A DNA stretch of 64,000 nucleotides from Mycobacterium barrassiae (GTDB lineage Bacteria; Actinomycetota; Actinomycetes; Mycobacteriales; Mycobacteriaceae): NCBI RefSeq assembly GCF_025822765.1, contig NZ_JACKUK010000029.1, positions 248,001-312,000 on the forward strand, written 5' to 3'. The translations under genes were made by a program, and so were the position numbers. Position 1 is the stretch's first letter, and every line of letters begins with the position of its first letter. This document shows positions 1 to 64,000 of the stretch, in pieces. The notes beneath the pieces were generated by a model that was not told the DNA's origin, searched no databases, and saw only the letters and a list, made by a program, of their open reading frames with translations.

Positions 1-731
1 ACGATGAGGCTTTCCATCGGACGTTTACTGATCACACCGGTGCCGAACAGCGGAGCGGACCGCGTCATCGCCGCCGCAGCCATGAAGGTGAGTGCGCCCA
101 ACATGCCGATCCTGAAGCCGTCCAATGCTTCTCGTGAGGATGGCCGCAAGATCCTGACGACAACCGCCGGCATCTGCATCAGGATCACCCCACCGAGCGG
201 GATGCCGATCCCCACGCGCAACATCGGCATGCCCACAATGGCGGCGCCCAGACCAACCTCATAGGACCGGACGACCATGGCGCCCGTCAGCAGCACCCAT
301 CCCACCCCGAGTGCAATACCCAATACCGCAGTGAGCACCAAAGTGCCAATGGGAAAGTCGCGGAAGCCATCTGACTCACGGAGATAGATGAAGAACAGCA
401 CCGGTAGGCCCAGCGTGCCGGTGGTGATCAGCGCGGCAGGCAGGCGCAGAAGGGTGAATGCGATCAGGCACACCAGTAACACGACCAGACCGAGCCGGAA
501 CGCGGTCCGGGACCGCTGGGCCAGATGCGGAAACAGCGAGCTGGCCAACGACACCTGTAGCAGGTGTTCGTTCGGTGCCGCTCCGTAGTTCCGCATACGC
601 AACCAGTCTGGGCCTTCTCCCCGCCGCGCTTCCAGATGGCATCCGCACAGTCCGCAGTACTCTCCGGCAGGAACATCGGTCTTGCAAATGCGGCACTCCG
701 TGGTCGGCACGGAGTCGTCGGGCGTCGTCAT
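1..731 (-). CDS. Zinc-ribbon multi-spanning membrane protein (3' end outside window)
   Basis: The reading frame opens at an ATG ending at 731 and stays open to the left edge, so the C-terminus is missing. Cys13, Cys16, Cys26 and Cys29 form a CxxC-x9-CxxC zinc ribbon. From about residue 75 the protein is a series of hydrophobic segments (roughly five in the visible part). The start overlaps the stop of the S53 peptidase in an ATGA, so the two are probably translated together. I do not recognise the family. It could be a membrane partner or regulator of the exported peptidase, which is inferred from the coupling alone. Confidence 0.7.
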   Translation of the reverse strand, partial: MTTPDDSVPTTECRICKTDVPAGEYCGLCGCHLEARRGEGPDWLRMRNYGAAPNEHLLQVSLASSLFPHLAQRSRTAFRLGLVVLLVCLIAFTLLRLPAALITTGTLGLPVLFFIYLRESDGFRDFPIGTLVLTAVLGIALGVGWVLLTGAMVVRSYEVGLGAAIVGMPMLRVGIGIPLGGVILMQMPAVVVRILRPSSREALDGFRIGMLGALTFMAAAAMTRSAPLFGTGVISKRPMESLI

Positions 732-2326
732 TGGGATGTCTCTTGCAGGATCAACAGATTGCGTACGAGATTGTCGACATCGGGAGTGCCGAGCCCCGTG
801 ACGAGGTCATAGCCCGGCCCGGCGTTGGCAACGACGTTGCCACCGAGCGTGACGTCGCGAAAAGCCGGTAGCGGCGCGCCCGCCGCGATCCGGTAGAGCT
901 GTGGGTTGAGAGCGCCGATCAACCGCCCGCCGTTTTCGAGCAGGTACTGGTTCATCACCGCGGCCAGACCCGCCCAGATCGGCGCCGACTGCGACGTCCC
1001 GCCGCCCACCAGGTCGGTCCCCTTGAACACTATGCGCACGCCGGTGAACGGGTCGGCGACGGCTGCCACGTCGGGGGTGAGCCTGCGCTCGGGATCGGTG
1101 TCGGGCAGCACCCCCCGCTGCCATTCCGGGCGCTCGAAGATGTTCGAGACTCCGCCGCCGGTGCCCACCGACAACGGAACGTCGAACCAGGCCTGCTCGG
1201 CGAGCCAGCTGCCGTCCCTCGTCGTGGAGAGTGTGGTCCCGCCGACGTCGGTCATTTCCGGAAGCGACGCCAGCGAATCCAACCCGATGTCGGCTTCGCC
1301 CGGCGGAGACGACCAGTCGTCGCCTCCCTTGCACTCCAGCCCGGCGAGGTCACCGCTGGCGTTGAACGCCGTCGTACCGTGCTCCTGCGCCGCCGCCAGC
1401 GCGGACCGCGCAGGCGCGAGATCGGCCGCGGTGATGAGCTTGTCGCAACCCCAGCCGATCGAGAAGCTCCATACCGCACCGGGATACCGCCGGTCGGCCT
1501 CGGCGAACATCTCGCCGATCTTCTCGAACGCCCCGTCGCCGACGATCGTCGACTGGGCACTGAAGACGACCTTGCGCGCATCCGGTGCGACCGCGTGGGC
1601 CACCTCGAGATCCATCGTCGTCTCACCGCGCGGTTCGTCCAGCGCACCACCGACCACTTCCGGGGTGAACTGCGGCAGACCGTATTTCGCCGAGAAGTCG
1701 TCGAGATCGGATTGGTCGAAGCCGTCGAACGCGAAGAACACGATCGTGCTGCCCTTGCCTGTGTAGCCTTCAGCGGCCAGGTCCGACGCGTTGTACGTCT
1801 TCATCAACGCGCTGGGCATCAGGCCCTTGTCCGGCACATCCAGTGGCAGCATCGGCGTCCGCGACTCGTGGTGCGGCATGTACCCCAGGATGCGGCCCAC
1901 CTCGGCGACTTCGGGAGTCAGCGGTTCGGGAATCGTGGGCTGTTGGGGCGACGCGTAGAACAGCTGTCCGCGCCTTCCGCGGTAATCGTGCACCTCGACG
2001 TCGAACGCGTCGGCCACCTGCTGTGCGGCGCCCTCCAGCACGGCCCACGGCTGACCCGGTTTCCACCGCACCGACAAGCCGTTGCTGTGCGCCCAGTCGA
2101 AGACGCCCGCCGGGCGTGACGCCTCATGCAGGGCAACGGTCAGTTGAGCGTTGTCGTTGTGCGACGGTCCCAGATCAGTCGAGCTGGCAAGCAGATACGA
2201 ATACGGACCGGCGATCACGTCGCCGGCGTTGGCGCGGGTGGGCAGCGAGGACGCGCGTAGGTCCGACACGAGCACCATGACGCTCGCGGCGACCAGCGCC
2301 AGCACGCCGAATAGCCGCGCACCCAC
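728..2326 (-). CDS. S53 family (sedolisin/kumamolisin-like) serine peptidase
   Basis: This encodes a 532-residue protein. A short hydrophobic N-terminus (residues 5-20) suggests export or membrane anchoring. An activation-like prodomain covers about residues 35-150 and the catalytic domain follows. The S53 triad is visible as Glu235 and Asp239 in GETTMDLEVA and Ser445 in GGTSQSAP. Asp326 in NASGDLAG fits the oxyanion aspartate. The C-terminal DVTLGGN...GYDLVTGLG segment matches the calcium-binding end of the family. It is therefore not a mycosin (S8), which needs Asp-His-Ser. GTG start. It is translationally coupled to the downstream zinc-ribbon membrane protein. Substrate unknown. Confidence 0.9.
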   Translation of the reverse strand: MGARLFGVLALVAASVMVLVSDLRASSLPTRANAGDVIAGPYSYLLASSTDLGPSHNDNAQLTVALHEASRPAGVFDWAHSNGLSVRWKPGQPWAVLEGAAQQVADAFDVEVHDYRGRRGQLFYASPQQPTIPEPLTPEVAEVGRILGYMPHHESRTPMLPLDVPDKGLMPSALMKTYNASDLAAEGYTGKGSTIVFFAFDGFDQSDLDDFSAKYGLPQFTPEVVGGALDEPRGETTMDLEVAHAVAPDARKVVFSAQSTIVGDGAFEKIGEMFAEADRRYPGAVWSFSIGWGCDKLITAADLAPARSALAAAQEHGTTAFNASGDLAGLECKGGDDWSSPPGEADIGLDSLASLPEMTDVGGTTLSTTRDGSWLAEQAWFDVPLSVGTGGGVSNIFERPEWQRGVLPDTDPERRLTPDVAAVADPFTGVRIVFKGTDLVGGGTSQSAPIWAGLAAVMNQYLLENGGRLIGALNPQLYRIAAGAPLPAFRDVTLGGNVVANAGPGYDLVTGLGTPDVDNLVRNLLILQETSQ

Positions 2327-2361
2327 GCCAGCCAGCGTACGTGCGGGCGGGCCCGGGTGCG

Positions 2362-2628
2362 TTAGTTGTCGCCCGGGACCGCGGTCGGCGCGGGTGGCGC
2401 GAAGACCGTCGGCGAGAACGGGTTGGGGCCCGTGGGATCGATGCGCGGCGCCTTCTCCGTCGGTTCAACCGGCGGCGCTTCCGACGTCGTGGTGGTCGTT
2501 GTCGTGGTCGTCGTGGTCTCGGGCGCCTTCTCCTCTTCCTTGGCGCACGACGCGGTGAGTACGACCATCGCGGTGATTGCGGTGCCGCCGGCGATAGCCG
2601 CCACGCGACGACCCAAAACTGACCTCAT
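2362..2628 (-). CDS. Small Thr-rich putative lipoprotein, copy 1
   Basis: This 88-residue protein has a hydrophobic N-terminus ending in LTASC, which resembles a lipobox although Thr at -3 is unusual. A charged KEEEK stretch, a run of eleven threonines and a proline-rich tail follow. The ATG start is supported by the same N-terminus in the near-identical protein at 9611-9889 on the other strand. The two differ mainly at their last 15-20 residues. Function unknown. The disordered Thr/Pro tail suggests a surface-anchored, possibly glycosylated protein, which is inference. Confidence 0.75.
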   Translation of the reverse strand: MRSVLGRRVAAIAGGTAITAMVVLTASCAKEEEKAPETTTTTTTTTTTSEAPPVEPTEKAPRIDPTGPNPFSPTVFAPPAPTAVPGDN

Positions 2629-2724
2629 GTTCCAGTCCTAACTGTCCCGACCGATGCCAGCTGCGACCAAGATCAGTCTGGCCCTCGCACTGTATCTGAA
2701 CGGGGAAAATACCGCCGCCCGAAT

Positions 2725-3093
2725 TCAGTTCTGCGGTCCCGACCCCGTCACGGCGGCCTTGGCGTCATCGACGGACGCATGCAGCGACAGGATCTGGTCC
2801 AGCCCGGTCAACTCGATCGGTCGGCTGGTCGCCGGTCCGTCCGCGACGACCGCGAAGCCCGCCTCCCCTCTGACGCTCTCGTGGGTGGCCACCAACGCCT
2901 GCAGGCCCGCCGAGGCGAGGAAGTCCACCGCCGAGACATCGACGATCAACGCCGTGGGCCGCTGCTTCAACGCGTCGGCGATGGCCGCCTCGAAGGCCGG
3001 AATCGTTGCCAGATCTATTTCGCCGCTGACGGCCAGCACAGCCACGCCGTCGGCATGACTGACCGAGGTGGTGATCGGATCCTTCGGGGGCAC
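2725..3093 (-). CDS. STAS-domain anti-sigma factor antagonist
   Basis: This 122-residue protein is a single STAS domain. The motif DFLASAGLQ carries Ser61, the position that is phosphorylated by an RsbW/SpoIIAB-type kinase in anti-anti-sigma factors. GTG start. It is divergent from the RsbR-like gene across a 144-base gap, so it may share control with the stressosome operon and be its downstream target (an RsbV equivalent). The C-terminal HATPase domain of the phosphatase fusion at 5555-7756 is a candidate partner kinase, but that pairing is inferred from position. Confidence 0.85.
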   Translation of the reverse strand: MPPKDPITTSVSHADGVAVLAVSGEIDLATIPAFEAAIADALKQRPTALIVDVSAVDFLASAGLQALVATHESVRGEAGFAVVADGPATSRPIELTGLDQILSLHASVDDAKAAVTGSGPQN

Positions 3094-3237
3094 AACCGTC
3101 CTTCACTCAGCGCCGCGACAGGAAACGGCGGTGCGCCGAGCTTAACCCGTTGGCGCCGAACGGTAGATCCTCGCTTCGATACCGCCCCCTGTAGATGCAG
3201 GCTAGGGTCGAAAGGAAAGTTTGATCCGGGAGGTGCC

Positions 3238-4137
3238 GTGTCCGAACCGACAGACTTGGCCAGCGCCAGCGCAATCGCGCCGACTGCGGCCATCTCTTCC
3301 GAGGGACTGTTACCGCAACTGGTCGAGCATCTGCGGCAGAACCGCACCGCACTGCGTGAGGAATGGGCCCGCCGCATCACCGAGGCGGAACTCCTGACCG
3401 CGATGTCGCCGGAGGAGATCTTCTCCGAGGCCACCACCGTGTACGACAGCTATGTCGAGGTGCTCGAGACGGGCAGCGTGGAGGCCCTGCAGGATTACGC
3501 GCGCGATCTGTCCGAGCGCATCATCCCGCGCGGTGTCGAGACCAACGAGGTGGTCGGCATCGTGCTGCTGCTGCGCGACGTGCTCGCCCGCTCGCTGTTC
3601 GAGAAGTACCAGACCGACTTCGAACTGCTGAACAGGGTGCTCGACGCCTATGAACCGGCGGCCAACCGGATCGCCAACACCGTGGCCGTAGGCTTCGTGC
3701 AGGAACGCGAACGCATCATCCGCCAGCAGCAGGAGGCCATCCGCGAGCTGTCGACGCCCGTGCTCCAGGTGCGTGAGCAGCTGCTCATTCTTCCGATCAT
3801 CGGCATTCTCGACAGTCAACGGGCGCGCCAGGTCACCGAACAGCTGCTGCGGGCCATCCGGGCCAACCGCGCGAAGGTCGTCGTCATCGACATCACCGGT
3901 GTGCCCACCATCGATTCCACCGTGGCCAACCACCTGGTGCAGACCGTCGATGCCTCAGGGCTGATGGGCGCGAGCGTCATCATCACCGGGCTGTCCTCCG
4001 AGATCGCCCTGACACTGGTGACCATCGGGCTCGACCTGTCGAAGATGAACGCCGTCGGCGACCTCCAGGGCGGCATCGAGGAGGCCGAACGACTGCTCGG
4101 CTATGAGGTCACCCGCACCGGCGACCAACCCGGATAA
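3238..4137 (+). CDS. RsbR-like stressosome scaffold/sensor
   Basis: The GTG start is preceded by GGGAGGTG at about the right spacing. The product is about 299 residues. Residues 20-165 form a helical RsbR-type sensory N-domain (globin-like fold in known RsbR proteins). A linker helix and a C-terminal STAS domain (about 174-285) follow. Thr173 and the DST triplet at 226-228 sit where RsbR-family STAS domains are phosphorylated by RsbT. It lies 15 bases ahead of the RsbS-like gene. Together with RsbS and RsbT it should form the stressosome core that senses a signal and releases the kinase. The signal cannot be read from the sequence. Confidence 0.88.
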   Translation: MSEPTDLASASAIAPTAAISSEGLLPQLVEHLRQNRTALREEWARRITEAELLTAMSPEEIFSEATTVYDSYVEVLETGSVEALQDYARDLSERIIPRGVETNEVVGIVLLLRDVLARSLFEKYQTDFELLNRVLDAYEPAANRIANTVAVGFVQERERIIRQQQEAIRELSTPVLQVREQLLILPIIGILDSQRARQVTEQLLRAIRANRAKVVVIDITGVPTIDSTVANHLVQTVDASGLMGASVIITGLSSEIALTLVTIGLDLSKMNAVGDLQGGIEEAERLLGYEVTRTGDQPG

Positions 4138-4152
4138 CGCGCTCAGGGACTC

Positions 4153-4542
4153 ATGGCAGTACCAATACTCAAGCAGGGCACGATCCTCATCGCCTCGGTG
4201 CAGGCCGCGCTGTCCGATTCCGATACCGAACAGCTCCGTCACGACCTGATGGAACGCGTGAGTCGCTACCGCGCGCACGGCATCATCGTCGACGTCACCG
4301 CGATCGACGTGATGGATTCCTTTGCGGCGCGGTCGCTTCGCACCATCGCGCACATGACGAGGCTGCGCGGCGCTGACACGGTGATCGTGGGTCTGCAGCC
4401 CGAAGTCGCCTTCGCGATGGTCCAGCTGGGTCTGGCCTTCGACGACATGCACACCGCGCTGGACCTGGAAGAGGGTCTCGCGCTGCTGAATCGGAAGCTT
4501 CAGGACAGGAAGCCGGCGATCGGACGCGACGGTGTCGAATGA
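4153..4542 (+). CDS. RsbS-like stressosome STAS protein
   Basis: This 129-residue protein is a lone STAS domain. Ser56 in DVMDSFAARSL matches the serine phosphorylated in RsbS, whose motif in Bacillus is very similar (DSF). RsbS holds the RsbT kinase in the stressosome until phosphorylated. The reading frame overlaps the start of the RsbT-like gene by 11 bases, which points to coupled translation and matched amounts of scaffold and kinase. Confidence 0.88.
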   Translation: MAVPILKQGTILIASVQAALSDSDTEQLRHDLMERVSRYRAHGIIVDVTAIDVMDSFAARSLRTIAHMTRLRGADTVIVGLQPEVAFAMVQLGLAFDDMHTALDLEEGLALLNRKLQDRKPAIGRDGVE

Positions 4543-4942
4543 CTTCGTGGTCGACATCAGCAATCCCGACGACATCGTCACCGCCCGCCAAGCCGGGCAC
4601 GAGCTGGCCCGGCAGCTCGGCTTCTCCCTGACCGATGTCACGATGATCGCCACGGCGATCTCTGAAATCGCCCGCAACATAACCAGTTACGCCGGCCGGG
4701 GCGAGGTTCGTGTCGGAGTGCAGCTTCGTGACGGCCGCAGGGCACTGGTGGTGCGAGCCGAAGACGATGGCCCCGGCATCGCCGACGTGGAACGCGCGCT
4801 CGACGACGGCTACTCGACCGGACGCGGGCTGGGGCTCGGCCTGCCCGGTGCGCGCAGGCTGATGGACCGCCTGCACGTGGATTCGGAGTTGGGCAGCGGC
4901 ACCGTCGTCGAGATGTGGAAATGGATCCCCGACAATGTTTAG
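4532..4942 (+). CDS. RsbT-like serine/threonine switch kinase
   Basis: This 136-residue GHKL-type kinase starts at a GTG inside the end of the RsbS-like gene. The N box is SEIARNITSYAG (Glu45, Asn49), the G1 box is DDGPGI and the glycine-rich lid is GRGLGLGLPGA. These are the marks of RsbT and of other anti-sigma-type kinases. In known systems RsbT phosphorylates RsbS and RsbR, is released and then activates an RsbU phosphatase. The four-gene order R-S-T-X supports RsbT rather than RsbW. Confidence 0.88.
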   Translation: MSNDFVVDISNPDDIVTARQAGHELARQLGFSLTDVTMIATAISEIARNITSYAGRGEVRVGVQLRDGRRALVVRAEDDGPGIADVERALDDGYSTGRGLGLGLPGARRLMDRLHVDSELGSGTVVEMWKWIPDNV

Positions 4943-5558
4943 GCACGGCAGGTTCGGACCCATCGAGTGGGCCGCGGTGCGCCGCCCCCACCCCGGCGAA
5001 GACGTCTGCGGCGACCATCCGATCGCGCTCGAGGTGGGCGATGGCGCCGCACTGTTCGGCGTGATCGACGGCCTCGGCCATGGCGAGGGGGCGGCCGCGG
5101 CCGCGCAGCGGGCAGCAGAGGTCATCGGCGAGCATCGATCTGAGCCACTGGACGTGGCGATGAAGCGCTGCCACCTTGCGCTGACCGAAACCCGCGGGGT
5201 GGCAATGACGTTGGCCCGAGTGGACTTCGACACCGGCACCATCAGCTGGATCGGCATCGGCAATGTAGCGGCCGATCTCGTCGCCAAGCATCCGACCGGC
5301 GTCGAGGTGCGCTCCTCGGCGCTGCTGGCGGGCGGCATCATCGGCTACCGGATGCCGCAGACCCTGTCCGCCCATCACGTGCCGATCACCCCGGGTGACC
5401 TGCTGGTCATCTCGAGCGACGGTATCGCCCAAAGTCACCTCGACAGCATCGATTTCGCGGCGAACGCGACAACCATCGCCGAACAGCTCGTGGATCGATA
5501 CGGTCGAGAGACTGACGACGCACTGGTACTCGCGGCACGTCATCGAGGCGCATTGTGA
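4935..5558 (+). CDS. RsbX-like PP2C phosphatase
   Basis: This 207-residue SpoIIE/PP2C-type domain has no sensory part. The metal-binding region GVIDGLGHGEGA and a late SSDGIAQSH motif fit the fold. In Bacillus, RsbX removes the phosphates from RsbS and RsbR and resets the stressosome. The gene overlaps the RsbT-like gene by 8 bases and its stop overlaps the next start in GTGA, so the operon is continuously coupled. Confidence 0.85.
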   Translation: MFRHGRFGPIEWAAVRRPHPGEDVCGDHPIALEVGDGAALFGVIDGLGHGEGAAAAAQRAAEVIGEHRSEPLDVAMKRCHLALTETRGVAMTLARVDFDTGTISWIGIGNVAADLVAKHPTGVEVRSSALLAGGIIGYRMPQTLSAHHVPITPGDLLVISSDGIAQSHLDSIDFAANATTIAEQLVDRYGRETDDALVLAARHRGAL

Positions 5559-7756
5559 TCGACGACGATTTCTACGCCCGATACGCCGAAGCGCTGACCA
5601 CGTATCTGGAATCCAAAGACGAGGCCAGCCTTGCGGTCGGTCACGAACTGGGCCGCCGCGCGCTGAGCCAGCGGATGAGTGTGCTCGACATCATCGAGAA
5701 TCACTCCCGGCTTGTCGAGGAGATCGAGAAGCGGGGCACGCCCCATGATCCGGCCGCCCCGTTGCAGTTCCTGCTGCAAGTGCTGGCGGCACTCGATGTG
5801 GCTACCCGTGGATTCCTCGACGGCACAATGCGTTACGAACAGCAGCGGGCGCGTGCCGAAGATCTCGCCGACCGTGACGTGTTTCGCGATGCCCTGGTGA
5901 ACTCGCTGCAGGAGGGTTTCTTCGTCGCCGATCACACCGGCGCGATCGTCGAGATCAACGACGCTTTCGTCGACATCACGGGTTACGGAGCCGATGGGTT
6001 ACCGTACCGGCCGCCGTATCCGTGGGTGACCGAGGAGACCGAGTCCGCCGAGCGGCTTGCCACACTCAGGGAGGTCGGCAAGATCACCACCGAAACAGCG
6101 ATCCGGCGTCGCGACGGCGCCGTTCGATGGGTGGCGATCAGCATCAACGCGGTCACGGCGCAGGGCGTCGACCGCAACGTGTACGTGGGCACCATCCGCG
6201 ATGTGACGGCCTCCCGCGCGGTGGTGGAGCGCGAACGCACGGTGGCCCGGCTGGCCACCGCTGTCAGCGCCGCGCGCAGCGTCGATGAGGTGTTGTCCAC
6301 CGCGCTGGCGCAGTCGCGCCAGCGGCTCGACACCCAGCGGATGATGGCGGTTGTTTGGCCACCGGGTGAGGGCGACCCCGCGGTCCACACTGCCGGCGAT
6401 CCAACGGTGTCGAATTGGCATGACCTCGACGAGGATTGGCGGCGCACATTCGAGGATGCCCGCACGTGGTTACCGCTGACCGTCACTCCGGTCGGCGCGG
6501 TGCCGAGTGAGGGTACGACGCGCGGATTCGTGGCCGTGCTGTCCGGCGCGCGCGATGTCGTCGTATGTCTCGAGCACCGCGTTCCCCGTGCGGTCAGCAC
6601 AGAGGACCGGCAACTGGTCATGGCGCTGTTCGGGCATATGAGTCTGGCGATGCAGCATGTCCGTCAACTCGAGGTCGCACGCGAGACATCGCTGACGTTG
6701 CAGCGTTCACTGCTGCCCGCGAGCACATTGCCGGCCGGTTGCGCGGTGCGGTACGAGCCCGCCGTAGCTCCGCTGGAGATCGGCGGCGACTTCTACGATG
6801 TCCTGCCCGTCGGCGAGAACCGCGTCGGCATCATCGTCGGCGACTGTGTGGGCCGCGGTCTGTCCGCCGCTGCCGTGATGGGCCAGTTGCGCGCGTCGAC
6901 GCGTGCCCTGCTGCTCACCGGTGCCGAGCCTGCCCGCTTGCTGGAGCACCTCGACTCGGTGGCGGAGTACATCCCGGATGCGTTCTGCGCCACGGTGTTT
7001 GTCGCGATCGCCGACCTGGACGCCCATACCTTGAGCTACAGCAACGCCGGGCATGTGCCGCCGGTGTTGGCCACCGACTCGGCGCCTCCTGAGCTACTGA
7101 CCGCCGGCCACTCGGTGCCGTTGGCGGTGCATCGCGACGAGCCGCGGCCGCAGGCAGTGCGCCAGTTGCCTGCAGGCGCCACGCTGCTGATGTACACCGA
7201 CGGCCTGATCGAACGGCGCGACCACTCCCTCGACGAGCAGATCGCCCGGGTCGCCGAGGTCGTCGCCAACACCGTCGAGCTGCCCGTCGAGTCCGTGGCC
7301 GACGAGATCCTGAGCAGGCTTGCCCCCGCGGGGGGCTACGACGACGATGTCGCGATCGTGGTGTATCGATGCCCGCCGGCCGCGTTACTCATCGACGATG
7401 ACGCGTCGCCGCGACAGTTGAGCGACGTGCGACATCGGTTGGCCGACTGGTTACACGCCAACGGTGTCGACGAGCCGCTCGCGGACGACATCATCCTCGT
7501 CGTCAACGAGGCGTGCTCGAACTGCGTCGAACACGCCTACCGGGGACGCGAGCCGGGGCGCATGCGGGTCGAGGCCGAGGTGCGCGCCGGCCATGTGCAG
7601 ATCTGCGTCGTCGATTCCGGCTCGTGGAAGACGCCGCCGGTCGACCCCGGGACCAGGGGCCGCGGCCTGATGCTGATGCGCAAGGTCACCGATCAGGTCG
7701 ACGTCAGGGGCAGCGAGGACGGCACGACCGTCGAGATGAAGTTCCGGCTGCCTTAA
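5555..7756 (+). CDS. Multidomain PP2C phosphatase (RsbU-like) fused to an RsbW-like kinase domain
   Basis: This 733-residue protein has, in order, an RsbU-type N-terminal RsbT-binding region (about 1-90), a PAS domain (about 110-215), a GAF-like domain (about 227-370), a SpoIIE/PP2C phosphatase (about 385-605, with EIGGDFYDV, GRGLSAAAV and GYDDDVAIV) and a C-terminal HATPase domain (about 610-733, with N box NEACSNCVEHAY). The N-domain suggests activation by the RsbT-like kinase. The C-domain resembles anti-sigma kinases. Output phosphatase and kinase activities are thus on one chain. A STAS target is likely, the best local candidate being 2725-3093. GTG start, coupled to the RsbX-like gene. 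Confidence 0.88.
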   Translation: MIDDDFYARYAEALTTYLESKDEASLAVGHELGRRALSQRMSVLDIIENHSRLVEEIEKRGTPHDPAAPLQFLLQVLAALDVATRGFLDGTMRYEQQRARAEDLADRDVFRDALVNSLQEGFFVADHTGAIVEINDAFVDITGYGADGLPYRPPYPWVTEETESAERLATLREVGKITTETAIRRRDGAVRWVAISINAVTAQGVDRNVYVGTIRDVTASRAVVERERTVARLATAVSAARSVDEVLSTALAQSRQRLDTQRMMAVVWPPGEGDPAVHTAGDPTVSNWHDLDEDWRRTFEDARTWLPLTVTPVGAVPSEGTTRGFVAVLSGARDVVVCLEHRVPRAVSTEDRQLVMALFGHMSLAMQHVRQLEVARETSLTLQRSLLPASTLPAGCAVRYEPAVAPLEIGGDFYDVLPVGENRVGIIVGDCVGRGLSAAAVMGQLRASTRALLLTGAEPARLLEHLDSVAEYIPDAFCATVFVAIADLDAHTLSYSNAGHVPPVLATDSAPPELLTAGHSVPLAVHRDEPRPQAVRQLPAGATLLMYTDGLIERRDHSLDEQIARVAEVVANTVELPVESVADEILSRLAPAGGYDDDVAIVVYRCPPAALLIDDDASPRQLSDVRHRLADWLHANGVDEPLADDIILVVNEACSNCVEHAYRGREPGRMRVEAEVRAGHVQICVVDSGSWKTPPVDPGTRGRGLMLMRKVTDQVDVRGSEDGTTVEMKFRLP

Positions 7757-7766
7757 CGGTCAGGTC

Positions 7767-8696
7767 CTAGGTTTGGCGGTCCCTGGCTTCCTCGTCTGCA
7801 GCCTGCCGTTCCCGCCTCGCCACGGCCGCCTCCAGCTCGGCTTCCAGCGCGCCCTCCTCGCGTCCGAGCGCGACCGTCGCGGCCGCCATCGCGACCAGCG
7901 CGACGGTGATCGCCACGGCTTTGACCCCGTTGACCGTCATGTGCTCCCCGAGCACGACCGCGCCGAGCACGACGGCGATCAACGGTTCGAGGACCAGCAT
8001 CGTCGGCACCGACGTCTGCAGTGAACCGGCGTGGAACGCCGACTGCTGCAGCAACACCGCCACCACTCCGATCACGACGAGCAGGTACGGCGCGGGCGTG
8101 GCGACGACGGCACGCACGCCGTCATGGGTCAGCAGATGCATCACGAGTTTGGTCAGCATCGCGACGACGCCGAACAACACACCGACGGCCACCGCGAGCA
8201 GCACCGCCCGCCGCCAGCCGGGATTGCGGATCGCGACGATGACGCACACCGACACCGCAACGAAGCACACCAGGGCGACGACGGCCGTCAACGGCACCGA
8301 CGCCTCGTAGTCGCCGGCGCTGGCCTTGGCCAACAGCACGAACACCGCCAGCGAGGCGGTCAGCACGATGGCCCACATCCATTCGCCGCGAGTCACCCGG
8401 CGATGGGCCAGCCGGGCACTCATCGGCAACGCGAAAAGCAGAGCCGACACCAGGATGGGTTGGACGAGCAGCAACGAACCGTAGGCAAGCGCGAGGGCCT
8501 GGAATGCGAACCCGGCGACCGCGGCAGCGGTTCCGGCCCACCACAGGGGTCGGCGTAGCAGCGTGAGCACCATCACGGCGCTCACGCCTTTTTCCTCGGG
8601 GACATCCATGGTCGCGCGTTGTCGGACCACGATGCCGATGGCGAGGAAGAGTGCGGCCAGGAGGGCGAACAGCACCGTCAGACCATGGCCTACCAA
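7767..8696 (-). CDS. DMT-superfamily (EamA-like) membrane transporter
   Basis: This 309-residue protein has about ten hydrophobic helices in two repeats, ending in a charged tail rich in Glu, Ala and Arg (residues 278-309). The start is a TTG with a strong GAGGAG ribosome-binding site (rc of 8703-8708), which outweighs the lack of ATG. It ends 10 bases from the stop of the phosphatase fusion, in convergent orientation. The substrate is unknown; DMT proteins of this layout include metabolite exporters. Confidence 0.8.
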   Translation of the reverse strand: MVGHGLTVLFALLAALFLAIGIVVRQRATMDVPEEKGVSAVMVLTLLRRPLWWAGTAAAVAGFAFQALALAYGSLLLVQPILVSALLFALPMSARLAHRRVTRGEWMWAIVLTASLAVFVLLAKASAGDYEASVPLTAVVALVCFVAVSVCVIVAIRNPGWRRAVLLAVAVGVLFGVVAMLTKLVMHLLTHDGVRAVVATPAPYLLVVIGVVAVLLQQSAFHAGSLQTSVPTMLVLEPLIAVVLGAVVLGEHMTVNGVKAVAITVALVAMAAATVALGREEGALEAELEAAVARRERQAADEEARDRQT

Positions 8697-8814
8697 AGGG
8701 GATCAACTCCTCTCAGACCACAGCCGGCCCGCCCGACTACACCAACATATGGTGCGCCCCACTGCTTTGCCGAATCGAGGTTTGGTCCGTGGCTGAGTGG
8801 GCATTAAACCGGAC

Positions 8815-9156
8815 ATGAATTTGCGATGGTTGGTTTTGGCGGCGGGGGCGATCGTGTTGGTTGTCGGCGTCATCGGTCTGCTCATGCCCGTGTCGGTGGC
8901 CGGCCCAGAGGGCCAGAACATCGGTTGTGGAAACGCGATCGCCGCCGATGATTCCGCAGCCCGCGCGGCGGACAACAACAACCCGGTCAACCTGCCGATC
9001 CTCAACGAGGTGATCCCCCACACGGATTACGTCGCCCAGTGCGATTCGGCGGTGTCGGAGCGGCGCACGTGGTCCATCCCGGTGGCGATCGTGGGGCTCC
9101 TGGTGGTCGGCGGCGCGTTCCTGATCGGCGGGCGGACTGCGTCCAGGACGGTCTAG
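8815..9156 (+). CDS. Small membrane protein with two transmembrane segments
   Basis: The product is about 113 residues, starting at the ATG at 8815 (MNLRWLV) rather than the weaker start 18 bases upstream. There is a hydrophobic segment at each end and an extracytoplasmic loop of about 55 residues. The loop has two cysteines (in GCGNA and QCDSA) that could form a disulfide. It is convergent with 9153-9437, and the two stop codons share the bases CTAG. I do not recognise a function. Confidence 0.65.
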   Translation: MNLRWLVLAAGAIVLVVGVIGLLMPVSVAGPEGQNIGCGNAIAADDSAARAADNNNPVNLPILNEVIPHTDYVAQCDSAVSERRTWSIPVAIVGLLVVGGAFLIGGRTASRTV

Positions 9157-9437
9157 CCGGCTTCGCGACCGGACACCAGGTGCAGGCGCGGCTGATCGGG
9201 CGCCTGCGGTCCCGTCGGTGCGATCCTGTCGTTGACTCCTGCCACCACTGAGTCGACCCGGAGCACCGCCCGGTCGCACAGCCCACGGACCTTGTCGCTG
9301 GCCGTGTCGACGTCATCGGCCGCGCTCATCAGATAAGCCCGCAGATTGGTGCGCAACCGCTCCCCCTTGGCCCGCAGCCGACGTCGCAGCCGGTCGTCGA
9401 CCTCGACGGTGACGTAGGGCAACACCCGAAGCTTCAT
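9153..9437 (-). CDS. Small charged hypothetical protein
   Basis: This 94-residue protein starts at an ATG ending at 9437. It is rich in Arg and Asp with predicted helices (YVTVEVDDRLRRRLRAKGER onward) and has no signal or membrane segment. The N-terminal beta-like stretch followed by basic helices could suit a DNA-binding or ribbon-helix-helix-like protein, but no motif is decisive. Its stop overlaps the stop of the small membrane protein by four bases. Confidence 0.55.
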   Translation of the reverse strand: MKLRVLPYVTVEVDDRLRRRLRAKGERLRTNLRAYLMSAADDVDTASDKVRGLCDRAVLRVDSVVAGVNDRIAPTGPQAPDQPRLHLVSGREAG

Positions 9438-9553
9438 GTCTTCACAGTAACCGGGGCAGGGGGCGCAGTCCGTATCTCTTTGTCTCGACCAATGTACTGG
9501 ACTAGATAGTCTCATTTAGACAGCCTATATAGCCGCTGACCTGCGATCAGTTG

Positions 9554-9583
9554 TTGACTGTGTGTTGTTTTGGACGATATAGT
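9554..9583 (+). promoter_or_regulatory. Sigma-A-type promoter for Thr-rich lipoprotein copy 2
   Basis: A TTGACT hexamer (9554-9559) and a TATAGT hexamer (9578-9583) are separated by 18 bases. Transcription would start near 9590, giving a leader of about 20 bases before the ATG at 9611. The surrounding stretch is unusually AT-rich for this genome. No equally good promoter is visible in front of copy 1. Confidence 0.6.
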
Positions 9584-9610
9584 TCAGTTTCCACACAGAT
9601 AGGACTTCAC

Positions 9611-9889
9611 ATGAGCTCAGTTCTGGGTCGGCGTCTCGCGGCCGTGGCCGGTGGCGCCGCCATCACGGCGATGGTTGTGCTCACGGCGTCGTGCGCCAAG
9701 GAAGAGGAAAAGGCGCCCGAGACCACCACGACCACCACGACCACCACGACGACGTCTGAAGCACCGCCGGTCGAACCGACGGACAAGGCGCCGCGCATCG
9801 ATCCCACCGGGCCTAACCCGTTCTCTCCGACGGTGCGAGCGCCAGGTGCCCCCACCGCCATCCCCGGCAACCGCGAGAACACCGGCTAG
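9611..9889 (+). CDS. Small Thr-rich putative lipoprotein, copy 2
   Basis: This 92-residue protein is nearly identical to the one at 2362-2628 over its first 70 residues. It shares the hydrophobic leader, LTASC, KEEEK, eleven threonines and the segment PRIDPTGPNPFSPTV. The tails diverge (RENTG here). The ATG at 9611 is chosen because both copies start with the same sequence and a good promoter sits at 9554-9583. Likely function is at the cell surface but unproven. Confidence 0.75.
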   Translation: MSSVLGRRLAAVAGGAAITAMVVLTASCAKEEEKAPETTTTTTTTTTTSEAPPVEPTDKAPRIDPTGPNPFSPTVRAPGAPTAIPGNRENTG

Positions 9890-9925
9890 TAGTCGCGCTT
9901 GCTTCGCGACGTTCGTCGGCCGCCG

Positions 9926-10570
9926 TCAGTGCACTGTTTCGGCGGCGGCGGCGAACGACGCCACATGGCCGATCGCCATGTCCAGCGCGGCCTGCATGAG
10001 CCGCGGGTCGCGTCCAGTCTGCGACAGTAGGTAGCCGCCCTCCACGGCGGCGAGCAATCCCGTTGCGAGAGCGCGGGTATCGGCATCCGCGCGCAGTGCG
10101 CCGCTGTCGCGCATCCGGTTCAGTGCCGCCTCGAGCAACGTCCGCCACTCGGTGAAGTGCTCTGACAGCGAGGCCCTGGCCTTGTCATCGGAATCCGACA
10201 ATTCCGCAGCGAGAGAACCGAGTTCGCAGCCCCACAGCCCGCGCCGCAGCGCGCACCGCTGGACGATGGCGTCTCTCCACTGGTGCAGCCCGCGGAATGA
10301 ATCCACCTTTTCCAGACGCAGTCGCTGCCATGACAACACCTCGTCGGCCCGCTGCGTGATGACCTCGTAGACCAGCTCGGCCTTGTCCTCAAAGTGTTGG
10401 TAGAACTGGGATTTACTGGTCGAACTCGCCGCGAGCACGTCGTCGATGGTCGTCGCCGCAACACCTTGCACGTGCATCAGTTCGGCTGCCGCCAGGACAA
10501 TCCGGTTGCGTGTCGCGGCGCCTCGCGAAGTCAGTCGAGGCCGCGATTCCCCCTTGGATTGTGGCGGCAC
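9926..10570 (-). CDS. TetR family transcriptional regulator
   Basis: This 214-residue protein has an N-terminal helix-turn-helix region (about residues 18-65, including TIDDVLAASSTSKSQFYQHF). Its C-terminal ligand domain resembles those of TetR proteins that sense small hydrophobic effectors. GTG start. It begins only 4 bases after the stop of the MFS gene, so the two form an operon with the transporter first. It may control that transporter; the ligand is unknown. Confidence 0.88.
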   Translation of the reverse strand: MPPQSKGESRPRLTSRGAATRNRIVLAAAELMHVQGVAATTIDDVLAASSTSKSQFYQHFEDKAELVYEVITQRADEVLSWQRLRLEKVDSFRGLHQWRDAIVQRCALRRGLWGCELGSLAAELSDSDDKARASLSEHFTEWRTLLEAALNRMRDSGALRADADTRALATGLLAAVEGGYLLSQTGRDPRLMQAALDMAIGHVASFAAAAETVH

Positions 10571-10574
10571 ATAC

Positions 10575-11918
10575 TCACTGTATCGCTGTCGCCTGGTGCC
10601 GGTCGCTGGTCTGGGGAAGCGGCATGGCCGCCGTCTCGCGCAGCGTCAAAACCGCGGCCAGCGAGATGGCCGCGGCCACGATCAGATAGATCGCGGGCGC
10701 CGTGTTATTGCCGGTCTGCGCGGTGAGCCAGGTGACGACGTACGGCGTTGTGCCGCCGAACCCCGCGACGCAGACGTTGTACCCGATGGAGAACCCGCTG
10801 TAGCGCACGTTCGTGGCGAACAGCTCGACACCCGCCGACACCGCACTCGAGATGTAGATCGACTCGATGGCCGCCAGCACGCAGTGCGCGGTGATCGCCG
10901 CGGCGAGCGACCCGGAGTCCAGCAGCAGGAACAGCGGATAGGCAAGTACCGCGAAGGCCACCGAGCCGGCGATCAACATCGGCTTGCGCCCGATGCGGTC
11001 CGACAGCGCAGCCAACGGCAGGATCAACACCAGCGCCACGAACGTCGCCAGCGTCATGGACGTGAACGCCTCGGTCTTGGAGAACTTCAACGTCACGATG
11101 AGGTACGTCTGCAGGAACGTGAACACCACGTAGTAGCCGACGTTGAACACGATGAACAGGCCGATCACCTGCAGGATGGGCCGCCACGAGGTGGTCAGCG
11201 CCTCGCGCAGCGGCGACTTCGCCACCTGTTCGGTCTTGCTCAGTTCGGCGAACTGCGGGGTGTCGTCCAGCCGCAGCCGGATGTAGAGGCCGATCAGGCC
11301 GAGCGGGCCGGCGATCAGGAACGGGATCCGCCAGCCGTAACTGTTCATCGCCTCGGTGGGCAACAGCGCCTGGAGCAGCGTCACGGTCACGGAGCCGAGC
11401 AGGAACCCGACGACGCCCGACCACGCCATGAATGTGACGGTCAGACCGCGGCGCTGGTCGGACGCGAACTCCGCGAGGTAGACGGCACCGCCGCCGTACT
11501 CGCCGCCCGCCGAGAAGCCCTGCAGGCAGCGCAGGAAGAACAGCAACAGCGGCGCCGCGACGCCGATGGCGGCATACGTCGGAAGCAGACCGATGCACAC
11601 CGTCGCGCCGGACATCAGCAGGATCACCACCGCGAGGACGCGCTGCCGTCCGATGCGGTCGCCAAGCGGTCCGAACACAAATCCCCCGAGCGGACGCATG
11701 AAGAACGCGGCGGCGAAGATCGCGAACGTCTTCAGCAGGGCCGCGGTCTGGTCGCCCGCGGGGAAGAAGTTCGCGGCGATGAAGGTCGCGAGAAATCCGT
11801 AGATGGCGAAGTCGAACCATTCGACGGCGTTACCGATCGAGGCACCGGTGACGGCCTTGCGCACGTCTTGTTTCCCGGCATTGTTCCCGTCGCTGCGCTC
11901 GCCCTGGTCTGACGACAT
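10575..11918 (-). CDS. MFS metabolite:proton symporter (MHS/ProP-like)
   Basis: The product is about 447 residues from the ATG at 11918. It has twelve hydrophobic helices. The early segment [14 protein letters not shown] and the loop [11 protein letters not shown] are the hallmark of the metabolite-H+ symporter subfamily (ProP, KgtP, ShiA), and a second DRIGRKP lies mid-protein. Substrates of this group are organic acids, osmolytes or aromatic acids. Followed directly by a TetR gene that may regulate it. Confidence 0.85.
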
Positions 11919-12024
11919 GACTCTCCCGAATCTAAGCGTCCCGCTTACCATTTCGCTCACCGCGCTCGCGGGTGGTACCCCGCAAAGATAGCGGTCGCGT
12001 CGCGCGCTCGGCGAGGGGTTCGTG

Positions 12025-12447
12025 CTATCGGGAGGCGCGGTCGGCCCAGAACGGCCGCGTCACCAGCGCAACCAGCGCGAGCACGGAAAGCGGCGCCAGC
12101 AGCGGCACCCACGGCAGTTCGAGCGGCAGCGACACCGCCGCCAGGCCCACCGCCGTAAACCCCACGGCACCAATGAGCGTCGGCGCGGTGATGGCTGCGG
12201 TGTGCCGAAGCACCAGATAGCAGGCCGCGCAGAGTCCGGACAGCGCGGCGAGCATGGCCGGCATCTCGTTGAGCACCAGTGCGGCTGCGGTCAACAGGAC
12301 AGCCATCGTCGCCGCGGGACGAAAAATGTTGCCCACCAACACCGCAACGGTGGCGATTCCCCCCATGATCAGGGCGGCATCGTCGGCCTGCACAGCCGCC
12401 GCCGCGATCATCACGAGGCCGAAGGCGGTTGACAACGCGCGGTTCAT
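12025..12447 (-). CDS. Small membrane protein of the moxR3 cluster
   Basis: This protein of about 140 residues starts MNRALST at 12447, overlapping the stop of the DUF58 gene in ATGA. It has four or five hydrophobic segments and no soluble domain. By order and size it corresponds to the last gene of the M. tuberculosis moxR3 cluster (Rv3162c region). Function unknown; probably a membrane partner of the MoxR/DUF58 pair. Confidence 0.7.
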
Positions 12448-13709
12448 CGGCGCCTCCCCACCGTGCGCCGGTGGTACGGCACCAGTTGCATCGCCGTGTC
12501 GAGCGTGTCCACCGAACGCCAGGCGACGATGTCGACTCCGATCGTGGCCATGTCGCGGTACATGAATGACCTTTGCAGCGACCACATCCGGGCCACCACG
12601 CGGTCGATCTCGTCCTTGAACGGGGCGCCTTCGAGGACGTCGACGGCCACTACGGTATGGCCGCGCTTGCGCAGGTCGATCAGCGCCAGTGCGAACTCGG
12701 TGTCGATCAGCGTGGAGAACGCGACGACGATCGCGCCCGGCGGCACCGCCGCGCGCGGCGCCAAGGTGCCCGGCGTGGTCTCGTATCCGCCGTCGACGGC
12801 CAGCACCGCGTCGAGGACCCGGTAGAACTGCCGGCGCCCGATGTCGGCGCCGAGCCAGCGTGGGTGACGGTCGCCGAGCGCGACGATTCCCGCCCGGTCA
12901 CCGCTGCGCAGCGCGCTCTGTACGACCTGCACCGCTCCGCGCACGGTGCGGTCGGTGGCCCCGGTGGCCGGCCCTGCGGGCTGCGGATAGTTGTCGACCA
13001 ACACGACGACGTCGGCGGCGCGGTCGGTCAATCGCTGCGTGACGTGCAGGCTGCCGCGCCGTGCACTCACCGGCCAGTTGACCGTGCGGAGGTGATCGCC
13101 GGGTACGTATCGGCGGACGTCGGCGTATTCGACACCGGGCCCGATGTGCCGGGTGAGGTGGGTGCCGAGGCGGTCGAGCAGGTCGGTGCGTGGAATGGAT
13201 GTCGATTGCGGTGGAGTGACGGGAAACACGTAGACGTCGGCGGCGTCGACGACGCTCGTCCCCTGCAGCAGGCCGCCCCGCGCACGCACGGTCACCCGAC
13301 CCTGGATCGGGTACCGCCCCCAGCGGTCGGCCACGACGACCACGGTGTGGTTCACCCGAGATTCGCTGTGCAGCTGGTCGATTCGCATTTCCGGAAGCGT
13401 CGAGGCGGTGAGTTCGAGTGCGTCGGTGTCGGTCTCGGGTTCGGTCGTGGCCCACACGTGCACCCGCGCCGGTTCGGCTTCGAAGCAGCGGTGCGACCCG
13501 GGGTCGGCATGCACGACCACCGTGGGAACCGGTCGCTGCCACCCGATCGAACACACGACACCGAGCAGCGGCGCCGCGAACGCAACGAGCTGCCACAGTG
13601 AACCGATGACCGCGGTACCGAGCAGCACGGCCACGCAGGTGAGCAGAGCGAGCGTGAGTGATGAAGGGCGCCACTGCAATTGTGCCTCGGTGCTACGTGT
13701 CTCGATCAC
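12444..13709 (-). CDS. DUF58 domain protein of the moxR3 cluster
   Basis: This 421-residue protein has two N-terminal membrane helices (about residues 17-60), a beta-rich region, and a C-terminal DUF58 domain that includes EYADVRRYVPGDHLRTVNWPVSAR (about 195-220). The rest resembles a von Willebrand A-type fold. DUF58 proteins accompany MoxR AAA+ ATPases and are thought to be their partners in maturation or assembly of membrane or metal-containing complexes. The length and neighbours match Rv3163c. It begins 6 bases after the moxR stop. Confidence 0.85.
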   Translation of the reverse strand: MIETRSTEAQLQWRPSSLTLALLTCVAVLLGTAVIGSLWQLVAFAAPLLGVVCSIGWQRPVPTVVVHADPGSHRCFEAEPARVHVWATTEPETDTDALELTASTLPEMRIDQLHSESRVNHTVVVVADRWGRYPIQGRVTVRARGGLLQGTSVVDAADVYVFPVTPPQSTSIPRTDLLDRLGTHLTRHIGPGVEYADVRRYVPGDHLRTVNWPVSARRGSLHVTQRLTDRAADVVVLVDNYPQPAGPATGATDRTVRGAVQVVQSALRSGDRAGIVALGDRHPRWLGADIGRRQFYRVLDAVLAVDGGYETTPGTLAPRAAVPPGAIVVAFSTLIDTEFALALIDLRKRGHTVVAVDVLEGAPFKDEIDRVVARMWSLQRSFMYRDMATIGVDIVAWRSVDTLDTAMQLVPYHRRTVGRRR

Positions 13710-13715
13710 ACCGCA

Positions 13716-14681
13716 TCACGCTTGGGTCCGTGGAACGGGCAGCCGCCGCAGCAGCTCCTCCACCACATCGCTGCCGTGTACCCGGCGCACCCACATCTCG
13801 GGCCGCAGGCTGATCCGGTGCGCCATCGAAGGAACGGCCAGCGATTTCACATCTTCGGGGATGACGTAGTCGCGTCCGAGCAGCAGCGCCCGGGCGCGGG
13901 CCAGCTGCACGAGATCAAGCTCAGCCCGTGGGCTCGCGCCGACCGCGACCTGCGGATGCTGACGGGTCGCCGCAGCCAGCGACACCACGTAGCGGAGCAC
14001 ATCGTCATGGACGGTGACCTCTTCCACGGACTCGCGCATGGCGAGCAACTCGTGCGCGTCGACAACCTGATGCACCGTCGGCTCGGCGGAGCCGCGGTCG
14101 ATGCGGCGGCGCAGCATCGACTCCTCCTCCGGCTCCGACAGGTAGCGCAGCTCGAGCCGGATGGTGAAGCGATCCAACTGCGCCTCCGGGAGCGGATAGG
14201 TGCCCTCGTACTCGATCGGGTTGTCGGTGGCCAGCACGATGAACGGTGCGGGCAGTGCGTGCGTGATGCCGTCGATGCTGACCTGACCTTCGGCCATCGC
14301 TTCGAGCAGCGCCGCCTGGGTCTTGGGTGGGGTTCGGTTGATCTCGTCGGCCAGCAGCAGGTTCGTGAAGATGGGTCCGGCTCGGAACTCGAAGCGACCG
14401 GACTGCATGTCGTACACCGTCGAACCCAGCAGATCGGCGGGCAGCAGGTCGGGCGTGAACTGGACGCGTTTGAACTCCAGGCCCAACGCGGCGGCGAACG
14501 ACCTGGCGATGAGCGTCTTGCCGAGGCCCGGGAGGTCCTCGATGAGGACGTGGCCGCCGGCCAGCACGGTGGTGAGAATCAGGGTGAGCGCGCTGCGCTT
14601 GCCGACCACCACCCGCCCGATCTCGTCGAGAACGGCCTCGCAGTTCGCGGTGGTGGTGGCCCCCGGCACGTACTCGGTCAT
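13716..14681 (-). CDS. moxR3: MoxR-type AAA+ ATPase (moxR3-like)
   Basis: This 321-residue protein has the Walker A segment EDLPGLGKTLIARSF, the Walker B segment LLADEINRTPPKTQ and a MoxR C-terminal lid. The length (M. tuberculosis MoxR3 about 320) and the flanking genes (a 160-residue membrane protein and a DUF4129-type protein upstream, DUF58 downstream) match the Rv3166c-Rv3162c order rather than moxR1 or moxR2. It acts as a chaperone-like ATPase; targets are not known. Its start overlaps the upstream stop. Confidence 0.88.
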   Translation of the reverse strand: MTEYVPGATTTANCEAVLDEIGRVVVGKRSALTLILTTVLAGGHVLIEDLPGLGKTLIARSFAAALGLEFKRVQFTPDLLPADLLGSTVYDMQSGRFEFRAGPIFTNLLLADEINRTPPKTQAALLEAMAEGQVSIDGITHALPAPFIVLATDNPIEYEGTYPLPEAQLDRFTIRLELRYLSEPEEESMLRRRIDRGSAEPTVHQVVDAHELLAMRESVEEVTVHDDVLRYVVSLAAATRQHPQVAVGASPRAELDLVQLARARALLLGRDYVIPEDVKSLAVPSMAHRISLRPEMWVRRVHGSDVVEELLRRLPVPRTQA

Positions 14682-15160
14682 ACCCGCTCCAACCGTTGCA
14701 GAATCTCGTCGAGTGCGGCGCGGCCCGGCCCGGGCTCAGTGACGTCGCTGCGTGAGACGTTCTCGGGATCGACCCACGCCCAGAGGTCTTCACCGAACAG
14801 CATCCGTCCCGTCGCGTCGTAGGCGGCACGGTCCTTGGCGCGCTTCTGCCCCGTCGCCATCTCGAACTGTCGCGCCAGCGTGGGCCGCAGGTGCCGGTCC
14901 CAGTCCCTGCGGGTGGCGTCGGCCTGGCCGATCAGGGTCTCGGTACGAGACAGCCAGCGGCGCAACGACTCTGCGGCGTCATCGCGCTGCTCTTCGGTGC
15001 CGACGTCGGATTCGCGCACCAGAAACCAGCGCACGGCCAGCAGTGCGCAGACGACCGCGACACCGGACATGATGAGGATCAAGCGCCGATCAGTGCCCGC
15101 CAGTGCCAACAGCTGAGTGCCCGCGACCAACAGAAACCCCGCTGCGACAAGCTTTTTCAT
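14678..15160 (-). CDS. Membrane protein of the moxR3 cluster (Rv3165c-like)
   Basis: This 160-residue protein has two hydrophobic helices at residues 5-48 followed by a soluble, charged helical domain. It overlaps both neighbours by four bases (ATGA-type junctions), so it is part of one translational unit with the DUF4129 and moxR genes. No catalytic motif is visible. Same size as the gene at this place in the M. tuberculosis moxR3 cluster. Confidence 0.7.
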   Translation of the reverse strand: MKKLVAAGFLLVAGTQLLALAGTDRRLILIMSGVAVVCALLAVRWFLVRESDVGTEEQRDDAAESLRRWLSRTETLIGQADATRRDWDRHLRPTLARQFEMATGQKRAKDRAAYDATGRMLFGEDLWAWVDPENVSRSDVTEPGPGRAALDEILQRLERV

Positions 15161-16131
15161 GCGAGGCTCCTGTGGCTGCCATCCGGCAGTTCGGCGAGCA
15201 CCCGCTCCAGCACCGCCATGGCCGCATCGCGATGTGCCTCGGTCATCACATGCGGCGAGAATCTCGCCTCCTCGAACAGGTCGACCAACTCGGTCGCGCT
15301 GTCCGCCCGCAATGCCCGGTTGTGCACGGCGCGGGCAAGTACCTCGGAGGGGGTGTCGCAGTCCAGCGGTGCCGCGCCGGGCACCATGGTCAACTCGCGT
15401 TCCATCGCCGCATAGCAGGCGATGATCGCTTCCCGCGGTTCCCGCGTGCGATCGACGATTTCGGCGAGCCCGACTTCGGCGGCGCGGACGAGCGAATCGC
15501 CTGCCGCCGTGGTCGTCGTCTCGGCGCGGTCGTCGATGTCCTCGGTGTACCGGGCGGGGCCGGGGCGTTGCCTGCGCGACGCGATCGCCGTTCCCACGAT
15601 CACGAGCATCATCAGGATCAGCATCGGCGGGACCAGGTAGCCGATGACGTTCGAGTCTGACTCGGGGTCGGGGTCCGCCGGGTCCGCGGGATCGGTCTGC
15701 GCGGCGGTGTCAGATGTCGGGGACGTGGTCTCCACATCGGTCGGCGTCGCGGACACCGGCTGGTCGGAGGGCCCGCCCAGTCGCGCCAACAGCAGCACGA
15801 GCAGCAGCCAGCCGATGACCAGGGCGAGCACGACCAAGGTGAAGCGCCAGCTCGGCCGACCGAGGCCACCGGAACCCCGCGGTAAGGGCGCTGCCGAAGC
15901 CGGGGTCGCCGTGCGGTCCCGCAGGCGAAAGACGATGGAGAACGCGATGATCGCGACCGCCGCGCAGACCATCACGATGACGATGACCAGCGCCGCAGGG
16001 TTGCTCGCGGGGCGTTCCCGCTCAGTGACGGGCTCGGCGCCGGGAATGAATCCGCGCAGGGCGATGGCGGCAACGGCCATGAGCGCGATCACGACGATCA
16101 CGCGCTGTGTCGACCTGTCAATGCCGGGCAT
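15157..16131 (-). CDS. DUF4129-type membrane protein, first gene of the moxR3 cluster
   Basis: This 324-residue protein has an N-terminal hydrophobic segment, two more around residues 50 and 105, and another near 170. An Asp/Pro/Thr-rich loop lies at about 128-158. The C-terminal cytosolic domain (about 215-320) contains AIIACYAAMERELT and ELVDLFEEARFSPH, typical of DUF4129. Length and position match Rv3166c. As the first gene it should carry the operon promoter in the 70 bases before 16202. Confidence 0.75.
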   Translation of the reverse strand: MPGIDRSTQRVIVVIALMAVAAIALRGFIPGAEPVTERERPASNPAALVIVIVMVCAAVAIIAFSIVFRLRDRTATPASAAPLPRGSGGLGRPSWRFTLVVLALVIGWLLLVLLLARLGGPSDQPVSATPTDVETTSPTSDTAAQTDPADPADPDPESDSNVIGYLVPPMLILMMLVIVGTAIASRRQRPGPARYTEDIDDRAETTTTAAGDSLVRAAEVGLAEIVDRTREPREAIIACYAAMERELTMVPGAAPLDCDTPSEVLARAVHNRALRADSATELVDLFEEARFSPHVMTEAHRDAAMAVLERVLAELPDGSHRSLA

Positions 16132-16201
16132 GTCCCCTCAACCTCATCCTGGCACGCGCCCCCTCAGGAACCCCTCAGATCGGGTGGATAGGTTCGATGG
16201 C

Positions 16202-16861
16202 GTGACCTCCACACTCCACGATCCGAAAGTCGCGACCGCCCTCGAGCGCATGTTCGCCGAGGCGTCCGAACAGTTCGCCGCGATGCGCTCGGGTGCCACC
16301 GACTTCTCCCGCCTGGCCTCGGCCACTCCCCAGGAACGGGCGGACGCGTTCAGCGAGTACTACCTGCCGGTGACGCCGGACGCGGGACGGCTGCTGTACG
16401 CGCTGGTGCGCGCGACCCGGCCGGCGACGGTCGTCGAGTTCGGCATGTCGCTCGGAATCTCGGCGATCCACCTCGCCTCGGCGGTGCGCGACAACGGCGC
16501 GGGACGCGTCGTCACCACCGAGCTCAGCGCCACGAAAGTGGCTACCGCGAAGAAGACGTTCGCCGAGGTGGGCCTCGACGACCTCATCGACGTGCTGGAG
16601 GGTGACGCGCTGGCCACCCTGCAGAACCTCGACGGCCCTGTGGATTTCGTTCTGCTCGACGGCTGGAAAGAGCTGTACATTCCGGTGCTCGAACTCCTCG
16701 AACCACGACTGTCGCCGGGCACACTCGTCGTCGCCGACAACACCTCGATGGCCGAATTGCAGCCCTATCTCGACTATGTGCGCGACCCCGCGAACGGCTA
16801 CGTCAGCGTGAGCTTCCCCGCCCGCGAGGCCGACAGCATGGAAATCAGCTGCCGTCTCTAG
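16202..16861 (+). CDS. SAM-dependent O-methyltransferase
   Basis: The product is about 219 residues from the GTG at 16202. The SAM-binding motif is VVEFGMSLGISAIHLA, followed by an acidic TTELSATK and the metal-site region DFVLLDGWKELY. The end VVADNTS is a common motif III. This resembles the catechol O-methyltransferase-like group (Methyltransf_24/3). Substrate not predictable. It is divergent from the moxR3 cluster and convergent with 16910-17728. Confidence 0.85.
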   Translation: MTSTLHDPKVATALERMFAEASEQFAAMRSGATDFSRLASATPQERADAFSEYYLPVTPDAGRLLYALVRATRPATVVEFGMSLGISAIHLASAVRDNGAGRVVTTELSATKVATAKKTFAEVGLDDLIDVLEGDALATLQNLDGPVDFVLLDGWKELYIPVLELLEPRLSPGTLVVADNTSMAELQPYLDYVRDPANGYVSVSFPAREADSMEISCRL

Positions 16862-16862
16862 C

Positions 16863-16911
16863 GATTTCGGCGTGTTGCGTCTCGCTCAGCGAGACTGCGC
16901 ACGCCGAAATC
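16863..16911. terminator. Nested hairpin between convergent genes
   Basis: Outer 12-base arms GATTTCGGCGTG (16863-16874) and CACGCCGAAATC (16900-16911) are perfect complements. Inside, GTCTCGCT (79-86) pairs with AGCGAGAC (88-95) around a single base. It fills the whole 48-base gap between two convergent genes and overlaps the stop of the minus-strand gene, so it probably ends transcription from both sides. There is no U-tract. Confidence 0.6.
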
Positions 16912-17728
16912 ACTTGAGTTTCGCCTTTGCTTCCTTGACGGCTGCCGCTGCGTCGCGGCTGTTCTGCTTCGCCTGCTCGTAGGCGTCTTCGGCTGCGGTG
17001 AGCGCGGTTTCGGCCTCCTTCAGCCGCCTGCGCGCATCGTCGCGGCGTAGCCGTGCGGTCGCGAGATCGGACTGGAGTTCGTCGAGCGCGTCGTCGGCTT
17101 CGGCCTTGGCGCGTTCAGCAGCGGCGAGTTCCGCGCGGGCCTGCTGCTTTCTGCGACGTTCCTCGTTGTCGCGGTCGTCGTCTTTCTTCGGCGGTGGGGC
17201 TGGCTTCTCTTCGACCTTGCTCTTACTCTTGGTGGGCTTGAAAACAATTGCGGTGTCACCGAACTCGCCGAATCCCGACCATTGTTCGGCCTTGACGAGG
17301 CGGCCGAGCCGTCCGGCGACCTCGGGATCGGCGATGGCCGCCTGAAGGGTGGCGGTGACGTCGTCGCGCATCGCTGCCGTCGGCGCGCTGACCGAGGCCT
17401 TCTTGAACGCGGTACGCGTCAGTTCGTCGATGAGACGGCGCTGTTCGGCGGTCAGCTCGCGGATGCGTGCACCGTCCATGCCCGCGTGGGCGTCGCGTAG
17501 CTGCTGACCCAGCTCGGTGAGGCGCCGACGGACGGCCGGGTCGTCAAGCGCCAGCACGTTGACGACGTGCGCCGCGGTGGTGGGCTTACGTGCCGCCGTG
17601 ATCTGTTTCGCAGCCTCGGTGTCGCCGCGCTTCTTGGCCTCCGCCGCGAGCTTGGTGCGCAGCGGGGTGAAGTCCACGAGCTTCGCGGCGTACAGCGTGT
17701 CCAGTTCTGGGAGGTCGCCGTCGGCCAT
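16910..17728 (-). CDS. Coiled-coil protein of unknown function
   Basis: The product is about 272 residues from the ATG at 17728. The N-terminal half is a helical domain (LYAAKLVDFTPLRTKLAAEAKKRG onward). A Lys/Pro/Asp-rich linker (about 165-190) and a long Ala/Glu/Arg/Lys-rich coiled coil (about 190-272) follow. No catalytic motif, signal or membrane segment. It resembles hypothetical proteins seen widely in mycobacteria. The divergent kup start and a 54-base repeat element share its upstream region. Confidence 0.7.
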   Translation of the reverse strand: MADGDLPELDTLYAAKLVDFTPLRTKLAAEAKKRGDTEAAKQITAARKPTTAAHVVNVLALDDPAVRRRLTELGQQLRDAHAGMDGARIRELTAEQRRLIDELTRTAFKKASVSAPTAAMRDDVTATLQAAIADPEVAGRLGRLVKAEQWSGFGEFGDTAIVFKPTKSKSKVEEKPAPPPKKDDDRDNEERRRKQQARAELAAAERAKAEADDALDELQSDLATARLRRDDARRRLKEAETALTAAEDAYEQAKQNSRDAAAAVKEAKAKLK

Positions 17729-17744
17729 ATCGCCATCATCGTCG

Positions 17745-17802
17745 CGAGTGCACGCTTGTTGTACACATCCGCCGAGTTGACCCGCAAACAAGCCCGCACT
17801 CG
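17745..17802. repeat. Inverted-repeat element, copy 1
   Basis: Arms CGAGTGCACGCTTGTT (17745-17760) and AACAAGCCCGCACTCG (17787-17802) match at 14 of 16 positions. The core 17747-17800 aligns without gaps to the reverse complement of 48661-48714 (about 41 of 54 bases). It lies between divergent genes and could be a small intergenic repeat or a paired regulatory site. Confidence 0.6.
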
Positions 17803-17816
17803 GCAATGATCTTGGG

Positions 17817-19730
17817 GTGCAGACAGCGACGGGCTCCGCTCAGGCGTTGCGGCTCGGCGTGATCGTCGCCGCGCTGGGTGTCGTGTTCGGAGACATCGGC
17901 ACCAGCCCGATCTACACGTTGCAGACGGTGTTCAACCCGCACGACCCGCACCCCGTCCCGGTGGCCCACCACAACGTCTACGGCGTGGTCTCGCTGATCT
18001 TCTGGTCGGTGATGATCATCGTCACGCTGACGTACGTCACCCTGGTGATGCGCGCCGACAACAACGGCGAGGGCGGCATCATGGCGCTGATCACGCTGTT
18101 GCGGCGCTGGACAGGTCGCAGGGGGCGACGGACGGCAGCGATGCTCGCCGCAGCGGGGGTGTTCGGGGCTGCGCTGTTCTTCGGCGACAGCATGATCACC
18201 CCGGCGATCTCGGTGCTCTCGGCCGTCGAGGGACTCAACGTCATCGACCCCGACCTTCGAGACTTCATCGTGCCGATCACCGCGGTGATCATCGTGACGC
18301 TGTTCTCCGTGCAGAGTCGCGGGACCGCCACCGTCGGCCGGTTCTTCGGTCCGGTGATGGTCCTGTGGTTCACCGCGATCGGCGCATGCGGGATCCACGG
18401 CATCGTCGACAACCCCGAGATCCTCAAGGCGCTGTCGCCGACCTACGCGCTGACCTTCATGGTCGACCACTTCCACATCGCGTTCTTCGCGCTCGCCGCG
18501 ATCGTCCTCGCGGTGACCGGTGCTGAGGCGCTCTACGCCGATATGGGCCACTTCGGCAGGCGCGCGATCACCTTCGGCTGGCTCGGTCTCGTCCTGCCGG
18601 CCTGCACGCTGAACTACTTCGGCCAGGGCGCGCTGGTGCTGGCCGACGAGTCCACGGTGGCCGCCCCGTTCTTTCTCCTGACCCCCGAGTGGGCGCGGAT
18701 TCCCATGGTGCTCTTGGCAACAGCGGCAACCGTCATCGCATCGCAGGCCGTGATCACCGGAGCGTTCTCGGTGGCATCGCAGGCCGCCCGCCTCGGCTAT
18801 CTACCGAGGCTGCGTATCGAACACACCTCGGCGTCGACGATCGGGCAGATCTACGTGCCGTGGATCAACGCGACGCTGATGATCGCGGTGCTGATCCTGG
18901 TGTTCGCGTTCCGCAGTTCCGCGGCGCTGGCATACGCATTCGGTATGGCGGTGACGGGAACCATCACGATCACCACCACGCTCTTCTTCTATTACGCCCG
19001 GACACGTTGGGGCTGGCCGCTGTGGGGCGTGCTGGTCGGCGGCGGACTGCTGCTCGTGGTGGACCTGATGTTCTTCGCCGCCAACCTCACCAAGCTGGTG
19101 CACGGCGCATGGCTGCCGCTGACCATCGCCGTCCTCACCTTCACTGTCATGGCGACATGGCAGAAGGGCCGCAAAATCGTCACGCGTGCAAGGGAAAAGG
19201 CTGAAGGTTCGTTACGCGAGTTCGTCGACGAACTGGTGCACCGGGACCCGCCGTTGGTCCGGATCCCGGGCACGGCGGTGTTTCTCAACCGAGGGAAGCA
19301 CACGGCTCCGCTGGCAATGCGGGCGATCGTGGATCACACCCACGTGCTGGCCGAGCACGTCATCATCGTGTCGGTCGAGACGGCGAACGTTCCGCGGGTG
19401 CCGGACTCCGAGCGCATGACCCACGACGACCTCGGCTATGCCAAGGACGGAATCGTCCATGTGGAAGCGCGTTTCGGCTACATGGACCGACCCAACGTCC
19501 CGCATGCACTCGCACTGCTGAGTACCGAGGACACCGAAGGGCCCATCGATCTCGACAACGCGTCGTACTTCCTGTCGAAGCTCGATCTGTGCATGGGCGA
19601 CGCCCACACGATGCCGGCGTGGCGCAAACGGCTGTTCATCGCGACGTCGCACATCACCGCCGACGCGGCCGCGCATTTCGGTCTCCCGCTGAGCCGGACG
19701 GTGATCGTCGGCTCCCGCATCGAGGTCTAG
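17817..19730 (+). CDS. kup: KUP-family potassium uptake transporter
   Basis: This 637-residue protein has the KUP signature ALGVVFGDIGTSPIYTLQTV at residues 19-38, about twelve membrane helices to residue 440 and a C-terminal cytosolic domain of about 190 residues. The length is usual for the family. It should import K+ with protons across the plasma membrane. GTG start, divergent from the coiled-coil gene across 88 bases that hold the inverted-repeat element. Confidence 0.92.
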   Translation: MQTATGSAQALRLGVIVAALGVVFGDIGTSPIYTLQTVFNPHDPHPVPVAHHNVYGVVSLIFWSVMIIVTLTYVTLVMRADNNGEGGIMALITLLRRWTGRRGRRTAAMLAAAGVFGAALFFGDSMITPAISVLSAVEGLNVIDPDLRDFIVPITAVIIVTLFSVQSRGTATVGRFFGPVMVLWFTAIGACGIHGIVDNPEILKALSPTYALTFMVDHFHIAFFALAAIVLAVTGAEALYADMGHFGRRAITFGWLGLVLPACTLNYFGQGALVLADESTVAAPFFLLTPEWARIPMVLLATAATVIASQAVITGAFSVASQAARLGYLPRLRIEHTSASTIGQIYVPWINATLMIAVLILVFAFRSSAALAYAFGMAVTGTITITTTLFFYYARTRWGWPLWGVLVGGGLLLVVDLMFFAANLTKLVHGAWLPLTIAVLTFTVMATWQKGRKIVTRAREKAEGSLREFVDELVHRDPPLVRIPGTAVFLNRGKHTAPLAMRAIVDHTHVLAEHVIIVSVETANVPRVPDSERMTHDDLGYAKDGIVHVEARFGYMDRPNVPHALALLSTEDTEGPIDLDNASYFLSKLDLCMGDAHTMPAWRKRLFIATSHITADAAAHFGLPLSRTVIVGSRIEV

Positions 19731-19743
19731 CTCGAACTATCGG

Positions 19744-20577
19744 TCAGGCGACGCCGTACATCGAGAGCAGAGACGCTGTGCGCCACCAGATCAGCAGCAG
19801 GAACAGCAAGAGCACCGCGACCGTCGCCGAGGCCTGTACCGCGGTCCGGTGTTTCCGCGGCGCGTACGCGTACGCAGCGGCGATCACCGCACCGGTGACC
19901 AGACCGCCGAGGTGTCCCTGCCAACTGATGTTCGGCACGACAAACGTGATGACGAGATTGATCACGATCAGAGCGATCACCCAGCGGGTGTCCATGTTCA
20001 ACCTTCTGCCGATCACGAACGTCGCACCGAACAGACCGAACACCGCACCCGACGCACCCGCAGTCTGGGCGCCGAGGGTCGACAACATGTAGACCACCAC
20101 CGAGCCGCCGAGTGCGCTCATCAGATACAGCGCGATGAACCGCGCCCGGCCCAGCGCGATCTCCAGCGGCGGTCCGATCACATACAGCGCCCACATGTTG
20201 AAGACGATGTGCATCGGGCCGTAGTGCAGGAACGCCGACGTCAGCAGCCGATACCACTCCCCGTCGGCCACCGCCGGCGAGAACAGCACGAGCTCGCGCT
20301 GCAGTTCCGGCGACACCATCTGCAGCCCGAACATCACCACGTTGATCGCGATCAGTACGTACGTGACCATCGGCGTGCGCACCGGCGCGCCACCGAAGTG
20401 CGTCCGCACCTGCCGCACCGTCTTCGCGCCCTCGCCGACACAGTCCGCGCACTGGTGCCCCACGGCGGCGTCGCGCATGCACTCCGGGCAGATGTAGCGG
20501 TTGCAGCGGGTGCATCGAACGTAGGTCGCGCGGTCGGGGTGCCGATAGCAGGTCGGCGTCTGCGCCGGGGTCGTCAT
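19744..20577 (-). CDS. Rhomboid-family intramembrane serine protease with N-terminal zinc finger
   Basis: The product is about 277 residues from the ATG at 20577. The N-terminal 45 residues form a cysteine/histidine-rich B-box-like zinc finger (CYRHPDRATYVRCTRCNRYI then CPECMRDA). Seven hydrophobic segments follow. The catalytic serine is in GASGAVFG and the partner histidine in GHLGGL. It cleaves membrane proteins within the bilayer; substrates unknown. It begins 2 bases after the stop of the glyoxalase-like gene. Confidence 0.9.
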   Translation of the reverse strand: MTTPAQTPTCYRHPDRATYVRCTRCNRYICPECMRDAAVGHQCADCVGEGAKTVRQVRTHFGGAPVRTPMVTYVLIAINVVMFGLQMVSPELQRELVLFSPAVADGEWYRLLTSAFLHYGPMHIVFNMWALYVIGPPLEIALGRARFIALYLMSALGGSVVVYMLSTLGAQTAGASGAVFGLFGATFVIGRRLNMDTRWVIALIVINLVITFVVPNISWQGHLGGLVTGAVIAAAYAYAPRKHRTAVQASATVAVLLLFLLLIWWRTASLLSMYGVA

Positions 20578-20579
20578 GT

Positions 20580-20996
20580 CTACAGCGTGCCGAACAGTTC
20601 GATCCAGTTGCCATCGGGATCGGCGACGAACATCCATCCCATGCCCGGCACCGGCTCGAACTCGGTCAGTGGTTCCACCACCTCGTACGGCGACTCCGCG
20701 AAGACCTTCGACAGCCCGGTCAGATCCTTCACCCCGATCGTGAAGTACCGCACCCCGGCCGCCGCACGTCCACCGCCGGGCGTCGCGGGTAGCGGCGGCG
20801 GTGTAGTGAACGTCACGAGCTTGAGCACGCTGCCGCCCAGTGAGTAGCGGCGCTGTGAACCGCCCGGAAACTCGATCTCACCCTGAAACTCGAGTTCGAG
20901 GAACCCCTCGTAGAAGTCGACCATCGCCTCGAGGTTCGTCGTGACGAGCCCGACCTCGATACCTGGTGAGAGCAGATCCAGTTTCACGACCACCAT
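20580..20996 (-). CDS. VOC (glyoxalase/bleomycin-resistance) superfamily protein
   Basis: The product is about 138 residues from the ATG at 20996 (MVVVKLD), preferred over a start 15 bases further upstream. It shows a single VOC module: VGLVTTNLEAMVDFYEGFLEL at the start and FVADPDGNWIELFG at the end with the usual metal-site glutamate. The middle carries a Pro/Gly-rich loop. Enzyme activity cannot be assigned. It forms an operon with the rhomboid gene. Confidence 0.8.
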   Translation of the reverse strand: MVVVKLDLLSPGIEVGLVTTNLEAMVDFYEGFLELEFQGEIEFPGGSQRRYSLGGSVLKLVTFTTPPPLPATPGGGRAAAGVRYFTIGVKDLTGLSKVFAESPYEVVEPLTEFEPVPGMGWMFVADPDGNWIELFGTL

Positions 20997-21059
20997 GATC
21001 CATGCCCGCACCCGTCACGATTCGGTCACTATCGAAATCACGATCAATTAAGGGCACCC

Positions 21060-21089
21060 GGCAAATCTTGAGAGTTTTCAAGATCTGCC
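21060..21089. repeat. Imperfect 12-base inverted repeat in intergenic region
   Basis: GGCAAATCTTGA (21060-21071) and TCAAGATCTGCC (21078-21089) pair at 11 of 12 positions around a 6-base loop. It lies in the 286-base gap between the divergent glyoxalase-like and hemophore-like genes, which otherwise shows nothing certain. It could be an operator or an RNA hairpin. Confidence 0.4.
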
Positions 21090-21282
21090 AGGCGATCTGC
21101 CCGACGACTTATCGAATCGCACCGAAATTGCGGTGAGAATCACGTCCGCCGGATGTAACGCCGTCAGTGCCGGCAGAGCCGTCGCTGTGAGCCACCTTTG
21201 CGTGGTTTCTGTTTCGCTACCGTGGATTTCGGGAACGGGGGAAATACGAAACGATACGACGAAACGAAGGAAGCAAAGGTTC

Positions 21283-21687
21283 ATGAAGTTCTCTGATATT
21301 CAGGCGCGTCGACGCATCGTCGGCGCCTGTGCAGCAGGTTCGGTTCTCGGGGGTCTGGCTCTAGCAACCATCGCCGCACCGTCGGCCATGGCGACCCCCG
21401 CCGGGTGCAGCGCCAGTGAGGTGTCGGGCACCGTCAGCACGGCGACCGGCGAGGCTCGCACTTATCTCGCCAATCACCCGGCCGCCAATGCGGCAGTGAC
21501 GACCGCGTTCAGCCAGCCCCGCGATCAGGCGGCGACGACTCTGCGCGGCTACTTCACCGCCAACCCGCAGGAGTACTACGACCTGCGCGGCATTCTGGCC
21601 CCGATCGGCGACAAGCAGAGCCAGTGCGGCGTGGCCGTGCTGCCGCCGGACCTTGCGTCGGCATATGACCAGTTCATGGCCGGCTAA
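21283..21687 (+). CDS. Secreted hemophore-like protein
   Basis: This 134-residue protein has a signal peptide (basic ARRR at 8-11, hydrophobic core 20-32, likely cleavage after AMA near residue 37). The mature part is a small helical domain with Cys42 and Cys115, and the pattern TYLANHPAANA...LRGYFTANPQEYYDLRGIL. This matches the mycobacterial heme-binding hemophore family that includes Rv0203. It may bind or carry heme outside the cell. An intrinsic terminator follows directly. Confidence 0.78.
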   Translation: MKFSDIQARRRIVGACAAGSVLGGLALATIAAPSAMATPAGCSASEVSGTVSTATGEARTYLANHPAANAAVTTAFSQPRDQAATTLRGYFTANPQEYYDLRGILAPIGDKQSQCGVAVLPPDLASAYDQFMAG

Positions 21688-21711
21688 GACCGAGTCAGCG
21701 ACCCAGGAGGA

Positions 21712-21742
21712 CCCGCCGTCACCAGCCCGTTGTGACGGCGGG
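21712..21742 (+). terminator. Intrinsic (rho-independent) terminator
   Basis: A perfect 11-base stem, CCCGCCGTCAC (21712-21722) with GTGACGGCGGG (21732-21742), has a 9-base loop and is followed by TTCTTC. It lies 25 bases after the hemophore-like stop codon. Such clear stem-plus-U sites are uncommon in mycobacteria. Confidence 0.8.
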
Positions 21743-21793
21743 TTCTTCGTCGCCGGAAGTAACACTTATCGGCCGCGCTTAGACTGACTTGAT

Positions 21794-22327
21794 ATGAGGC
21801 CGACGAGAACCGCTGCGCTCACCGCGGCGCTGCTCATCGCGGCCGGCGTTACTGCTGGTCAGGTGTATGCGCAGCCCTCCGAAGAGCCGGCGCCCCCAGC
21901 TGACCCGTCCGCGGAAGCGGCGCCCCCACCCGCCCCGAAGACAAACATCGACACCGACGGAACGTTTGTCGTCGGACAGGACATCGTGCCGGGCACCTAC
22001 GCCTCGGCCGGTCCCGTTCCCGACGGGGCCTGCTATTGGAAGCGCACCAGCGGCGACCAGCTCGTCGACAACGCGATGAGCAAGAAACCGCAGGTGGTGC
22101 AGATTCTGGCCAGCGATACGTCGTTCACGACCAACGACTGCCAACCCTGGCAGTTGACCAATCAGCCGGTGCCCCCAGCGGGCAACCCGATGGACGTGCT
22201 GGGGCCGCTCGGCAAGCTCGTCCTGACCGGGCCGTCAGGCCCACCGGCGGGCGGATCAGCGTCAACACCCCCAGCGCAGCCGACCCCTTCGCAGTCGGCT
22301 CCGACTGGCCCAAGACCCGGACCCTGA
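21794..22327 (+). CDS. Secreted protein of unknown function with proline-rich ends
   Basis: This 177-residue protein has a signal peptide with probable cleavage after VYA near residue 26. A Pro/Ala-rich linker follows, then a compact domain (about 52-120) with GTFVVGQDIVPGTYASAGPV, CYWKRTS and NDCQPW, and a disordered Pro/Ser/Gly tail. The VGxDIxPGTY pattern recurs in small exported mycobacterial proteins. The two cysteines may pair. Function unknown. The next gene starts about 45 bases later. Confidence 0.75.
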   Translation: MRPTRTAALTAALLIAAGVTAGQVYAQPSEEPAPPADPSAEAAPPPAPKTNIDTDGTFVVGQDIVPGTYASAGPVPDGACYWKRTSGDQLVDNAMSKKPQVVQILASDTSFTTNDCQPWQLTNQPVPPAGNPMDVLGPLGKLVLTGPSGPPAGGSASTPPAQPTPSQSAPTGPRPGP

Positions 22328-22371
22328 CAATCCCCGCCCAGACAACCACGCCCGGCGACGGCCGCATCCGC

Positions 22372-23586
22372 GTGCCGGTCGATCTCGACTCGGTCACCGC
22401 GATCGGCGAGGAGGACCACTCGGAGGTCGACCCGTCGTCGATCGAGCGGATCTGGCAGGCGGCCCGGTACTGGTATCAGGCGGGCATGCACCCGGCGATA
22501 CAACTGTGCTTGCGGCACAACGGAAAAGTCGTCCTCAACCGTGCCATCGGCCACGGCTGGGGAAACGGGCCGAATGACCCGTCCGACGCCGAAAAGATCC
22601 CTGTCACAACGGATACACCGTTCTGCGCGTACTCCGCGGCGAAGGCGATCACCTCAACCGTGGTGCACATGCTGGTCGAGCGCGGCCATTTCTCCCTGGA
22701 CGACCGCGTCTGCGACTACCTGCCGACCTACACCAGCCACGGCAAGGACCGCACCACCATCCGGCACGTCATGACGCACAGCGCGGGCATCCCGATCTAC
22801 ACCGGCCCTCGCCCCGACCTCAAGCGTATGGACGACAGCGAGTACACGCGGGAGAAGCTGGGGGAGATCAAACCGCTGCACCGGCCCGGGCTCGTGCACA
22901 TCTATCACGGCCTGACGTGGGGTCCGCTGATGCGTGAAATCGTGTCGGCGGCCACCGGGAAGAACATCCGAGACATCCTCGCCGAGGAGATCCTGGATCC
23001 GCTCGGCTTCCGCTGGACGAATTACGGCGTTGCGCCCCAAGATGTTCCGCTGGTCGCGCCCAGCCACGCCACCGGTAAACCGTTACCCGCCCCCATGGCG
23101 AAGGTGTTCAGCCTCGCCGTCGGCGGCTCGATGCAGAAGATCATCCCGTTCTCTAACTCGCCGCAGTACCTCACCAGTGTGCTGCCGTCCTCCAACACCG
23201 TCTCGACGGCGAACGAGCTGTCGCGGTTCGCCGAGATCCTGCGCCGGGGCGGCGAACTCGACGACGTTCGGGTGATGCGGTCCGAAACGCTGAAGGCGGC
23301 GGTGAAGGAGTGCCGACGGCTTCGCCCCGACGTCGCCACCGGGCTGGTGCCACTGCGCTGGGGTACCGGATACATGCTGGGCTCCAGCAGGTTTGGCCCC
23401 TTCGGCCGGGACGCACCCGACGCGTTCGGACACACCGGGCTCACGAACATCGCGGTGTGGGCCGACCCCGCGCGCGGACTCGCGGCCGGTCTCATCAGCA
23501 GCGGCAAGCCCGGTTCCCACCGAGAGGCGAAGCGCTATCCCGCGCTGCTGGACCTCATCGCCTCCGAGTTCGCCCCCCGCGCCTGA
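22372..23586 (+). CDS. Serine hydrolase of the beta-lactamase/esterase family (LipE-like)
   Basis: The catalytic tetrad SAAK gives the Ser-x-x-Lys signature of class C-like esterases, and a late GHTGLT motif fits the KTG-equivalent box. The frame is open far upstream, but the only earlier start would overlap the secreted-protein gene by about 290 bases. I therefore chose the GTG at 22372 (VPVDLDSV), giving about 404 residues, close to LipE. The start remains uncertain. No signal peptide is seen, so it is likely cytosolic. Probable ester substrate. Confidence 0.8.
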   Translation: MPVDLDSVTAIGEEDHSEVDPSSIERIWQAARYWYQAGMHPAIQLCLRHNGKVVLNRAIGHGWGNGPNDPSDAEKIPVTTDTPFCAYSAAKAITSTVVHMLVERGHFSLDDRVCDYLPTYTSHGKDRTTIRHVMTHSAGIPIYTGPRPDLKRMDDSEYTREKLGEIKPLHRPGLVHIYHGLTWGPLMREIVSAATGKNIRDILAEEILDPLGFRWTNYGVAPQDVPLVAPSHATGKPLPAPMAKVFSLAVGGSMQKIIPFSNSPQYLTSVLPSSNTVSTANELSRFAEILRRGGELDDVRVMRSETLKAAVKECRRLRPDVATGLVPLRWGTGYMLGSSRFGPFGRDAPDAFGHTGLTNIAVWADPARGLAAGLISSGKPGSHREAKRYPALLDLIASEFAPRA

Positions 23587-24711
23587 TCAGGGCAGCGGCT
23601 GGTTCTCCCGAATGCCGCGATAGAAGCCGCGCCGCACGATCCACGCCATCAGAATCCGTTCGAACGCCCACGCCGGGAATCGGAACGGCTTCCCGTTCGG
23701 TGCGAAGATCTCCAGTCCATCAGGCTGAATACCGAGCACCGAACCCCACCGCCGACTCGCGGGACGGAATGACCGCAGCGGCTTTCCGTCGAACTCGGCC
23801 AGGATGTTTCGCGCGAGCAACCCGTCGGCACGGTTTCGGGCCGACGTGCGAAGCGGGTCGGTGGCCGCGACATCACCGACGGCAAACACGCCGGGATGGC
23901 CGGGCACCCGCAGTTCCGGGGTGACACGAACGAAACCGTGCTCGTCGAGAAGTTCGGCGGGCAGCCAGCCGGTGTTGGGCTTGACACGACCGATCGCCCA
24001 GAGCACAGCATCCGCTGATGCGGGCGGCTGGCCAGTGCTGAATTCCACTGGTGCACTGGTGATCTCATCGCATTCGAAGCCGTCGGGGATCACTGCGCGG
24101 TGACCAGCGTGCTGTCCGACCCCGTACTCGATCAGGTTGGTTTGCACCCGCTCCCACGCCCGGATGTGGTGGTGTTCCAGCGCGCGCTCACCGGGGAAGT
24201 ACAAGTCGACCCGTTTCCCCGGCCACGTCCGGGCGAGGTTGTAGGCACTGCTCACCGCTGCCGCACCGCCACCGATGACGATCACCGATTCCGCGGCCCC
24301 CAGTCGATCATGGGTGGTACGCAGGCCAGCGGCGATCTCGTCGGCCGACTGCACGTCGGGCCGACGCCAGAAGCCGTTGGTGACGCCCGTCGAGATCACC
24401 AGCGCGTCATACGGTTCGACGGCGGTCAGACCGTCGTGGCGGTCGACGAAAACCTTGCGCGCAGCCAGGTCGACCCCCGTCAGCGTCCCCTGGACGGTGC
24501 GCACGCGGTCCAGGCCGCGGAACTTGTCGAAGGAGATCCAATTGTGCCGGGCCCATTCGGCCGGCCGGGACAGCCGCCAGCCCAGCTCCTGCCCGCTGAC
24601 GAGGCCCGGCTTGCTCGAGATCCCGACGACGTCAGCATGCTTCGCGAGTTTGATCGCAGTCAGCACGCCGCTGTCTCCGAGCCCGGCGATGACCACGCGT
24701 TTGCGGCTCAC
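23587..24711 (-). CDS. FAD-dependent pyridine nucleotide-disulfide-type oxidoreductase
   Basis: This 374-residue protein has an N-terminal dinucleotide fold (RVVIAGLGDSGVLTA), a central NAD(P)-binding fold (VIVIGGGAAAVSSAYNLA) and the late FAD motif GVFAVGDVAATDP. This is the layout of type II NADH dehydrogenase and FSP1-like enzymes. No redox-active CxxxxC pair is seen, so it is not a disulfide reductase. Electron acceptor unknown. It ends head-to-head with the serine hydrolase with no gap between the stop codons. Confidence 0.85.
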   Translation of the reverse strand: MSRKRVVIAGLGDSGVLTAIKLAKHADVVGISSKPGLVSGQELGWRLSRPAEWARHNWISFDKFRGLDRVRTVQGTLTGVDLAARKVFVDRHDGLTAVEPYDALVISTGVTNGFWRRPDVQSADEIAAGLRTTHDRLGAAESVIVIGGGAAAVSSAYNLARTWPGKRVDLYFPGERALEHHHIRAWERVQTNLIEYGVGQHAGHRAVIPDGFECDEITSAPVEFSTGQPPASADAVLWAIGRVKPNTGWLPAELLDEHGFVRVTPELRVPGHPGVFAVGDVAATDPLRTSARNRADGLLARNILAEFDGKPLRSFRPASRRWGSVLGIQPDGLEIFAPNGKPFRFPAWAFERILMAWIVRRGFYRGIRENQPLP

Positions 24712-24736
24712 AGCTAGTCATCATGACAGGTCGGTG

Positions 24737-25159
24737 TCAGCGCAGCTTTTCGCCGTAGACCCGCTGCACCGTCAACGCCATCAGCACCCTGCGGTCGGAC
24801 ACCATCACCGACCGGTATTCGTCCCAGTCCGGGTGCTCACCGGCGGCGCTGCGGTAGTAGTCGACGAGCGCCTCCACCTCGGGACCGTGCGGATCCGAGC
24901 CCGGCCCTGTGAGCGTCACGGTGCCTTCGGCGGTCGCCCACGCCCAACCGTCGGAGCTGGTGACCTCGATCGCGGCGCGCGGATCCCGACGCAGATTGGC
25001 GGTCTTGGCGCGACCCTCGGTCATCGACACGTAGACGATGTCGGCGTCGCGGTCGTAGTACGGCGTCACCGGGGACAGCTGCGGCATGCCGTTCGCCTTG
25101 ATGGTGGCCAGGACGCCCAGCCTGGCTTCGGACAGGAGCGTGCGCGGATCAAAGGTCAT
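24737..25159 (-). CDS. PPOX-class flavin/F420-dependent oxidoreductase
   Basis: This 140-residue split-barrel protein has LGVLATIKANGMPQLSPVTPYY near the start and RDPRAAIEV mid-domain, like the mycobacterial F420-dependent PPOX family (Rv1155 group). The length matches. F420 and FMN users cannot be separated with certainty by eye. The gene precedes the FAD oxidoreductase by 25 bases and may be cotranscribed with it. Confidence 0.85.
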   Translation of the reverse strand: MTFDPRTLLSEARLGVLATIKANGMPQLSPVTPYYDRDADIVYVSMTEGRAKTANLRRDPRAAIEVTSSDGWAWATAEGTVTLTGPGSDPHGPEVEALVDYYRSAAGEHPDWDEYRSVMVSDRRVLMALTVQRVYGEKLR

Positions 25160-25199
25160 GTGGTGGGCAACTCCCGATGGCAGGGCCCCCTACTCCGGG

Positions 25200-26009
25200 T
25201 CAGCCCGACGGCTCGTCGATACGCACCCGGTACATCTTGGGCCAGTACTTTCCGGTGATCAGGAACGTGTCGCCATCGATGTGCGCGATACCGTTGAGCA
25301 CCCGCTGGCGGTCGGCACCCGCGTCGGCGGCCAGTTCACTGGCATCGACGACGGCGTTCACCTCGCCGGTCTCCGGGTCGATCCGCACGATCTCGTTGGT
25401 CATCCAGATGTTGGCCCACACCTGGCCGTCGACACATTCCAGCTCGTTGAGTTTGGCGACCGGTTGACCGTCGCGCGTGACCGCGACCGAGCCCGTTTCG
25501 GCGAACGTGGCCGGGTCGTGGAACCTCAGCCGGTCGGTGCCGTCACTGCGGATGAGCCGGTCCCCTGCATTGCACAGCCCCCAGCCCTCGCCGCTGATCG
25601 GCACCTCCCGCAGCGGCTTCATGGTGGCCTTGTCGAATTCGACGGCCACGCCGTTCTGCCACGTCAATTCCCAGATTCGGTCGCCGACGACGGTGATCCC
25701 CTCGCCGTAGTAATTGTTGGGCGACGGGACGGCACGCAGGACGGCGCCTGTCTCGGGATCGAGCACACGCAGCTGCGACTGGCCCGCGACGCCGGTGCCC
25801 TCGTAGAGGGTGGGGCCGTCGAACTCCAGGCCCTGGGTCCAGGCCGAGGTGTCGTGGGGCAGCTGCTCGACGATCACGGGTTTGATCACCGGGACCGGTT
25901 CCTTCGAGGCATCGGTCGCCGATTGGCCGCCGCCGCAGCCTGCGACCAAGGCGATCAGCGCCCCAGCCCAGATGACCGAGCGCCGGACCCGCCGGTCACC
26001 GTTGCGCAT
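25200..26009 (-). CDS. Lipoprotein glutaminyl-peptide cyclotransferase (plant/bacterial type)
   Basis: The product is about 269 residues from the ATG at 26009. A basic N-region, a hydrophobic stretch and the lipobox LVAGC predict a lipoprotein. The rest is a five-bladed propeller of the glutamine cyclotransferase family, with AWTQGLEF, LYEGTGVAGQSQLRV and ELTWQNGVAVEFD. These enzymes turn N-terminal Gln into pyroglutamate. A biological role in mycobacteria is not established. Confidence 0.85.
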   Translation of the reverse strand: MRNGDRRVRRSVIWAGALIALVAGCGGGQSATDASKEPVPVIKPVIVEQLPHDTSAWTQGLEFDGPTLYEGTGVAGQSQLRVLDPETGAVLRAVPSPNNYYGEGITVVGDRIWELTWQNGVAVEFDKATMKPLREVPISGEGWGLCNAGDRLIRSDGTDRLRFHDPATFAETGSVAVTRDGQPVAKLNELECVDGQVWANIWMTNEIVRIDPETGEVNAVVDASELAADAGADRQRVLNGIAHIDGDTFLITGKYWPKMYRVRIDEPSG

Positions 26010-26047
26010 GGGACCTATTGATACCCGATTTGATACCCGACCGCGCC

Positions 26048-29000
26048 TCACGGTTGAACGCCGTCAATCGCGCGATAGATCCGTTGCTCGCTCACCGGCC
26101 GCGGGGTGCCGAGTTGTTGCGCCCACAGGCTGACCCGCAGTTCCTCGATCTGGCGCTCGATGTCACGGATGTCGTCAGCGGCCGCGCGGGTCGGCGAGAG
26201 TGCGCCAACGAGGTCGTCGAGCGCGTCCTGGACCGCATGCACGCGGGCCATCCGCTCGCGGTCCACCCCGACCGCGTGTGGCAGCCGGTCGAGCCGACGC
26301 AGGATGGCGGTCAGGTAGCGGGTGAGGTCGGTGAGCCGGCCTGCCCCGGTGATGGTGACAAAGCCCGTCGGCATGAGCCGCTCGAGCTGTTCGCGGATGT
26401 CGGCGATCGCGTCGGCCTGCGCAAGCACGGGATCGGCAGGCAATGCGAGATCCACCTCGTGGGCGGCGGCAAGTACCTTCTCGACCTGGCCCAGGATCGC
26501 CTGCGTCGTCGGCACCAGCTGCCCGGCGACCCGATCCCGCAGGGCGGTGAAATCGGCGCGGGTCCACACGGGTACCGGTGCGAGCCGGTCGGTCGCCGCG
26601 TCGGCGCAGTCGTCGAGCAGCGCCGCAAGAGACCCATCCGGGTTGGCGCCCAACACCAGTCGCGCGCGTGGATCCAGTGCTCGCTCAAGGCTCTTCGTGG
26701 GCGACGGCACAGCCAGGCGCAGCAGCCGGCGGGTTCCCGGCGCCATCGCGGCGGCCTGCTCCGCCGCCGTGGGGAACACCGTCACGTCGACGGCGGCGCC
26801 CGCGTCGACGAGCGCCGGATAGCCGCGCACCGCGTGCCCGCCGCTCGTTCGCTCGACGGTGCGAGGCAATTCGTCGAGGTCGTCGGGCCAGGCACGCAGG
26901 CCCGTCCGCTCGAGCCCGCCGGCCACCGCCTCGGCGACGGCCTGCCGGATCGGCGCGGCGAGCTGTGCCTGCAGCGCTTCGAGATCCTTTCCGCGGGCGA
27001 CCTCCTTGCCGTCGGACTCGACCGCGAACGTGACCCGAAGGTGCGGAGGCAACTTGTCGAGGTCGAAGGCGTCGATGGGCACCAGCACCCGGGTCAACCG
27101 GTGTAGCTCACGTTGCAGCGCCTGCAGTATCGGTTCGCCGTCCGGCTCGATCGCCGCGAGCACCGCCCGCGCAGTATCCGGTGCGGGAACAAAGTTGCGG
27201 CGCAGGTCCTTTGGCAGCGACTTGATCAGCGCGGTGACGAGTTCCTCGCGCAATGCCGGTACCTGCCAGCTGAATTCGTCGCCGCCGAGTCGGGCCAGCA
27301 CCTCGACGGGCACGTGCACCGTCACGCCGTCGTCCTCAGCACCCGGCTCGAACCGGTAGGTCAACGGCAGCGACAGCTCATCAGCGTGCCAGGTGTCGGG
27401 CTGATCGGAGGAGGGGTCATCCTTGCGCAACAGGTCGTCGCGGGTCATCGTGAGCAGCTCAGGTGTCTTGTGCCGCTGCTTTTTCCACCACGCGTCGAAG
27501 TACCTCGCCGACACGGCCTCTGGCGGGACCCGGGCGTCGTAGAACGCGTAGATCTCGTCGTCGCCGACCATCAGATCCCGGCGCCGCGCCTTCTCCTCGA
27601 GTTCGGTGAGTTGCTCGCGCAGTGCCGCGTTGTCACGGAAGAAGTGATGCCGGGTCTGCCAGTCCCCCTCGACGAGGGCGTGGCGGATGAACAGCTCCCT
27701 GGCCACCGCGGGCTCGACGTTCGCATAGCCGACGCGACGGCGCGGCACCAGCGGCAGCCCGAAGAGCGTGACGCGTTCGTAGGCCATCACCGCGCCGCGC
27801 TGGGCGTCCCAGTGCGGCTCGCTGTAGGTCCGCGCGACGAGGTCTCCTGCGATGCGTTCGACGGTGTCCGGCTGAATCCGCGCGGCGATGCGGCCGTACA
27901 GCCTGCTCGTCTCGACGAGGTCGGCGACGACGATCCAGCGCGGCGGGCGTTTGGTCAGCACAGAACCGGGTGCGAGCACGAACCTCACGTTGCGTGCGCC
28001 TTGGAAGTCGCGGGATTCGCCCTCCCGCAACCCGATGTGGGACAGCAGCCCGGCCAGCAGCGCCGCGTGCACCCGCGCCGGGTCGGCGGGCTCGCGGTCG
28101 TCGGACTCTCTGATGCCGAGATCGCGGGCGATGCTGCGCAGCTGGCCCGTCAAGTCCTGCCATTCGCGGATACGCAGGTAGTGCAGGAACTCCTCGCGGC
28201 ACATCCGCCGAAATGCGTTGCCCGAAAGTTCCTTCCGCTGCTCACCGAGGTAGCGCCACAGGTTCAGGTAGGAGATGAAATCCGAGTGCTCGTCGGCGAA
28301 CCGGGCGTGCTTCTGGCGTGCGGCCTCCTCGCGGTCGGTCGGACGTTCGCGCGGATCGGGTATCGACAGGGCGGCGGCGAGCACGAGAATCTCGCGCACA
28401 CAGCCCTCTTCGTCGGCCTGCAGGATCATCCGTCCCAGGCGCGGATCGACCGGCAGTTGCGCCAGCCGGCGGCCGATGTCGGTGATGGCGCCAGCCCCGG
28501 TTGGATTGCCGCCTCCGGCAGCGTGGTCGAACGCACCGAGTTCCTGCAGCAGCAGGATGCCGTCGCGGATGCTGCGCCGCTCAGGCGGGTCGAGGAATGG
28601 AAACGTCGCTACATTTCCCTCATCACCCAAGCCTAGCGCCGCCATCTGCAGGATGACCGACGCGAGGTTGGTGCGAAGGATCTCCGGATCGGTGTAACGG
28701 GGCCGCGATTCGAAGTCATCCTCGGAGTACAGCCGGATGCACACACCCGGTGCGGTGCGGCCCGACCGGCCGGCCCGCTGCGCCGCCGACGCCTGCGAGA
28801 TCGGTTCTATCGGCAACCGCTGCACCTTGGTCCGACGGCTGTAGCGCGAGATGCGCGCGGTGCCCGGATCGACGACGTAGCGGATGCCCGGCACCGTCAG
28901 TGATGTCTCGGCGACGTTGGTGGCCAACACGATCCGCCGCACATTCTTGCTGGGCTGGAACACCCGCTGCTGTTCGGCGGTCGGCAGCCGGGCGTAGAGC

Positions 29001-29980
29001 GGCAGCACCTCGGTGTTCTTCAGATGGCGTAAAGCCTCTGCGGTGTCACGGATTTCGCGCTCACCCGACAGGAACACCAGGACATCGCCGGGCGGCTCGG
29101 CGGTCAATTCGTTCACGGCGTCGACGATGGCCTCGGTTTGATCCCGCATCTCGGTGCGGACGATCTCGTGGTCGGGATCCTCCGGGTCGTCGGAGTCGTC
29201 GGCCACGACAGGAACTTCGAGCGGCCGGTACCGGATCTCGACCGGATACGTGCGTCCCGACACCTCGACGATCGGCGCGCCGTTGAAGTGAGCCGCGAAC
29301 CTCTCCGGCTCGATGGTCGCCGACGTGACGATCACCTTGAGGTCGGGCCGTCGCGGAAGCAGCTCACGCAGGTAGCCGAGCAGGAAGTCGATGTTGAGGC
29401 TGCGCTCGTGCGCCTCGTCGAGGATCAGGGTGTCGTAGCGCAGCAGCCGCCGGTCGCGCTGGATCTCGGCCAGCAGGATGCCGTCGGTCATCAGCTTCAC
29501 CAGGGTCCGGTCGCTCGCCTGGTCGGTGAACCGCACCGTGTATCCGACGGCCTCCCCCAGCGGCGTGCCCAACTCGTCGGCGATGCGCTGCGCCACGGTG
29601 CGCGCGGCCAGACGCCGCGGTTGGGTGTGCCCGATCGTGCCGCGGATGCCGCGCCCGAGTTCGAGGCAGATCTTGGGCAGCTGGGTCGTCTTTCCTGAAC
29701 CCGTCTCACCGGCGACGATGACGACCTGATTCTCGGTGATCGCCCTGGCGAGCTCGTCGCGCCGCTCGCTGACGGGCAGATCGGGGTAGGTGACCGTGGG
29801 CACGGCGGCCAGGCGGGTGGCGATGAGACCTTCCGCCGCGGCGATCTGCTCGGCGACCTTTCGAACTTTGTCGGGCCCCGCACCACGAAGGTTCTTGAGG
29901 CGACGGCCGAGACGCGACGCGTCGCGGATCGTCAGGCCGTCGAGGCGCTTGCGGAGCTCGGCGACGGACGGCTCGGACAT
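26048..29980 (-). CDS. hrpA: ATP-dependent RNA helicase HrpA
   Basis: The product is about 1310 residues from the ATG at 29980 (MSEPSVAELR). The open frame continues upstream, but that part is the antisense of the MTHFR-like gene. Walker A is GETGSGKTT (91-99), DEAH is at 188-191 and SAT at 220-222. RecA2, winged-helix, ratchet and OB-fold regions follow, then the long DUF3418 C-terminus typical of HrpA. The size is normal for HrpA. In E. coli HrpA acts on stalled or colliding ribosomes; its mycobacterial role is less clear. Confidence 0.93.
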   Translation of the reverse strand: MSEPSVAELRKRLDGLTIRDASRLGRRLKNLRGAGPDKVRKVAEQIAAAEGLIATRLAAVPTVTYPDLPVSERRDELARAITENQVVIVAGETGSGKTTQLPKICLELGRGIRGTIGHTQPRRLAARTVAQRIADELGTPLGEAVGYTVRFTDQASDRTLVKLMTDGILLAEIQRDRRLLRYDTLILDEAHERSLNIDFLLGYLRELLPRRPDLKVIVTSATIEPERFAAHFNGAPIVEVSGRTYPVEIRYRPLEVPVVADDSDDPEDPDHEIVRTEMRDQTEAIVDAVNELTAEPPGDVLVFLSGEREIRDTAEALRHLKNTEVLPLYARLPTAEQQRVFQPSKNVRRIVLATNVAETSLTVPGIRYVVDPGTARISRYSRRTKVQRLPIEPISQASAAQRAGRSGRTAPGVCIRLYSEDDFESRPRYTDPEILRTNLASVILQMAALGLGDEGNVATFPFLDPPERRSIRDGILLLQELGAFDHAAGGGNPTGAGAITDIGRRLAQLPVDPRLGRMILQADEEGCVREILVLAAALSIPDPRERPTDREEAARQKHARFADEHSDFISYLNLWRYLGEQRKELSGNAFRRMCREEFLHYLRIREWQDLTGQLRSIARDLGIRESDDREPADPARVHAALLAGLLSHIGLREGESRDFQGARNVRFVLAPGSVLTKRPPRWIVVADLVETSRLYGRIAARIQPDTVERIAGDLVARTYSEPHWDAQRGAVMAYERVTLFGLPLVPRRRVGYANVEPAVARELFIRHALVEGDWQTRHHFFRDNAALREQLTELEEKARRRDLMVGDDEIYAFYDARVPPEAVSARYFDAWWKKQRHKTPELLTMTRDDLLRKDDPSSDQPDTWHADELSLPLTYRFEPGAEDDGVTVHVPVEVLARLGGDEFSWQVPALREELVTALIKSLPKDLRRNFVPAPDTARAVLAAIEPDGEPILQALQRELHRLTRVLVPIDAFDLDKLPPHLRVTFAVESDGKEVARGKDLEALQAQLAAPIRQAVAEAVAGGLERTGLRAWPDDLDELPRTVERTSGGHAVRGYPALVDAGAAVDVTVFPTAAEQAAAMAPGTRRLLRLAVPSPTKSLERALDPRARLVLGANPDGSLAALLDDCADAATDRLAPVPVWTRADFTALRDRVAGQLVPTTQAILGQVEKVLAAAHEVDLALPADPVLAQADAIADIREQLERLMPTGFVTITGAGRLTDLTRYLTAILRRLDRLPHAVGVDRERMARVHAVQDALDDLVGALSPTRAAADDIRDIERQIEELRVSLWAQQLGTPRPVSEQRIYRAIDGVQP

Positions 29981-29991
29981 CCCGGCTCGGG

Positions 29992-30885
29992 TCAGGCCTG
30001 GTCCGGCGACCAGTAGGCGAGCATCTCGGCGAACGTGGTGAACGCCGGGGTGGAGACCCCGTAGGTGGCCTCGAAGTGCACGCTGAGCGGGAAGCCGAGG
30101 TCGCCGACGCCGTCGATGACCCGCTTGTACAGATCGACCATCAGCTTGCGCTTCTGCGCTGGCTCGGCGGCGGCGAGCTGCCTGACGAACTCCTGCTCGG
30201 CGGCGACGGCCGGGTTGCCTGGATCCTGGATCAGCCAGTTGATGAGGCCGACGTTGGTCTCCACCTTCGGCACGAAGCCGAACGACAGCAGGATCTCGGG
30301 CCGGTGATCGGTTTCCTTGGCGAAGTTGCGTAGGAATCCGACGATCGCGTCCGAGTACAGCAGTTGGGTCATGCCGTACGTCGCGCCCTGGTCGCATTTG
30401 AAGTTGAACCGGCCGTGCTCACCCTCGCGGGTCGGGATCAGGATCACGCCGCGGTTGGGCACCAGGTCGTCGAAGATCGACAGCGCGTCGGTGGGCGCGA
30501 CACCGGAACCCTCGCCGTCATTCATGGTGCGCGGAACGCCGACGAACGCGATGCCGTCGAAACCCGCCGAGCTCAGCGACATCAGCCGCTGCCGCAGCGC
30601 CGGCTTGTCCAGGAACGCCGTCACCTGGGTGCACAGGCCGTTCATACCGGGCAGCTCGGACCTGATGTCAGTCCAGAACTCCAGGACGTCCATCTTCGGC
30701 TTCATCTCGATCGGCCGATCGTCGTCCTCTTCGATCATGCCGGGGATCATCACGTGCCGGATGCGGCCCTCGAGGCCGGTCTCCGCGGAGCACCTCAGCA
30801 CCTTCTGCGCATCCTCCAGCGCCCGCTCACGCCCGTCCTGGACGTTGGGCGGAACGAGTTCGAGCGCGATGGTGTTGAGCGTCAC
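29992..30885 (-). CDS. MTHFR-like protein (atypical mycobacterial methylenetetrahydrofolate reductase)
   Basis: This 297-residue protein resembles the short mycobacterial MTHFR-type proteins (Rv2172c group) rather than canonical MetF. It starts NTIALELVPP, in place of the classical FEFFPP, and continues with GMNGLCTQVTAF, GFDGIAFVGVPR and DQGATYGMTQLLY. Members of this group have been described as working without bound FAD, which I recall but cannot check. The predicted role is reduction of methylene-THF for methionine synthesis. GTG start. The gene precedes hrpA by 11 bases and is divergent from selO. Confidence 0.65.
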   Translation of the reverse strand: MTLNTIALELVPPNVQDGRERALEDAQKVLRCSAETGLEGRIRHVMIPGMIEEDDDRPIEMKPKMDVLEFWTDIRSELPGMNGLCTQVTAFLDKPALRQRLMSLSSAGFDGIAFVGVPRTMNDGEGSGVAPTDALSIFDDLVPNRGVILIPTREGEHGRFNFKCDQGATYGMTQLLYSDAIVGFLRNFAKETDHRPEILLSFGFVPKVETNVGLINWLIQDPGNPAVAAEQEFVRQLAAAEPAQKRKLMVDLYKRVIDGVGDLGFPLSVHFEATYGVSTPAFTTFAEMLAYWSPDQA

Positions 30886-31007
30886 CGGACTGCTCCTAAT
30901 CGAATGTGAACTTTCCTCGACAGGGCGGGTCGACGATGACTCCGCATGGATTTGCCGGGAGCCTCACCTTACAGACCAGACCTGTGTCCTTCCGTAGCCT
31001 GGGTGCT

Positions 31008-32483
31008 GTGAGCGTTGCACCTGCTACCGGCTCGGCGCCGGGAATCGCCCTCGACGACCGCTTCGCGCGCGAATTACCCGAGCTGGCCGTGCGCTGGCAG
31101 GCCGAACCCGCACCGCAACCGCGTCTACTCGTTCTCAACGAGGCGCTGGCCGCCGAACTCGACCTCGAACCGGAGTGGCTGCGCGGACCGGACGGGGTGC
31201 GTTTCCTCATCGGCAACCTGGTGCCGCCCGGTGCGCTACCGGTGGCGCAGGCGTACTCGGGACACCAGTTCGGTGGCTACGTACCGCGGCTCGGCGACGG
31301 CCGGGCGTTGTTGCTGGGCGAGCTGACGACGGCCGACGGCGGACTTCGCGACCTCCACCTCAAGGGTTCGGGCGCGACCCCGTTCGCGCGGGGCGGGGAC
31401 GGTCTCGCGGCGGTCGGGCCGATGCTTCGCGAGTACATCGTCAGCGAGGCGATGCACGCGCTCGGCATCCCCACCACCCGATCGCTGGCCGTCGTCGCCA
31501 CGGGGCGTTCCGTGCAGCGTGAAACCCCGCTGCCGGGGGCCGTGCTCGCCCGCGTCGCACGCAGCCATCTACGGGTCGGCAGTTTCCAGTACGTCGCGGC
31601 CGGCGGAGATGTCGACCTGCTGCGACGGCTGGCCGACCATGCGATCGCCCGGCATTACCCGGAGGCGGCCGACGCCGACAATCCGTATCTCGCCCTGTTC
31701 GACGCCGTGGGTTCGGCGCAGGCGGCGCTGATCGCGCAGTGGATGCTCGTCGGATTCGTGCACGGCGTGATGAACACCGACAACATGACGATCTCGGGCG
31801 AGACCATCGACTACGGCCCGTGCGCGTTCATGGACGCCTACGACCCGGAGACGGTGTTCAGCTCGATCGATTCCTGGGGCCGCTACGCGTACGGCAACCA
31901 GCCCTCGATCGCCGGGTGGAACCTGGCCCGGTTCGCCGAGACGCTGCTGCCGCTGATCGACGCCGATCAGGACCGCGCCGTCGAACTGGCCCAGCAGCGC
32001 CTCACCGGATTCGGTGGGCAGCTGTCGACCGCGCTGGCGGCGGGGATGCGGGCCAAGCTCGGTGTGGCCGACGATGTCCCCGACGACGTGGCGACGCCGT
32101 TGATGAACGACGGCCTCTCGCTGCTGGCGGCCAACCACGTCGACTTCACGTCGTTCTTCCGTCACCTCGGCCGGGCCGCGCGCGGCGACGCCGAGCCGGT
32201 GCGCGGGATGTTCGTCGACCTCGCGGGGTTCGACGCCTGGCTGGACCGCTGGCGTGCCCTGAACCCGGATCCGTCGAAGATGGACGCCGTCAATCCGGTC
32301 TACATACCGCGCAACCATCTCGTCGAGGAGGCCTTGGAGGCAGCGACCGGCGGCGACCTCGGTCCACTGAATGGGCTTCTGGAAGCGGTCGGCTCGCCGT
32401 TCGACGAGCGTCCCGGCCTCGAGCGCTATGCCGAACCCGCGCCCGAGGAGTTCGGCAACTACCGAACGTTCTGCGGGACGTGA
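31008..32483 (+). CDS. selO: SelO/YdiU pseudokinase-type protein AMPylase
   Basis: The product is about 491 residues from the GTG at 31008; an in-frame ATG at 30936 is less likely. Visible family motifs are [18 protein letters not shown], the nucleotide-binding lysine in [27 protein letters not shown] with the metal-binding Asp, and [13 protein letters not shown]. SelO transfers AMP to Ser/Thr/Tyr of target proteins and is linked to redox stress. It ends in CGT, but without a selenocysteine signal, as usual for bacteria. Confidence 0.93.
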
Positions 32484-32551
32484 CCCGCGGCTGCGGTCGG
32501 CCTTCACGCCCCGAAGGGGAATCCGCACTTTCAGAAGTCGCGTCGGGGAGT

Positions 32552-33172
32552 TCAGCGACGTAACCGCCGAATGGCTTCGGCGCCGGCACTTTCAAGCGTC
32601 TTGAGCAGTCGGAGGACTGCATCCGGGACATCTTCATGAGGTCGAATCATCGGGAGAAGATCAGCAATGCGCGGCGGAGGCTGACGAACCTCCGAGCGAT
32701 CGGCAGTGACCTTTGGAAGCGCGTGACAGAACACTGCAAGTGTTTGACAACCTGGCAATGCCGCAGCCGGAGCAAGTACTGCGTCAAATCCAGCTTCACG
32801 AGCCGCATAGGCGATTTCCTGGGTGAGGGCACAGTTATCTGAGACCAGGTCGTCCTCGTCCACGCCGAGACGTGCTTGCATCTTTTTGTCCGTGAGGTCG
32901 AGGACGCGCAGGTCGACGGATACCCGACCGACACGGCGGCGCACTTCGAACGGGTCGATTCCTTCATTGGTGAAGTGGCGGAAGAACTCCGCCCACGCCC
33001 CTTGCTCCTGGTTGGAGGCGTACCAAACCCCGGGTTCACCTTGACGGTGATAGCGGCCGGGCCCGAGCGCGGGATCCGCGCAGGAAGTAACAGGACGTCC
33101 TGCCGCGCCCTGGTGCCAGTAGGTGCCCGTCAGCGTTCGGCCGGGCGCAGTTGCAACTGCGCCAACATTCAC
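32552..33172 (-). CDS. RES-domain toxin (NAD+-degrading type)
   Basis: This 206-residue protein has a RES domain at about residues 15-165: GTYWHQG, GPGRYHRQGEPGVWYAS with the Arg, the Glu-containing QEQGAWAEFFRH segment, and FDAVLAPAAA with later conserved residues. RES toxins such as MbcT (Rv1989c) destroy NAD+. The GTG start overlaps the antitoxin stop in GTGA. About 40 extra C-terminal residues extend beyond the core. Confidence 0.85.
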   Translation of the reverse strand: MNVGAVATAPGRTLTGTYWHQGAAGRPVTSCADPALGPGRYHRQGEPGVWYASNQEQGAWAEFFRHFTNEGIDPFEVRRRVGRVSVDLRVLDLTDKKMQARLGVDEDDLVSDNCALTQEIAYAAREAGFDAVLAPAAALPGCQTLAVFCHALPKVTADRSEVRQPPPRIADLLPMIRPHEDVPDAVLRLLKTLESAGAEAIRRLRR

Positions 33173-33516
33173 ACGTAAGAGCCCTCGATAAACGCTTCGG
33201 CGGCGCTGCGAACTTCCTCATAGCGGTCCTCGGCGAGCAAGTCGACCGGGCGCTGACCGCCGAGAATGCGGTTCTTGGCGTGCAGCCACTGGCCGACACC
33301 TCGCGGCGTCAGCGAGTCTGAGAGCAGGAGAACCAGATCACGCAGCTGCGCGAGGCGATCGTAGCGATCTGGTCGGATGTCGCTGTGGCGCCATCCGCGT
33401 ACCGCGCGGTCAGACACCTGTGTCACGGCGGCAACGTCGACCTGGGTGACGCCAAAGTCCTTCAGGGCGTCGACGATCTCTGTCGCTTCGACGGCCCGTT
33501 CTAATGTCACTGCCAT
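33169..33516 (-). CDS. Xre/MbcA/ParS-type antitoxin
   Basis: This 115-residue protein starts at the ATG at 33516. The N-terminal half holds a helix-turn-helix (VTQVDVAAVTQVSDRAVRGW). The C-terminal half is the toxin-binding ParS/MbcA domain (WLHAKNRILGGQRPVDLLAE). It neutralises the RES toxin encoded directly downstream and probably represses the operon. Three 12-base-spaced direct repeats in the promoter are the likely binding sites. The order antitoxin-toxin with overlapping frames is typical. Confidence 0.88.
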   Translation of the reverse strand: MAVTLERAVEATEIVDALKDFGVTQVDVAAVTQVSDRAVRGWRHSDIRPDRYDRLAQLRDLVLLLSDSLTPRGVGQWLHAKNRILGGQRPVDLLAEDRYEEVRSAAEAFIEGSYV

Positions 33517-33531
33517 GAGAGTTCCTCTTAT

Positions 33532-33563
33532 ACTTCCGGTATTACTACCGCATAGACTACCGG
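33532..33563. promoter_or_regulatory. Triple direct repeat, probable antitoxin operator
   Basis: The octamers ACTTCCGG (33532), ACTACCGC (33544) and ACTACCGG (33556) begin exactly 12 bases apart, 16 to 47 bases upstream of the antitoxin ATG. Near-helical spacing on one face of the DNA suggests cooperative binding by the Xre-type antitoxin. The rest of the 218-base gap to the next gene shows nothing I can support. Confidence 0.55.
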
Positions 33564-33734
33564 TTTGCGGTCGGCGCGGCAACGGCTGAGGCCATGCTCG
33601 CGATGCGGTTGACGTCCACAACAGCTTCAGCGATCCGCACCCTTGTCGCGTTCGGAGATGAAATCGCTATAAAGCGGTCACACCAGGACGGCGATGTCGT
33701 TGCCGACGTCATCGGCACGTGACCCCGACCCGCC

Positions 33735-34343
33735 CTATGCGATATCGGGTTCGGCTGAGAAGACATCGGCCTTGCCGACGGCCAGATGAGCCAGCGCAAA
33801 CCGCAGCCGCTTCCTGCCGCGGGCGACCCGGGACATGACCGTACCGATCGGGATGTCCATCACGACGGCGGTCTCGGCGTACGTGTACTCCAGGACGTCG
33901 GCGTAGTAGATCGCTGTGCGCGCACCATCGGGCAGGGTCGCCAGGGCGGCCTTGAGTTCGTTGTCCGGCAACGCATCCAGGAACTCGGCCTCGGCGGAGC
34001 GGGGCGCTTCGGACACGTGCCGGGCACCCCCGGTGGACTCCCAGTCGGTGACCTCGTCGAGGGCGACCTCGGACGGCCGGCGCTGTTTGGCCCGGTACCC
34101 GCTCACCCATCGGTTGTAGAGGATCCGGAACATCCACGCCTTGAAGTTGGTCCCGTCGGCGAAACTGTCGAATCCCGCGTAGGCGTGCATCAGTGCGTCC
34201 TGCAGTAGGTCCTCGGCGTCCGCGTCGCAGCGGGTCAGCCGCCGGGCGCCCCTGGACAGGACGTTGAAAAGGGGTTCTGCCGCACAGGCGAAGCGCGCGG
34301 CGAGATCTGCGTCGGCCTCGGGCGTGCTGGTGACGATCTTCAT
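33735..34343 (-). CDS. ECF sigma factor (SigH-like group)
   Basis: This 202-residue protein starts at the ATG at 34343. Region 2 is visible as DAEDLLQDALMHAYAGFDSFADGTNFKAW and region 4 as YTYAETAVVMDIPIGTVMSRVARGRKRLR. The sequence is closest to the SigH group, but no zinc-binding anti-sigma gene (HxxxCxxC) follows, so it may be controlled in another way. The gene lies 137 bases downstream of an AhpD-like gene, and both carry the same 23-base upstream element, which may be its own promoter. Confidence 0.9.
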   Translation of the reverse strand: MKIVTSTPEADADLAARFACAAEPLFNVLSRGARRLTRCDADAEDLLQDALMHAYAGFDSFADGTNFKAWMFRILYNRWVSGYRAKQRRPSEVALDEVTDWESTGGARHVSEAPRSAEAEFLDALPDNELKAALATLPDGARTAIYYADVLEYTYAETAVVMDIPIGTVMSRVARGRKRLRFALAHLAVGKADVFSAEPDIA

Positions 34344-34420
34344 GGTGGACCTCCAGGTGCTCGGCGTTTGACTTCTCAAGTTGGCTCTAGTCAATGAGCC
34401 TTGTCGCCGGGGACCGGAAG

Positions 34421-34443
34421 CGGACCCTTGCAAATCCGTAGTC
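34421..34443 (-). promoter_or_regulatory. Shared promoter-like element upstream of the ECF sigma gene
   Basis: This 23-base stretch matches 34994-35016 at 19 of 23 positions. On the minus strand it reads ACTACGGA...AGGGTCCG. It ends 78 bases before the sigma gene start. Further CCGTAGT copies occur just beyond it (34451-34463). It is a candidate autoregulatory ECF promoter or operator. Confidence 0.5.
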
Positions 34444-34480
34444 GGGAATCCGTAGTCCGTAGTGAATCGGGTGCCCGGGA

Positions 34481-34930
34481 CTAACTCGCGGCCGCGGGCA
34501 CCGAGCGGAAGCTGATCGCCATCCGGTTGTAGGCGTTCATCAGCCCGATCGCGATTGTCAGATCGACGAGTTCCTTCTCGTCGAAGTGCGCCGACACGTC
34601 TTGGTACGCACTGTCGGGAACACCCGTCGTCGCCACATGGGTCACCGTTTCCGCCCATGCCAGCGCTGCCTTCTCGCGGGCATCGAACAGGTCGTCCGCT
34701 TCGTGCCAGACGGGTACCAGGGCGATCTTCTCGTTGGAGACACCGAGGTCACGCAGTTCGCGGGAGTGCATGTCGATGCAGTAGGCGCAGCCGTTGATCA
34801 GCGAGACCCGCAGGTTCACCGCGGCGATCAGCGCCGGTGCGAGTCCCGTTTGACTGACGTAGACGTGTACGCCCGCAAGCGCTTTCACGCCACGGGGCGC
34901 GACCTCGTTGTAGTTGATTCGTTGGGACAT
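34481..34930 (-). CDS. AhpD-like carboxymuconolactone decarboxylase-family protein
   Basis: This 149-residue protein starts at the ATG at 34930. The redox motif CAYCIDMHSRE (CxxC with a following His) is that of AhpD-type peroxidase partners, and the flanking helices match the CMD fold. It probably handles peroxides or reactive carbonyls. ECF sigma factors are often found next to such genes, which agrees with the sigma gene downstream. Confidence 0.85.
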   Translation of the reverse strand: MSQRINYNEVAPRGVKALAGVHVYVSQTGLAPALIAAVNLRVSLINGCAYCIDMHSRELRDLGVSNEKIALVPVWHEADDLFDAREKAALAWAETVTHVATTGVPDSAYQDVSAHFDEKELVDLTIAIGLMNAYNRMAISFRSVPAAAS

Positions 34931-34947
34931 GTCAGTGAACCTCCAGT

Positions 34948-34973
34948 GCTGATGTCTTACGTGTGACATCAGC
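34948..34973. promoter_or_regulatory. Perfect 9-base inverted repeat before the AhpD-like gene
   Basis: GCTGATGTC (34948-34956) and GACATCAGC (34965-34973) flank an 8-base spacer, 18 to 43 bases upstream of the start codon. It could be an operator or a leader-RNA hairpin. No similar repeat precedes the sigma gene. Confidence 0.5.
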
Positions 34974-34993
34974 CTGGCAGGCTCACCGAGCCG

Positions 34994-35016
34994 GCGGACC
35001 CTGGTAAGTCCGTAGT
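34994..35016 (-). promoter_or_regulatory. Shared promoter-like element upstream of the AhpD-like gene
   Basis: This is the second copy of the 23-base element at 34421-34443. It ends 64 bases before the AhpD-like start, a spacing close to that of the first copy (78). It begins just inside the intergenic gap after the nitroreductase stop. Confidence 0.5.
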
Positions 35017-35022
35017 TTCCGG

Positions 35023-35688
35023 TTACCCCTCGATGAACGTGACGTTCTCGTCGAGCGGCGCGCGGGCGTTGCGGACGTAGTTGACCGTCGGGTCCTCGTA
35101 GCCGATCGACATGCCGCAGAACAACATGAGTTCCGGCGGAGGGCAGGTCACGGCGTCGACCGACTTGCGGACCTGCGACCACGCCATCTGCGGACAGCTG
35201 TGCAGGCCCTCGGCGCGCAGCAGCAGCATCACGGTCTGCAGATACATCCCGACGTCCGACCATTGGGGCATGCCCAGGTCGCGGTCGATGTAGCAGAACA
35301 GGGCCATGGGCGCGCCGAAGCAGTCCCAGTTCGCGATCGCGGCCCGCGTGCGCGCCTCCCAGTCCTCCCGCGCAACGCCCAGCGCGCTGTAGCGGTCCCT
35401 GCCGAACGCCGAGCGGCGTTCGTTGTACGGAGATTTGAGGTCGGGCGGATACATCACGTACTCGCGGTCATCCCACGGGTCACCGGCGGCCACCCGCTCG
35501 GTGGCGACTTTCTTGAGCTGCTCCAGCGGCTCGCCGGTGACCACGTAGATGTTCCACGGCTGGATGTTGGATCCGGACGGTGACCATGCCGCGGCGTTCA
35601 GCACACGTTCGATCACTTCCCTGGATACGGGTTCGTCGGTGAAGCCTCGCACCGCCCTTCGCGTTGCGACCGCCTCGTAGACGTCCAT
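35023..35688 (-). CDS. Nitroreductase-family FMN oxidoreductase
   Basis: This 221-residue protein has the family start AVATRRAVRGFTDEPVSREV with the FMN-phosphate arginines, followed by AAWSPSGSNIQPWNIYVVTG. The C-terminal part LLLRAEGLHSCPQMAW and the late FCGMSIGYEDP are also typical. It reduces nitro or quinone-like compounds with NAD(P)H. It sits between the AhpD-like and NmrA-like genes on the same strand and may belong to the same stress group. Confidence 0.88.
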   Translation of the reverse strand: MDVYEAVATRRAVRGFTDEPVSREVIERVLNAAAWSPSGSNIQPWNIYVVTGEPLEQLKKVATERVAAGDPWDDREYVMYPPDLKSPYNERRSAFGRDRYSALGVAREDWEARTRAAIANWDCFGAPMALFCYIDRDLGMPQWSDVGMYLQTVMLLLRAEGLHSCPQMAWSQVRKSVDAVTCPPPELMLFCGMSIGYEDPTVNYVRNARAPLDENVTFIEG

Positions 35689-35719
35689 CGCCCTGCCCTT
35701 CTTCTCTTCTCTTGTGTGG

Positions 35720-36475
35720 TTAGGTTCTCGCGACCGCTTCGAGGAGCCAGTCCTCGAGCCTGGTGTCGAACAGCGTGGCGCCTTCGCCGGGGACCAGGGT
35801 GCGCTCCTCGAGTGCGATGCCCCAGTACTTGGACTCGGGGTCGGCGACGACCTCGCGGGTGTCGCCTCGCGCCGTCAACGCGATCCTGATGGCGTCAGGC
35901 AGCCGGAAGGCTTGTGGCCCACCGATTTCGACGATGCCGTTCGCCGGCTCTCCGACCGCTGCTCTCGCGACACCTTCGGCGACATCGGTGCCTGCCATCG
36001 GCTGGAAGTACGCCGGTGGCATCCGTACCGTGTCCCCCTCGGTCGCGGAATCCGCGAGAGTGTTGATGAACTCGAAGAACTGCGTTGCATGCACGATGGT
36101 GAAGGGGATGGACCCTTCGCTGATCAGCTTCTCCTGCAACAGCTTCGCCTCGAAGTAGCCGCTCTGCAGGGCCAGCTGATCGGTGCCGACGACGGACAGC
36201 GCGACATGATGCTGCACTCCGGCGTCCTTCTCGGCGGCGAGCAGGTTGGCCGTCGCCGTGCGGAAGAAGTCCACGGCCGCATCGTCGAGCGTCGGGGAAT
36301 TCGACACGTCGACGACTACCGAGGCGCCGGCCAGTACGTCCGCCAGGCCCTCGCCGGTGAACGTGTTGACGCCGGTCGACGGAGCGGCCGGCACGACGTC
36401 GTGGCCCCGTTCGCTCAAGTTGTGCACGAGCTTGCTGCCCACCATCCCGGTGCCACCGATGACGACGATTCTCAT
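35720..36475 (-). CDS. NmrA-like NAD(P)-binding atypical SDR
   Basis: The product is about 251 residues from the ATG at 36475. The N-terminal dinucleotide-binding motif is VIGGTGMVGSKL. It lacks the classical SDR YxxxK in the usual place, and SGYFEAKLLQEKLI fits an atypical SDR/NmrA layout. Such proteins sense NADP or reduce quinones. It lies 31 bases before the nitroreductase gene and is probably cotranscribed with it. Confidence 0.82.
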   Translation of the reverse strand: MRIVVIGGTGMVGSKLVHNLSERGHDVVPAAPSTGVNTFTGEGLADVLAGASVVVDVSNSPTLDDAAVDFFRTATANLLAAEKDAGVQHHVALSVVGTDQLALQSGYFEAKLLQEKLISEGSIPFTIVHATQFFEFINTLADSATEGDTVRMPPAYFQPMAGTDVAEGVARAAVGEPANGIVEIGGPQAFRLPDAIRIALTARGDTREVVADPESKYWGIALEERTLVPGEGATLFDTRLEDWLLEAVART

Positions 36476-36560
36476 GATGTGCCTTCCTGTTGGTCGATCC
36501 CGTTCGATCCCGTCACACCTATGACCGGGAAGGCGGCGGTTCTGTGACAGGGCGGCGCGT

Positions 36561-37148
36561 TCAGGACACGAGCGGTGCCAGGTGCATCCTGGCGTAGGCC
36601 GCCACCGCATCCTCGTCGGTGACGTCGAGCACCGGGGAGCTGACCTGAACCAGCGATGCGGCCAGCCGGATGTGCAGGTCGGCCACCGCGAGGAGGTCGT
36701 GGTCGGGCATCTTTGCACCCGCCGCACGCAGCGCCTTCGCCATCGCGGTCGACGCGCTGATCAGAAAAGTTCGGGCCTCGTCGAACATTCCGGTCGTCGC
36801 AGTGAAGTCGCCGTCGAGTTGCAGGAACCTGCGCATCACCGGCTCACCGGTGAGCAGCCGGACACCCTCGCGGAACGCCGCGACCGCGGCTTCCTGCGGA
36901 CCGTTGTCGATCGCCACGGTCTGCAGCCGCGCCATCGCGAATTCGAAGGTCTGTCTGCCCAGCTCGGTGATCAGCGCGTCGCGGCTGGGAAAGCGGCGGT
37001 ACAGGGTGCTCCTGCTGACACCGGCTTGGCGGGCGATCACCTCCATGCTCAGCCGGCCGACCCCGACGAGCGCCACCTCTTCGGCGGCGGCCTTCAGGAT
37101 CGCGGCCTCCTGTTGGGTGGGACTGGCGTTGGTGCGTAGCCGTCGCAT
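36561..37148 (-). CDS. TetR family transcriptional regulator
   Basis: This 195-residue protein has a helix-turn-helix region at about residues 12-60 (RLSMEVIARQAGVSRSTLYRRFPS). The C-terminal ligand-binding domain is not diagnostic. It starts 14 bases after the DUF2236 gene and is cotranscribed with it. The 29-base palindrome upstream of that gene is the obvious autoregulatory site. Confidence 0.88.
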   Translation of the reverse strand: MRRLRTNASPTQQEAAILKAAAEEVALVGVGRLSMEVIARQAGVSRSTLYRRFPSRDALITELGRQTFEFAMARLQTVAIDNGPQEAAVAAFREGVRLLTGEPVMRRFLQLDGDFTATTGMFDEARTFLISASTAMAKALRAAGAKMPDHDLLAVADLHIRLAASLVQVSSPVLDVTDEDAVAAYARMHLAPLVS

Positions 37149-37162
37149 CCGGGCAGCCCAGG

Positions 37163-38119
37163 TCAGCCTGCGGGGCAGCCGGGAGGAGGCGCGAACGAAT
37201 CGAGTGCAACCGAGCGATGCACATGCACGAGCTTCTCATATTCGATTCGGTTGCGCGCCAACGGGATCAGCAACAGCCGGTCGGGCAGGACGCGCCAGGC
37301 CAGCTGCAGCATCCGGCAGTACAGCGCGAACTCCAGGTCATGGCGCGGTTCCCACTTGAAACCGGTCAACTCCCGGATTCCGGGATGCAGGATGCCGAAC
37401 GAGCACACCTTGACGACGTGACCTGCGACGGGGCGCAGAACCATCCACGGCGGTGTCAGCACCCGGCGCAACGGTGCGGGCAGCACGACGGTCGGCAGCG
37501 GTAAGCGGGTCAGATCGGCGGTGACACGTTGCAGAAAACTGTTCTCCTGCAGTTCATTCCGCACCATCGTGTCGTAGTAGTCCACGGCGTCGGCGTACGT
37601 GGCTGGCAGTTTCGCGTTCTTCCCGGGCAGTTCCAGCGCGCCGAACGCGTCGAGTAGTTGCTCGTAGGCGAGTTCACGCTCGGCCTCGTTCAGCACGATG
37701 CCCGTACACGGTGTGAAGGAGTTGAGCACCAAGAACATTCCGCTGACCGCGATCCAGTTCCACAGCTTCGGATCGAGCGCGCTGTAGCGCACGTCGGCGA
37801 AGTCTCCGACTCCCTGGCCGTGGACCTCGCGGTGCATCATCTTGAGCCGATCGGCTTCGGCAACACGATCGGCGGCGTCACCCCAAATGGCCAGGAAGGC
37901 CGAAAAGCCGCTGCGCACACCGCGGTCGGCGAAATTGGCCGCAAAGCGCCCGGTCCTGTCCACCGCCGCCGCGACCGGGACCAGGGCGACCTCATCGAAC
38001 GCCGCCGCGCCGAAGAAGCCGCCGAAGACGCTGCCGCTGTGCTTGCGGAATTCCCTGAGGACTTTCGGCCGCACCGATTCGGTGTCGTACGTGGAAGTTG
38101 TCTCGGCAGTTGCGACCAT
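37163..38119 (-). CDS. DUF2236/MpaB-type oxygenase-like protein
   Basis: The product is about 318 residues from the ATG at 38119. It belongs to the MpaB/Lcp-like family (DUF2236): MMHREVHGQG with a heme-ligand-type histidine, followed by ARG/GIVLNEAERELAYEQLLDAFGAL and a helical C-terminus. Related proteins are heme-dependent oxygenases that cleave isoprenoid chains, but many mycobacterial members have no known substrate. It is the first gene of the operon with the TetR gene. Confidence 0.8.
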   Translation of the reverse strand: MVATAETTSTYDTESVRPKVLREFRKHSGSVFGGFFGAAAFDEVALVPVAAAVDRTGRFAANFADRGVRSGFSAFLAIWGDAADRVAEADRLKMMHREVHGQGVGDFADVRYSALDPKLWNWIAVSGMFLVLNSFTPCTGIVLNEAERELAYEQLLDAFGALELPGKNAKLPATYADAVDYYDTMVRNELQENSFLQRVTADLTRLPLPTVVLPAPLRRVLTPPWMVLRPVAGHVVKVCSFGILHPGIRELTGFKWEPRHDLEFALYCRMLQLAWRVLPDRLLLIPLARNRIEYEKLVHVHRSVALDSFAPPPGCPAG

Positions 38120-38139
38120 TTGGCCCTCCGATGCGCGGC

Positions 38140-38168
38140 TTGACACAAAGGCTAGCTCTTTGTGTCAA
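38140..38168. promoter_or_regulatory. Palindromic TetR operator
   Basis: TTGACACAAAG (38140-38150) and CTTTGTGTCAA (38158-38168) are perfect 11-base inverted repeats around GCTAGCT. The site lies 21 to 49 bases before the DUF2236 start, where a repressor would block the promoter. The TetR encoded two genes along the operon is the likely binder. Confidence 0.75.
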
Positions 38169-38197
38169 CATGTCAATGGTCCGTCACCAGACGCGCG

Positions 38198-39367
38198 CTA
38201 CGGCTCGAGCGTCACCACCGTGATGTCCGGCGGCGCCCCGATCCGCACCGGCGGACCCCAGAGCCCGGCACCTCTGGTGACGTACAGCTGGGTGTCGTCG
38301 ACGGTCGACAGGCCGGCCAGCGACGGCTGCACCATCCTGACGACGTAGTGGAACGGCCATATCTGACCGCCATGGGTGTGCCCGGACAGCTGCAGATCCA
38401 CGCCGCGGGCGGCGGCTTGCGACACCAGCACCGGTTGGTGCGCCAGCAGGATCGTCGGACGGGACCCGTCCACCCCGTCCAGCGCGCGGTCGAAATCGGG
38501 CGGGTCGTCGCGTCTGCGCCCGGCGATGTCGGTGACGCCTGCGAGATCGAACGCCGCGCCACCCCGCCGGATCACGGTGTTCTCGTTGCGCAGCGGGTGC
38601 ACGCCCAACCTGTCCAGTTCGGTCAGCCAGGCGTCGGTGTCGTCGTTGAAGTACTCGTGGTTGCCGGTGACGAAGAACGCCCCCTCGGGAGCGACCAGGT
38701 CCCGCAGCGGTGCGGCTGCGGAGCCGAGTTCGGCGACCGTGCCGTCCACGAGGTCACCCACGATCGCCACCAGGTCCGGCTTCGCCCCGTTGATGATGTC
38801 GACGATGCGCTCGGTGTGCGCGCGGCCGGCCAGCGGCCCGAGATGAATGTCGGACACCAGCGCGATGCGAAAGCCTCCGAACGCGGGATCCAGCCTGCGC
38901 AGGCGCACCGGAACCTGAAGCAGGGCGGGCGGTCCCATGCCGGTCGCGGCGCCGACACCGACCAGGCCCACCGACGCGGCTCCGGCCGCCACCGCGCTGG
39001 CGCGGGCGAGGAACATCCTGCGGTTCAACGCCGGTGGCGGTGCGTCGTCGACGGCGGTTGTCTCTTTCGGTTGCCGCTTGACCCAACCGCGCAACGCGAG
39101 TCGAACCGGTTCCAGCACGAGCAGCGTCAGGAACAGGTAGACGAGCAGACCCAGCCACACCAGGCCCGGCCACGCGTACCAGGCCGACCCGCGCACACCG
39201 GTGACGCGCGGCATGACGACCGCCGCGATTAGCAGGACCGCGAGGCCGAGGAGCATGGCCGTGAAGACCCATCTGGTGCGTCCCGGCCGGGTGGTGTCCT
39301 TGATCAACCGCTTCCACACGTAGGCGTTCATCAGCGCCAGAACCGTGGCCAGCAAGACGAAGAACAT
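38198..39367 (-). CDS. Membrane-anchored calcineurin-like metallophosphoesterase
   Basis: The product is about 389 residues from the ATG at 39367 (MFFVLL); an upstream in-frame start would run through the rifamycin-associated element. There are four N-terminal membrane helices (about 1-130), then a further hydrophobic segment near 170 and a phosphoesterase domain. The metal sites are visible as SDIHLGP, GDLVDG, GNHEYF and GHTHGG. The active site faces outward or inward depending on topology that I cannot settle. Substrate unknown. Confidence 0.88.
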   Translation of the reverse strand: MFFVLLATVLALMNAYVWKRLIKDTTRPGRTRWVFTAMLLGLAVLLIAAVVMPRVTGVRGSAWYAWPGLVWLGLLVYLFLTLLVLEPVRLALRGWVKRQPKETTAVDDAPPPALNRRMFLARASAVAAGAASVGLVGVGAATGMGPPALLQVPVRLRRLDPAFGGFRIALVSDIHLGPLAGRAHTERIVDIINGAKPDLVAIVGDLVDGTVAELGSAAAPLRDLVAPEGAFFVTGNHEYFNDDTDAWLTELDRLGVHPLRNENTVIRRGGAAFDLAGVTDIAGRRRDDPPDFDRALDGVDGSRPTILLAHQPVLVSQAAARGVDLQLSGHTHGGQIWPFHYVVRMVQPSLAGLSTVDDTQLYVTRGAGLWGPPVRIGAPPDITVVTLEP

Positions 39368-39491
39368 TGGCGCCAGCTTATGCAGACCGGCGATTCTTTG
39401 GATCGGGTAAGGAGACAGCCAATGCGTTGGCGTCATCCAGAGACCAGAATGGAAGGCGAACCCCTTCCACCTCCAACGTATAGCGGGTACC

Positions 39492-39511
39492 GGGGCTTGC
39501 GGCAAGGCCCC
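39492..39511 (+). promoter_or_regulatory. Rifamycin-associated element (RAE) of helR
   Basis: The sequence GGGGCTTGCGGCAAGGCCCC is the inverted repeat known as the RAE, which marks rifamycin-inducible genes in actinobacteria. It ends 50 bases upstream of the helR start codon. It also sits in the divergent promoter region of the metallophosphoesterase gene. Confidence 0.85.
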
Positions 39512-39561
39512 GGTCATGCCGCACAATCTGTCGCCTAGGTCCGAACGGCAATTGGGGGCGT

Positions 39562-41760
39562 GTGTCAACTCAGGACTACGACGACGAACTGCAATCAGAG
39601 CAGAGCTATGTGGACGGGCTGTATGCCCGACTCGACGCCGAGCGCGCACGGGTCAAGGCCAAATACAGCGCCGCGTTGAGCGGTCCGATCGACCGCATGG
39701 ACGGCGGCACCCTGGTGGCGCGCGACGTCGAGGTGCGCGCGCTGGCCAAACAGGCCGCGCGGCTGGACGTGGCCGACAGCGGACTGTGCTTCGGCCGGCT
39801 CGACAGCGTCACCGGCCAGCGGTTGTACATCGGCCGCATCGGCATCCTCGATGACGACAACGAATACGAGCCGCTGCTGCTGGATTGGCGTGCACCCGCC
39901 GCCCGCGCGTTCTACGTCGCGACCGCCGCGCATCCGGAGAACATGCGCCGACGCCGCCAATTCCTCAGCCGCGGCCGACGGATCGTCGACTACACCGACG
40001 AGGTCCTGGGCCGGCCCACCGGCGACGAACGCGGGGACGCCGCGCTGCTGGCCGCGGTCAACGCGCCGCGCGGGGAGGGCATGCGGGACATCGTCGCGAC
40101 GATCCAGGCCGAGCAGGACGAGATCATCCGGCTCGACCACCCCGGCGTGCTGGTGATCGAAGGCGGGCCCGGCACCGGCAAGACCGTGGTGGCGCTGCAC
40201 CGCGTCGCGTACCTGCTCTACACCCAGCGCAAGCAGATGGAACGCCACGGCGTCCTCGTGGTCGGGCCCAACGCGGCGTTCCTGAACCACATCGGCCGCG
40301 TGCTCCCCTCGCTTGGCGAGTCCGACGTCGTGTTCATGACCGTCGGCGACCTCGTGCCGGGACTGCACGTCAGCGCCGAGGACTCCGACGAGGTGGCGCG
40401 GGTCAAGGGCTCGTTGAAGATGCTCGACGTGCTGGCGGCCGCGATCGCCGATCGGCAACGGCTGCCGAAGGATCCGGTGCCGATCGAGCTGTCAGACGTC
40501 ACGGTGCGCATCGACGCCGAAACCGCCGAGTGGGCGCGCGACGAGGCGCGCTCGAGCGGGCGACCACACAACGAGGCGCGCGAGGTGTTCACGGAGATCA
40601 TCACGTACGTCCTGACCGAGCGGGCGATCGCGCGGATCGGCAAGGGCTGGCTGAGCCGCGACGATCGCGACGCCTGGGAACAGCTGCGCACGAGCCTGAT
40701 CGACGAGCTCGCCGACCACGCCGCGTTCGCCGCCGCACTCGACGAGCTCTGGCCGATCCTCACGCCGCAGACCCTGCTCGCCGAGCTCTACGAGTCACCC
40801 GAGCGGTTACGTGCCGCGCACGCCGACCCGGTGCTGTACCGCGCCGACGGCCAGGCGTGGACCGTCTCCGACGTCCCGCTGCTCGACGAGTTGGTTGACC
40901 TGCTGGGCCGTGACAAACCGGCCGACGATGCGGCCGCACGGGAACGCAACGCGGAGGCCGCGTACGCCGCAGGCGTCCTGGACCTGCTGGTCAGTCGCGA
41001 GGACCTGATGGACGACGAGGACCACCTGCTGGCTCAGGACCTCCTCTACGCCGAGGATCTGGCCGAGCGCTTCATCGAGCGCGATACCCGTGAACTCGTC
41101 GAACGTGCTGCCGCAGACCGGGATTGGACGTACCGGCACGTCGTGGTCGATGAGGCGCAGGAGCTCTCGGAGATGGACTGGCGGGTGCTGATGCGACGCT
41201 GCCCCAGCAAGTCCTTCACCGTGGTCGGCGATCTGGCCCAGCGCCGCTCGGCCGCGGGTGCGACGTCTTGGGACTCGATGCTCGAGCCGTATGTGTCGGG
41301 GCGGTGGGTCTACCGCTCACTGTCGGTGAACTACCGAACGCCTGCGGAGATCATGGACGTCGCCGCCGCGCTGCTCGCGGAGTTCGCCCCCGACATCCGG
41401 CCGCCGGAATCGGTCCGCGCATCCGGAGTGCCGCCGTGGTCGCGCCAGGTCACCGATGACGAATTACCTTCCGCTATCCAGGAATTCGTCGATGACGAGG
41501 CGCAGCGCGAAGGTACCAGCGTGGTGATCGGGCCACCGGATGTTCCCGGTGCGGTGCCGCCGTCGCAGACGAAGGGCCTGGAATTCGACGCCGTGCTGGT
41601 GGTGGATCCGGACCGGATCCTCGCCGCGGGGCCGCGCGGGGCGGCCGAGCTGTACGTCGCACTGACGCGCGCCACGCAGCGCCTTGGCATCCTGCACCGC
41701 GCTCCCTTGCCGACCGCGCTGACCGGACTCGTCCGATCTCGTGAGGCTCTGGCGAAATAG
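39562..41760 (+). CDS. helR: HelR/HelD-type RNA polymerase recycling factor
   Basis: This 732-residue SF1 helicase-like protein has a GTG start. Walker A is GGPGTGKT at 201-208 and Walker B is VVVDEAQE at 527-534. An N-terminal coiled-coil arm (about 1-50) and an acidic insertion (MDDEDHLLAQDLLYAED, near 483-499) fit the HelD clade that enters the RNA polymerase channels. HelR proteins release rifamycin-bound polymerase and give resistance. The upstream RAE strongly supports HelR rather than housekeeping HelD. Confidence 0.9.
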   Translation: MSTQDYDDELQSEQSYVDGLYARLDAERARVKAKYSAALSGPIDRMDGGTLVARDVEVRALAKQAARLDVADSGLCFGRLDSVTGQRLYIGRIGILDDDNEYEPLLLDWRAPAARAFYVATAAHPENMRRRRQFLSRGRRIVDYTDEVLGRPTGDERGDAALLAAVNAPRGEGMRDIVATIQAEQDEIIRLDHPGVLVIEGGPGTGKTVVALHRVAYLLYTQRKQMERHGVLVVGPNAAFLNHIGRVLPSLGESDVVFMTVGDLVPGLHVSAEDSDEVARVKGSLKMLDVLAAAIADRQRLPKDPVPIELSDVTVRIDAETAEWARDEARSSGRPHNEAREVFTEIITYVLTERAIARIGKGWLSRDDRDAWEQLRTSLIDELADHAAFAAALDELWPILTPQTLLAELYESPERLRAAHADPVLYRADGQAWTVSDVPLLDELVDLLGRDKPADDAAARERNAEAAYAAGVLDLLVSREDLMDDEDHLLAQDLLYAEDLAERFIERDTRELVERAAADRDWTYRHVVVDEAQELSEMDWRVLMRRCPSKSFTVVGDLAQRRSAAGATSWDSMLEPYVSGRWVYRSLSVNYRTPAEIMDVAAALLAEFAPDIRPPESVRASGVPPWSRQVTDDELPSAIQEFVDDEAQREGTSVVIGPPDVPGAVPPSQTKGLEFDAVLVVDPDRILAAGPRGAAELYVALTRATQRLGILHRAPLPTALTGLVRSREALAK

Positions 41761-41789
41761 CTGCCGCGCCATCCTGGTTGTGCTCGAAC

Positions 41790-42146
41790 ATGAGCGACCT
41801 CAAAGGTGACCTCTCGCAGTTCGGACCCAATGCCCCCGGATACGCGTGGACCCTGGCCGACGACGTTGCCCCGATTCCGGTGTTCCCCGGCATCACCGTC
41901 AAGCCGTTGTGGGAGGGCGACAACGGTGCCAAGGCCTTCATCACCGAGCTCGAACCGGGTGCGGTGTGGGGCACGGAAGACCACCACGGTCCCGGTCCGG
42001 AGGAGGTCTTCGTGGTGTCAGGCGTGCTGAACGACGGGGTGCAGGACTACCCGGCCGGCACCTTCCTGCACGCACCTGCCGGTTCGTGGCATGTTCCGCA
42101 GTCGGTCACCGGCTGCGTGCTGTTCGTCTTCTACCCCGAAGGCTGA
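41790..42146 (+). CDS. Cupin-domain protein (ChrR-like)
   Basis: The product is about 118 residues from the ATG at 41790. A single cupin barrel is shown by GAVWGTEDHHGPGPEEVFVVSGV and the second motif PAGTFLHAPAGSWHVPQS, with conserved His and Glu metal ligands. It resembles ChrR-type cupins. Function unknown. It ends 19 bases before the convergent NUDIX gene. Confidence 0.8.
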   Translation: MSDLKGDLSQFGPNAPGYAWTLADDVAPIPVFPGITVKPLWEGDNGAKAFITELEPGAVWGTEDHHGPGPEEVFVVSGVLNDGVQDYPAGTFLHAPAGSWHVPQSVTGCVLFVFYPEG

Positions 42147-42165
42147 GAGCGCTACTTCAGTCCCG

Positions 42166-42882
42166 CTACTTCCACGCGAAGACGGGCTGTTCGAGCTCGT
42201 CGACCGGATCGTGGCGGCCCTCCAGGCCCAGCCATCGCAGCTGCAGCAGCACCGCACCGGTGGGTGCGTGGATCAGGTCGTTGCCCAGCGGGATCTGCAC
42301 GACGGGGCGCGGGCTCTCCGGGATGGTGATGAAGCGCGGCGAATCGTCGCGCTGAAGTTGATGCAGCCCGACGCGGTAGACCGCCACCACCTCCTCGGGT
42401 GCGGGGCGTAAGTCGAGCCGTCCGCCACCCCAGATCACCACCGGGGTGATCACGTAACCGGACCGCGTCGGGTAATCGTCGAGGAAGCCCAGCACGGTCG
42501 AGTGGGGCAGCGTCACGCCCACCTCCTCGTCCAGTTCGCGCAGCGCCGCGTCGACGGCGTCCTCGCCGGGATCGAGCCGGCCACCGGGCAACGCCCACTG
42601 CGCCGCGTGCGACGAGAGCCGTGATGCCCTGCGGCACAACAGAAATGCGGCGCCGCCCGAAACGTCGACCATGCGGCCGTCCAGGTTCCCGGGCATCGGC
42701 CGGCCGTCGATCCAGTCGTCGACCGGCGCGGGGTCGACGCGATCCTCCCCCAGCACCGAGTCGACGAGGACCACGGCGACGGCGGCGTGCCGTTTGGTCG
42801 GGTCGGTCACGGTACGGCGATCGTGCCGCGCGAGATGGGCGCGGACGCGTTCCCGGAGCGCCTCGTCGTAGCTGACAGTCAC
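42166..42882 (-). CDS. NUDIX hydrolase
   Basis: This 238-residue protein has a complete Nudix box, GGRLDPGEDAVDAALRELDE then EVGV (G-x5-E-x7-REUxEExGU). A CoA-diphosphatase-like arrangement is possible because the flanking sequence SSHAAQWALPGG resembles that group. It hydrolyses a nucleoside-diphosphate-linked compound, not further defined. Divergent from the MarR gene; the palindromes at 42931-42951 lie between them. Confidence 0.85.
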   Translation of the reverse strand: MTVSYDEALRERVRAHLARHDRRTVTDPTKRHAAVAVVLVDSVLGEDRVDPAPVDDWIDGRPMPGNLDGRMVDVSGGAAFLLCRRASRLSSHAAQWALPGGRLDPGEDAVDAALRELDEEVGVTLPHSTVLGFLDDYPTRSGYVITPVVIWGGGRLDLRPAPEEVVAVYRVGLHQLQRDDSPRFITIPESPRPVVQIPLGNDLIHAPTGAVLLQLRWLGLEGRHDPVDELEQPVFAWK

Positions 42883-42930
42883 CGCCTGACCATATGCAGG
42901 CGGGGGCGGTCCCCCGCCGCCTGGGCGGGA

Positions 42931-42951
42931 TACATGTATGTGCTATGCATA
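42931..42951. promoter_or_regulatory. Paired 8-base palindromes before the MarR gene
   Basis: TACATGTA (42931-42938) and TATGCATA (42944-42951) are both perfect palindromes with centres 13 bases apart. They lie in the NUDIX/MarR divergent region and are candidate MarR operators. The region is locally AT-rich. Confidence 0.5.
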
Positions 42952-42956
42952 TATGC

Positions 42957-43421
42957 GTGCCGCACTCGCGCTACGACCAACTCGACGAATTGCTGACGCG
43001 CCTTCATGTCGCGCGCCAGCGGCCGAATTGGCGGCGCCGGCTCCTCGACGGCGCCGACCCCGTCACCAGCGTTTCCACGCTGCGGGTGCTGCGGGCGGTC
43101 GAGCAATCCCAGCAGGCCGGCGACGGGGCATCCATCAGCGACGTCGCCGACTACATGGCCGTCGAGCACTCCACGGCCAGTCGCACCGTCGCGGGTGTCG
43201 TCGCCGCAGGCCTGCTGACCAAGGCGTTCGCGGCCGACGACCAGCGGCGCTGCGTGCTGGTGCTGACCGACGTGGGGCGCAAGACCCTCGCGACGGTGAC
43301 CGACCGTCGGCGTGAGCTCGTCGCCGAGACCATCGCCGACTGGGCCGACGCCGACGTCGACGCGCTCGTGGCCCTGTTGGAGCGACTGACCGAACGATTC
43401 GAATCCGCGGCGGCCCAATGA
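42957..43421 (+). CDS. MarR family transcriptional regulator
   Basis: The product is about 154 residues from the GTG at 42957. An ATG at 42945 is in frame, but it falls inside a palindrome that looks like the operator. The winged helix is visible as SISDVADYMAVEHSTASRTVAGVVAAGLLTK and the wing as DDQRRCVLVLTDVGRKTL. The MFS gene begins inside its stop (ATGA), so it probably represses an exporter operon that includes the next two genes. Confidence 0.85.
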   Translation: MPHSRYDQLDELLTRLHVARQRPNWRRRLLDGADPVTSVSTLRVLRAVEQSQQAGDGASISDVADYMAVEHSTASRTVAGVVAAGLLTKAFAADDQRRCVLVLTDVGRKTLATVTDRRRELVAETIADWADADVDALVALLERLTERFESAAAQ

Positions 43422-44683
43422 CCGCGGAGACCACCACACACACCACTGCCCTGCCGACCAAGCCTCGAGGCGCGCTCGGGCTGATGTTCGACCCCGTCTT
43501 CGGGGCGCTGTTCTGGGGCAGGATGATCTCGGTCGTCGCGGTGTGGACGCACGGCATCGTCGCGGCGATCGTGATGTACGACGCGACGCGTTCGGCCCTC
43601 ATGGTCGGCCTTGTCGGCGTCGCCCAGTTCGCTCCCCAACTCGTCCTCAGTCCCACCAGCGGTAAGTGGGCCGACACGGGCAACCCCGCCCGCCAGATCC
43701 TGCTCGGCCGGGTGTTGTGTGTCGCCGGGTCCGGCTTCACCGCGGCATGGCTGTTCGTCGAACCTGCACAGCAGGGGCTGTCCGCCGCCCTCCCGGTGCT
43801 ACTGGGCACCCTGCTGGTGGGCTTCGGCTTCGTCGTCGGCGGCCCCGCGATGCAATCGATCGTGCCGAACCTGATCCGCGACGGTGAGCTCTCCACGGCC
43901 ATGGCGCTCAACAGCATTCCGATGACGATCGGGCGGATCCTCGGCCCGGCCTCGGGGGCGTACCTTGCCGCACACTTCGGGGCGGCGACCGGGTTCGGCA
44001 TCAGCGCCGCCCTGCATCTGGTGTTCGCGTTACTCCTGCTGATCGTGCGCTTCCCGGCGCCACCCGTGCGGCTGGGCGACACGGACTACCGCGTTCGCGT
44101 CGCGCTCAAATACGTGTGGCGCGACCGGCCACTGCTGCTGGCGCTGGTCGCAGTGGGCGCCGTCGGGTTCGCCTCGGACTCGTCGATCACGTTGGCGCCG
44201 TCCATGGCCGACGAGCTCGGTGGCGACGCCCGACTGGTCGGGATGCTGTCGGCGAGCTTCGGTATCGGTGCCGCGGTCGGGATGGCGGCGCTGGCGATCA
44301 TGGCGGGCCGGATGGTGTCGACGCGAGTGTCGGCCATCGGCTTGGCGGGCCTCGGCGCGGGATGCGCCGTCCTGGTCACCGCGACGAACCCCACGCTGGC
44401 GATCGCCGGATTCGCGCTGGCCGGTCTCGGCTTCGGCTGGGCGATGACCGGGCTCAGCACCGTCGTGCAGGAACGTGCGCCCGAAGAACTGCGCGGCCGG
44501 ATCATGGCGCTGTGGCTGGTCGGCTTCCTCGGTTCGCGCCCGATCGCGGCGGCGCTGCTCGGCGGCGCGGCCGACGTCTTCAGTGTCTATACGGCCTTCG
44601 CCGTCGCGGCGGCGCTGTGCGTGATCATGGCGCTGTGGTGCCGGCCGTCGAAGCTCGCAGGCCCGCTGCCTGCCCGGATCTGA
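43418..44683 (+). CDS. MFS efflux transporter
   Basis: This 421-residue protein has about twelve membrane helices. The layout (LFWGRMISVVAVW at the first helix and QERAPEELRGRIMALW in the loop before the last helices) matches the MFS_3 group of exporters such as EntS-like permeases. It is coupled by a four-base overlap to the MarR gene and by TGATG to the methyltransferase. Substrate unknown. Confidence 0.85.
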   Translation: MTAETTTHTTALPTKPRGALGLMFDPVFGALFWGRMISVVAVWTHGIVAAIVMYDATRSALMVGLVGVAQFAPQLVLSPTSGKWADTGNPARQILLGRVLCVAGSGFTAAWLFVEPAQQGLSAALPVLLGTLLVGFGFVVGGPAMQSIVPNLIRDGELSTAMALNSIPMTIGRILGPASGAYLAAHFGAATGFGISAALHLVFALLLLIVRFPAPPVRLGDTDYRVRVALKYVWRDRPLLLALVAVGAVGFASDSSITLAPSMADELGGDARLVGMLSASFGIGAAVGMAALAIMAGRMVSTRVSAIGLAGLGAGCAVLVTATNPTLAIAGFALAGLGFGWAMTGLSTVVQERAPEELRGRIMALWLVGFLGSRPIAAALLGGAADVFSVYTAFAVAAALCVIMALWCRPSKLAGPLPARI

Positions 44684-45522
44684 TGGCTGCGGACGGCCCC
44701 GACCGGGTCGACGCCAGCATGCTCACCGGCGTCTCGGAGACGGCGCTGCTTACGCTGAACGGTCGAGCGCATCAGGCCCGCCACCCACACGCCATCATCG
44801 ATGATCCGATGGCGATCCGGCTGGTCGATTCCATCGACTTCGACTTCGACAAGTTCGGCCGCCGTAAGGGCCAGGAGATGGCGCTGCGCTCGCTGGCCTT
44901 TGACCGGGCCGCAGTGCAGTACCTGTCCGAGCACCCGGCCGCCACGGTCGTGGCGCTCGCCGAGGGTCTGCAGACCAGCTTCTGGCGGCTGAGCAGTGCG
45001 CTACCCGATGCGCAATTCCGGTGGTTGACAGTCGATTTCGAGCCGATCATCGCGTTGCGCAAGCGGCTGCTGCCGTCCTCGCCGCGCATCACCACACTTG
45101 CCCAATCGGCGCTCGACTATTCGTGGATGGACGCCGTCGATACCTCAAACGGCGTCCTCATCACTGCGGAGGGTCTGCTGATGTATCTGCAGCCCGACGA
45201 GGCGATGGGTTTGATCACCGAGTGCGCCAGGCGATTTCCCGGCGGCCAGATGATCTTCGACCTGCCGCCTGTGCTGGTGAAGAAGTTCGCCAAGAACGGC
45301 TTGAGGTCGTCCAAGGAGTATCGCGTCCCGCCGATGCCGTTCAGCCTCACGCCCAACCAACTGGCCGACCTCGCCAACACCGTGCCCGGTATCCGAGCCG
45401 TGCGCGACCTGCCGATGCCGCGGGGTCGTGGCTTCCTTTTCGAGAAGGTCTACCCGGCGTTCTGGCAGTGGCGGCTGACCAAGCAGATTCGCGGCGCCTA
45501 TACGCTGCTGGAATTCGGCTGA
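44683..45522 (+). CDS. Class I SAM-dependent methyltransferase of the leucine carboxymethyltransferase-like family
   Basis: The product is about 279 residues from the ATG that overlaps the MFS stop. The pattern LNGRAHQARHPHAIIDDPMA, VVALAEGLQTSFWRL, LTVDFEPIIALRKRLLP and LITAEGLLMYL is that of the LCM/Ppm1-related methyltransferases, common as paralogs in mycobacteria. Methyl acceptor unknown. The position in an operon with a MarR and an exporter suggests modification of a small molecule. Confidence 0.82.
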   Translation: MAADGPDRVDASMLTGVSETALLTLNGRAHQARHPHAIIDDPMAIRLVDSIDFDFDKFGRRKGQEMALRSLAFDRAAVQYLSEHPAATVVALAEGLQTSFWRLSSALPDAQFRWLTVDFEPIIALRKRLLPSSPRITTLAQSALDYSWMDAVDTSNGVLITAEGLLMYLQPDEAMGLITECARRFPGGQMIFDLPPVLVKKFAKNGLRSSKEYRVPPMPFSLTPNQLADLANTVPGIRAVRDLPMPRGRGFLFEKVYPAFWQWRLTKQIRGAYTLLEFG

Positions 45523-45543
45523 GCAGCAGCGAGTCCTAACTGT

Positions 45544-46254
45544 TCACCGAGTGCTGAGCGCCGGTTCCTGCACCTGCGTTGACGATTCGTCGCCCTCGAC
45601 ACGGCCGCGGGCGAGGCCGAACAGCGCCACGCCCGCCAGCACCGCGGAGACGAACATCACCACGCCCATCGGCACCGCCGTGGCCTCGCCAGCCAGACCG
45701 ACCAGAGGTGCGGTGACCGCGCCTGCGCCGTACTGCAGGAACCCGAGCACCGTAGAGCCGGTGCCCGCCGCATGGCGCACCTCGGTGGTGGCCAGCGCAG
45801 CCGCGTTGGCGTAGATGAATCCGACACTGCCCATGAAGCACGCCATCAATGCGATTGTGACCCAGGCGATCACACCGCCGATCGTCACGTCGATCAACAT
45901 CAGGGTGGTAACGAGCACCATGCCCGTGACGCCGGCCGTCAAGACCTGCTGTGGGGCGAACGTGCGGACCAGCCGCGCGGAGACGAGGCTGCCGAGACCG
46001 ATCGTCAGCGCACACGACCCGAAAGTCACGGAGTAGGCGGCAGGCGAGAACCCGAGAACGTTCTGCAGGACGAACGGCGACGCCGATATGTAGGCGAACA
46101 TCGCCGCGGCGGAGAACGCCATGCACAGCGTGAAGCCGAGATAGTGCCGGTTGCCCAGCACGCTTCGGGTGCTCTCCGCCAACGCTTTCAGGCCACCGGG
46201 CTTGCGCCGGTCCGCCGGAAGTGACTCGCCGACGGCGAAGACGACCTGCCCGAA
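45544..46254 (-). pseudogene. 5'-truncated MFS (Bcr/CflA-type) transporter remnant
   Basis: The frame encodes the C-terminal half of a drug-resistance-type transporter: VGESLPADRRKPGGL, AMFAYISASPFVLQNVLGFSP and six later helices to a normal C-terminus. The N-terminal six helices and the usual start are missing. Upstream of about 46254 the frame becomes non-membrane sequence and only about 110 bases remain before the ferredoxin gene. A deletion is the simplest explanation. It could be read from a GTG inside the remnant, but a functional half-transporter is unlikely. Confidence 0.75.
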
Positions 46255-46365
46255 CACTGAACCCCGGCGGATTTGGCACGTACAGGCCAAACGTTGGCGC
46301 GCTCGGCCCGCGACCTCTCTCCATACGGGCGCGACCATCGGTGTACGGCAACGAGTGGAGGAGCC

Positions 46366-46560
46366 ATGCACATCACCGTCGACTACACGCTGTGCGAAGG
46401 ACATGGCCAGTGTCTGATGGCCGCGCCCGATGTGTTCGATCTGCCCGACGGGGCCGAGCAGGTACAAGTGACCGTTCCGGCCGCGTGGGAAGCGGAGTAC
46501 GACGCCGTCCTGCGCGCCGTCGCGATGTGCCCGGCGCAGGCCCTGCGGGTGTGCGAATAG
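46366..46560 (+). CDS. Ferredoxin of the 3Fe-4S type
   Basis: This 64-residue protein starts at the ATG at 46366 with ribosome-binding site GGAGGA. Cysteines in CEGHGQC and in the late CPAQAL give the three-cysteine cluster pattern of 3Fe-4S ferredoxins (C-x5-C-xn-CP). Such ferredoxins usually serve cytochrome P450s, but no P450 is in the window. It could instead serve the FAD-linked oxidase that follows at 46780. Confidence 0.88.
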   Translation: MHITVDYTLCEGHGQCLMAAPDVFDLPDGAEQVQVTVPAAWEAEYDAVLRAVAMCPAQALRVCE

Positions 46561-46614
46561 ACATTTGTTGTCTCACAACGCAACTGACGCATAGCCGGCC
46601 CCACCCGTCCTGAT

Positions 46615-46638
46615 ACGACGCTGCTGATGCGGCGTCGT
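46615..46638. terminator. Weak hairpin after the ferredoxin gene
   Basis: ACGACGC (46615-46621) pairs perfectly with GCGTCGT (46632-46638) over a 10-base loop, about 55 bases after the ferredoxin stop. There is no clear U-tract. The rest of the 219-base gap to 46780 shows a ribosome-binding site (AAGGAGG) just before the oxidase and nothing else. Confidence 0.35.
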
Positions 46639-46779
46639 TGTTGCAGCTAGCCTCCATAGCGTTGTCCGGTCAGCGCGCACTGCGGTTGGTGGCCAGCGTG
46701 GGAGACAGTCGGCTCGGTCCTGGGAGAACGTAGGTGCGATTCGCCCGCTACCAGGGATTGCGCCGAAGGAGGCCCCCAA

Positions 46780-48648
46780 ATGTCCACTCCCACTAGGCAA
46801 GCCACCAACCTCGACAGCGCCGCGATCGAGCGGTTCACCGCAGCGGTCGCCGGCCACGCCGAGATCGTCACCGACGAGACGGTGCTGACCCAGCGCGGCC
46901 ACGACTTCTGGGGTGTGGGCGGGACGGCGGATCTTCTGTTGCGCCCGCACAGCCGCGACGAGATCGCCGCGATCATGCGGATCGCGTCCGAGTACGGCAT
47001 CGCGATCGTTCCCCGCGGCGGGGCGTCGAACTGCTCCGGCGGCATGATGCCCGAGCACGGCCGGGTACTGCTGGACCTGTCGGGCCTGAATCACATCATC
47101 GACGTCGACGTGGCCGGCCGGCGGGCGCGGGTGGAGGCCGGGGTCATCAACTCCGACCTGCAGGACGTTCTGGCCCCGCACGGGTTGTGCTTCTCCCCCG
47201 ATCCGGTGTCGGCACACCTGGCCACCGTGGGCGGCAACCTCATCGAAAACGCCGGCGGCCCACACGCATTGAAGTACGGCGTCACCTACAACCACATCCT
47301 GGCGGCGGAGGTCGTGCTGCCCGACGGATCCACCGTCACCTTCGCCGTCGACGACGACGGCCCGGATCTGCTGGGTGTGCTCATCGGGTCGGAGGGCACG
47401 CTGGGCATCGTCACCGAGGTGACGGTGGCACTGCGCCCGATCGCCCCGGTGACCCACAGCCTGATGGGCGCGTTCGCGTCTGCGCGCGAGGCCGCCGACA
47501 CCATCTCGGCGATCATCGCCACCGGTGTGGTGCCGTCGGCCGTGGAATGGCTGGACCGCGACGGCATCGCCGGGTTGCAGCAGTTCTACGACACCGGCTA
47601 TCCGCTGGATGCCGATTCGATCGTGCTCATCGATGTCGACGGGACCGCCGAGGAGGTCACCCGCGATCAGGCGATCGTGGAGCGGGTGCTGCGTGAGCAC
47701 GCCACCGAGGTCCGCGTCGCCGAGGAAGACAAGGACCGCGCCGCCCTGTGGTACGGCCGGTTGCACGCTCCCGACTCGGTGGTGGCCAGCGGCAAGGGCT
47801 TCTTCATCGGCGATGTCACCGTGCCCCGCGACCGCATCCCCGAGATGCAGGAAGCCATCCAGGCGACCGCCGAACGGCACAAGGACGGGCTGCTGTTCAT
47901 CGCGGTGTGCGGACACGCCGGCGACGGCGATCTGCATCCCACCACGTTCTACGACAAGGACAACCCGAAGGCCGCCGCAGCATTGAAAGCCGCCAACGAC
48001 GAGATCATCGCCGCCGCTTTGGAATTGGGCGGCACCATCACCGGCGAGCACGGAGTGGGCACCGAGAAGATCGCGTTCATGACTCAGCGGTTCACCCCGG
48101 TCGAGATCGCCGCGCAGCGCGCCATCAAAGCGGTGTTCGACCCTGCCGGTCTGCTCAACCCCGGCGTCATGCTGCCCGAGGTGTCACCGGCCGAACCCGA
48201 CGTGCACCGGTTCGGCGCCGCGGTCCGCGACGCCCTGGCCGGGACCCTCACGCCCGATGCCAAGGCACCGTTGACCGCAGGCGGTAACACCGACATCGAG
48301 GTCAACCTCGGCAACCTGAGCTTGGTGGTGGGTGCGGAGGCGACGCTGGACGACATTCGGAGTCATCTCGACGAGCAGGGCGTCGTCTGCGTCGCCGTCC
48401 CGGCGACAGGCGGCGGGCGCACCATCGGTGAGCTCGTGGCGACCGCCACCGGTGATGAACGCATCGAGGTTCGGCATGCCCTGCTGGGCGCCGACGTCAC
48501 CGTCATCGACGGCGACGCCCCCGCCCGCTTCGGCGCCGAAACGATGAAGGACGTCGCGGGTTACGACACCAAGCGCCTCTACATCGGCGGCCATGGTGCC
48601 TTCGGCGCCCTGACCAAGCTGATCTTCAAGATCAAGGTCAAGGCCTGA
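46780..48648 (+). CDS. FAD-linked oxidase: GlcD-like subunit fused to a GlcE-like C-terminal segment
   Basis: This is a 622-residue protein. Residues 1-470 form a GlcD/D-lactate dehydrogenase-type oxidase, with PCMH FAD site VPRGGASNCSGGMM, SEGTLGIVTEVT and a C-terminal cap with CGHAGDGDLHP and TGEHGVG. About residues 495-622 resemble GlcE: LSLVVGAEATLDDIRSHLDE and FGAETMKDVAGYDTKRLYIGG. It probably oxidises a 2-hydroxy acid such as glycolate or lactate. No GlcF iron-sulfur subunit is nearby. Start supported by AAGGAGG. Confidence 0.85.
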   Translation: MSTPTRQATNLDSAAIERFTAAVAGHAEIVTDETVLTQRGHDFWGVGGTADLLLRPHSRDEIAAIMRIASEYGIAIVPRGGASNCSGGMMPEHGRVLLDLSGLNHIIDVDVAGRRARVEAGVINSDLQDVLAPHGLCFSPDPVSAHLATVGGNLIENAGGPHALKYGVTYNHILAAEVVLPDGSTVTFAVDDDGPDLLGVLIGSEGTLGIVTEVTVALRPIAPVTHSLMGAFASAREAADTISAIIATGVVPSAVEWLDRDGIAGLQQFYDTGYPLDADSIVLIDVDGTAEEVTRDQAIVERVLREHATEVRVAEEDKDRAALWYGRLHAPDSVVASGKGFFIGDVTVPRDRIPEMQEAIQATAERHKDGLLFIAVCGHAGDGDLHPTTFYDKDNPKAAAALKAANDEIIAAALELGGTITGEHGVGTEKIAFMTQRFTPVEIAAQRAIKAVFDPAGLLNPGVMLPEVSPAEPDVHRFGAAVRDALAGTLTPDAKAPLTAGGNTDIEVNLGNLSLVVGAEATLDDIRSHLDEQGVVCVAVPATGGGRTIGELVATATGDERIEVRHALLGADVTVIDGDAPARFGAETMKDVAGYDTKRLYIGGHGAFGALTKLIFKIKVKA

Positions 48649-48660
48649 CTCGCCGCACCG

Positions 48661-48714
48661 ACTGCACGCTTGTTTACACGGCTATTCGGCCGATACGTAC
48701 AACAAGCGTGCAGT
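48661..48714. repeat. Inverted-repeat element, copy 2
   Basis: Perfect 13-base arms ACTGCACGCTTGT (48661-48673) and ACAAGCGTGCAGT (48702-48714) enclose a 28-base centre. In reverse orientation the whole 54 bases align with 17747-17800 without gaps at about 41 positions. It lies between the GlcD-like gene and the WXG-type gene and could act as a terminator or regulatory site there. Confidence 0.65.
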
Positions 48715-48767
48715 GGCGGCGAAAAGAACTGCAAAGGGTGTCGGTTCCGAGCCCCGATAATGGACAA

Positions 48768-51017
48768 GTGGCCACCTCCCTGTCAGCCGTCGAGGCGTCG
48801 CAGCCGGAACGGCTGGTTTCGGCGGCCGCCGAAGTCGGCGCACGGACGGCGCAGCTCGACAGTCTGATAACGACGCAGCGCGAGTCCGTCGACAAGCTGC
48901 GTGAGGGGTGGTCGGGATCCGCGGCCAACGCCGCATTGGCCCGCGGCGAAAAGAATCTCGTCAGCCAGGAAGCGCTGCGCGACAAACTGCGGACACTGCA
49001 GGGAGTGCTCGCCACCGGAGGTGGGCAGCTGGCCTCGACGCGCACTGCCCTGCTGGACTTGGTTTCTCAGCTGAAGAGCCAGGGTTGGCAGGTCTCCGAC
49101 AGCGGGGTTGCGACGCCTCCGCCCAACCTGCCCGAGGTGTTCCGCAGCTATCCGCAGGCTTACACGCAGATGCTGCAGCGCCTGCTCAAGACCTACGACG
49201 GTATCGACGGTGAGACCGCAAGCAAGTTCCCTACGTTCGACGAGGACGGGGACGCCAAGCCCGACATGTCATTCGTCGTCGGGGACGACCCCCGCAAGGA
49301 GGAGATCGAGGACCTGGTGCGCCGCTCGCTAGCGGGCGACAAGGACGCCGCCCGACAGGTCGACGACATTCTCGACGGCATCAACCCGAATCAACTCCAG
49401 CCGCACACCGATCCGAACAATCCAGGCGTCACCGCGCCGCCGGTGCCATTGACGCCGGACCAGGCCGAAGTGGTCAGCCAGATGCAGTCGCAGATGAGCG
49501 GCAAGTCGCTCGACGAGCTGGTGCAGCTGAAGAACGACCTCGGTGAACACGGCGACATCATCGGCGACTCGATGCAGGTCATGAGCGATCCCGACGTGAA
49601 ATTCCCGCTGGTGATCGATGAGCCGTTCCAGGACCAGCTTCCGCCGGGCATCGACGCCGACTCGATGACGGGCGGCAAAGGCATGCTGCCCCAAAGCGTG
49701 AAGGATGCGCTCGACGCTCCCGCGGTCAGCCGCGACATCACCGATCCCAACCAAACCGTTCCCGTCACCACCTATCCGTCCGGCGATGATCTGAAGAAGG
49801 TCTCCGATCTGATCAAGGCCGGCGACGCGCAGTTCCAGCAGGGTTCCGAACTCGACCGCACGATGATGGACCGCGCGGTCGACGTATTGCACGGGGCCGA
49901 GCAGGAGAACCGGGATTACTTCAAGAGCTCGAACCCGCAAGGCGATTCGATCGCTCAGGACATCTTCAACTCGGCCGGCCGCGATCAGATCGTCAGCCAC
50001 GACATGCTCACAGAGCCGAACTCGACGTTCCTCGACGACATCGCGCGACACGAGTGGACCGACAACGGCGCCTCGGTCCGAACTCTCACCGATTGGGTGC
50101 ACGACGGAGCGACATCGAGCAATCCCGACGTTGCGCTGCGAGCAGGCGAGACAGCGAACGCGCTGTCGTCATACCTCGGCGACAAGGGCGACGACCTGTT
50201 GAATCTGCAACACCCCGGGGGGTGGGGCCTCTACGAGAACACAACGGTCGGCCAGATGAATCCCGATCTTGTGCAGGGCTGGGGCGATGCGCTCGATCCG
50301 TATCAGAAGGCGATGCTCGGTGACGGGCAGATGCCCGGCTTCGAACCCGTACCAGGGACGGCGAATTCAGATTTCACCGAGATGCGCAACATCTTCGCCG
50401 TGATGGATTCGGACCCGACGGCGGCGAAGGCGTGGAACGAAACGGCGTACGGGCACATCCTCGACTACCAACGCAATCCCGACTACAACAACCTCGCGAA
50501 CGCCGGCGCCATGCTCGGCGTCATCGATTCTGCGGCGGTACAGGAGATGGAGTCCCGCGGCGCCAACAATCTCGACAACCAGAAGGCCGTCTACGACATG
50601 AGGAAGGCCGCGCTGGGCGCTGCACTCGGCTGGCCGGCGAGCCAGGTGCCCGCTGTCGGCGGCACGATTGCAGAGCTGACGATCAAGGGGATGATCGGCT
50701 CGGAGCCCACCCTCGAATCGGTGGCGGCGAATGCGCCCACCACCACCGTTGCCGACGCGATGAACCAGACGAACTTCTACATCGCCGAAGACCTGGTGCA
50801 AAACGATCCCAATCTCGGCGAGATGGCCCAGTACGTCGAGGACGGGGCGCTGAAGCGCCCCGAGGACATCCCGGAGGGCCAACGACGTGACTACTTCCTC
50901 GATATGCAGGAGTATGTGGAGAACCGCGGTTTCGCCAACGCGATGGACACCTTCTACAAGCAGTACCAGGAGGCCGGCGGAATCAACGTGCCGAAAGGAT
51001 TCTCCCTGCGCGGATGA
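48768..51017 (+). CDS. Large WXG-type protein with helical C-terminal region (putative ESX substrate)
   Basis: The product is about 749 residues from the GTG at 48768; a GTG at 48738 is the alternative. The first 100 residues are an ESX-type helical hairpin with Trp48-Ser-Gly50 in REGWSGSAANAAL. A region with acidic and Pro-rich linkers (about 120-240) follows, then a long helical domain. Residues about 420-749 resemble the ectodomain of the next gene's lipoprotein. No toxin motif is recognised. Its place beside the ESX-1 locus suggests export by that system. The ATGA overlap with the lipoprotein gene shows that they form a pair. Confidence 0.75.
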   Translation: MATSLSAVEASQPERLVSAAAEVGARTAQLDSLITTQRESVDKLREGWSGSAANAALARGEKNLVSQEALRDKLRTLQGVLATGGGQLASTRTALLDLVSQLKSQGWQVSDSGVATPPPNLPEVFRSYPQAYTQMLQRLLKTYDGIDGETASKFPTFDEDGDAKPDMSFVVGDDPRKEEIEDLVRRSLAGDKDAARQVDDILDGINPNQLQPHTDPNNPGVTAPPVPLTPDQAEVVSQMQSQMSGKSLDELVQLKNDLGEHGDIIGDSMQVMSDPDVKFPLVIDEPFQDQLPPGIDADSMTGGKGMLPQSVKDALDAPAVSRDITDPNQTVPVTTYPSGDDLKKVSDLIKAGDAQFQQGSELDRTMMDRAVDVLHGAEQENRDYFKSSNPQGDSIAQDIFNSAGRDQIVSHDMLTEPNSTFLDDIARHEWTDNGASVRTLTDWVHDGATSSNPDVALRAGETANALSSYLGDKGDDLLNLQHPGGWGLYENTTVGQMNPDLVQGWGDALDPYQKAMLGDGQMPGFEPVPGTANSDFTEMRNIFAVMDSDPTAAKAWNETAYGHILDYQRNPDYNNLANAGAMLGVIDSAAVQEMESRGANNLDNQKAVYDMRKAALGAALGWPASQVPAVGGTIAELTIKGMIGSEPTLESVAANAPTTTVADAMNQTNFYIAEDLVQNDPNLGEMAQYVEDGALKRPEDIPEGQRRDYFLDMQEYVENRGFANAMDTFYKQYQEAGGINVPKGFSLRG

Positions 51018-51976
51018 CACGCTCGACGAGAACGATCAGCATTCTGGCGGCGCTGCTCATTGCGGTGTCCGCCTGCGGTAGTTCACCTCCCGAGCTTCCC
51101 CCGGACTCTCCGTCGGCGATGGTCGAGTTACTCACCAGCGATACGGGCAACGCCGACCTGAAGAAGTTGACGACGTACGAATGGGACGACGACGGCGCGG
51201 CCGCCGGGGCTCAGTTCACGTGGATCGGCGAAAATGCCGCCTCGACGGACGGCGCCGTCGCCGCACAGGCGGCACAGGCTGCGGCGGCACTCGCCGAGTT
51301 CCTGATCGCCGACCACGCCGCCCTGATGGCCGTGGGTTCGGGCTTCCTCGGGCTTTCGAAAGTTCCAGCTGCACAACTCAATCCGCTTCTTGTCAGGAGC
51401 TACTCGGCTGCGCTGGCACCCTTCTTCGGCGACCTGGTCGGCGGGCAACAGCAGGCCTTTGAAACCGTTCGCACCGAGGTGTTGGCCGACCCGTCCGCGC
51501 TACGAAACCTGCTGTCGGTCCTGGTCGCAGACCCTGAGGCCGGTCGAACCGCAGTCGAAACAGCCCGAGTTGCCGCGGAACGGTATGAGGATGCCGCCGC
51601 TGCGGATCCACCGGGCGGTGACGAGTCCGTCACCGACCTCACCGCGGCCGGATCGCTACTGGGGTCGTCATTCGGCGCCGTCAAGCAGGAGGGCAGCGAC
51701 ATCCCGACCCGGACCAGCGGTGAGGCGCTCAACGACATGGCGGTCCGCATCGCTTCGACTCTGGTGCGGTCGGATCCGAATCCGGCGAAGGTCAGCAAGT
51801 ACGTGCAGGACGGCGCACTCATGACTCCCGACGAGGTGGAGCGCACCTTCTCCAATGCCGCGATGCGCACATACTTCCTCGACTTGCAGGATTACATCTC
51901 GACCAAGGGATTCGGCGACGGCCTGAGCGCATTTCAGGATGCTTTCAAGGCCACGTCCAACGAAGCCGCGCGGTAG
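51014..51976 (+). CDS. Lipoprotein related to the C-terminal half of the WXG-type partner
   Basis: This 320-residue protein has a lipoprotein signal with lipobox VSAC (Cys21). The mature part is all-helical and aligns over most of its length with the upstream protein: TYEWDDDGAAAGAQFTWIG matches HEWTDNGASVRTLTDWVHD, and near the C-terminus YVQDGAL and YFLDLQDY match YVEDGAL and YFLDMQEY. It should sit on the outer face of the plasma membrane. It might bind, anchor or neutralise the partner. Its stop is 2 bases from that of the convergent EspC-like gene. Confidence 0.78.
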   Translation: MTRSTRTISILAALLIAVSACGSSPPELPPDSPSAMVELLTSDTGNADLKKLTTYEWDDDGAAAGAQFTWIGENAASTDGAVAAQAAQAAAALAEFLIADHAALMAVGSGFLGLSKVPAAQLNPLLVRSYSAALAPFFGDLVGGQQQAFETVRTEVLADPSALRNLLSVLVADPEAGRTAVETARVAAERYEDAAAADPPGGDESVTDLTAAGSLLGSSFGAVKQEGSDIPTRTSGEALNDMAVRIASTLVRSDPNPAKVSKYVQDGALMTPDEVERTFSNAAMRTYFLDLQDYISTKGFGDGLSAFQDAFKATSNEAAR

Positions 51977-51978
51977 CG

Positions 51979-52287
51979 TCAGGTCGGGATGTCGACGTCA
52001 CGGATGGCGTCGGCAGTTGATGCATCCTCGCCGAGATACGCGCGCGCCGCGGCACCCAGGTTGTCACCGTACTTGCGAACACTCTCGACTGCGGCAGTGA
52101 CGGCGGCGGCTACACCCTGTTGCGCCCTCCGGCATGAGTCCGCCGTCAGTGACTGCCCCGCCGCGGCGGCCGCGTCACCGATCGGGGTGTCGGCCTCAAT
52201 GCGGTTCAACGCGTCGACCACGTCACCGAAAACCATTGTCGCGCTTTGCAGCGCCTGGGGATTTACCCTGAGTATCTCGGCATTCAC
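51979..52287 (-). CDS. EspC/EspF-like ESX-1 secretion-associated protein
   Basis: This 102-residue protein starts at a GTG preceded by GAGAGGAG. It is helical, with the early pattern ILRVNPQALQSATMVFGDVV and a late YGDNLGAAARAYLGED that fit the DUF2580 (EspC) family of co-secreted ESX-1 proteins. It has no WXG. It is 17 bases downstream of eccD1 and is the last ESX-1 gene of this strand in the window, where eccE1 and mycP1 would be expected in other species. Confidence 0.78.
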   Translation of the reverse strand: MNAEILRVNPQALQSATMVFGDVVDALNRIEADTPIGDAAAAAGQSLTADSCRRAQQGVAAAVTAAVESVRKYGDNLGAAARAYLGEDASTADAIRDVDIPT

Positions 52288-52304
52288 GGTAGCTCCTCTC
52301 TCGA

Positions 52305-53831
52305 TCAGAACCGCAGATTTCGCAGCAGGTCGTAGACGCTGGCGATCCACAGCAGCATCGGGATCACCGCAGCTATCGCCGCACCGTCGAGCAACTCCAA
52401 GATCCGCTTCGTCACCGGGGAGACCCGCTGCACGCTGCGCGTCGCTCCGAGCACGATCAAGGCCACGACCCCCATCGCCGTATAGACACTGAGCACCAGC
52501 CACGCACGATCGGGCGACCACAGTGCCAGCTTGACCATCAACCCCGTCGGGATGATGACGACCGCCGCCAACAAGGCCCACGCACACCACCGTTCGGCGT
52601 ACAGACGGGATCGGAATGCGCAGATCGACATCACCAACCCCGCGACGATCATGCTGTGGAGGAAGAAATGTCCTTCAACCACAACACTTATCGCTCCGAG
52701 CGACAGGATCAGCGCACCCGCTGTCACGAAGCCGATGAGCAACCGCCTGGCCAACTGACTACGGGCGTGCAGTCGCGCAGCGGAATCCGGCACCGACTCG
52801 ATGATCGCCTGCCACGTCGGTGATTCATGGCCGTCAGGCGTGATGACCGGGTCGAGAAGTTCCTCGCTGCCCACGGTTTCGCCGGGCGCAGGGATCGGCG
52901 GCAGGGCGATCCGCGCGACCGCGACCGTCAGCTTGGCGGCGTTGGTGACGACGATCAGGCCGAACGCAATCGCACCGGCGGGCACCCAGAACCCCCAGCC
53001 GTAGCCGACGGCGACTGCGGCCGCCGTCGCGGCAATCGAGACCACCGCCGAAAACGCTGCCAATTCGGCTCTCTTGCGCGGCCCACCCCTGGTCGCGAGC
53101 GTCAACAGCAGCACCACTGCCGCGGCACCCGCCACCTGGGGCGCACCTAGCGAGTCGTAGCCCAGCGGCAGCGGAACCGCCAGCGCCGCGCCGCCGGCGA
53201 GTGTCGGTAGCGCGGCGACCAACAGGCTCTCCGCCATGTCGACGTTCTGGTACCTGCTGGCCGCGAACGCGCTGCCACCGAGCAGTACCAGGCCGAGCAT
53301 TCCGAGCGCTGCCGCCCACCACCAGTCATGACCGCTCTGCGTCCACGCCACCATCGACATGACGGTCAGCGCCAACGCTGCGAACGGAATTGCCAGCGTG
53401 ACAAAGCGGCTGAGGGCTTGACGGTCGAATTCCGGCGACTCGTCGAGCACCGCGATCGCATCGATCACATCCTCGACCAGCGGTCGATAGCGCTCTGTTC
53501 GGCTGACCGACACCAGGGTCAGAAGTGATCCGTCAACGACACCGGCGTCGTCCAGCGATTCGTTGAACTTCAACGGGGGCGCACCCGGCCGCGCGAACGC
53601 CCACACGCCTTGTGCACCAAAGTCGAACCCCGCGAGGACATCCTTGGACGTGTCCTCGTGGAGATCAGCCAGCACCGACACCGTCTCGTCGATATACGTC
53701 TCGATCGGCGCCGACGCCGGCAGCACCAGGTCGGTCATCCGTCGCCCGGTCAGGATCGTCACCCGCGTCGTCAACGGCCGACCGGGCGTTACGCCCGACG
53801 ACACCGGCGTGGGAGCAACGGGGGCGGTCAA
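52305..53831 (-). CDS. eccD1: ESX-1 membrane component EccD1
   Basis: This 508-residue protein has an N-terminal ubiquitin-like domain (about 20-110, RVTILTGRRMTDLVLPASAPIE) followed by about eleven membrane helices. It matches EccD1 (511 residues in M. tuberculosis) in length and order. EccD dimers form the membrane vestibule of the secretion complex. Its start overlaps the espI stop by four bases. Confidence 0.93.
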   Translation of the reverse strand: MTAPVAPTPVSSGVTPGRPLTTRVTILTGRRMTDLVLPASAPIETYIDETVSVLADLHEDTSKDVLAGFDFGAQGVWAFARPGAPPLKFNESLDDAGVVDGSLLTLVSVSRTERYRPLVEDVIDAIAVLDESPEFDRQALSRFVTLAIPFAALALTVMSMVAWTQSGHDWWWAAALGMLGLVLLGGSAFAASRYQNVDMAESLLVAALPTLAGGAALAVPLPLGYDSLGAPQVAGAAAVVLLLTLATRGGPRKRAELAAFSAVVSIAATAAAVAVGYGWGFWVPAGAIAFGLIVVTNAAKLTVAVARIALPPIPAPGETVGSEELLDPVITPDGHESPTWQAIIESVPDSAARLHARSQLARRLLIGFVTAGALILSLGAISVVVEGHFFLHSMIVAGLVMSICAFRSRLYAERWCAWALLAAVVIIPTGLMVKLALWSPDRAWLVLSVYTAMGVVALIVLGATRSVQRVSPVTKRILELLDGAAIAAVIPMLLWIASVYDLLRNLRF

Positions 53832-55210
53832 CGCCGCTCGAGCCGGTCGAAGTCGTCGGACAACGCGGCCGCCAACTCGACGATGCGGCGCCGGAACGTC
53901 TTGCCCAACAGGTCGAGCTGAATCTCGGTGCCTGCTGCGATGTGCTTGTCGTACGGCAGCACGATGACACGGCCGGGCGGGACGTGCCGCTCGAACTGCT
54001 GCACCAGATCATCGATGTCGATGTTCGGCTTGCCCGGCACCACATGATTGATCACCACGCACGAGCGGCCCAGCAGATCCTGATAACCGTTCTGCCGCAA
54101 CCAGTCCATCGTGATCGCGGCCTGTCGCGCGCCATCGATAGACGCACTGGCCACGATCACCAGACCTGAGACCGTCGAAAGCACACCGCGCGCGGCCGGC
54201 TGGAACAATCCCGCTCCGCAATCGGCAAGCACGAGGTTGTAGTAACGCGACACGATGCCGGTGGCGCCGTTCCAATCGTCGTCGTTGAACTCGCGGCGTG
54301 CGCCGCTGTAGTCCTCGGCGGACAGCACCTCGAGGTTCGAGCCGTTCATGCTCGTGTACGCACGAATGTCGTTGTACCGCGACAGTTCGTTGTCCGAGAG
54401 CAGGTCTGCGATCGTCGCGGCGGACTGCCGCCCCGCCCGGTCGGCCAGGTTTCCGCCGTCCGGGTCTGCGTCGATCGCCAGGATCCGATCGCCGCGCACC
54501 TTGCTCAACGCAGAGCCGAGTGCGACTGTGATGGCTGTCTTACCGACTCCGCCTTTCAGCCCGAACACGCCGATCTGGTATGAGTCCCTCGCATTTCGGC
54601 GGATCCGGGTATGCAGATCCAGTTCATAGAGTTCGTCGGGCGACAACCCCAGATTGATACGCGTCAACACATACAACAGATGCCGCCACCCGCGTGCCGA
54701 CGGCATCTTGACCGCCGACTTGACGCCGACATGCGACAGCGCGTCGATGGCGCGGTGGTTGCCCATCGTCGCTGCAGATGTCGGCGCAGGCTGAATCGCC
54801 CGGCCCACGCCGTCGATCTCGGATTGCGCGTCGGCGAAGTGTTGCGAAGGCGCGGGTGCCGGTGTCGGCCGCGGCGGCGGCGTGGGCGCAGTCCGCGGCT
54901 GTTCGTACCTGGCCCCGGCCGGTCCGGTGGACATCGGGGTCCGCATCATCCCGTTCGGCTGTTGCCGGGTCGCAGGACGTGCGGTCGGCATCTGCGTCGT
55001 CACCTCGCTTTGGCGCGGCGGCGGAGCGGTCGCGGTTTGAGTCTGGTTTACCGCAACCGGAATTACGGGCGACGTCACTTCACTGCGGCCCGGCCCGCTG
55101 TTGGCGATCGGGGCCTGAGTTGTGATGTCGCGGTCCAGGTCGTCGGCTGTGGCCACAGCGTCCACCGACGATCCTGAAGAGTGGAAAAGCCTGTCGTAAT
55201 CAGCCGACAT
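53828..55210 (-). CDS. espI: ESX-1 associated MinD-like ATPase EspI
   Basis: This 460-residue protein has a disordered, Pro/Thr-rich N-terminal region (about 25-130) and a MinD/ParA-type ATPase (KGGVGKT at 219-225, AIDADPDGGNLADR near 245). It is shorter than M. tuberculosis EspI (about 666 residues), the difference being mostly in the proline-rich part. EspI is thought to restrain ESX-1 when ATP is low. It lies between esxA and eccD1 as in other species. Confidence 0.9.
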   Translation of the reverse strand: MSADYDRLFHSSGSSVDAVATADDLDRDITTQAPIANSGPGRSEVTSPVIPVAVNQTQTATAPPPRQSEVTTQMPTARPATRQQPNGMMRTPMSTGPAGARYEQPRTAPTPPPRPTPAPAPSQHFADAQSEIDGVGRAIQPAPTSAATMGNHRAIDALSHVGVKSAVKMPSARGWRHLLYVLTRINLGLSPDELYELDLHTRIRRNARDSYQIGVFGLKGGVGKTAITVALGSALSKVRGDRILAIDADPDGGNLADRAGRQSAATIADLLSDNELSRYNDIRAYTSMNGSNLEVLSAEDYSGARREFNDDDWNGATGIVSRYYNLVLADCGAGLFQPAARGVLSTVSGLVIVASASIDGARQAAITMDWLRQNGYQDLLGRSCVVINHVVPGKPNIDIDDLVQQFERHVPPGRVIVLPYDKHIAAGTEIQLDLLGKTFRRRIVELAAALSDDFDRLERR

Positions 55211-55245
55211 GAGTACCTCTCATAGTTGGAAATCGAGACGCACGC

Positions 55246-55280
55246 GGTGGGCGGGTTAGCCTGAGCCCCGCCCGCCCACC
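55246..55280 (-). terminator. GC-rich hairpin between esxA and espI
   Basis: GGTGGGCGGG (55246-55255) and CCCGCCCACC (55271-55280) are perfect 10-base arms with a 15-base loop. On the minus strand it lies 20 bases after the esxA stop and before the espI start. It may partly terminate or protect the esxB-esxA message and so lower espI-eccD1 expression. There is no U-tract. Confidence 0.55.
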
Positions 55281-55299
55281 TGCGAGCACCATCGAACGG

Positions 55300-55584
55300 T
55301 CAGAACATTCCGGTGACGCCGGCCTCGGTCTGCGCCATGGACTGGCCGGCGTTACCGATTGTGTGCGCGAGGTTGAGCAGAGCCGCATTCAGCTCCGCAG
55401 ATGTTGCATCCCAGCGCATCTGGACGGCCTGGTAGGCATCCGAACCCGTGCCTCCCCATACCGCGGCCAGCGCCGCCAGCGAGGCTTTGCCTTCATCGAG
55501 CAAGGCATCGGTGCGCTGGACCGCCGAGCCGATCTCGCCGGCCCCACCCTCGATACCCGCGAAGTTCCATACCTGTTCAGTCAT
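55300..55584 (-). CDS. esxA: ESX-1 substrate EsxA (ESAT-6)
   Basis: This 94-residue protein is clearly orthologous to ESAT-6. It opens [18 protein letters not shown] and ends in GVTGMF. The WXG motif is WGG in [12 protein letters not shown]. It forms a 1:1 helical heterodimer with EsxB and is exported by ESX-1. It is 9 bases downstream of esxB. Confidence 0.96.
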
Positions 55585-55593
55585 TGATGTCTC

Positions 55594-55899
55594 CTAGTGG
55601 TTGATGTTCATCGCCGACGACAGGGCGCTGGCCTGATCGTCGTCGGTGGTCTGGTACTGGACACCGCCCGTGTTGATGTTGGCGGCGATGTCGTCCAACT
55701 GCTTCGTCTGCTGCGCGGCCGCCTCATGGAAGCGGATCAGCGCCTGCTGGGCCGCAGTGCCCGCTTGACCGACCATCTGGCTGGCGAGTGCACCGGCGGT
55801 CCCCTCGACCTGCGCGATGACGCCCGTCAGCTCACCGGAAATTCGTCCGAAATTCGCTGCCTCCTTGGCGAGGACAGCAACGTCTGTATTCATTGCCAT
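55594..55899 (-). CDS. esxB: ESX-1 substrate EsxB (CFP-10), WXG turn replaced
   Basis: The product is about 101 residues from the ATG at 55899, behind an AGGAAGAGG ribosome-binding region. The sequence AANFGRISGEL, AGTAAQQALIRFHEAA and the C-terminal secretion signal YQTTD (YxxxD) match CFP-10. The Trp of the WXG turn is absent: the turn reads SQMVGQAG. The YxxxD tail should engage the EccCb1 ATPase. It is encoded just before esxA. Confidence 0.95.
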   Translation of the reverse strand: MAMNTDVAVLAKEAANFGRISGELTGVIAQVEGTAGALASQMVGQAGTAAQQALIRFHEAAAQQTKQLDDIAANINTGGVQYQTTDDDQASALSSAMNINH

Positions 55900-55995
55900 G
55901 CTGGATACTCTTTCCTCTTCCTGTGTCCTCACCACGTGATGGCGAGTCTTTCCGGCCGGTCAGCCGGGAAGTCCGTTGTGCGAGCACTACTTCCG

Positions 55996-57282
55996 TCACC
56001 AGTCGTCGTCCTCGTCTTCGGCCAGGTCTTGCGGCAGCACACCCGGCACCGTCAGACCCGTCTTGGTCCCTCCGCTCTTACCGCGCTGGCCCATCCCTCC
56101 CATGGGCCCCATGCCGCCGACCCCACCCGCCCCCACGGGCGCCAGGCCCATCGCGCCGGCTCCGGCAGCCGCTCCAGGCGTGACCGCTACCGGTTTCGTT
56201 TCGCCGATCAGGTTGGCCAGCAACGGGGTTCGCGGTGTGGTCCCGCCGGCGCCCGGCAACGATGCTGCACGCACCAGCCCGGCGCCGGAGCCGGCACCGG
56301 TTCCACCGGCCAACGGGTGATTCGACAGCGGGCTGGCCCCGATCAACCCCATCTGGGCCTTGTCGGTGCCCATGCTGCCCAGCTGGCTGAACATCGAGGT
56401 CACCTGCTGCAACGGCTGAGTCAGCTGCTGCATCGGCTGCATGACCATCTGACTGGCTTGTTGCGGAAGCTGACCGAGGGTTGATCCCAGTTGGGTGGCC
56501 ATCTGCGCGCCCATCTGCATGCCCTGCTGCAGCGGCTGGCCTTGGGCTGCGCCGTCGTCGGCCTTGGCGACCTGGCCTTCGGCACGCTGCGCGGCCATGT
56601 TGCCCTGCGCGACCGCGCTGCCGGCATTCAGCCGCGTCGATTCCATCTTTGATTGCGCGCTGACCGTCGCGATCGCTGCATTGCGCACAGCGGCGGCAGG
56701 AGCCATGGCCGTCGCCTGTCCCAGTGCGGCGCTGACGACACCCTCGCCCACACCGGGCACGACGATCGGCTTGGGCGGCGCGATCATCTCGAACATCAGG
56801 TTCAGCAGCGTCTCCGCCTGGTAGACGTCCATCGCCCCAGCAGCTTGATTCCACATCCGGACGAAGTAGTCGGCTTCGTTCAACGCGATCGGAATCGTGT
56901 TGACCCAGAAGAAGTTCGTCGCCTCGAGCACCGCGTGGGTGATGTGGTTCTGCTCGATCTCCGCCAGCGGCGGAGTGGTCGCCATCGCAAGGCTGTACGA
57001 ATTCGCCTGCGCGGTCGCCTGTAGCGCCCGCTTCATCGCCTGCGCCGAGACGGTACGCAGCCAGATGACCATGGGCATGGTCGACGCGACGGCACGTTCA
57101 CAGGCCGATCCGCTCCACACCGATGCCAGGGCCGCGAGACTCGCGGCCAGTTCGTCGGCCTGAATCTCGAGGGAGATCGCCAGTGCCTCCCACCCCGCGG
57201 CAGCCTGCAGCATGGGGGCCGGACCGGCCCCCATCATCAGCCGCGCAGTGTTCACCTCCGGCGGCATCCCATGCCACAGCAT
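55996..57282 (-). CDS. ppe68: PPE68-family ESX-1 protein
   Basis: This 428-residue protein starts MLWHGMPPE (PPE at 7-9) and continues with SVWSG (WxG) and the PPE helical domain to about residue 175. The C-terminal half shares [29 protein letters not shown] and the acidic end EDEDDDW with M. tuberculosis PPE68. It is about 60 residues longer than that protein, mainly from a Met/Gln-rich stretch at about 235-290. It pairs with PE35. Confidence 0.93.
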
Positions 57283-57320
57283 CGATTACGAATTCCTCGC
57301 GTGTACCGGTCAGCGCGACG

Positions 57321-57614
57321 TCAGAAGTTGGCGGCGTTGGCGCCGTCCACCGCGGCATAGATGCCCGCGATCTCCATGTACGCCGCACCCGCGCGGGACA
57401 GCTCTTCCTGCGCGAACGTGTTCAGCGCCAAGGCCTCCACGCCCTCCTTGGCGAAAACCGCCGCCGCCTGGGCGGAAACCTCATCGGCGCCCGCAGGTGC
57501 AAGCGCAGACACCGCAGCGGAAGCCGTGGTGCCGGCGGCAAGCCCCCTGACACCGTTTGCGACTACCTGCGCGCCGATACCGACGGCACCTGGATTGTGC
57601 TCCATGGGTTGCAT
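57321..57614 (-). CDS. pe35: PE35-family ESX-1 protein
   Basis: The product is about 97 residues from the ATG at 57614, which has GGGGGAT 8 bases upstream; a TTG at 57629 is less likely. The sequence MEHNPGAVGIG, PAGADEVSAQAAAVF and a late YMEIAGIYA match PE35. PE35 and PPE68 form a heterodimer exported with, or regulating, EsxA/EsxB. It is followed by ppe68 after 38 bases. Confidence 0.92.
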   Translation of the reverse strand: MQPMEHNPGAVGIGAQVVANGVRGLAAGTTASAAVSALAPAGADEVSAQAAAVFAKEGVEALALNTFAQEELSRAGAAYMEIAGIYAAVDGANAANF

Positions 57615-57774
57615 TGCGATATCCCCCAAATTCGTTGATTAGCTTGGTTGTTCACTTGTGACCATTGCAGCAGCAATCAACGCTGCATCAGGACGCTTCC
57701 CCCGACCCCGGTCGCCAGTGCGCAATCCCCTGTTTGCTGGCGTCTTGTCAATCCTAAGTGGGTTCCAGGAGTGC

Positions 57775-59535
57775 TCAGAACACTTCTTCTTCCGGCGGAT
57801 CCACGTACGCCGCCTGGATGACCTCCTTCGCGTCCGGTGCCACGAGAAACGCCTGGCCGGGTGGCCGGCGCTGCACCTTGATCTCCCGCGATGGGAAGTC
57901 CTGCTTCTCACCGGAAAGGAACAATGTCGGAGTACCGGCGCCGTACGCGCCGCCCACGAACTTGTCCATCGTCGCCCGATGCGCCTGGCTCATCTGGCAC
58001 GTCACGATGATGTGCAGGCCGATATCCGCCGCGGCGGGCAGTAGCGGGAACAGCGGCGCCATCGGCGGCACCACTCCGCTTGCCGCGACGATCATGTGCC
58101 AGTCGTCGACCAGCAGGACGACGTCGGGACCTCGCCACCATGACCTCGCGCGTAGTTGGGCGGTGGTGAGGTCGGGCGGTGGGAGGCGCTGCTGCAGGTT
58201 GATCGCGAGCGCTTTGATGGCCTCTTCCAAAGTCGCGCTGTTGCGGTTGACGGCCCCGGCGTCCAACAGATGGCTCTCCGGAACCGCGTCGAGCAGACCA
58301 GAACGGAAGTCGGCCAGCATGAACCGCACCTGCGCCGGGCTGTTACGCGCGCAGATGGCCTGCGCCACCGCGTGCGCTATGCGCGTCTTGCCCGACTTCG
58401 GAGCTCCGAAGATCAACAGGTGCGGCGTCATGTGCATCGGGTTGTAGGCCACCGACAGATCGGATTCGCGTACACCCAGCGGCACCGTCCACCGCGTGCG
58501 GTAATCACTTTCCGGTCCAGGAGGATTCGGGTCCAGTTCATGCAGATGTATCCGCTCAGGCAGCACCCGCACCCTGGGCGCCTGCTCTGTCGTCTGTCCT
58601 TTGATGACCTGCACCGCCTTCGACATTGCGGAGACGAGGTCGTCGGCGCCGTGCACGCCATCGAGCCGCGGGACTCCAACCATCAGGTGATGCTTCTCCA
58701 TCGAGACCGCGCGACCCGGCCGATTCTGCGGGATCTCCCGGGTGATGCGGTCGATCTGGGTTTCGTTCACATCGCCGAGGCGGAATTCGATCTTGGTGCC
58801 CAGGTAGTCCCGAATGCGTGACTTCAGCTCGGTCCATCGGGGTGTGGAAATCACCGTGTGGACACCGAATTGCAGACCCTGCCCGGCGAGATCCTGCACC
58901 ATCGGCTCGAGGTCGGCGAACTCCGCGACGAATGCGGGCCAACCATCGATGATCATGAACACATCGCCGAACGGGTCGGCGGCGGCGGGATGATTCGGAT
59001 CCTCACGCATCTGCCGGTAGGCGGCCATCGAGCCCACGCGCAGCTGTTTGAACAACGCCTCGCGTTGCCGTAGAACGGCTTTCATCTCCGCGATCACGCG
59101 GTTGACCTTGTCCGGCTCGGATCGCGTCGCGACGCCGCCGACGTGTGGAAGATCCTCGAGGTACAACAAGCCGCCGCCGCCGAGGTCGACGCAGTAGAAC
59201 TGAACCTGTCGTGGCGTATGCGTCGCCGCGGCGGCAAGTACCAGCGTCTGCAGGAAGGTGGACTTGCCGGTCTGCGGCGCACCGCCCACGGCGATGTTTC
59301 CGCTCGCCGACGCAACATCGATACCCCAGACTTCCTGCCGATGCCGTCGCGGCTCATCCATGATTCCCAGCCCGAATCGCAGCGGTCGGCGCTCGCTGTC
59401 ACGCTCGATGAGTTCGTTCACCGGCGTCGGATCAGCCAACGGCGGCAACCACATCCGATACGCCCGGGTCTCCCCCGTGGCCAACTGGTCGAGGACGACC
59501 TCACGCAGCACCCGCTGTTCGGCGTCGACCGTCAC
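57775..59535 (-). CDS. eccCb1: ESX-1 ATPase EccCb1
   Basis: This 586-residue protein (591 in M. tuberculosis) has two FtsK/SpoIIIE-type ATPase domains with P-loops GAPQTGKS (85-92) and GAPKSGKT (377-384). Walker B segments are VFMIIDGW and VVLLVDDW. It recognises substrate tails such as the EsxB C-terminus and works with EccCa1. The separate eccCa/eccCb genes are specific to ESX-1. GTG start, overlapping the eccCa1 stop. Confidence 0.95.
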
Positions 59536-61763
59536 CGCGTCACCGCCGTGTCGAAGATGGGGGATGCGGTGAACTGGTGGATCCGGATGCGATCCGGTCT
59601 CTGAACCTGAGGCTTCGCTTCGCCGTTGTCCTGCACCGGCGCAGTCGGCACGTAGTTGACACCGGTGTAGGTGCTGTGGAACTTGACAGGGTCTTCCATG
59701 CCCACTCGGAGGAAACCCACGCCACTCTCCTTGTTCGTGATGTACTGCGCCTCAGGCGTTCCGATCACTGCCTTGGATTCCGCCGAACTCGTGGTCCGCA
59801 GGGCGATCCGGTAGGTGAGGTTGGGCTCGAGCTTGTCGATGCGGACGCCGCCGGTGTTGAGCGACTGCGTCGCGAGCAGCAGGTGCACGCGCAACGATCG
59901 GCCCACACGGCAGATCCGATCGAACAGCGCGATGAAGTCGGGGTGATTCTGCAGGAGTTCCGCGAACTCGTCGACGACGACGAAAAGCGTTGGCAACGGG
60001 GGCAGATCCGCACCTCGTTCGCGGTGCTTCTCGTACTCGGCGACGCCGGACAGCGCGCCCGCGGCGCCGACCTGCATTCCGGCCTGACGCAGGATCGACT
60101 GGCGTCGGTCCAACTCACCCGTCAGCACCTCCCCCATCCGGCTGACGAGCTCGGCCTCTTCCTCCATGTTGGTTACGACGGCAGCGGTATGCGGCAACTT
60201 CTCCATGCCCAGGAATGTCGAACCGCCCTTGAAGTCGGTGAGCAGCAGATTGATCTGGTCAGGGTGGTGAGTGGCGGCGAGCGAGAGAATCAGCGTCCGC
60301 AGAAACTCCGATTTGCCGGAACCTGTTGTGCCGATCAGCATCCCGTGTGGACCGGCGCCGAACTCGGCGCCTTCCTTGATGTCGAGATACATGATGTCGC
60401 CGGTTTTGAGTTCATGTCCGAACGGGATACGCAGCCTGTCGCGGTCGGTATCGGTGAACATCCGCCACCGGCTGGGTGTGACCTCTTCAATGGTCTGCGC
60501 GCCGACCAGTTGGTGCCACTCGGTGGCGACCTTCTTCTGCACCCGCACGCTCTTGTCGATGATCGTGCCGGTGATGGACCAGCCGGCCAGCTTGCGGGCG
60601 ACGCGGGTGGCCTGGTCCGCTGTCATTCGGTCGGCGACCGAAGTGACGAGCCGGAAGGTCTGGTTGGGCAACCGATCGTCGGCGGTGCCGTCGGCATCGA
60701 CACGGATGCGATACGCCGAGCCGCGGTGGTTTCCCAGCGTGATGACGGTGACGCCGGCCCGGCCGTCGACCGGGAAGCCGGCCCTGCCGCCCGACAGGTC
60801 GACAACGACGACGTACGGTCCGCTCGGGGTGGCGTCGGGAGTGTGCGGACCGCGGGCGGTCAAGTCGCTCAACCCGTCGGGGCGGGTGAACACCAACCGC
60901 GTCGGGCCGGCGGCGTCGGTATCCGTCTGATGCGCCACGTGGGGCAGCCACTTGAGCCAGGCCCACTGCGGATCCTCCGGGTTGTCGGTGAGCACCCGAA
61001 TCTGCAGCAGGTCCGGCGGGTGGTACACGGCCAGATGGCAGATCATCGCGGTGAGCAGGCCCGCCGCCCCTTCGGGGTCGCCTCCGACGGCGATCGTGGG
61101 AAATGTCCGCAGTTGCACCAACTTCGGGCAATCATGGATCAACCCGTGGGTGCGCAGGAACTTGGTGACCCACATGTGGCTGACAGGCTCGAGATGCGGC
61201 TGAGGCGCCCCTTGCGGCCCGGCCAGCTCACCACCGACCGCAGGCTTCAACAGACGGTCGACGGCGGGCTCGCTGCCGAGTCCGATCCGAACGGCCGAAA
61301 AGAAGTCGGCGTTGGTGGGACGCGACCACTGACGGTTGGTCCCGATGATCGAGAGCAGATCGTCGGGATGTGGTGCGTGGTAGTTGAAGAAAGTCACCTG
61401 CGCGGACGCGGACGATGTGACCCGGGTGCGAAGGCCCGCGAGGTAGCGCAGGTACTCCTTGCGGTCGGCGTTGATCTCGGGCACCCGCTTGCCGCCTGGC
61501 CCGCCGCCTGCCATGAAGCCGACGGTGGCCATCACCATCATCAGCGGCATCATCAGCATGTAGGGCGACAACTGCCGGATGCCGGTGAAGATCATGATCG
61601 CGATCATTCCGAGCATGCCGCCACCCATGACCCACGGCAGCGCCTTCTGGAGACCCGACGGCGGGATCTCGACACCGAGGTCGTCGGGCGGCGTCACGTT
61701 GATCTCACCGGGCGTAAGGCGCGGCCCGCGTTTGATGATCGGGGTGAACTTCTTGGTGCTCAC
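59532..61763 (-). CDS. eccCa1: ESX-1 ATPase EccCa1
   Basis: The product is about 743 residues from the GTG at 61763, overlapping the eccB1 stop (747 in M. tuberculosis). It has two membrane helices (about 44-62 and 68-86) and then the first FtsK-like ATPase domain with P-loop GTTGSGKS (478-485) and Walker [12 protein letters not shown]. The longer upstream reading is inside eccB1 and is rejected. It forms the motor of the ESX-1 membrane complex with EccCb1. Confidence 0.95.
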
Positions 61764-63241
61764 CGGCCACCCCCGGCGTTGACCGTCACGGTCTGAGCAC
61801 CGGGGTGGGATCCCTCGGCGACCTTGCGCGAGCTGGGGTTTGGCGGCAACGTGTCGTGCTCGATCAGTGCCCCCTGTTTGGACAGCACCGGCCCGTCGAC
61901 CAGCCGACCGACCACTTGCCATGGTGCGGTCACTGGGGCGTTCAAGCCCAGGGTGCCGCCCGTCTGTTCGTCGGGCAGGCCGTAGCGCACACCCTGCGGA
62001 TCGATGTAGTACAGGCTTTCGCCGTACCGCGGGTCGGGCGATTGCAGGCGGATGTATTTGCCTCCGTCGAGGTAAACGGTTGCGTCGCCGCCGATTTGGT
62101 GGATCCCCGAATTCATCGCCGACGGTGCGATCGGCAGATGACGTCCGGCGATGACCGTCGTTTTCGGGGCCTGGTCGCCGGGTTCACGCTGCCACGCCCA
62201 GCACAGGACGGGGGCGTCCTCACGCGCCTGGATGGTCAACGGCTGATCTGGTAGCGGTGAGACGAACACCTGCTCGGTGATTCTGGCGACGGTGCTGGAC
62301 TCGACAGTGGGTGGAGTGACCAGGCCGAAGGAATTGGTGGCACGCAACGCCGCCGCGGTGGTGTCGTTGATCCGCGCCACCCCGTCGGCCAGAACGACGA
62401 AGTGTTGGTCTCCGTCCTCCGTCAGGGCCTTGAATACCGCGCCGATGACCAGGTTCGTCGGCAGGCCAACGGTATTCGGCTCACCGTAGCGGGGGATTGC
62501 GGGCAGTCGCCAAGGCCCGGCGTTTGGCAGGGCGTTGAACAGTCCCTCCGAGATCGGGGACGCCTTTGAGGTCACGGGTATGCCCACCGCCGAGGTCAGC
62601 GCGCGGTCGGCGAGGTCGATGTCGTGCCGCCCCGTCTCGGTCACCAGCCAGGTGTCGTTCTCGAAGCTCACCAATACACCCTGTTCAGGGCGTATCGGGC
62701 CGACGGAGGCGTCCGGCAGTAGCGGCTGCGCGATCACCGCCGTGTCGACGGCGGGGGCGACACTCTCGGGCTTGGTCACGGTGTCGCACAGCGTCCACAT
62801 CGAGTTGGCGCCGCCGACCGGTGTGGCGTAGGGCGCACCTGGAATGCCGAGCGGTTGCCCCTTGGCCAGCCGGTTCAGCTCGTCGGATTTCACGGCGACC
62901 GGAGTGCCCGCGTTCCCGAGGATCAGGCGTGCGGACGTCAGGTTGTAGACGGGTCGCAGCTGGTCCGCGCCGGGGATCACGACATAGAGCTGGTTGGTGG
63001 TGCGGTCAACGAGAAGTGAGTCACTACCGCGCTTTCCGAGCGGCTTGAAATAGGCCAGCAGGGCCGCACCCAGGCAGACCAGCACGGCGATGACGACGCC
63101 TGCCGACACTGCGCGGCTGTAGAACTGCAGTGGGTCGTCGAACATCCGGGTGTCGCGACGGACGATCGCGTGCTCGACCCTGCGCAGCAGAAACCGCCAG
63201 CCACTGACCTGCACCTTGGTGGTTAGCCGGAAGTTGGACAT
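61760..63241 (-). CDS. eccB1: ESX-1 membrane component EccB1
   Basis: This 493-residue protein has a short cytosolic N-terminus, one membrane helix (about 46-66) and a large periplasmic domain with repeats. Cys152 and Cys354 may form the conserved disulfide. Sequences such as [24 protein letters not shown] are typical of EccB. It is 3 bases downstream of eccA1 and overlaps eccCa1 by four bases. Confidence 0.95.
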
Positions 63242-63243
63242 GG

Positions 63244-64000
63244 TTACTCGCCGATGCTCAGCCGGTTGTGCACAGCAGTGATTGCCGCTGCCATGTCATC
63301 GCCGTTGATCTCACTGAGCTGCTCGACGTCGAGGCTGTCGAAGTCCGCAGCCCTGGCCAGCCGCATGTCTCGGTTTTGCTCACCGGCCTCCACCAGTTGG
63401 CGGGCATACCGGCCATTGCCGGCGATGTCCAACGCAGGCTTGCCGTTCAACGCCCGCTCGCTCAGCAGCGTCGCCGCTTCGAGCACCCGCTTGGCGGCTT
63501 CGTCATCCATCGTCGAATCGTTGCCCTGCGCAATTACTTTGGCGATATCGACGATCTCGTCGGGCAGGTAGGAGTCGAATTCGATCCGGGTGGCGAAGCG
63601 CGAGCGCAGACCGTCGTTGGATTCGAGCAGCCGATCGATGTCGGAGCTGTAGCCTGCGATGATCACGACGAGGCGGTCGCGATCGTTCTCCATGCGGGCG
63701 AGCAGCGTGTCCAACGCCTCGGTACCGAACGGGTCCGCACGACCGTCGCGCTCCTGCACCAGGGTGTACGCCTCGTCGATGAACAGCACGCCGCCGACAG
63801 CCCGGTCGATGGTCCGGCTGGTTTTCACCGCCGACTGACCTTCGTACTCGGCGACGAAATCCTTGCGTGACGATTCGACCAGCCTGGGTTCGCTGATGAC
63901 GCCGAGCCCCGTGAGGATGTTGGCCACGATGCGCGCGATCGTCGTCTTACCGGTGCCTGGCGGGCCGGCGAAAATCATGTGCTTGGACGTCTGCGCCACC
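63244..64000 (-). CDS. eccA1: ESX-1 cytosolic AAA+ ATPase EccA1 (C-terminal part only)
   Basis: The gene enters from the right edge, so its N-terminal TPR region is outside. The visible part is the CbxX/CfxQ-type AAA+ domain: Walker [11 protein letters not shown], Walker [12 protein letters not shown] and a sensor region [23 protein letters not shown]. EccA1 is thought to help load or recycle substrates. It is the first of the ESX-1 genes seen here. Confidence 0.93.

Follow-up and report, generated by a model that had tools for sequence, protein, structure and literature searches.

The window analysed here is a 64,000-nucleotide stretch of the Mycobacterium barrassiae genome (contig NZ_JACKUK010000029.1, positions 248,001 to 312,000). 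A sequence-only reading of this DNA had proposed that a gene for a 749-residue protein overlaps a gene for a 320-residue lipoprotein next to ESX-1. We found both open reading frames, sharing the bases ATGA (Table 1). An in-frame GTG at 48708 is an alternative start for the long gene and would give a protein of 769 aa. The EspC-like product of the convergent neighbouring gene matches PF10824 below the cut-off (E=0.001, 19.9 bits, cut-off 23.5). Beyond EccD lie a ParA-type protein occupying the place of EspI, a PPE protein, two FtsK/SpoIIIE ATPases and EccB, which bears out the ESX-1 location. A small WXG100 gene upstream of the window's long gene is absent.

Table 1. Features of the gene pair and its immediate neighbours (positions in the window)
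Feature	Position	Strand	Basis
Long WXG/TPR_23 gene, 749 aa	48768..51017	+	ORF; GTG start, TGA stop
N-terminal WXG100-like helical hairpin, ~aa 1-110, WSG at aa 48-50	48768..49097	+	WXG100, TIGR03930
YxxxD motif YDGID, aa 143-147	49194..49208	+	pattern match
TPR_23 (PF23275) domain, aa 226-443 (246-463 in the 769-aa reading)	49443..50096	+	profile match
C-terminal part (body) with homology to the lipoprotein, aa 422-734	50031..50969	+	BLASTP and profile-profile comparison
Four-base overlap ATGA (long-gene stop, lipoprotein start)	51014..51017	+	sequence
Type-A lipoprotein gene, 320 aa	51014..51976	+	ORF; ATG start, TAG stop
Signal peptide and lipobox cysteine, aa 1-21	51014..51076	+	sequence, alignment
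Ectodomain, aa 49-312, aligned to the partner's body; model almost entirely helical	51158..51949	+	BLASTP and predicted model
Convergent gene for a small EspC-like protein of 102 aa, a possible helical partner	51979..52287	-	PF10824 T7SS_ESX_EspC
EccD, ESX-1 membrane component (eccD1)	52305..53831	-	PF19053 and PF08817

The N-terminus of the long protein matched WXG100 (E=4.6e-4, 20.8 bits against a cut-off of 27.3) and TIGR03930 (E=1.8e-5) below the curated cut-offs. It carries both features of a type VII secretion system (T7SS) export-type N-end, WSG and YDGID. Thus the suggestion of a WXG hairpin and ESX export holds as far as a likely T7SS signal, but the WXG match itself is weak. The YxxxD motif is also present in the shortened genes of four relatives (L008, L009, G145 as YAVID, and G124), and the N-module is 36% identical over 132 columns to that of an alpha/beta-hydrolase encoded on plasmid pTY66_01. 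The long protein is a member of the TPR_23 family (PF23275; E=8.5e-47, 160.4 bits against a cut-off of 27). It shares this domain with PF23275/PF18879 proteins, but its N-module is WXG100-like instead of EspA_EspE (PF18879), which gave no match at E<=1. Domain-profile searches found no known toxin domain, and the predicted model of the protein is poor (pLDDT 46).

At its N-terminus the lipoprotein has a hydrophobic segment that ends in VSAC, and the cysteine (Cys21) is invariant in all 14 aligned sequences of its type. Signal peptide and lipobox mark it as a bacterial lipoprotein that is presumably lipidated. Its predicted structure, together with Foldseek and VIA-align searches, indicates a helical repeat scaffold or solenoid without a catalytic fold. 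PF23275 matches the window lipoprotein over its last 40 positions only (21.1 bits, below the cut-off of 27), and matches at E<=0.01 were obtained for 14 of 14 aligned type-A lipoproteins. We compared the two proteins directly by BLASTP and found that aa 422-734 of the long protein align with aa 49-312 of the lipoprotein (27% identity, 317 columns, E=4e-24 as a single comparison). A profile-profile comparison of 12 type-A lipoproteins with the C-regions of their 12 partners gave a probability of 100 and E=1.1e-57 over 280 columns. Because of these two results the homology, as judged by sequence, is far beyond chance and spans the ectodomain, as had been claimed. The three motif pairs noticed earlier (YVQDGAL/YVEDGAL, YFLDLQDY/YFLDMQEY and EWDDDGAA/EWTDNGAS) all lie within the BLASTP alignment in the proposed order.

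We surveyed relatives of the long gene for what fills the slot downstream, taken as -70 to +500 bases except at L145, where a broken long ORF precedes the lipoprotein by ~650 bases. TPR_23 family matches were present in 81 of 198 genomes sampled within the genus. Two phage records and the near-copies L118/L119, L052/L094 and L059/L128 are among the 89 long genes counted, of which 88 were scorable, L108 lying at a contig edge. Loci lacking a long ORF of >=550 aa were left out; there are 16 of these (L008, L009, L061-L064, L075-L079, L090, L101, L103, L113 and L147; L061 is probably the same genome as L008), and some carry lipoproteins (type B at L076 and L078, type A at L064 and L075). A downstream lipoprotein gene was found behind 72 of the 88: 12 of type A, self-homologous as in the window; 55 of the unrelated type B; and 5 of type C. 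L138 (C) and L145 (B) were scored after a DNA search for remnants. The remaining 16 have no adjacent lipoprotein gene, nor do any of eight long genes from three genomes outside the genus. Two candidates were rejected: L144, which is the long protein's own C-terminus past a frame break, and a spurious 'lipoprotein' at L091. The -4 spacing recurs in 8 of the 12 type-A pairs. Only three of these pairs adjoin ESX-1; in the 16-20 kb fetched around the other nine, none of the window's EccB, EccC, EccD, EspI-like or PPE proteins had a match (E<=1e-4). Strict co-occurrence of the pair with ESX loci, which the sequence-only reading had named as support, is therefore not borne out, and beside most long genes the lipoprotein is unrelated or missing altogether.

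The N-module is exchangeable, being EspA_EspE in four relatives (L046, L071, L074 and L138) and WXG in the window. In three cases (the plasmid hydrolase at L090, a 451-aa ORF at L067 and a 455-aa ORF at L138) similar N-modules are joined to other cargo and followed by another lipoprotein at -4 bases. No clear lipoprotein follows three further complete N-module proteins (L008, 397 aa; L009, 393 aa; L067, 376 aa). TPR_23 bodies are colinear, and change over the long protein's last ~170 aa is gradual, with no abrupt swap. Along their length the L046 and L073 long proteins share 46-86% identity, but the lipoproteins next to them belong to different families. The pair is part of a larger modular system.

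Lipoprotein genes also occur in rows and alone in relatives, while the window has no array, mosaic or orphan. L071 has three type-A genes in tandem with mosaic identity, L064 two without a long gene, L074 a row of C, B, B and A genes, some without a called signal, L073 type A with a remnant, and L046 type B with a type-A remnant. At least two A/B lipoprotein ORFs or remnants lie within 6 kb of 16 of the 89 long genes, one of which, L127, includes a neighbour's genes. At L008, L009, L062 and L063 a lipoprotein is present and the long gene is reduced to its first ~160-170 aa. An intact long gene is thus missing beside the lipoprotein at these loci and at L064. Four related ESX-1 loci, those of M. 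neglectum, M. tusciae, G145 and G124, no longer have the body; the hairpin and lipoprotein that persist there are under purifying selection (pairwise dN/dS 0.19-0.37).

Lipoprotein divergence correlated with that of the partner's TPR domain (r=0.66, 10 pairs, 1/10,000 permutations) and C-body (r=0.50), and hardly with that of its N-module (r=0.13). The lipoprotein co-diversifies with its partner's body and not with the N-module. Between the window and L010 the lipoproteins are 64% and the bodies 81% identical, the lipoprotein diverging faster. The long protein has a dN/dS of 0.05-0.13; for some pairs dS approaches saturation. In a tree, a single branch (SH-aLRT 93) set 20 lipoproteins apart, and these grouped with seven type-A bodies (84); type A may thus have arisen once, next to such bodies. 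On the tree of the long genes the A/B label changes at least four times, and type A stands behind long genes from several branches.

Our data are best, if tentatively, read as a polymorphic-toxin-like T7SS effector paired with an immunity lipoprotein that faces the envelope and arose from the alpha-solenoid body of the effector itself, a reading we consider close to evenly balanced. Export of the TPR_23 and alpha-solenoid body would depend on a helical targeting module of exchangeable type (WXG in the window; in relatives EspA/EspE or Hydro_N_hd). From the membrane's outer face the lipoprotein would bind the body arriving from kin, or leaving, so that the body could not act on the producer's own envelope. 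Since the window lipoprotein would stem from a duplication of the effector's C-terminal body, we propose that it may be a membrane-bound decoy occupying the effector's own oligomerisation or target-binding surface. That the body was duplicated once, acquired a lipoprotein signal to become decoy immunity, rivals unrelated lipoproteins for the slot and spreads via arrays and recombination between mycobacterial loci is, taken together, rather unlikely. The filled slot, the immunity annotation of a type-B relative in phage Aegeus, the lipobox ORFs of the IMG/VR loci, the arrays, mosaics and orphans, which have precedents among T7SS immunity genes, the precedent of TslA-TilA for a lipoprotein as immunity protein, the other cargos with a lipoprotein at -4, the tracking of the body and the faster lipoprotein divergence argue for immunity. 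Against it stand the lack of a known toxin domain in the long protein and of a catalytic fold in the lipoprotein model, the drifting C-end, the long genes without a lipoprotein within and outside the genus, the three N-module proteins lacking a clear one and the four loci that kept hairpin and lipoprotein and lost the body. Nor would a tip-specific antidote predict different families beside the similar L046 and L073 long proteins.

Alternatively, the lipoprotein could be a membrane-anchored subunit that shares its solenoid with the long protein, stacking against it and retaining it in the envelope; together they would form a surface structure or a scaffold associated with secretion, without toxicity. 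A domain common to both proteins across the whole ectodomain, a predicted solenoid of a kind that is a frequent binding scaffold, co-diversification with the body, low long-protein dN/dS and the proximity of ESX-1 in the window's clade are all consistent with such docking. However, unrelated type B fills the slot in 55 of 88 relatives, so a shared fold is not needed; together with tandem, mosaic and orphan copies, lipoproteins retained after loss of the body and the eight outgroup long genes, this makes docking unlikely. The earlier suggestion that the two proteins assemble with each other (for example by mutual binding, as an anchor or as effector and immunity protein) is partly supported: the shared domain, the overlap, the likely T7SS signal and the co-diversification speak for it, and strict co-occurrence next to ESX is not borne out. 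We consider it improbable that the lipoprotein took over the body's membrane job as a stand-alone surface solenoid, its coupling to the long gene being a relic of duplication. The possible single origin of type A and the four body-less loci would fit, but the body is under purifying selection in the window's clade and type A follows long genes of several branches. It is more improbable still that the fold helps to retain or pass on an ESX-1 substrate, as an EspK-like secretion chaperone or T7SS receptor. An EspC-like gene does adjoin, and the EspK C-terminus is reported to resemble Rv3899c 184-410 (5IMU), with Rv0029 and Rv2082 similar in fold (PMC9811218). Such chaperones act inside and the lipoprotein outside, though, and its nearly all-helical model differs from the alpha/beta/alpha sandwich described there. 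Neither protein matched the 5IMU chain in PDB sequence searches, and this fold was not among the matches listed for the lipoprotein model by Foldseek and VIA-align.

At T7SS loci, immunity genes have been described in tandem, mosaic and orphan form (PMC9484751). In Staphylococcus aureus the T7SS substrate TslA lies beside an immunity lipoprotein, TilA, of variable copy number (PMC10730906). TslA is a lipase (phospholipase) with reverse domain order and TilA belongs to DUF576, unlike the window pair, and the accessible part of that account mentions no homology between the two. TipC of TelC-TipC (PMC6193138) and ExiCD of EsxX-ExiAB/ExiCD (PMC12744356) are membrane-anchored and face outward. EsxX has two unrelated immunity families, and paralogous or orphan immunity copies are reported among these systems. 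TipC is an alpha/beta crescent, ExiAB soluble and ExiCD polytopic, unlike the window lipoprotein, and none is described as a toxin paralog in the available parts of these papers. No self-homologous lipoprotein beside its effector was found in the literature searched, mostly as listings. If the immunity reading is right, the immunity protein would be a paralog of the effector itself, which predicts the decoy mechanism. A common, uncharacterised mycobacterial TPR_23 family would then be an effector-immunity system exported by ESX machines, so far mostly studied for host interaction.

The closest layout is that of the polymorphic toxin-immunity (PT-Imm) cassettes of mycobacteriophages and prophages, Aegeus gp34-36 and prophiFSAT01-1 gp96-98, whose function is predicted (PMC8092301). 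As in the window, a relative of the long protein is followed by a lipoprotein gene; the window long protein is 24% identical to Aegeus gp35 (484 columns, E=7e-26) and 22% to FSA97 (495 columns, E=8e-12). In contrast to the window, a small WXG100 gene precedes the phage long gene and the lipoprotein is of the unrelated type B; the relative beside the Aegeus long gene is annotated 'polymorphic toxin immunity protein'. The earlier view that no named system has this layout must therefore be narrowed to the self-homologous lipoprotein. Type A and the phage type-B lipoprotein gave an hhalign probability of 41, over the N-terminal region only. The immunity reading, if right, would link chromosomal ESX-1 accessory genes to phage-borne cassettes. 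IMG/VR held eight related loci, two of them cut and unscored (L152, L153); all six with a complete long gene have a downstream lipobox ORF, five of type B by HMM.

The window carries two overlapping ORFs beside ESX-1, a long gene with an N-module, a TPR region and a C-terminal body, and a lipoprotein gene. BLASTP of the two window products gave 27% identity over 317 columns (E=4e-24), and a profile comparison of 12 lipoproteins against the C-regions of their partners gave a probability of 100 and E=1.1e-57 over 280 columns. The sequence-only reading had proposed an overlapping gene pair on the ESX-1 side with a common homologous domain, and the ORFs and both comparisons bear this out. In its own genome the window lipoprotein matched only itself and its partner.

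Positions of the features discussed (L-numbers are loci fetched from other genomes or phages)
Locus	Position	Strand	Feature
Window	26048-30397	-	ORF, 1449 aa
Window	46780-48648	+	ORF, 622 aa, FAD-linked-oxidase-like by eye, directly upstream of long gene
Window	48768-51017	+	Long gene (ORF), 749 aa; adjoins eccD end of ESX-1 locus
Window	51014-51976	+	Lipoprotein gene (ORF), 320 aa; start overlaps long-gene end by ATGA
L008 (M. neglectum)	3293-7385	+	Proline-rich EspK-like ORF (by eye), EspA_EspE-type 397-aa ORF, probable membrane protein
L040	7857-8825		Type-B lipoprotein gene
L064	9197-11513		Two type-A genes, no long gene
L067	11142-13012	+	451-aa ORF, EspA_EspE-type N-module, C-terminal HExxH-like motif (by eye); overlapping 172-aa lipoprotein gene
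L071	8440-11297		Three type-A genes, mosaic identity
L074	10784-15518		Lipoprotein row C, B, B, A; signal not called in some
L090 (plasmid pTY66_01)	5652-8318		WXG-alpha/beta hydrolase cassette: EspC-like gene, hydrolase, 174-aa lipoprotein
L138	2150-3517	-	455-aa ORF, EspA_EspE N-module, C-terminus of unassigned type; 170-aa lipoprotein at -4

The window long protein has a WXG100 hairpin (a weak match) with WSG and YxxxD motifs, a PF23275 TPR_23 domain (160 bits vs a cut-off of 27) and the C-terminal body. The lipoprotein, whose signal terminates at Cys21, was modelled from six sequences; the best of five models (pLDDT 78, pTM 0.78) is almost entirely helical and resembles a solenoid. Foldseek returned no match to it at E≤0.001 in the PDB or a viral library, and VIA-align gave middling scores only, to HEAT/ARM proteins. 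The 622-aa upstream ORF has a 96% identical counterpart at the same position in the near-copy locus L060.

Of the 198 genus genomes sampled, 81 contained PF23275; in the order sample it was present in 16 of 200 (8 of the 16 being genus members), and none of 14 control genomes had it. The lipoprotein query matched 71 of the 198 genus genomes, most rows being long-protein C-termini; matches of at least 60% identity occurred in 5, the own genome counted.

Searches of the genus with the lipoprotein query and PF23275 yielded stretches containing 89 long ORFs (≥550 aa), 2 from phages. The downstream gene was scored if its start lay within -70 to +500 bases, and remnants were then corrected for. We found lipoproteins homologous to the partner's body, as in the window (type A), behind 12 long ORFs, two other groups behind 55 (type B, including L145, where the gap to a broken long ORF is about 650 bases) and 5 (type C), and none behind 16; 1 was not scorable. 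Apart from a weak match at the N-terminus (probability 41), types A and B showed no homology to each other, and 0 of 21 type-B members matched Pfam. In phage Aegeus, a relative of type B carries the annotation 'polymorphic toxin immunity protein'. Type-B members (L040 and relatives), a family without a Pfam model, are about 220-325 aa long with a conserved PGWP end. Six of eight IMG/VR loci had a complete long gene, followed in all six by a lipobox ORF (5 type B by HMM, 1 short ORF without an HMM match). Outside the genus, 12 stretches were fetched, in 4 of which the profiles found no long ORF; none of the 8 long genes there, of which one genome contributed 6 and two further genomes the other 2, had a lipoprotein downstream.

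We built a tree from 82 C-bodies and 20 type-A lipoproteins. A single branch (SH-aLRT 93, not starred) separated the lipoproteins from the C-bodies, and they clustered with seven type-A bodies (SH-aLRT 84). The simplest origin, though not a proven one, would be that a type-A body was duplicated once. Lipoprotein distances correlated with long-protein distances (r=0.88, 11 pairs; r=0.66, 10 pairs with L060 left out, 1/10,000 permutations). They tracked the TPR (r=0.66) and the C-body (r=0.50, 37/10,000 permutations) and did not track the N-module (r=0.13, 2013/10,000).

Mapped onto a tree of all 89 long proteins, the A/B label requires 5 changes (4 forced by starred branches; shuffled mean 11). 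The tree comes from a quick search and has three long end branches, including L043, which carries a label change. The sister loci L073 (type A) and L046 (type B) have long proteins 46-86% identical throughout; in L046 the type-B gene is followed by a type-A remnant, and the second type-A copy of L073 is a remnant. The lipoprotein rows in L074, L071 and L064 are of the same or different families, with some members broken. At least two A/B lipoprotein ORFs or remnants lay within 6 kb for 16 of the 89 long genes, an uncurated figure in which L127 counts its neighbour's genes and some cases may be pieces of one broken gene. Several array or remnant loci have genes nearby that, by eye, resemble those for topoisomerase I and for the delta-prime subunit of DNA polymerase III.

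We tentatively favour, as the most likely reading, a long protein that is a putative effector and a lipoprotein that would provide envelope-facing immunity, here derived from the effector itself. Precedents are on record: immunity lipoproteins and tandem mosaic immunity genes in Firmicute T7SSs (PMC10730906, PMC9484751), one Firmicute T7SS toxin with two unrelated immunity families (PMC12744356), and candidate immunity lipoproteins with cassette exchange in M. abscessus prophages (PMC8092301, PMC9934374). In the literature searched, which covers subscription journals thinly and most hits only as listings, we found no description of an effector-paralogous immunity or partner lipoprotein. According to PMC7283319, the coding sequence Rv3899c-Rv3900c of M. 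tuberculosis is interrupted.

In M. neglectum, M. tusciae and two further loci (G145, G124) the ESX-1-side long gene stops after the hairpin and YxxxD, at about 160-170 aa, and the lipoprotein is retained despite this. Both are under purifying selection there, with dN/dS among the four at 0.24-0.33 in the lipoprotein and 0.19-0.37 in the truncated long gene. The long-protein body is conserved: in the window's clade its dN/dS is 0.05-0.13, with dS near saturation in some pairs. We saw no tip swapping in it and found no known toxin domain. On these grounds a docking role for the lipoprotein stays alive, though we regard it as rather unlikely.

The N-module itself varies, being EspA_EspE on the long proteins of L046, L071, L074 and L138, Hydro_N_hd on that of L058, and WXG100-like in the window and L060. 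Such N-modules also occur on 19 further ORFs in the fetched loci, a large share of which are fragments. Of the complete ORFs, three carry other cargo and are followed by another lipoprotein at -4 bases (pTY66_01, L067 and L138); these show the layout of polymorphic effector systems. The N-module of the pTY66_01 hydrolase is 36% identical to the window's, and the L067 ORF and its lipoprotein are a candidate metalloprotease-type effector pair. No clear lipoprotein lay downstream of three more complete N-module ORFs, of 397 aa (L008), 393 aa (L009) and 376 aa (L067). The three L008 ORFs just precede the shortened WXG gene of M. neglectum, at the same ESX-1 end.
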